Virus record (IMG/VR): IMGVR_UViG_3300043470_000483
Span: 1-22,379 of that record
Length of the DNA: 22,379 nucleotides
From: a virus
Strand: one strand, 5' to 3'
Made by a program: the position numbers and the translations under genes. Below the pieces are notes generated by a model that was not told the DNA's origin, ran no database searches, and worked only from the letters and a program-made list of their open reading frames with translations. Shown piece by piece: positions 1 to 22,379 of the stretch (the stretch's first letter is position 1; each line of letters begins with the position of its first letter).

Positions 1-3000
1 GTTACAATTGTAGCCGTATTTTGTACAAGAACTGCACCTGGATTACCGTTATCTGCTGTCTCGGAAATAGTAAATCCGGTATCTTCTAATACACTGGTAG
101 TAGAATTTGGTAATTGTATCAATGATCTAACATAGTAAGTTACACCATTTGTTAATGTAGTTCCAATTGTTGATCCAACAAACTTGATAGGCATACCAAT
201 GTAGAAACCAATTGTAGAACCAATTTCGCCAGCAACATCGGCGCCGCCTGTACTTGGATTAATACGAATAGCATTTGGATAAGAGGTTGATGGTCCATAA
301 GTTTGAACAGTGTCTCTTGTTCTTGAAGACCAAGTCAATGTTTGTTGATTCGTTGTATTCAACACCTCAAAACTTACGCCATGGGAACTAGCTAGAATCT
401 GACTTATCGGTGGTATTGTACTTTCCAATGTAATTGATGAAGATGAAACTTGTGCGCTATTATCAATTGTTCCAGCATAAAATGAACCATAGAACCCTGA
501 AGGTACCCAGTCTATTACTTGAGAAGTATAGCTTGTTCTATCAAACCGCAATGCAATATTATTTTCTCTTGTTGGAGTTGAACTAGTCACACAACTTGCA
601 AATGCACTTACACTAAACTGCTGTGATCCGGTACCCTGTGATGATAAAATAATGCGGTCATGATTGTTTATTGCGGCAAAGTATGATGCATAAAGTGCAA
701 ACACGGGAGATGGGGTAATCTCTAGTAGATTTACATAATAGTGTTGACCCGGAATTAACCCCAAGATTGGTGTACCATTTGTTGCTACTGTATAAATTAC
801 TAAATCACCTGTTTGTAATGTGGGTTCAGTTATACCAATCGTATTTGTTACAGTATTTACCTGTGTGCTATCTACTGACACAGTGAATGCAGGATCAATA
901 ATAATCTTAGGCAAAACAGCATAGCCTTCGCCTGGATTAATTACATTTACTCCAATTAAAATTCCCAAACTCATTACTGGTTCAAATTGTGCAATAACTC
1001 TTGGTGCAGGATATATAGAAGTATCAATATATGCAGTAACTCTAGGAGGGTTTACATATCCTCTGCCTTCATCAAGTACTATCACAGCAGGTAAATTTAT
1101 AAAGATATCTTCACCGGGTATATGTACTGTTGGAGTAGTACCGTTTATACCGCGTGAAATTCCAGACAACTCACTAGTTGCTAGATTTTTACTAGCATAA
1201 CTCATAACTTCTTCGCCAAGAATTATGTTACCTGATACGGGGAAACCATTTACATTGTCAACATAACATGAAGTTGAATTCAATGACATATAAGATGCTA
1301 ACACAGATATTTGATATCCATCTTGACCAGATATACTTAAACCATAGTTACTAAACCATTGACTATACGGAGCAGTTTGCCATATTGGGTCTGACGGTAG
1401 ATATTGATTATCCCCGCTTGGATTAGCATACACTAATTCAGGAGTAACAAATTGTTCTATCGTTGAATTGTACTGAGCCGGCAAGTCAAAGTCGGTTATA
1501 TCTCCTTCAAATATGTCAGTGCGAGTATACCTAAAGATAAATTCTTTGATTACTACATGATATGGCTTGACTTCATTCAAGTATCCTTCTAAGAATAATT
1601 GATTATCAGAACGGAACACTTCTAAAGGAAGCAATTCACGAATAGTGTGAGATACATCTATGAATGATGTTTTGTTTAACCATGTTAGATAGTTTTGACT
1701 TTCAATAGTTTCACTTTGAATATATTCAAACAGTAATATCAAACTCTTGTTTCTAAAGACTAACAATTCGTTAGTGTAAATTTCTTCATTTAATGAACGG
1801 ATTATATAGCGTGTTTCTTCTGATGGATATTCATCATATGGGGTAGTATCAAAGAAGTTGTCCCCAAATCCCAACTGAGCTTCAGCATAGTCCCATAGTT
1901 TACTACTAAATTCAATAGTACCGTTAGCCAAACCAATTCTAGTCCATATACCGGCGCCAGAATAAATGTAAGTCTCTGCATTACCTGCACCATTTGATGC
2001 GACCGTTACAATAGTACCATTAGGCACATTTAGTGTAGATAAATCCGCATATACGGGAACTTGTATTGATGATTTAGTATTATCGTTATAACCAATTGAC
2101 CACCAATTGATATTATTCCAATAATCTCTAGTGTCAAAGAATTCACCTGTTCTATGTAAGAATCTAGGATTTCTTAACTCATTGATCGGGAACTGTGCCA
2201 ATACAGTATTAGCGTACTGTAAGTAATTTGCTAGGGCGCCAAATCTATTATAGAAGAAACCTTGTCTTGGTCTAGCTAATATACCGGTTTGTACCGCTTT
2301 TGGTAGTAATGGATCAGGCACAACTCCGCCGATGTTGTCAACACCGCACATACTGTCTAGCATTCTATTGTATAAACCAATGGGTTCTGTTATACCCACT
2401 GCTGCCCGATTTTGATATGCTGCACCTGAGCCAGGAATCCCACTTAAGAAATCGTCAGGATAACCATCACGAATCAAACTATATTGATTATGCGCCACAT
2501 CATCATTGGTGGTTTCTGAATAACCAATGTGCAATACCGTATCTTTTGCGTTAATATACTCAGCACAGTTATATAATCCAAATACACTAGGCAACAATGA
2601 GGTAAAGTAACTAATACCAGATTGCTGTGGTTGTGAAATATAAGATTCAAGTGTACTATCTGCTAAAGTTTTACCCGCTGAAGAAAATACAATATTTGTA
2701 TTTCTTACCCAGTAATAATAAATTGGTGTTATCAACCCTTCTGCATTAATTACTCCGCGAATAGAATAACTATTAACATCATATGGTGTACCAGTACCTG
2801 CATACTGTGAAGGTATTGATTGACTTGCGATCCAAGAATAAACGGTTACGTTACTTCCGGGAAATACTCTACCCCAATATTGGCTATTATATTCTACATC
2901 ATTTTGATGATAGTTTATAAAGCGAGTATTTGACGTATTAAACCAAAGACTACCTATTTTATCTGCTGCCCAAACTTTTCCACCTTGCGTAGACCCTGCT

Positions 3001-6000
3001 GAATTGTATGCGGCTGGGTCATTGTTTGACACCACATCAATATTTTCTGATACTGCTCCTAATAGTTTTCCCTGTAGAGGATCAATGTAATCTAAGTTTG
3101 CCAAGGTTTGATTAGTGGTTGCACTAAACAATTGAATATTGAATATTCCGTTAACATCAACAATTGGTGAAGAATTTCTATATACTGCCCAATCCGGAGT
3201 GCTTGCTGTACTTACATAAGTAACAATTTGACCAAAGACACCATTAGTATTTACAGTTGGAACAAAGTTTGGTGTACCAATAGTAACTCTACTGTTATTA
3301 AAATCTAGCGCAGAGCCATAATATGGTTGTGCGCCGTAATCCAAATCTTGAGCATTTGTGCTTTGAGCATATACAAATTGACCAGGATTATTTATATTTT
3401 CATTATACATTGCCAAATAGTCAAACATGTACACTGCACCTGCATTAGTGAAGGTGTCGACCCACTGAGTGGCGTTGTTATCAAATACAGTATCATTATC
3501 TATTTCATCGTCAAAGAAGTCAAAGGTTGTACTAGAATATCTGGTTCCAACTGGAGCACTTGCTATAAATGAACCTGAATTAGACTTATCAAACTTGACT
3601 ACTGTGCCAAACTGAGTACGGCCTTGTACATGCGGGCAATATACCTTTTGTGTTTGTTTGTACAATTCAACTCCCATTTCACTCAATGTAGCTGAATCTA
3701 ACACTGTTAATGTTAATTTATTGCCTGCAATACCCAAATCAACATTGATTAGTGATATTACTAAGTTACCGTTTACTGCACTTGCTTGAATGTTAGTAAG
3801 GCTTAACAAGTTAATACTTGTTGCTACCGTTGCCGCATTGCCAATTGGTAACACGACTTTGTACCCATTCAATAGAATAGTTCTAGGAGTAGTTATATTA
3901 CATGCGGTAGTGCCAATGATAGTACCATATCTTTCGCCACCATTGGTGTATCTATGAACAGCACCTTCGTAGTTCTCTGCACTTAATTCAAACGGAGCTC
4001 CAACTAATATTTCATTTGCAAATGTATTAGTATCAGTGCTTAAACCAAATTGTACGCCAACTCTTGGTGTTTCTTCATTAGTTAGTGTTTGTGCTAATGC
4101 AAAGTTAGAACCACTCACGTTTATTATGTCACCTGCATTTAATGTAGGCGTTGCTCCACTATAGATATTTAATATAGAACCAATCACAGCGTAATAGTTA
4201 TCTGCAAGTGAAGTTCCATTAACTTGAACAAACAAAGGTGTTGACTGAACTGTTACTGTCATAGTACCAGTATCATCAGATAATTGTATCACACTGCCAT
4301 TGCGAGTAGATGAGATAGTGAATGTAGTTGATGTTGGTTTAGCTAAAACATAATATACTGTATTCAGAGCAATTGCGCCAGCAGATATGATAGTGCCTGA
4401 AAATACTACAGGATCACCAACTGTAAATCCAGTACTATCACTAACAGTAATTCTATTATTAGATGCGGTTGTTGCGGTTGCGGTTTGTGTTACTGTAATT
4501 GGTGTCCAAGCTAATGACAATGTTATTGGAACATATGCTTGACTATTTGACTGTGATTCAAAATTCTGAACAGTTCTAGAGAACACATAAGTATATCCAT
4601 AATTCTGAGTGTCAACATCGTAATCTTGTTGAGGAGTACCAATAATCACAGTATCACCAAAGTAATCAGTTGATATACTGTAACCAAAATTGTCGCCTGC
4701 GCTTGTTAAACTCAATGCGTCACCGTCAATAACATGTGCAAATTCATAGGTAGAGTTTGTAGCAGTTCCCGTGCCAGTGCCGGCACCAGTTGCTAAGAAT
4801 ATTGTTCCTACAATATTACTAGATGAGCCAATTAATGTAAAATCAGTAGTACCTTCACTAGTAATAGTGTAGGTATTACCTGAAACAAAGTTACCACTAG
4901 TAACACTGTATGCTGCTCTACGATAAGCATAAACACTATTGTTATCAATGTCAGAAATATAAAGCCAGTTTTGATCACCTGATAATGCTGTTGAAGTTCC
5001 CCATGTTGTGACTCCACCGGGAGCTGCAATAGTTTGATATAATGATAAAGTGTTTAGTGCAATAGTATTAATATATTGATATACATATACTTTAGGTGTA
5101 CCTGTAGGTTGAGAAATAACAAACAAGTTATTAACATACGATATGTTTGCACCAAATGATGTAGTTTGTGTTATTGTTTGGAATGGTATGTAAGAATCGC
5201 TGATTGCGTCATATGTATAACGATATACTTCTCCAGTAACACTGTCACCGATTAGGTAACCAAAACTAGAAGTATACGCAACTGCGCTACCAAACGTTCC
5301 GCTTGCTGGATTTACAATTTCTTTATCGTATTGGTAATTTAAACTTTTGCGATATACAGCCCAGCTACCATCATTGTTGGTATCAACCCACACTTTTAAT
5401 TTATTAAACTCGTTGTCTAACAAAGGTAACGTACCTATTTCCGGTGCAGTTGCCACACGTTGACTTTGTAATCTAAAGCCAACACCCTGACCGTTAATAG
5501 TTTTTATTTGCGGATTCAATGAAAGATTTATAATGACATTGAACGGATCGACTACAGCAGCAACAATATAATAATTATCAATTGCCACATTAAAATTAAC
5601 GATTGCAAAAGATTCATATTTTGTCAAATTATGAGATTGGCTGAACGTTATAGTTACAGTATTGTTTAAATTGTTCTTAGCATTGATAACTGATCCCAAA
5701 CTAGCCGGAGTATAAACTTGCCATGTTGAAAGATAGTTTGCTAACCAAACATAATCACGCACATAGAATTGACTAATAGGAATTGTAGTTCCAGCAGCAT
5801 TTTGCGCTGTTGGTAGTCCAGAATAAAAATAACTAGCCATTTTAACATCATTTAAATTAACATACCCAGCAGTGGGATACAATGATGATGGTTGTAGGTT
5901 TGAAATAGTAGGTAATATATTAACAGTTGTTATCGGTCTTCCATAGTTAAACACACTGTATAGTGGTACTTCTTGTTGCACACCGTCGATAGATATCCCA

Positions 6001-9000
6001 GATGTTAATCCAACAATAGAAGGATTACCAACTAATTTTGGTTGATCAAGTCTAAACTCAATGAAGTTGTTATTGAGTATTCCGCCAAATTCACCTGACT
6101 TAATAGCCCAATTTTGATATATGGTATAATCAATACCACCTTGAGGTAAATTTGTACCTTTAAATGCGCTAGCTGCATTCAATGTACCTTTATTTTTAAT
6201 TAGGTTTTTGTAAACATTAACTTGAGTAACGTCAGTCAAATCAACTAATGCGAGATAATCTCTCGGACGATATCCAATTAAAGAGAATGATAATAAATCA
6301 GCATCATTTTCTAAATTAACTTTATCCACATCATAATACAATGTGCTTTCATATGAACGTGTTTGGCTATTTGGTAATAATCCCGTTTGAATTTGATCAT
6401 AAGATGTTTCTTTCCAATCAAGTTCCTTGAACAATATGCTTGGTTGTATTATTCTAAGAGCAGACCAATATTTATTTTTATATTGTACAATAGAACCGGC
6501 AGTATACTTAATAGTATTGTCCCACTCTTTTACATTATCTTGATTTAAAATAAATCCAGCAGCATCTATATTACCAGTCCAATCAGCAGTTAATGATCCA
6601 TTAACAGATATACGATATTGTCTTAGCCCCGTAACCAAGTTATAAATTATATCATTAAACAATGTAACATTGTCAAAAACTATGCCATTTTCAATGTTAC
6701 TGATATTAAATTGACCATAGCTAATAGCATCACCCACGTTTAATGTTTTGGCTGCGAATGCAGTACCGTCACGGGTAATATTTAAATTACTTGTTGAGAT
6801 TGGATATAATTCTTGATTCAACAAAAAGTTTTTTTGACTTAATGTTAATGGCTGAACAATTCTGCTTTCTTTGTTAATAGTTATTAAGTTAGCTGATGGA
6901 TTGATAGTTGTAATAGAACCAAGGTCCCATCCAGTTTGTGCCCAATACAAAAATTCAGAAATCATTTGTTGCCATTGAATTGGAATACCATTTTCAATTT
7001 CGTCGTATACTACACCTTGACTTATTAGATATTCACCATAGTTAATTAAAAACTGTGCTACTTGTTGTGTATTGTAAAATTCAGTTCCATATGGAATTAC
7101 TTGTGTCTCACTAGTAAAACTATCAGTAACTTTTACTGTTAAGTTTTCAACCGTAATTGTTTGGATATTTCCGCCAAATTTTGGAGTAAGTGTTTTGAAA
7201 TATGCATTGGTTTGTGAGTTACCAAAAACTTTATAACCATTTTCAGTTATTTGTATTACGACACCACTATAGATGATTCTATCAAATGGTTGATTTTCGT
7301 ACAATAATAAGCCATAGCTTTCGTCAGGTATTAATAATGAACTATTATTACTATTTGCTGAACTCTTTTCAACGTAGAATTTCAACAGATTTTTGTCGCT
7401 AAAGCCTGCTGCACGATATACTAACCGAACATCTAAGTTATCCAACAATGTAGTTATGTTAGTTGTTGCATCTATTCCAACTTGTTTTTCATAGTCAACT
7501 ATCCAGTTGATATAGCTAGTCGCAGGCGTTCCTGCCCCATATATTGGAACATCACTTATTACTAAATGACTTCTATCATTGACTAGATATTGATTAAATT
7601 CTACATTGTATTTGTAATTGTCAACATCAACACCCAAATTAAAGAAATCAGCTGGTTTAGTTAATGCAAGAATGTGCATCAAGTCAAAGGGCCAAGTGCT
7701 GCTTCTACGATAGCTAAACTCTGCAGGACCAACATCGCCTACTATCCAATCACGCTGGAATAGATATTGATCGTAATTACCAACCAGTGAATCAAACGGT
7801 GATAATAAATCACCATTACTATCTACTGGTATTATTTTTGATAAACCAGGGCGAGCATAGCTAGGTTTAATAAACGGGGTGCCGTCATTCCAAACGGTAC
7901 CAGTTTCTAAGTCTCCCCACAACACCAAATTGTCACTTGTATATGGTGCAGGACCATACCGACTAGTCCACCAAGTAGGTTGATTTGCTAAACCTAACAT
8001 CTGCCAAGGAGTTTCGTTTGGTGTACTTGTATCATAAAAGAACAAATAAGCACCCCTGAAATATCCCTGTTCAATTGGTTGATTGTTTATTTGGTTGCCG
8101 CTGTCTCTATAGTTGTAAGTAAACTTATTATTCGTATTATAGAATTGTGTTTTATAATTAATTCTGTTTTGACCAACCCAATTTAAAAACAACTCACTGT
8201 AAATTTGTAAAAATTCATCAGTTGAATAATCAGTGGTTCTAAAGAAGCCAGGGATAATTACACCTTGATATGAACCTGCAGGAACCGTTTCACTTAGTTT
8301 TAAATTGTTGTATACACGAGTTTCATATTCAAGTAATACTTGATCTCTGAAATCAACTAATGTATCTGTGGTTGGATCATAGCTACCATACAGCTTATTA
8401 AATGACCCATCATGTCCCACTATGAAATATGTTGCAGGACTATAAGCTGTATCTAGTGTTACACTAGGAATAGTTGCAGGATATAATCCTAATTTAGTAG
8501 GTGTATTTGGAACATAACTTCCATATGTTTGATTGTATTCTTTAACAGTAATTTGATCATTTGCTTCTAATGCTTGTATAACTGTTAATGACGGACTATC
8601 AATACTAACTGTATAGTCAATACCCTTAATTAATTGTGTTTGCACATTATTGCGAGTCAAATATACTAATATACCATCATAATTCGCAGTAGCAAAAGTA
8701 TAGATATGACTTAATGGATAAACACTTATATCTAACGAATTTGCAAAACTATATGTGTTTGAGATGTACGGAGCCTTAGAAGGCAACATATCACTCCAGA
8801 AAAACGATTGAGATTCCACATTTGCTGCATTAATCTGATCTAATGCAGCATCTAACATTTGCGATGGGGTCAGTATTCTAGAATAATCTGAATTATTAAC
8901 TGTATCCACCAATAATGTCTTAAAGGTAATATATTGTCTGCTATTATACAACAATGAGTTGAATAAATTATGATCTTGGTTTCTTAAGAAAGTGCCAGGC

Positions 9001-12000
9001 AATACTAGTGAGGCACTATTCTGTATGATTCTATTACCCCATGGAACCAAGTTACCTAAATCACGATAGTTGTTTGAGCCAAAAACAATACCTGTTGTAT
9101 TAGGATTGTTAAAGAAAATACTTTGATACTGTCCACGAATGTCCCCTATGTTTGCAGTCGTAATAGGTGCATTTAATGGATTGTTATTTAAATTAATAGG
9201 TGTTTGAAAGTATGCAGTTTTGCTTACTTGGTCACTTAAAATCAAAATTTGTACTACTGTATTTGTCGTAGGAATTACTGGAATAGTAATAGTCGTTGAG
9301 ATGGTAGACAAAGGATCAAGAATCTGCCAGTCGGTGTCTGGTACATAGATATTGTTAATATAAACTTGAATTAGTGGCCACAATGTGGGTGTAGTAACAA
9401 TAGGTGCTATATCACAAGTGAAAGTGTTGGTTGTATTTGTTACTGCATCATAATCAAATTCAAAAATTTGATATTGCACACTAGGTGATACCGCAGTTTG
9501 CCATCCTAACTGTCTAACAATTATTGGATCATTATCGGATGTTATTGCGTAGTTATAAACGTACCCTGTGTTTACGTTCTCTGTTATTGCATTTAATCCT
9601 CGAACATATGTGAAGGTATCAGAATTCAATGTAACATCAAAACTTATATCACCCACATTACTAACAGAACTATATCTTAACGGGAAACCTAGTACTGCAT
9701 CATTTGATCCTGATCCAATTCCATATGAAAACAATGTACAACCAGAAAATGATGTACCTACATAAATCTCAGGGTCTCCTAAACTTATATCGTTGCTATC
9801 ATAGATATCAAATTTAGGCGGTTGATTTATTTGAGTTTTTTGTTGACCGTTAATCCAATCAACACCGTCAAAGAAAAAATCTTTACCCTGATAATTATAT
9901 CCTCGGTAAACTGCTGTTTGCTCGTTTGGTAAAACCAACCCATCACTAGCTTCAGTAAGTGTAATTACTGGAATACTACCCGGCTGTATTGTAGAAAACC
10001 GTGAAATGTATATTTTATTTCTAACGTTATCGTCAGTGTCGGCTGCAAATACTACTCTTGAGCCGTCAAATAATGAATAGTTATCTAATGGGGTATCAGC
10101 AGTTACTACTGATGCAATTGAGGTACCAGCAATAATTGATTGGTTATACCAAGATACAGTAATAACAGTGTTGGAACCCACTGTACTAACATTATTTATA
10201 AAAGTAATTGACGGTAATAAACCAGTAGAATCAGTTATATACTGTCCTATAGTAAACAACCCAAATACATCAGTGCTTGGTGCTGTAACAGTAGTGCTAT
10301 ATGGGTAAACTGATGCTGACATTGAGCCTGAGCTAGAAGTTACTGTTACTGGAGTTCCTTGATTAGTAGCTGATATTATAATGTTAGTAGAATTTACGAT
10401 TTCAAGCACATAGTATAAGTTAGAATTATTTGTGGGACTTGTGCTGATTCCACCAAACGCAGTGCCGGTGAAAGTTATTGTGTCATTGACATGCAATCCA
10501 GTTGTGTTATCTAATACTACTTGATTTATTAATGAGATAGTTGCAGTTGCAGTCTTTATTATTGCGCCGGTTACCGGCGCAATAGTTGCGCTAGCAGTTG
10601 TATAACCAGCTGTATCTGGGTAATAATTAGGTTGACCAGCCACATAAGTAAATGCATCGGTTGTTTTAGTATCAATGAAGTCAATAGGGTTTTTACCCAC
10701 AGCACCACTATTGAACAATTTAAGATTAGGATAGAATTCAATAATAGGTCTTTTTGCTTTATTACCCAATTGAGTATATTCAGTAACTAACTCGGGAGCA
10801 TTGTTATATGTTGCTGTGGCATTAATAACATCAATATGAAACCAACGATTGCTTCTTGACCATGCATTTCTATTAATAGAATTTCTAGCAATAGTTATAT
10901 AATCAGGATTGATTGGAATGTACAAATTTGAATCATAGTTACTCATATCGTACGGTGTAGTATCGTACGGAATATATGAACCCGCAGCGAATAAACCAGG
11001 GGAAACAAGTGTAGTTACAGGTATCAATTCAATTGCGGTCCCTACACCTTCAACATAGAATTCTACGTTATTGAAACTTTCAGGATATATATCACCTTGA
11101 AAAATAACTTTTAATCCATTAGTAAAAACAACACCGTTCTTTGCAGTATAGGTGGTCTGACCCAAAATGTCAGTTTCTACATTAATTTGATTTGTAATAT
11201 TGTTCTCAATCAAATTGATAACACCAACCCGACCGGGAATAGTACCATCTTGATAATACAATTTATCTAGTATAGCACTGTTGTATGGCTGCAATGTTAT
11301 TACACCAATTGAACTTCTATAAAAATTTCTGTTTGCCCACTCTAAACCATATGTTGCAGTTATTTTTTCATTAGTGGGGATTGCTGCGGTAGCAGTCAAT
11401 TGAATCTGAGGATTATCAATATCTCCTAACAAACTAATGGTGTAGAAAGTTGCAGATACATCAGTATAGTATCCGCCTTCATAATTATTGTTGAATATTG
11501 ATGATCCGGGATAATCTATACTTTCATTGTAGTTTACTCCGCCATTTTCATCATATAATGTTTGGTCAAAGAATTTATCAACATAGCCACTTTCATTTGG
11601 TACGCCGGTGTTGTAAAACATTACAGTTAATCCGGCTAATGCGGTTACTCCGTCAATACCTCCTATATCATTTACTAATGCTCCGTTTACTTGATCAAAT
11701 GGTAATGTTGAAACAACACCCACTGTATTATCGCCTGGGAAAATAAAATCATCTAATGCATTTTTCTGAGGGACAGAAAAGGTAACAACTCCATTGGTTG
11801 CCCCGTTGTTAATAACCCCATATACATCACGAGTTTGTACATTGCGTTCGGTTGGGCTTAATCCAGTAACACCGGGTACTCCTTGAATCCAAAACTCAGT
11901 AAGTTGATTCACTGTAAAGGTATACTGTCCACCTCTCAATAAAGTTAATGTTGGGTTAGCACTAGGGGTCGCAAGAGATTCTGAAGAAATTAAATAGTAG

Positions 12001-12491
12001 TTTGCTTCGGGTTGAACAATAAAGTTTTCTGCATTGTATACTATATTAGAAGCAACTACTACACGCTCGGGTCCTTCCGGTAACCAATAGTATTGGTTAA
12101 AGTTAATGATTGTATCTAAATTAGTAAATGAATCCCATGAATAAAACTGACTATTGAATAGTCTATTGTTATCCGCAGTTAATCCACCTTCTAAACTCAA
12201 TGCATCTATAATTCCAGGATAACTAATGAAATCTTTTGCAGTGGAATTGTTTTCTTTTAAGAAAATAACACCTGGATCCAATTGATAATCAGTTCTTGTT
12301 TTAGTGGGTTCGGTTACATACCGATCGGTAGCATTAACACCATATCCAAATTTGCTACCAATATACCCTTGAATCCTTTTAATATTGGGTTGTGCTACCA
12401 ATTGATCTAGCGTTGCTGCTAAAAATTGTGCGTTGGTCTTGGTTTTAAATATTTCTGGAAGAAAATCTAATGTTCTAATTCTTGATGCCAT
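1..12491 (-). CDS. Giant multidomain baseplate/tail protein in the gp7 position (at least 4163 aa, C-terminus beyond window)
   Basis: The frame opens at ATG 12491, 23 nt after the gp6 stop, with AGAGA at 12505-12501 lying 9 nt upstream. It runs without a stop through base 1: 4163 full codons plus two bases. I checked the phase at the start, in the middle (around 9003 and 3003) and at the left edge, and it is the same throughout. Order of parts: N-terminal segment with LDFLPEIFKTKTNAQFLAAT (8-27); a beta-rich region with GGQYTFTV and FWIQGVPG (about 185-205); a repeated YYV module (about 648-728); a conserved-looking core with QRDWIVGDVGPAEFSYRRSS (near 1575); a CBM-like patch (about 1985-2030); an FG-GAP-like propeller region (about 2390-3115); NEVKPYHVVIKEFIF (about 3637-3651); GxGY repeats (about 3815-3865). 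Gene order 25-6-X matches T4 gp7 (1032 aa), suggesting a wedge protein fused to fibre-like modules. The role is inference; the coding call is firm. Confidence 0.93.
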   Translation of the reverse strand, partial: MASRIRTLDFLPEIFKTKTNAQFLAATLDQLVAQPNIKRIQGYIGSKFGYGVNATDRYVTEPTKTRTDYQLDPGVIFLKENNSTAKDFISYPGIIDALSLEGGLTADNNRLFNSQFYSWDSFTNLDTIINFNQYYWLPEGPERVVVASNIVYNAENFIVQPEANYYLISSESLATPSANPTLTLLRGGQYTFTVNQLTEFWIQGVPGVTGLSPTERNVQTRDVYGVINNGATNGVVTFSVPQKNALDDFIFPGDNTVGVVSTLPFDQVNGALVNDIGGIDGVTALAGLTVMFYNTGVPNESGYVDKFFDQTLYDENGGVNYNESIDYPGSSIFNNNYEGGYYTDVSATFYTISLLGDIDNPQIQLTATAAIPTNEKITATYGLEWANRNFYRSSIGVITLQPYNSAILDKLYYQDGTIPGRVGVINLIENNITNQINVETDILGQTTYTAKNGVVFTNGLKVIFQGDIYPESFNNVEFYVEGVGTAIELIPVTTLVSPGLFAAGSYIPYDTTPYDMSNYDSNLYIPINPDYITIARNSINRNAWSRSNRWFHIDVINATATYNNAPELVTEYTQLGNKAKRPIIEFYPNLKLFNSGAVGKNPIDFIDTKTTDAFTYVAGQPNYYPDTAGYTTASATIAPVTGAIIKTATATISLINQVVLDNTTGLHVNDTITFTGTAFGGISTSPTNNSNLYYVLEIVNSTNIIISATNQGTPVTVTSSSGSMSASVYPYSTTVTAPSTDVFGLFTIGQYITDSTGLLPSITFINNVSTVGSNTVITVSWYNQSIIAGTSIASVVTADTPLDNYSLFDGSRVVFAADTDDNVRNKIYISRFSTIQPGSIPVITLTEASDGLVLPNEQTAVYRGYNYQGKDFFFDGVDWINGQQKTQINQPPKFDIYDSNDISLGDPEIYVGTSFSGCTLFSYGIGSGSNDAVLGFPLRYSSVSNVGDISFDVTLNSDTFTYVRGLNAITENVNTGYVYNYAITSDNDPIIVRQLGWQTAVSPSVQYQIFEFDYDAVTNTTNTFTCDIAPIVTTPTLWPLIQVYINNIYVPDTDWQILDPLSTISTTITIPVIPTTNTVVQILILSDQVSKTAYFQTPINLNNNPLNAPITTANIGDIRGQYQSIFFNNPNTTGIVFGSNNYRDLGNLVPWGNRIIQNSASLVLPGTFLRNQDHNLFNSLLYNSRQYITFKTLLVDTVNNSDYSRILTPSQMLDAALDQINAANVESQSFFWSDMLPSKAPYISNTYSFANSLDISVYPLSHIYTFATANYDGILVYLTRNNVQTQLIKGIDYTVSIDSPSLTVIQALEANDQITVKEYNQTYGSYVPNTPTKLGLYPATIPSVTLDTAYSPATYFIVGHDGSFNKLYGSYDPTTDTLVDFRDQVLLEYETRVYNNLKLSETVPAGSYQGVIIPGFFRTTDYSTDEFLQIYSELFLNWVGQNRINYKTQFYNTNNKFTYNYRDSGNQINNQPIEQGYFRGAYLFFYDTSTPNETPWQMLGLANQPTWWTSRYGPAPYTSDNLVLWGDLETGTVWNDGTPFIKPSYARPGLSKIIPVDSNGDLLSPFDSLVGNYDQYLFQRDWIVGDVGPAEFSYRRSSTWPFDLMHILALTKPADFFNLGVDVDNYKYNVEFNQYLVNDRSHLVISDVPIYGAGTPATSYINWIVDYEKQVGIDATTNITTLLDNLDVRLVYRAAGFSDKNLLKFYVEKSSANSNNSSLLIPDESYGLLLYENQPFDRIIYSGVVIQITENGYKVFGNSQTNAYFKTLTPKFGGNIQTITVENLTVKVTDSFTSETQVIPYGTEFYNTQQVAQFLINYGEYLISQGVVYDEIENGIPIQWQQMISEFLYWAQTGWDLGSITTINPSANLITINKESRIVQPLTLSQKNFLLNQELYPISTSNLNITRDGTAFAAKTLNVGDAISYGQFNISNIENGIVFDNVTLFNDIIYNLVTGLRQYRISVNGSLTADWTGNIDAAGFILNQDNVKEWDNTIKYTAGSIVQYKNKYWSALRIIQPSILFKELDWKETSYDQIQTGLLPNSQTRSYESTLYYDVDKVNLENDADLLSFSLIGYRPRDYLALVDLTDVTQVNVYKNLIKNKGTLNAASAFKGTNLPQGGIDYTIYQNWAIKSGEFGGILNNNFIEFRLDQPKLVGNPSIVGLTSGISIDGVQQEVPLYSVFNYGRPITTVNILPTISNLQPSSLYPTAGYVNLNDVKMASYFYSGLPTAQNAAGTTIPISQFYVRDYVWLANYLSTWQVYTPASLGSVINAKNNLNNTVTITFSQSHNLTKYESFAIVNFNVAIDNYYIVAAVVDPFNVIINLSLNPQIKTINGQGVGFRLQSQRVATAPEIGTLPLLDNEFNKLKVWVDTNNDGSWAVYRKSLNYQYDKEIVNPASGTFGSAVAYTSSFGYLIGDSVTGEVYRYTYDAISDSYIPFQTITQTTSFGANISYVNNLFVISQPTGTPKVYVYQYINTIALNTLSLYQTIAAPGGVTTWGTSTALSGDQNWLYISDIDNNSVYAYRRAAYSVTSGNFVSGNTYTITSEGTTDFTLIGSSSNIVGTIFLATGAGTGTGTATNSTYEFAHVIDGDALSLTSAGDNFGYSISTDYFGDTVIIGTPQQDYDVDTQNYGYTYVFSRTVQNFESQSNSQAYVPITLSLAWTPITVTQTATATTASNNRITVSDSTGFTVGDPVVFSGTIISAGAIALNTVYYVLAKPTSTTFTISSTRNGSVIQLSDDTGTMTVTVQSTPLFVQVNGTSLADNYYAVIGSILNIYSGATPTLNAGDIINVSGSNFALAQTLTNEETPRVGVQFGLSTDTNTFANEILVGAPFELSAENYEGAVHRYTNGGERYGTIIGTTACNITTPRTILLNGYKVVLPIGNAATVATSINLLSLTNIQASAVNGNLVISLINVDLGIAGNKLTLTVLDSATLSEMGVELYKQTQKVYCPHVQGRTQFGTVVKFDKSNSGSFIASAPVGTRYSSTTFDFFDDEIDNDTVFDNNATQWVDTFTNAGAVYMFDYLAMYNENINNPGQFVYAQSTNAQDLDYGAQPYYGSALDFNNSRVTIGTPNFVPTVNTNGVFGQIVTYVSTASTPDWAVYRNSSPIVDVNGIFNIQLFSATTNQTLANLDYIDPLQGKLLGAVSENIDVVSNNDPAAYNSAGSTQGGKVWAADKIGSLWFNTSNTRFINYHQNDVEYNSQYWGRVFPGSNVTVYSWIASQSIPSQYAGTGTPYDVNSYSIRGVINAEGLITPIYYYWVRNTNIVFSSAGKTLADSTLESYISQPQQSGISYFTSLLPSVFGLYNCAEYINAKDTVLHIGYSETTNDDVAHNQYSLIRDGYPDDFLSGIPGSGAAYQNRAAVGITEPIGLYNRMLDSMCGVDNIGGVVPDPLLPKAVQTGILARPRQGFFYNRFGALANYLQYANTVLAQFPINELRNPRFLHRTGEFFDTRDYWNNINWWSIGYNDNTKSSIQVPVYADLSTLNVPNGTIVTVASNGAGNAETYIYSGAGIWTRIGLANGTIEFSSKLWDYAEAQLGFGDNFFDTTPYDEYPSEETRYIIRSLNEEIYTNELLVFRNKSLILLFEYIQSETIESQNYLTWLNKTSFIDVSHTIRELLPLEVFRSDNQLFLEGYLNEVKPYHVVIKEFIFRYTRTDIFEGDITDFDLPAQYNSTIEQFVTPELVYANPSGDNQYLPSDPIWQTAPYSQWFSNYGLSISGQDGYQISVLASYMSLNSTSCYVDNVNGFPVSGNIILGEEVMSYASKNLATSELSGISRGINGTTPTVHIPGEDIFINLPAVIVLDEGRGYVNPPRVTAYIDTSIYPAPRVIAQFEPVMSLGILIGVNVINPGEGYAVLPKIIIDPAFTVSVDSTQVNTVTNTIGITEPTLQTGDLVIYTVATNGTPILGLIPGQHYYVNLLEITPSPVFALYASYFAAINNHDRIILSSQGTGSQQFSVSAFASCVTSSTPTRENNIALRFDRTSYTSQVIDWVPSGFYGSFYAGTIDNSAQVSSSSITLESTIPPISQILASSHGVSFEVLNTTNQQTLTWSSRTRDTVQTYGPSTSYPNAIRINPSTGGADVAGEIGSTIGFYIGMPIKFVGSTIGTTLTNGVTYYVRSLIQLPNSTTSVLEDTGFTISETADNGNPGAVLVQNTATIV
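45..275 (-). repeat. Beta-rich YYV module, copy 4
   Basis: Residues about 4073-4149, the last part visible in the window, read STIGFYIGMPIKFVGSTIGT, a short loop, VTYYVRSLIQ, then GFTISETADNG. The layout matches the copies at 10310-10560 and 4230-4503. More copies may follow beyond the left edge. Confidence 0.45.
600..1285 (-). repeat. Gly-rich RG/GxGY repeats followed by YYV module copy 3
   Basis: Residues about 3736-3870 include NGFPVSGNIILGEEVMSYAS, ISRGINGT, then two matching units: DEGRGYVNPPRVTAYID and NPGEGYAVLPKIIIDP. The GxGY...P...I/V repeat is common in large phage appendage proteins. It is followed at about 3868-3964 by a more divergent copy of the YYV module (LQTGDLVIYTV, then HYYVNLLE). 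Confidence 0.45.
1490..1690 (-). other. EVKPYH segment of the giant protein
   Basis: Residues about 3600-3668 contain WLNKTSFIDVSHTIRELLPL then FLEGYLNEVKPYHVVIKEFI. This mostly helical, charged stretch contrasts with the surrounding Ser/Thr/Asn-rich beta sequence and looks conserved. Phrases of the form EVKPYHxxIxEF occur in other large phage tail proteins in my recollection. It may mark the end of the ancestral wedge part before the fibre-like C-terminal modules. Confidence 0.4.
4230..4503 (-). repeat. Beta-rich YYV module, copy 2
   Basis: Residues about 2663-2755 follow the same plan as the copy at 10310-10560: ITVSDSTGFTVGDPVVFSGT, a loop, VYYVLAKPTSTTFTIS, then IQLSDDTGTMTVTV. This is the most complete copy. 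It lies between two propeller blades, so it is an insertion in that region. Confidence 0.5.
4740..4905 (-). repeat. GTTDFT/GAGTGTGT module inserted in the propeller
   Basis: Residues about 2530-2585 read VSGNTYTITSEGTTDFTLIG then SSSNIVGTIFLATGAG and TGTGTA. This compact Gly/Thr-rich unit interrupts the spacing between propeller blades. I recall very similar phrases (YTIxxxGTTDFTxIGA...GTGTA) in many phage tail proteins, which would make it a mobile structural module; unverified here. The DNA for the Gly/Thr run includes a 10-nt palindrome at 4777-4786. Confidence 0.45.
6400..6532 (-). other. Carbohydrate-binding-like patch in the giant protein
   Basis: Residues about 1987-2030 read EWDNTIKYTAGSIVQYKNKY then WSALRIIQPS and LDWKET. 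The spacing W-x(5)-Y-x(2)-G-x(2)-V-x-Y-x(3)-Y-W-x-A...W resembles the short chitin-binding type CBM5/12 modules often carried by phage tail proteins. It is followed by a well-ordered segment with DVDKVNLENDADLLSFSLIG and YRPRDYLALVDL (about 2052-2085). A surface-glycan contact is possible but unproven. Confidence 0.4.
10310..10560 (-). repeat. Beta-rich YYV module, copy 1
   Basis: Residues about 648-728 of the giant protein show the pattern TGLHVNDTITFTGTAFGG, a short loop, LYYVLEIVNSTNIIIS, then a Thr/Ser/Gly-rich strand ending GSM. The same order of elements recurs at 4230-4503, 600-880 and 45-275. Copies are divergent at DNA level, so these are domain repeats and not recent duplications. 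Confidence 0.5.
10560..10584. repeat. 25-nt GC-rich perfect inverted repeat inside the giant gene
   Basis: The plus strand has tattgcgccggt, one central t, then accggcgcaata: two 12-nt arms that are exact reverse complements. It encodes part of TIAPVTGAII in the giant protein. It is clearly GC-richer than its surroundings. With only one central base it would form a hairpin only by opening several pairs, so a bound-protein site or chance are alternatives. Confidence 0.6.
12330..12470 (-). other. N-terminal conserved-looking segment of the giant protein
   Basis: Residues about 8-54 read LDFLPEIFKTKTNAQFLAAT, then LDQLVAQPNIKRIQGYIGSK and FGYG. The segment is helical, less repetitive and more information-rich than the rest, and is followed by RYVTEPTKTRTDYQLDPGV. 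In my recollection similar starts occur in very large structural proteins of environmental T4-like phages. It probably anchors the chain to the baseplate wedge; that part is inference. Confidence 0.45.
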
Positions 12492-12514
12492 ATTTATTAA
12501 TCTCTATACTATAC

Positions 12515-15500
12515 TTATGCTATCTGCAATTCGGCGGGTGTAAGTGCTGCTATCACAATTACATCATTTGATGTAGCTGCGTTAGCAAAGATTTCGTATG
12601 GCAAACATTTAATTTCATATAAATCTCCAAAATGTAGTGAGGGATCGTTGGGTACCAATACACAAGAACTTACTAAGTCACCTATGTTAGTGTGAATATA
12701 AGCACTTAATTCACTAAAATAGAAAGTGTCGCCGAAGTTCCAATTGTTAATATTAAAATACGTATTCATTTGTGTTAATACTGCACTACGAATTTCACTA
12801 TCGCTAGCATTAGTGTTAGAATTTTTAATAACTTTTATAGTTGCTCTTAATGCAGATGCTGCTTTAGGACCAAACAATGGCTTGAACACTACGCTGTTTA
12901 ATATTGCGCTGTCTGTTAACATTTTATAATCTTGTATCTGACTATATTCGTTGCTTAATTGATTAATAGTAGGTCTCAATGGCAAAGGCACAGTGTTTGT
13001 AGTGTCTTGAATCCAATTCTGATATTGAGTATAGTATGACTGTGTAACTACATACAAATCAATAATGTTTGTTGTAGCAGGATCAATACGTGTAGTATTA
13101 TTACTATTATGACGATATTGAAATTGCAATCCTTGGCGTCCAGGCTTCATGCTATATTGAGGTTGAACTACTAGTGTAAAAAATGGTGTTGATATCGTTG
13201 GATCTTGAACAGTTATATAGAACACGTTTTCAGAATATGCATAGAATAATTGACCAACAGGATATTCATATTTTACAATTTCAATTTGTGTAGTAGTTGA
13301 ATATTGATATGATACTATAGTAGAAGCTATCAAATCTTGCCGACTTAAATTTATAGCATCTTGAATTGTTTCAAAGAATGCATATACACCAATATTTGTA
13401 CTACCAGTAACATATCCAGTGATTTCATTAAAGAAATCAGGATTCTCTATAATACTTCTATTATTAACATCAATACTAGCAATCTCAACTTCAAAATCAT
13501 TTATGTAACCGTCACTTTCAACAGTCTGCCCAACTATACTAGTAGATATAGGATTACTTAGTGCGTAATTACTATTTGGTTGTGTATTGGTAACCAACAT
13601 TTTAACAAAGTCTTGAAGTATAATTCCAGAGAAGGGGTCATACACTAATTTACCTGCATCATATGTAAATCTAGTATCAGCAACACTACCAAAGTAATAT
13701 GCTAGTGAACGATATGTTACAGTGTATCTATTATAACCTACACTTTCAAAGTTTACAAAATAGTTAGATGAATTGTAAATGTCAATACTCCAACGATTTT
13801 GATTAACAGTCAGTGAATTGTTAAAGACTAATGAAAAGTTTTGTTGTAAATCTAATCTAACAATACATTCTTGTATGACACTATTGGGCAATGAGTTACT
13901 GAATGAAGGTATAACTGTTGTTAATATTGCTTCGGCTGGAACATAACCATTCAAAGTTATAGGACCTGACCCATTTGCAAATTGACCTATGCCATTATTG
14001 AATCCGTCACCAATTACATTTAATACTGTAGTCCAAATATATGTAGTGTTTGATGGACCTGCTACTCCACTTACTAATCTATTATTGCTATCAAAATAAT
14101 AACCCGACGGTGCTATAAATTTAAGCAATGCACCCGGTGTAATATACTTTGCGTTATATGTAGAATATGTTCCTACTGGGACTGGATTTTCCCCTCCGTT
14201 AGTGATGTTGTAAAAATACCCTGTTAAACTGTTAGCATCTACGGTACTAGTGTTCCAGTACAATGTCCCGTCACCCGATGCACTATCAATACTATATCTA
14301 GTATAATTTTGAATATAGTATTGTGATGATCTGTTGTCTTCTAAGATAGAAGCCAATGTTCCGGTCAAGAACGTAATAATATCGCCGGTGCTGGTTATAG
14401 TTAGCGTTGCATAGCCATTATTGTTGTCTAACCAAACACCGCCGTCATTTGCATAACTATTTGTGCTAGAGTATTTTCCAGTTGGATCAAGTAAGTCTAA
14501 ATTCTTACTCACCCCAACACTGCTGCGATTGATAGCTTTTGATTTTATGATTGAGCTATACAATGTATATGGAAAATTGTTATAGTCTTCACCATTGACC
14601 ATGCGATTTTGTGTGTAGTAACGACTTGGCGCACGTTGTTTAATGTTTGCTAATGATTCACGAACTTGTGCGTTTGACACTGGTACTTGCAATGACAACC
14701 CTACTGTTAGTGTTTCAATTCTGCCAACTCTACTCACATAATTAATTGATACTGATAGACCTTGTAATTCAGTAGGTTGAATAGTATAAGTTAATGCATT
14801 GCCTGCACGTACATATGCTCTGAACGTACCAACTGGGATTTGACTGAAAACCCCGTCACCAAATATATAACTAACTTGATCATTAAATCTGCTATTAACT
14901 GAGTAAATTTGTTTTACAGAACTTTCAGTTTGTAAGTATGCATCAGCGTAGATATTATCTACTATTTTCCATAATCCAAATGATCCATTAACTTGACTAA
15001 TCTGATACAACCAAGTATCAGTGTTATTAACACCTTGAATATCTCCAATATCAATTACTTGATTTGAAATTTGATTTTGTAGAGTAAAGTCAAAATTTGT
15101 CAATGTACCTTGCTTAAAGTAAAAGAAGAACCCTGTGTTTGGACTACCATATCCCAATTTATCATTGCGATATAGCATATTGAATGTATTCGTTGGTGCA
15201 GGAGGAATTTCATAAACATAATCTGTTCCAACTGTACTCACACTGCACAATTCAAAATTCATATTTAAACCGTTAACTAAAGTGCTAAACGGTACTACTG
15301 GCACTGTCCCTGCAGGAATCTGTAACGTGTATTCGTCTGTTTTTACTCCAAGAATTTGTGATGAGTTGGCTGGCAATCCAACACGTTGAGTATTGATTAA
15401 TGCCGCATTAATGATAGTATTATATTGTTCTAGCCAATTTGGGTTGGCAGGATCATTCCATAATACAGGAACATTTCCTAGATTAAACCCATTTAAATCT

Positions 15501-15889
15501 ATGATATTTTGAGTAGTACGAACACTTGTTACTTTCAAATAACCTTGTGCTTCTAAATTTCTTTTAGGAGTATAACTAACTAAGTTTGCTAACTTGATAA
15601 CACTATCTCTGCGTTCAGCCGTATCAATGAAATTTTCACGAGCATTTAAGTCATTACGGAAAGCAAGACCTTGTCCCATGAACGCCATAACATCAAGTAG
15701 GGCAATAAATTCTGAACTTTCAATATAATCATTGAATGTTTCAGGATAATATGCACGTAAGTAATCAATGAAACTTTTACGTAATGTTTCATAGTCGTAG
15801 CTACGAAAGTCGGCTTGGTTGAAGGTTTGGTAAATGGCTTTCCAGTCATTGACCCCGAATAATGCTGATTGTCTTGATGAGGTTGCCAT
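12515..15889 (-). CDS. gp6: gp6-like baseplate wedge protein, Baseplate_J type, enlarged (1124 aa)
   Basis: gp6 dimers join neighbouring wedges into the ring around the hub. The N-terminus is characteristic: YDYETLRKSFIDYLRAYYPE (32-51), YIESSEFIALLDVMAFMGQG (55-74), then RNDLNARENFIDTAERRDSV (78-97). The Baseplate_J core is at about 380-485, including RAPSRYYTQNRMVNGEDYN (about 416-434) and LDPTGKYSSTN. The C-terminal domain has AVLTQMNTYFNINNWNFGDT and FYFSELSAYIH near 1045-1075. T4 gp6 is 660 aa; here an extra ~450-residue beta-rich, Asn/Thr/Tyr-rich segment lies between the core and the C-terminal part. AGAGA at 15900-15896 lies 6 nt before the ATG. A second ATG-starting frame within the gene (15849-15646) is a shadow. 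The family call is firm, and the inserted segment has no recognised fold. Confidence 0.95.
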   Translation of the reverse strand: MATSSRQSALFGVNDWKAIYQTFNQADFRSYDYETLRKSFIDYLRAYYPETFNDYIESSEFIALLDVMAFMGQGLAFRNDLNARENFIDTAERRDSVIKLANLVSYTPKRNLEAQGYLKVTSVRTTQNIIDLNGFNLGNVPVLWNDPANPNWLEQYNTIINAALINTQRVGLPANSSQILGVKTDEYTLQIPAGTVPVVPFSTLVNGLNMNFELCSVSTVGTDYVYEIPPAPTNTFNMLYRNDKLGYGSPNTGFFFYFKQGTLTNFDFTLQNQISNQVIDIGDIQGVNNTDTWLYQISQVNGSFGLWKIVDNIYADAYLQTESSVKQIYSVNSRFNDQVSYIFGDGVFSQIPVGTFRAYVRAGNALTYTIQPTELQGLSVSINYVSRVGRIETLTVGLSLQVPVSNAQVRESLANIKQRAPSRYYTQNRMVNGEDYNNFPYTLYSSIIKSKAINRSSVGVSKNLDLLDPTGKYSSTNSYANDGGVWLDNNNGYATLTITSTGDIITFLTGTLASILEDNRSSQYYIQNYTRYSIDSASGDGTLYWNTSTVDANSLTGYFYNITNGGENPVPVGTYSTYNAKYITPGALLKFIAPSGYYFDSNNRLVSGVAGPSNTTYIWTTVLNVIGDGFNNGIGQFANGSGPITLNGYVPAEAILTTVIPSFSNSLPNSVIQECIVRLDLQQNFSLVFNNSLTVNQNRWSIDIYNSSNYFVNFESVGYNRYTVTYRSLAYYFGSVADTRFTYDAGKLVYDPFSGIILQDFVKMLVTNTQPNSNYALSNPISTSIVGQTVESDGYINDFEVEIASIDVNNRSIIENPDFFNEITGYVTGSTNIGVYAFFETIQDAINLSRQDLIASTIVSYQYSTTTQIEIVKYEYPVGQLFYAYSENVFYITVQDPTISTPFFTLVVQPQYSMKPGRQGLQFQYRHNSNNTTRIDPATTNIIDLYVVTQSYYTQYQNWIQDTTNTVPLPLRPTINQLSNEYSQIQDYKMLTDSAILNSVVFKPLFGPKAASALRATIKVIKNSNTNASDSEIRSAVLTQMNTYFNINNWNFGDTFYFSELSAYIHTNIGDLVSSCVLVPNDPSLHFGDLYEIKCLPYEIFANAATSNDVIVIAALTPAELQIA

Positions 15890-15906
15890 AGTTATTCTCT
15901 TTTAAG

Positions 15907-15914
15907 TATTTATC
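15907..15914 (-). promoter_or_regulatory. Candidate T4-type late promoter upstream of gp6
   Basis: The minus strand reads GATAAATA at 15914-15907, seven of eight matches to the T4 late promoter TATAAATA and a full match to the looser NATAAATA form reported for T4-like cyanophages. It ends 17 nt before the gp6 ATG and lies in the only gap over 25 nt between genes here, so a short leader containing the AGAGA ribosome site would result. AT-rich DNA yields such words by chance, so the location is the main support. Confidence 0.35.
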
Positions 15915-15941
15915 ATACCTAATAAACTAGGTTTTTTAGCT

Positions 15942-16391
15942 TTATTGTAAAACTGCTATATTAGTAGCACTATTAAAGAATACGCTTAATAGATTAGCTT
16001 GATTGAACGGAGATACAGCCATTTCAACTTCTAGCAATATGCCGTTTTCTTGTGGAAATGCACGAACAGTGTTTAATATAAGTCTGGGATCTTGACTGGC
16101 TACTCTGCGTATTTCGTTTTCTAATTGAAATTGCACATCTGCGGTGTTTGGTTCAAATACAAAACTCCAAAGGGTAGTTCCATAGCTAGGATTTCCCACC
16201 TTCTCCCCTTGACGAATATTTAATGCATTGATTAAATCTTGTATAACCAATGGTGCATCAACTAATCCAAATTGGCTCCCTACTTTATATGGGTTAATTA
16301 CCGATCCTGTACCAGCTGCCGGACCAGTGGGAAGGTTCGTAGAACGCGGTGTGTAAGCATTTATAGTGCTGAATCCAATGTATGAGGGCAT
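15942..16391 (-). CDS. gp25: gp25 baseplate wedge protein (149 aa)
   Basis: gp25 is a small wedge subunit that links wedges to the sheath and hub and is conserved across contractile injection systems (T4 gp25, 132 aa; P2 gpW-like family). The family signature is clear at residues 60-83: RQGEKVGNPSYGTTLW then SFVFEPNT. It is followed by the helix FQLENEIRRVASQDPRL (88-104) and a terminal beta strand with LLEVEMAVSPF. The first ~40 residues (TPRSTNLPTGPAAGTGS) are a low-complexity extension that accounts for the slightly larger size. No good Shine-Dalgarno is seen, and the start is 7 nt after the stop of the 461-aa gene, so re-initiation is likely. The family was once called lysozyme-like, but a structural role is now accepted. 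Confidence 0.95.
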   Translation of the reverse strand: MPSYIGFSTINAYTPRSTNLPTGPAAGTGSVINPYKVGSQFGLVDAPLVIQDLINALNIRQGEKVGNPSYGTTLWSFVFEPNTADVQFQLENEIRRVASQDPRLILNTVRAFPQENGILLEVEMAVSPFNQANLLSVFFNSATNIAVLQ

Positions 16392-16398
16392 GATGTAT

Positions 16399-17784
16399 TT
16401 ATGCTGACGTAATAGTTGAGCTTGACGGTAGTGGTTTACCGGTAGTTAGTGTATACTGCGTATTTTGTAATGCTATTACTTTTTTATCCAATTCGTCTAT
16501 GTTATTTTTAGCTGTTTCAACTGCTTGTTCTAACGCGGGTATAGAAGGATCACCTTGTGGTAAATCTTGTTTAGCTTTACTAAGGGTATATCTTGCATCT
16601 GCTTCGGCTTTAACTAAAGCAAAACGAGCATCGGACAATGTTTCAATTTCTTTTTTATTTACATCATATGCAGTAATTTCAGATTGTGATAAGTCTCGCA
16701 TCGTGGTCGCAGTCAGTCCCGAAAAGTCTGGTACAGGAACTTTCTTGTCACCCAACAAGTTACCGATCTGAGAAGATATTTCACTTCTATTAATTGTATT
16801 TTCAGCTACTGTTGGCATTTTTATAGGAAAGGGACTAGCAGTACTTAGTGAATTCATACTTGCTGTTAATGATGCTGCGGCTGCAGGAGATAGCCCAGTT
16901 GAAACCAACGATGATAATGGTTGTCTTCCAGATTGCAGTCCTTGAGTTAAATTACTAATTGAGGGTAACCCTGAAACAGCAGGTAATACAGAAATGTTAG
17001 GTATACTTCCAGTTACACCATTTGGTAAACTACTAGGATTACTTAATACTCCGCTCAGTGATGCGCCGGCCCCTATTAACGCATTGCCAGATAATAAATC
17101 TGACAGTGAGCTTGAACCGGACGTTGCAGTACTAATTTGATTTAGTGCTGCACTAGATGCATTTTTAGTTATTGAACCAAGACCACTTAATGTGTCAGAA
17201 ATTCCACTAGTAGTTAATGCACTGGGATTTACTATAGACGAAAGTGCCGATTGCCCACCTGGTAAGTTGCTTACCCCACTAGCAAGTGCAGATGGGCTAA
17301 CTATGCCTGACATGCCAGGCACATTACTCATTGCCCCCGATAATGCACTCAATCCTGCTTTTACTCCACCGGATGCAACTGCTGCGTCCACTGCAGGTAT
17401 TTTACCTGTTGCTACATCAACTCCTGCGCTATTTAATCCACTCGTAAATGAAGTTGTTAATGGAGTAGATGCAGCTTTGGTGTCTGTTGCCACCTGGTCT
17501 AATTTATTTTTTAAATTGATAATTGTTAAGTTTTGCGGAACTCCGGCTTGCAGTGGTTTAAATGAGGCTGATATTGCAGCAAATGCCGAACCTGATATTC
17601 TTTTTGTAGTATCTACTAATCCCGATAACCCAGTAATACCGGGTATACTTGGCATTGAAGCCGTCATGCCATTAAGAGAAGTAACAATAGAACTTGCGCC
17701 ACCGGTTGTGGTTGCTAGCGCAGATGAGAAATTACCTGAACTTATTGCACTTGCTACATTAGATATAGAAGGAAGTGTTGACAT
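16399..17784 (-). CDS. Unrecognised Ser/Ala/Gly-rich protein with C-terminal coiled coil (461 aa)
   Basis: Function is unknown. The ATG at 17784 overlaps the TAA of the 202-aa gene by 1 nt (TAATG), with GGTGA at 17798-17794 lying 9 nt upstream. Residues 1-340 are low-complexity, rich in Ser, Ala, Gly, Leu and Thr, with degenerate repeats such as IVSPSAL (161-167) and IVNPSAL (184-190), 23 residues apart, and recurrent LPSIS, GLSGL and LSSLV words. Residues 366-443 are charged and heptad-like (SDARFALVKAEADARYTLSK, then ALEQAVETAKNNIDELDKKV), predicting a coiled coil. The architecture suggests an elongated, possibly trimeric virion or chaperone-like protein, but this is inference. It ends 7 nt before the gp25 start. 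A 205-codon frame on the opposite strand is a by-product of its biased composition. Confidence 0.87.
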   Translation of the reverse strand: MSTLPSISNVASAISSGNFSSALATTTGGASSIVTSLNGMTASMPSIPGITGLSGLVDTTKRISGSAFAAISASFKPLQAGVPQNLTIINLKNKLDQVATDTKAASTPLTTSFTSGLNSAGVDVATGKIPAVDAAVASGGVKAGLSALSGAMSNVPGMSGIVSPSALASGVSNLPGGQSALSSIVNPSALTTSGISDTLSGLGSITKNASSAALNQISTATSGSSSLSDLLSGNALIGAGASLSGVLSNPSSLPNGVTGSIPNISVLPAVSGLPSISNLTQGLQSGRQPLSSLVSTGLSPAAAASLTASMNSLSTASPFPIKMPTVAENTINRSEISSQIGNLLGDKKVPVPDFSGLTATTMRDLSQSEITAYDVNKKEIETLSDARFALVKAEADARYTLSKAKQDLPQGDPSIPALEQAVETAKNNIDELDKKVIALQNTQYTLTTGKPLPSSSTITSA

Positions 17785-18392
17785 TATATTATATCACCAA
17801 TATTTGTAGAGTTTTGTAAGAATGCTACAGTGGATTTTACTCCAACATATGCAGCAGCATTTACTATCCCTGCTATAGCTCCCGGTGCTTCATCACCAAC
17901 TATAGCACCGGTCATCATCATTGCAGTTTGTGCCTGTTGAAAATTAATTATCTGTGCTGCTGCTTGTGCAGAAGTATTATTAATTAATGCTTGTAAATTT
18001 TCAGCTCCAGGAACACCAGTAAACAAATTATTTGTCATGGCAGATTCTACACTCATTCCCCTTTGAACCAAACCAGTAACCAATGAAGCTGATCCTGGTT
18101 TTAATATACCCGCTGCTTCAAGCTGTTGCGGTGTCTTTGCTAGTATACCTATCCCAGCATTAACATTTCCTGCAGCATCTACAATAATACCAGTCCCATT
18201 CGCTACCACCTCGGGATACGCAGCCGCTGCTTGTGCTGCTGTGCCGCCGATCATTGCGGCAGTTACACCAGCATTTAATGATTTACTAACTGTTCCAATA
18301 GCAGGAACCGTGGCAGAAGTTGCCGCCGTGACTGGATTGTTAGGCGGAAGTCTTGTTGAATTAGCATATGTTTGACTTTGATTATATTGCAT
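17784..18392 (-). CDS. Unrecognised Ala-rich protein between gp5 and gp25 (202 aa)
   Basis: Function is unknown. The start at 18392 overlaps the stop of the gp5-like gene as TAATG, and AGGG at 18403-18400 lies 7 nt before it, so translation is probably coupled. The sequence is rich in Ala, Gly, Thr and Asn. Residues 35-60 (SKSLNAGVTAAMIGGTAAQA) look helical. A more conserved-looking core at 83-127 includes TPQQLEAAGILKPGS and MTNNLFTG. Two further Ala-rich helices follow (residues 130-160 and 165-190). Similar LExAGxLKPG phrases seem familiar from tail proteins of environmental phages, but I cannot verify this. No signal peptide or clear membrane segment is present. Placement in the hub/baseplate operon suggests a minor virion or assembly protein of the tail tip. 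No T4 counterpart can be named. Confidence 0.85.
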   Translation of the reverse strand: MQYNQSQTYANSTRLPPNNPVTAATSATVPAIGTVSKSLNAGVTAAMIGGTAAQAAAAYPEVVANGTGIIVDAAGNVNAGIGILAKTPQQLEAAGILKPGSASLVTGLVQRGMSVESAMTNNLFTGVPGAENLQALINNTSAQAAAQIINFQQAQTAMMMTGAIVGDEAPGAIAGIVNAAAYVGVKSTVAFLQNSTNIGDII

Positions 18393-19837
18393 TAAAATGC
18401 CCTACTACTATTATTATTTACTTTAACATCAACCCCTTGATTTGCACTTGACCAAGGAGAATGAGCAGGAGCACGACTGACAATAGATAACAGATATCCA
18501 GGAGCCGCTAACCATCCTTTAATTTTGTCAAACAATGTATCAGTATGAGTTACGATAGGTATCTTAGGTACTTCTACTGGGGTTACTGAAGTTGACCCTG
18601 TATTTAAATTTATTTTGCTACCATTAACATACATAGTTCCTGCGCTGGCATAAGAACCCTCACCACTTGCTTCCATACTCATTGAACCATTAACTTTAAC
18701 TGTATAGGTGCCTAACGTATACCCACTAAAGTTTTTACCTGAACGATAAGAAATATCAGTCTCAGCATTTATTTTAATATTATTAGCTGCTATATTTAAA
18801 TCATTCTTAGCATTGATATTAATATTGTTATCTGCATGTAAATTTAAATCTCCTTGTGTCCTGATATTTACGCTGTTGGTAGCGTACATATCAATAGTAC
18901 CTTCTTTGCCTAATTCAATATAGCTTTGTCCATTAGCATGAATAATGAACAATGTTTGCCCATCATCACTCATTAATATTTGATGACCTAATGCTGTTCT
19001 TAATCTTATTAGTTGATCTTTGCCAACAACATCACCATCATCCATAACAATACTATGTCCACCTCTACGTGATACTAATTTTAATGACTCGTTTGATGCT
19101 GAAGCTCCTTTGGTTAATACATTAGCGTCGGTAAACCCACCTTGGTAAATTGGTCTACCCGGCGTGCTAACTCCCCAACCAACACGAGACGGACTTTCTC
19201 GTAGTGCGCTGCTTGATATTGGTCCTCTAATTGAATCTCTAATCAAACCTTGTTGAAAATATATAGAAGAACTATAACTATGAATAGGTTTGGGTGCAAT
19301 TAAAAAAGTTGAGACATCATTTAACTTTTTATTATTCGGGTTTAAATTAACAACTGGCAAGGTTGTTGCTCCACCCAATCCCGCTGCTTCAGCCGTATTT
19401 GGTACAACATTATCTGTTGCACCTATTGCAGGAATCATTTGCAATAATTCCGGTGGCAGAATACTACCAATATAATATCCGTAATTTACGTCACCGTTAA
19501 TAAAAAGACAAACTACTGTGCTACCAATATCAGGCGGGCTAAACCACATCCCGTACGAACTTGGATTCTGTGTGTAGGTACCAAAATCATCTATTGCTCC
19601 ACTGGCGGGAGTAGAGCCAAAGAAAGGACTCATGTAGCTTACAGTAGTCCAACTTTTGCTATCATCAGGATTAGGTGCGCCAAAATCAGCAATATAAACA
19701 TCTATTCTACCTGCTCTAGTAGAATCAATATTATTTTTTACTACTCCAAGTACGGGCACGGTACGTATTACGCCGCCGCCGGCATCTGGCTTAGTTGATT
19801 TAGCTTGACCCTTTACTTTAATTTCGTTTGATGCCAT
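18392..19837 (-). CDS. gp5: gp5-like baseplate hub/needle protein, OB-fold plus beta-helix, no lysozyme domain (481 aa)
   Basis: This is the central spike at the tip of the tail tube, which pierces the outer membrane on contraction. Residues 23-128 fit the gp5/VgrG-type OB-fold: GVVKNNIDSTRAGRIDVYI (31-49), SYMSPFFGST (67-76), then YGMWFSPPDIGSTVVCLFIN (95-114) and GYYIGSILP. Residues 250-310 carry RRGGHSIVMDDGD and QLIRLRTALGHQILMSDDGQ, the conserved approach to the needle. Residues 306-415 form short repeats with alternating hydrophobic residues (VNIRTQGDLNLHADNNINI, then DLNIAANNIKINAETDI), as expected of the gp5 C-terminal triple-stranded beta-helix. T4 gp5 (575 aa) has a T4-lysozyme domain between OB-fold and needle. 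Here the linker at about 130-250 shows no lysozyme-like sequence. The TAA overlaps the next ATG by 1 nt. The family call is strong; the absence of an enzyme domain is by inspection. Confidence 0.92.
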   Translation of the reverse strand: MASNEIKVKGQAKSTKPDAGGGVIRTVPVLGVVKNNIDSTRAGRIDVYIADFGAPNPDDSKSWTTVSYMSPFFGSTPASGAIDDFGTYTQNPSSYGMWFSPPDIGSTVVCLFINGDVNYGYYIGSILPPELLQMIPAIGATDNVVPNTAEAAGLGGATTLPVVNLNPNNKKLNDVSTFLIAPKPIHSYSSSIYFQQGLIRDSIRGPISSSALRESPSRVGWGVSTPGRPIYQGGFTDANVLTKGASASNESLKLVSRRGGHSIVMDDGDVVGKDQLIRLRTALGHQILMSDDGQTLFIIHANGQSYIELGKEGTIDMYATNSVNIRTQGDLNLHADNNININAKNDLNIAANNIKINAETDISYRSGKNFSGYTLGTYTVKVNGSMSMEASGEGSYASAGTMYVNGSKINLNTGSTSVTPVEVPKIPIVTHTDTLFDKIKGWLAAPGYLLSIVSRAPAHSPWSSANQGVDVKVNNNSSRAF

Positions 19838-19847
19838 TAATTATTGT

Positions 19848-19851
19848 CTCC
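19848..19851 (-). promoter_or_regulatory. Ribosome binding site of the gp5-like gene
   Basis: The minus strand reads GGAG at 19851-19848, 10 nt before the ATG at 19837. It lies in the 18-nt gap after the TAA of the 820-aa gene and is the clearest Shine-Dalgarno match in the window. It supports the chosen start of the 481-aa protein. Confidence 0.7.
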
Positions 19852-19855
19852 GTGT

Positions 19856-22318
19856 TTATCTTGGTCCAGGACCAGCATCATCATTTACTACTGGACCCTG
19901 CTGAGTCTGTATAGTAACTGAACTGGCTGAAAGTCTTTGCATTGGATCCATAACATTGTTTATACTTCCAACTGAACCAAGTAAACCAGCTTGCCCCGAT
20001 TGTTGAAGGTCTGATGACATTGGGTTAGCAGCAAATCCACTTCCTGATGTTGTACCTGTACCACTTGGAGTAGGTGCTGCCCCTGTACCTGCTCGGTTAA
20101 GTCTAGCCGTTTCTGCTCTTGATTGATTTGGATCTTCTCGTCCCTGATCAGCCGTTGTTTTGTCTGGTCCAGGGTTTTGAAATGTGTTAAGTGAGCAATC
20201 TAACTCTTGTGTAAATTTGCCACGTTGAAAATTACTAACTACCCGTGTAACCATATAGCTAATTCCTCCTCCCCGGCTATCAATATCCTTTTGTATATAA
20301 TCTGGATATTTATAAAAGAATATTGAATTATTTAAACTCATCGTGCCAGTACTATTTTCATAGTCTATTGGTTCAATAAAATTTATTTCAATAAAAACTT
20401 GTCCACCATTTGGATTTATAGTAAATCCGTCAGTTCCGTAAAATTGATTGTATAATGAATTTATACTGCTAGGAGCGGATTGCATTATAAAATCTGGATC
20501 TCCCAAAATTGTAATTTTAGCAGATCCAAAATCTCTAGGACTAAACAAACTAGTCATATACATGTTTTGTGCTTCCATACCTACATTTATTCTACCTTGG
20601 CTAGGTTGTTCTTGTGGTTGTCCAACTGTCACTGGTATATCAACAGCGCCGGCTAAAGCTGCTGAGGGAATTGGTGCACCTAAACCAAAACCTTGAATTG
20701 TCACATTATGATAAGCAAAATCCAAATTTTGAGAATAACTAATTACTTCAGTATTTTTACCAGTATACCAATAGTTGTATCGCTTATGTGCGCCATAATA
20801 TGGCGTTGTGATTGCCGCAGATGCAGCAACCACTACTGGAGTTAAATATGGTTGGATAATATAAGTGATTTTATAAACATAGTCACCTTGGTTAGGATCC
20901 CAACCTAAATTCTTTACTTCAGCACTTATATTGAACCATTTTAATTCTTTTGGGGAAACATCTTGTTTTTCGTATGTACCAGTATCTGGATCTGGAGTCA
21001 AGTTTGTATTATCTATTTGTGACAATGCATCTTCTAAATACGAACTTTGTTTAATTATTTCTGATACTGCTTGAATGATAGAAGTACCCTGGGCTATATT
21101 AATAGTACGCAAGTAATTGTTTGGTGTTTCTAGCGTAGCAGCTTTTTGATTAGATTCTGAAGTGTTGGTCGCCGTTGTTGTAGGTACTTTTCTTTTATCT
21201 AAATCAGCCTTACTTCTTAAACTTGCTTTTTTAATTTTTTCCCCGTCCGGACCAAGAAATACAACATCGTATTGTCTAGGTATGGTTACTCCTTTACCCA
21301 CTAATTGTTGCTGGTCATAATTTAATTTTGAAAATAAACTTGTCATGTATACAACATTTGTCGCTTGACTATCTCTATCTGCTTCGAATTGAGCAGGTGA
21401 GTTAGATGATTCAGGTGCAAATAATGCATTATATACTGTATCGGCTACAATAGTAGTATCAGAAACAATTGTACTAAATTTTGATCCAAACCCAACAATT
21501 TGTTGAGCAGCAACAGCAAGGATATTGTAAACTACCGGTTTTCCAGTAATTTTAAATTTCATATCCTTAATTAATATATCAATATACCGTTCATACAGTC
21601 CAAATGCATTTCCTTCAGGGTTACCGTCAGAACTTAGAATTTTTGTAGGGTCAATTATATTTCCATCTTTATCATATCCTAAAAATCTAATTCCTAATAT
21701 AAAAAATTGTCTTGCTGGATTTTGAACCATTGAAAAGTTTTTAGTATTAGTTGTTGCCGCTAACGCATTCTGTGCCCTGCGTAATTTAGTTAACAACGAA
21801 AAACCATATGGTTCAGTTATATTAAATGATATATCACTGATATTGGTTGCAGCACCAACATCTTTAGTACCAATTGTTTGCGTAAATTTTAAATCATCTA
21901 TGAAAAAATCAGTGTCAAATCCAGGGGTACGTTTAGATGAAGTATTATTAATACCACCACTTTGAGCAATTAAATAGGCGCCACCTGCTTTTGCAGCAAA
22001 GTTTGCTGTTCCTGAAGTGCTTGTGCTGTTTTCTCTTGCTAATTCTGCGGCAGCTTCATTAGTTAGATCAGATGATGCAGCACTAGGTGAAATGTTGTTT
22101 ATAGAATTTATATTCTGTCTTCCTGATTCCACAAAAGCATCATATGCATCAGGAGTTATCATGTACAACGATAGTTGATAGGTGTAGCTACTAAAATTAC
22201 CTAATGGATTTTCTGTTCGTTTACCAGGTTTAATTGCAGTGGTATTAGATGAGCCCGTTGCCTTAGTACCTGCTTGAGCCGGATTACGTTGATCATCATA
22301 TGATAAATTAACATCCAT
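19856..22318 (-). CDS. Large virion structural protein, probable baseplate hub component (820 aa)
   Basis: This 820-aa protein lies immediately upstream of the gp5-like gene, where a hub partner such as T4 gp27 or a gpD-like protein would be expected. Seen in sequence: a polar, Ala/Ser/Asn-rich first 130 residues; a segment around 130-220 with FFIDDLKF and ITEPYGFSLL; an aromatic stretch with NYWYTGKNTEVISYSQNLDF near 510-535; a segment with ILGDPDFIMQ near 600-612; and a beta-rich end with VVSNFQRGKFTQELDCSLNT near 692-712. The last ~90 residues are Gly/Pro/Ser/Thr/Gln-rich, probably disordered, and end in GPGPR. A GGGA at 22329-22326 lies 7 nt before the ATG. The hub role is inferred from position and from the GDP...GQVFIE...GKFTQ pattern, which resembles hub C-terminal regions in my recollection. 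It is about twice the length of T4 gp27 (391 aa), so direct homology is not claimed. Confidence 0.85.
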   Translation of the reverse strand: MDVNLSYDDQRNPAQAGTKATGSSNTTAIKPGKRTENPLGNFSSYTYQLSLYMITPDAYDAFVESGRQNINSINNISPSAASSDLTNEAAAELARENSTSTSGTANFAAKAGGAYLIAQSGGINNTSSKRTPGFDTDFFIDDLKFTQTIGTKDVGAATNISDISFNITEPYGFSLLTKLRRAQNALAATTNTKNFSMVQNPARQFFILGIRFLGYDKDGNIIDPTKILSSDGNPEGNAFGLYERYIDILIKDMKFKITGKPVVYNILAVAAQQIVGFGSKFSTIVSDTTIVADTVYNALFAPESSNSPAQFEADRDSQATNVVYMTSLFSKLNYDQQQLVGKGVTIPRQYDVVFLGPDGEKIKKASLRSKADLDKRKVPTTTATNTSESNQKAATLETPNNYLRTINIAQGTSIIQAVSEIIKQSSYLEDALSQIDNTNLTPDPDTGTYEKQDVSPKELKWFNISAEVKNLGWDPNQGDYVYKITYIIQPYLTPVVVAASAAITTPYYGAHKRYNYWYTGKNTEVISYSQNLDFAYHNVTIQGFGLGAPIPSAALAGAVDIPVTVGQPQEQPSQGRINVGMEAQNMYMTSLFSPRDFGSAKITILGDPDFIMQSAPSSINSLYNQFYGTDGFTINPNGGQVFIEINFIEPIDYENSTGTMSLNNSIFFYKYPDYIQKDIDSRGGGISYMVTRVVSNFQRGKFTQELDCSLNTFQNPGPDKTTADQGREDPNQSRAETARLNRAGTGAAPTPSGTGTTSGSGFAANPMSSDLQQSGQAGLLGSVGSINNVMDPMQRLSASSVTIQTQQGPVVNDDAGPGPR

Positions 22319-22319
22319 C

Positions 22320-22379
22320 TTAGATTCCCAAAACTTGTTTTAACATATCCATTTTAGGTAAATATATTCCTGTACCAGT
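22320..22379 (-). CDS. 3' end of an unidentified upstream gene (partial)
   Basis: Reading the minus strand from the right edge, one frame gives 19 codons ending in QVLGI and then TAA at 22322-22320. A single base separates this stop from the ATG of the 820-aa gene. The tight junction and same strand fit the operon style seen in the rest of the window, which is the main reason to call it a gene end. The fragment is too short to assign a product, and the frame cannot be tested further without sequence to the right. Confidence 0.5.
   Translation of the reverse strand, partial: TGTGIYLPKMDMLKQVLGI

Follow-up and report, generated by a model that had tools for sequence, protein, structure and literature searches.

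A giant protein of the phrog_10938 family encoded directly behind gp6 in an uncultivated myophage

In phage T4, the gene after gp6 encodes gp7 (phrog_964; PF21428, PF21427, and PF21456), a protein of 1,032 aa. Cyanophages are already known to have giant gp7 proteins (phrog_4406, phrog_2885, and phrog_701), e.g. gp083 of ACG-2014e with 3,495 aa, and these are also encoded directly after gp6. For S-CREM2, ORF122 (77594-83407) is listed as “baseplate wedge protein, intermediate”, with 91 unique peptides and right after an inner wedge protein (PMC10665884). We group it with the cyanophage giant gp7. The gene order gp25-gp6-X is common to ACG-2014e, phage P2 (W-J-I), and the loci described below.

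A further set of giant proteins forms the family phrog_10938 (“virion structural protein”). Its eight named members are RaK2 ORF070 (3,326 aa, computed mass 382.2 kDa), PBECO4 gp538 (3,333 aa), CBB gp236 (3,340 aa), PA5oct gp355 (3,857 aa), Atu_ph07 gp180 (4,449 aa), Phosso 294 (4,555 aa), SCTP-2 gp140 (3,807 aa), and Vibrio phage 2.275.O NVP2275O_424 (3,771 aa). Relatives are reported to be present in virions by mass spectrometry, all of them outside the clade of the protein analysed here. In the CBB article, CBB_236 is listed as a structural protein with the entries 21 and 7.72, which we took as peptides and % coverage, beside CBB_237 “baseplate wedge” (PMC5259590). The phAPEC6 article lists gp245 (381.88 kDa) with 17 unique peptides and 7.6% coverage beside gp244 “baseplate wedge” (PMC7247149); gp245 is probably a family member, judging from its place and its size, which is that of the RaK2 protein. 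The record of PA5oct gp355 carries the note “ESI-MS/MS”. A wedge role for the protein is not discussed in the accessible portions of the articles on Atu_ph07 (PMC6102473), RaK2 (PMC3622015), and Alcyoneusvirus adsorption (PMC10253068), and no naming of the family as a gp7 equivalent was found in the literature searched, which was available in part.

The window analysed here is a stretch of 22,379 nucleotides and represents the entire IMG/VR record IMGVR_UViG_3300043470_000483 (22,379 bases), which thus offers no further sequence on the left. In the sense of transcription, the genes encode, one after another, a virion protein of 820 aa, a hub protein resembling gp5, proteins of 202 aa and 461 aa, gp25, gp6, and the giant (Table 1). 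No Pfam or PHROG family was matched by the 202-aa and 461-aa proteins between hub and gp25. The giant matches phrog_10938 with an E value of 5e-252 in five stretches, the best of which covers residues 1089-1984. By this match it is a member of the so far unexplained family of RaK2-, PA5oct-, and Atu_ph07-type jumbo phages. With tblastn, relatives were found in 57 phage records for the C-terminal part of the window protein and in 42 phage records for residues 1-1497, all with <60% identity. Relatives of the same clade sit on contigs of 231-333 kb, and from these contig sizes the window phage, an uncultivated myophage, is presumed to be a jumbo phage.

The sequence-only reading had described a minus-strand frame that runs without a stop from the ATG at position 12491 to the left edge, i.e. 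for at least 4,163 codons. This is borne out by the ORF listing, in which the frame is cut at its 3′ end by the contig end. It contains no stop codon, whereas its base composition would predict about 302. Each of the other five frames of this region has 244-499 stops, and none of them stays open for more than 92 codons. The third-position GC content is low and steady, 0.19-0.25 in blocks of 500 codons. Comparison with the closest complete relative, L025, gave 227/133/807 substitutions at the three codon positions, i.e. an excess at the third position. The dN/dS values were calculated against five relatives (L011, L020, L025, L013, and L012) in windows of at most 500 codons, the last one having 163 codons. 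They are 0.05-0.18 in all windows that were computable (44 of 45), with the values for L012, the most distant of the five, being rough (dS >1). The whole length is therefore selected as protein, and the frame is one real coding gene.

When viral contigs were scanned with the giant protein, 415 stretches were matched, 414 of which are relatives, and the best 80 were condensed to 78 loci. A complete frame up to a natural stop is present in 42 of the 78 loci (36 distinct sequences), with lengths of 4,110-6,794 aa and a median of 6,456.5 aa. The other 36 frames reach the contig end, and no broken frame occurs among the 78. The view that there is a single polypeptide frame free of assembly joins thus holds among the relatives as well, and a chance frame or an assembly join is ruled out by the stop counts, the 42 intact relative frames, and the dN/dS values. 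L025 is 91.9% identical to and collinear with residues 1-4163 of the window protein, and its giant is complete at 6,548 aa (710.6 kDa). Therefore, about 2,370 residues are absent from the window. With a full size of about 6,500 aa, some two thirds of the protein, counted from its N-terminus, are encoded in the window.

Six core blocks, designated N, N2, M1, M2, M3, and C, follow one another in a constant order. This holds for 94 of the 95 distinct proteins that are complete, some of which are near-duplicates of one phage. Within the 87 loci L278-L364, which contain 54 complete ORFs, it holds for 53 of these ORFs. The exception is L336, which has no counterparts of the first two blocks. The alignment from which the block profiles were made included the window and the eight named phages, so that the window has the six blocks by construction; the test of block order is represented by the 54 ORFs, less the re-found named phages L278, L279, and L315 and a few near-duplicates. 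The named phages share the six blocks with the window in the same order. BLAST comparisons of core segments gave identities of 23-45% between the window and PA5oct, Atu_ph07, SCTP-2, RaK2, and the Vibrio phage. The complete family members examined range from 2,242 to 6,794 codons, and the length variation resides in the gaps between the blocks and in the part after block C (35-3,206 aa overall). The sequence-only reading had contrasted the size of the frame with the 1,032 residues of T4 gp7. The T4 length is correct, but the oddity was overstated, given that all of the 54 complete ORFs except L336 have at least 2,492 aa and that giant gp7 proteins exist in cyanophages. A compact relative, L295, has 3,676 aa.

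Table 1. Features of the window. Residue numbers refer to the giant protein.
Feature	Position	Strand	Remarks
Giant ORF, phrog_10938	3..12491	-	4,163 codons, 3′ end cut by contig end
Core block N, residues 1-150	12042..12491	-	
Core block N2, residues 530-640	10572..10904	-	
~74-aa module copy 1, residues 649-726	10314..10547	-	between N2 and M1
Core block M1, residues 800-1250	8742..10094	-	
Core block M2, residues 1290-1760	7212..8624	-	
Core block M3, residues 1760-2240	5772..7214	-	helical stretch (L295 model) with almost invariant Lys-Gly
CBM_5_12-like stretch, residues 1989-2010	6462..6527	-	below Pfam cut-off
Lys-Gly-Thr motif, K at residue 2101	6183..6191	-	sole weak link between this core and gp7 cores
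FG-GAP-like repeat 1, residues 2582-2637	4581..4748	-	Pfam E 2.6e-4, under cut-off
~74-aa module copy 2, residues 2672-2745	4257..4478	-	
FG-GAP-like repeat 2, residues 2797-2848	3948..4103	-	profile iteration, no negative control
FG-GAP-like repeat 3, residues 3039-3084	3240..3377	-	profile iteration, no negative control
Core block C, residues 3090-3700	1392..3224	-	last family-wide block
Start of clade-specific C-terminal extension	3..1391	-	~2,370 more residues beyond the contig, per L025
~74-aa module copy 3, residues 4077-4158	18..263	-	
gp6 baseplate wedge subunit	12515..15889	-	1,124 aa; phrog_10646 E 3.9e-252, phrog_219 E 7.8e-18
gp25 baseplate wedge subunit	15942..16391	-	149 aa; PF04965 E 2.3e-8
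gp5-like baseplate hub protein	18392..19837	-	481 aa; phrog_13211 E 2.3e-36, PF04717 E 4.9e-5
Virion structural protein	19856..22318	-	820 aa; phrog_11190 E 7.4e-15, residues 35-104 only

In the window, 23 nt separate the end of gp6 from the start codon of the giant. Of 164 loci, 134 were testable, having 4.5 kb or more of sequence on the upstream side. In all 134, gp6 is located immediately upstream on the same strand, and gp25 is found upstream in 133 (strand not checked). The gaps between gp6 and the giant, extrapolated from alignments, have a median of 26 nt; 133 are <300 nt and one is 1,133 nt. Seven of the eight named phages have gp6 immediately upstream of the giant, the exception being Salicola phage SCTP-2, in which gp6 is about 90 kb away from the giant gene. 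On the 3′ side, a 206-aa gene and then a 408-417-aa gene follow in all seven relatives of the window’s clade examined for this region, and genes for 200 aa and 560 aa follow in L295. The 206-aa protein of L025 belongs to phrog_11259 (unknown). The second downstream protein of L025 matches Peptidase_G2 (E 3.5e-6) and a virion structural protein family, and we take it to be a separate fibre-like protein.

We consider it reasonably probable that the giant is a peripheral baseplate protein, most likely one that does the wedge job of gp7, with its core forming the outer wedge and its modules pointing outward. The wedge role is proposed because of the place behind gp6 and because no recognisable gp7 is encoded elsewhere. 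The gp7 families phrog_17744 and phrog_964 had no match at an E value of 0.1 in the eight named jumbo genomes or in three large contigs with lengths of 231-333 kb (phrog_4406, phrog_2885, and phrog_701 were left out of these genome searches). Among the controls, T4 and Cr30 match both families, ACG-2014e matches only phrog_17744, and phrog_964 matches one of 14 control genomes (Bacteroides ihuae). As phrog_964 misses ACG-2014e, which has a gp7, searches with the two families can miss a diverged gp7.

A somewhat improbable but serious extension of this reading is that the core is a diverged true gp7 by descent, in which the helical centre around the Lys-Gly-Thr motif of M3 has been kept. It is compatible with the wedge reading and differs from it solely in claiming descent. 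The place straight after gp6, as in T4, and the gene order shared with ACG-2014e and P2 are in its favour. The sequence similarity was addressed with 124 profile comparisons in all, involving gp7 of T4, of Caulobacter phage Cr30, and of cyanophages: 22 overlapping segments of L025 were compared with T4 and 18 with Cr30 and the cyanophage protein, seven segments of RaK2 and ten from deeper L295-led alignments with all three, and the Lys-Gly-Thr region in 12 comparisons and then three with a deeper alignment. As positive controls, hhalign gave probabilities of 97.9% (E 4e-13) for T4 gp7 and Cr30 gp248 and of 99.5% and 98.5% for Cr30 and the cyanophage giant, but only 18.5% for T4 gp7 and cyanophage giant gp7 directly.

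The sequence-only reading had proposed a profile comparison with T4 gp7 and other wedge proteins. No convincing match of the core was obtained in the comparisons made here. The best probability for the conserved core versus T4 gp7 was 1.1%, and no giant part compared has profile similarity to T4 gp7. The short helix with Lys-Gly-Thr at the end of M3 reached 17-40% versus the Cr30 gp7 core across runs. Four segment choices gave 28-40%, with a best E value of 3e-4 in one comparison, which is weak in view of 124 comparisons, and a deeper alignment lowered the probability to 16.8%. The cyanophage gp7 core aligns with the M3 end in the same register, but with only 1.1-1.6%. Within the family, the motif is nearly invariant: among the 160 aligned stretches with letters at this place (of 219; 59 are gapped), 157 have the Lys and all 160 have the Gly. 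For 28 members, the Pfam families listed include neither gp7 nor tail protein I; P2 gpI was left out of the comparison, its 80 loci being 99-100% identical to P2 gpI.

Higher values were obtained outside the core. L025 residues 3735-3805, a module after block C, matched residues 68-152 of cyanophage gp7 with 89% (61-89% across segments), and L025 residues 3815-3873 matched residues 1605-1656 with 53% and Cr30 with 12%. The stretch between M3 and C gave 15% in the comparison of the L295-led segments. The matches of the modules after C point to shared modules, not to a common core. The cyanophage giant gp7 and the giant of the window have a multi-domain build with inserted modules in common, but the former has a gp7 core that is recognisable by profile through Cr30, and none was recognised in the family of the window. 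Homology of the conserved core to gp7 is therefore not established: the position fits, the sequence does not.

Two AlphaFold2 models of L295 were also analysed, comprising residues 1-1195 (pLDDT 87.4, pTM 0.84) and residues 1322-2518 (1,197 residues including block M3; pLDDT 79.7, pTM 0.49). In the first model, residues 523-616, inside M1, resemble the fold of the T7 gp17 N-terminus and other fibre connectors (Z 8.3-8.8, 64-75 residues aligned), values that barely exceed the Z of 7-8 that the tool rates as common. CBA120 TSP4 is among the connector folds that the domain resembles. With Foldseek, no PDB entry reached an E value of 0.001 for this model (best 2.7e-3). In the second model, residues 431-512, i.e. 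L295 residues 1752-1833 between M3 and C, resemble E1 FCCH (Z 10.8, 1.6 Å, 75 aligned) and, less closely, a domain of the phi92 endosialidase (Z 8.1). For either model, a single small domain takes up all of the PDB rows, which thus cover little of the core, and the absence of a gp7 core from the rows shown is uninformative. A structure search of viral models returned the phrog_10938 family itself and proteins sharing its modules. The profiles of two core alignments had no trustworthy sequence match among solved structures, the best being “Tail protein gp15” (E 0.086).

A different and, in our view, unlikely explanation is that the giant is a fibre, a whisker, or an organiser of a fibre network, which adjoins gp6 because late tail genes cluster, and that a small, diverged protein encoded elsewhere is the real gp7. 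The lack of a convincing gp7 profile match, the fibre-connector-like domain of the core, the variable, module-rich C-terminus, and the distance between the giant gene and gp6 in SCTP-2 are compatible with this explanation, as are the whisker-like structures along the tail of CBB described in the abstract of the CBB article (PMC5259590). However, gp6 adjacency in every testable locus argues against it, and conservation is higher in the core than in the appended parts, unlike in a typical receptor-binding protein. Furthermore, the two gp7 families were unmatched in all 11 giant-bearing genomes or contigs, though a diverged gp7 could be missed. Hardly credible is that the frame is an assembly join or that several separate proteins are made from the region: its sheer size, an in-frame ATG at residue 1235 (Met in 36 of 36 aligned environmental relatives), and in-frame TTG codons at residues 1236 and 2943, each of the three with an upstream GGAG, could be taken to suggest this, but the unbroken complete frames, the purifying selection over the full frame, the single annotated gene of 3,326-4,555 aa in the named phages, and the 381.88-kDa product in the virion list of phAPEC6 (PMC7247149) argue against it, although a peptide coverage of about 8% does not by itself prove a single uncut chain.

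The giants of the window’s clade are about 1.3 to 2 times longer than the eight named proteins. After block C, the clade has 2,168-3,206 aa and the named phages have 525-1,295 aa. A profile of a repeated module of about 74 aa was iterated from residue 648 of the window protein. Forty long-tailed proteins of >5,800 aa contain 8-14 copies (median 12), in contrast to a median of 0 and at most three copies in 92 other family members, so that the module is nearly absent from the rest of the family. The profile found no copies in the gp7-type proteins searched, and six module copies scanned versus Pfam gave no significant family. An E1_FCCH match (E 3.5e-5, below the Pfam cut-off) at about residues 6053-6125 of L025 lies between two recognised copies and was thus not adopted as the identity of the module. 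In a self-comparison, the C-terminal part of L025 is packed with weaker internal repeats; this comparison was made without the BLAST composition step, which can inflate scores, and no repeats were listed with that step, but several of them reappear in a BLAST comparison with the composition step on. Between relatives, the C-terminal extension differs by indels with lengths of about 60, 121, and 334 residues, its identity being below that of the core.

A tree of blocks M2-M3 was calculated from 90 rows, after six near-duplicates had been dropped, using a quick method without bootstrap. The window groups with L025 and L013. The 34 long-tailed rows form one clade (SH-aLRT 99), and the short-tailed L073 is placed next to this clade. 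Three further proteins of >6,000 aa (L314, L334, and L342) are placed apart from this clade (99), and they are enlarged by internal inserts, in contrast to the C-terminal extension of the window’s clade. The simplest reading is that an extreme size of >6,000 residues arose at least twice in the family, at different sites. On these comparisons, the giant is an extra-long variant of a known family, lengthened in its clade by a repeat-filled C-terminal tail.

The sequence-only reading had suggested that wedge protein and host-contact appendage were merged into one polypeptide. The single giant chain at the wedge position after gp6 is supported, with relatives present in virions. Its identity as a gp7 is putative, the merger itself would be conjecture, and a separate fibre-like gene follows in L025. 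Adhesin-like candidates in the window and L025 (FG-GAP-like, CBM-like, and E1-FCCH) are all below the Pfam cut-offs. CBM_5_12 was weakly matched in 12 of 28 relatives scanned, and the FG-GAP-like repeats may form a beta-propeller. Host contact by the giant is inferred only.

According to the favoured wedge reading, the giant, presumably present in six copies, would be added to the gp6/gp25 wedge as the baseplate assembles. The six core blocks would build the outer wedge, and the modules between the blocks together with the long C-terminal extension would extend outward, where they would probably touch fibres or the surface of the cell. Binding might then be signalled to the wedge, so that the sheath is triggered to contract. 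We regard as doubtful a more far-reaching version, in which a chain of about 0.7 MDa would merge the gp7 wedge with a host-contact arm, the arm being in this clade a long array of diverged small modules, six chains alone, with about 4 MDa, would make up the outer baseplate including its sensors, and the size of >6,000 residues would have arisen at least twice.

The family is large. A wider viral scan yielded at least 575 relatives among at least 599 stretches (80 loci kept), compared with the 414 relatives of the scan described above, and contigs of metagenome-assembled genomes (MAGs) contributed six loci. The clade of the window represents the long extreme of this family, and the compact L295 offers a tractable core for structural work. 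If the giant takes the place of gp7, these jumbo myophages would build their wedge on a protein different from that of T4, with gp6 and gp25 being kept.

In three very long relatives (L314, L334 and L342; 6,194-6,311 codons, counted stop to stop), about 820-930 residues are added between block N2 and the M1 end, and the gap ahead of block C is also longer. The extreme length of these proteins is due to both expansions and not to a long C-terminal extension.

The wedge cluster of Salicola phage SCTP-2 is rearranged; gp6 is about 90 kb distant from the giant gene. A second giant ORF (gp141, 3,096 aa, positions 3366-12656 of the SCTP-2 locus) immediately precedes the giant gene.

Six relatives (L359-L364) are on contigs filed as MAGs of Gammaproteobacteria (two), Neomarinimicrobiota (two), Endomicrobia and Puniceicoccaceae, which are probably phage contigs binned together with bacteria.

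The frames of two window genes between the hub gene and gp25 share one base (17784), and at E 0.001 neither protein matched any family in Pfam or PHROG. The 205-codon plus-strand frame is probably a coding-strand shadow.

Selected features of the window
Feature	Position	Strand	Remark
Counterpart of the L025 module	about 1100-1315	minus	
461-aa protein	16399-17784	minus	between hub gene and gp25
205-codon frame	17192-17809	plus	opposite 461-aa gene
202-aa protein	17784-18392	minus	between hub gene and gp25

Residues 3735-3805 of L025, the closest complete relative, form a small module that is also present in the cyanophage giant protein at the gp7 position (hhalign, 89%). This common module suggests that inserted modules have been exchanged among phage lineages.
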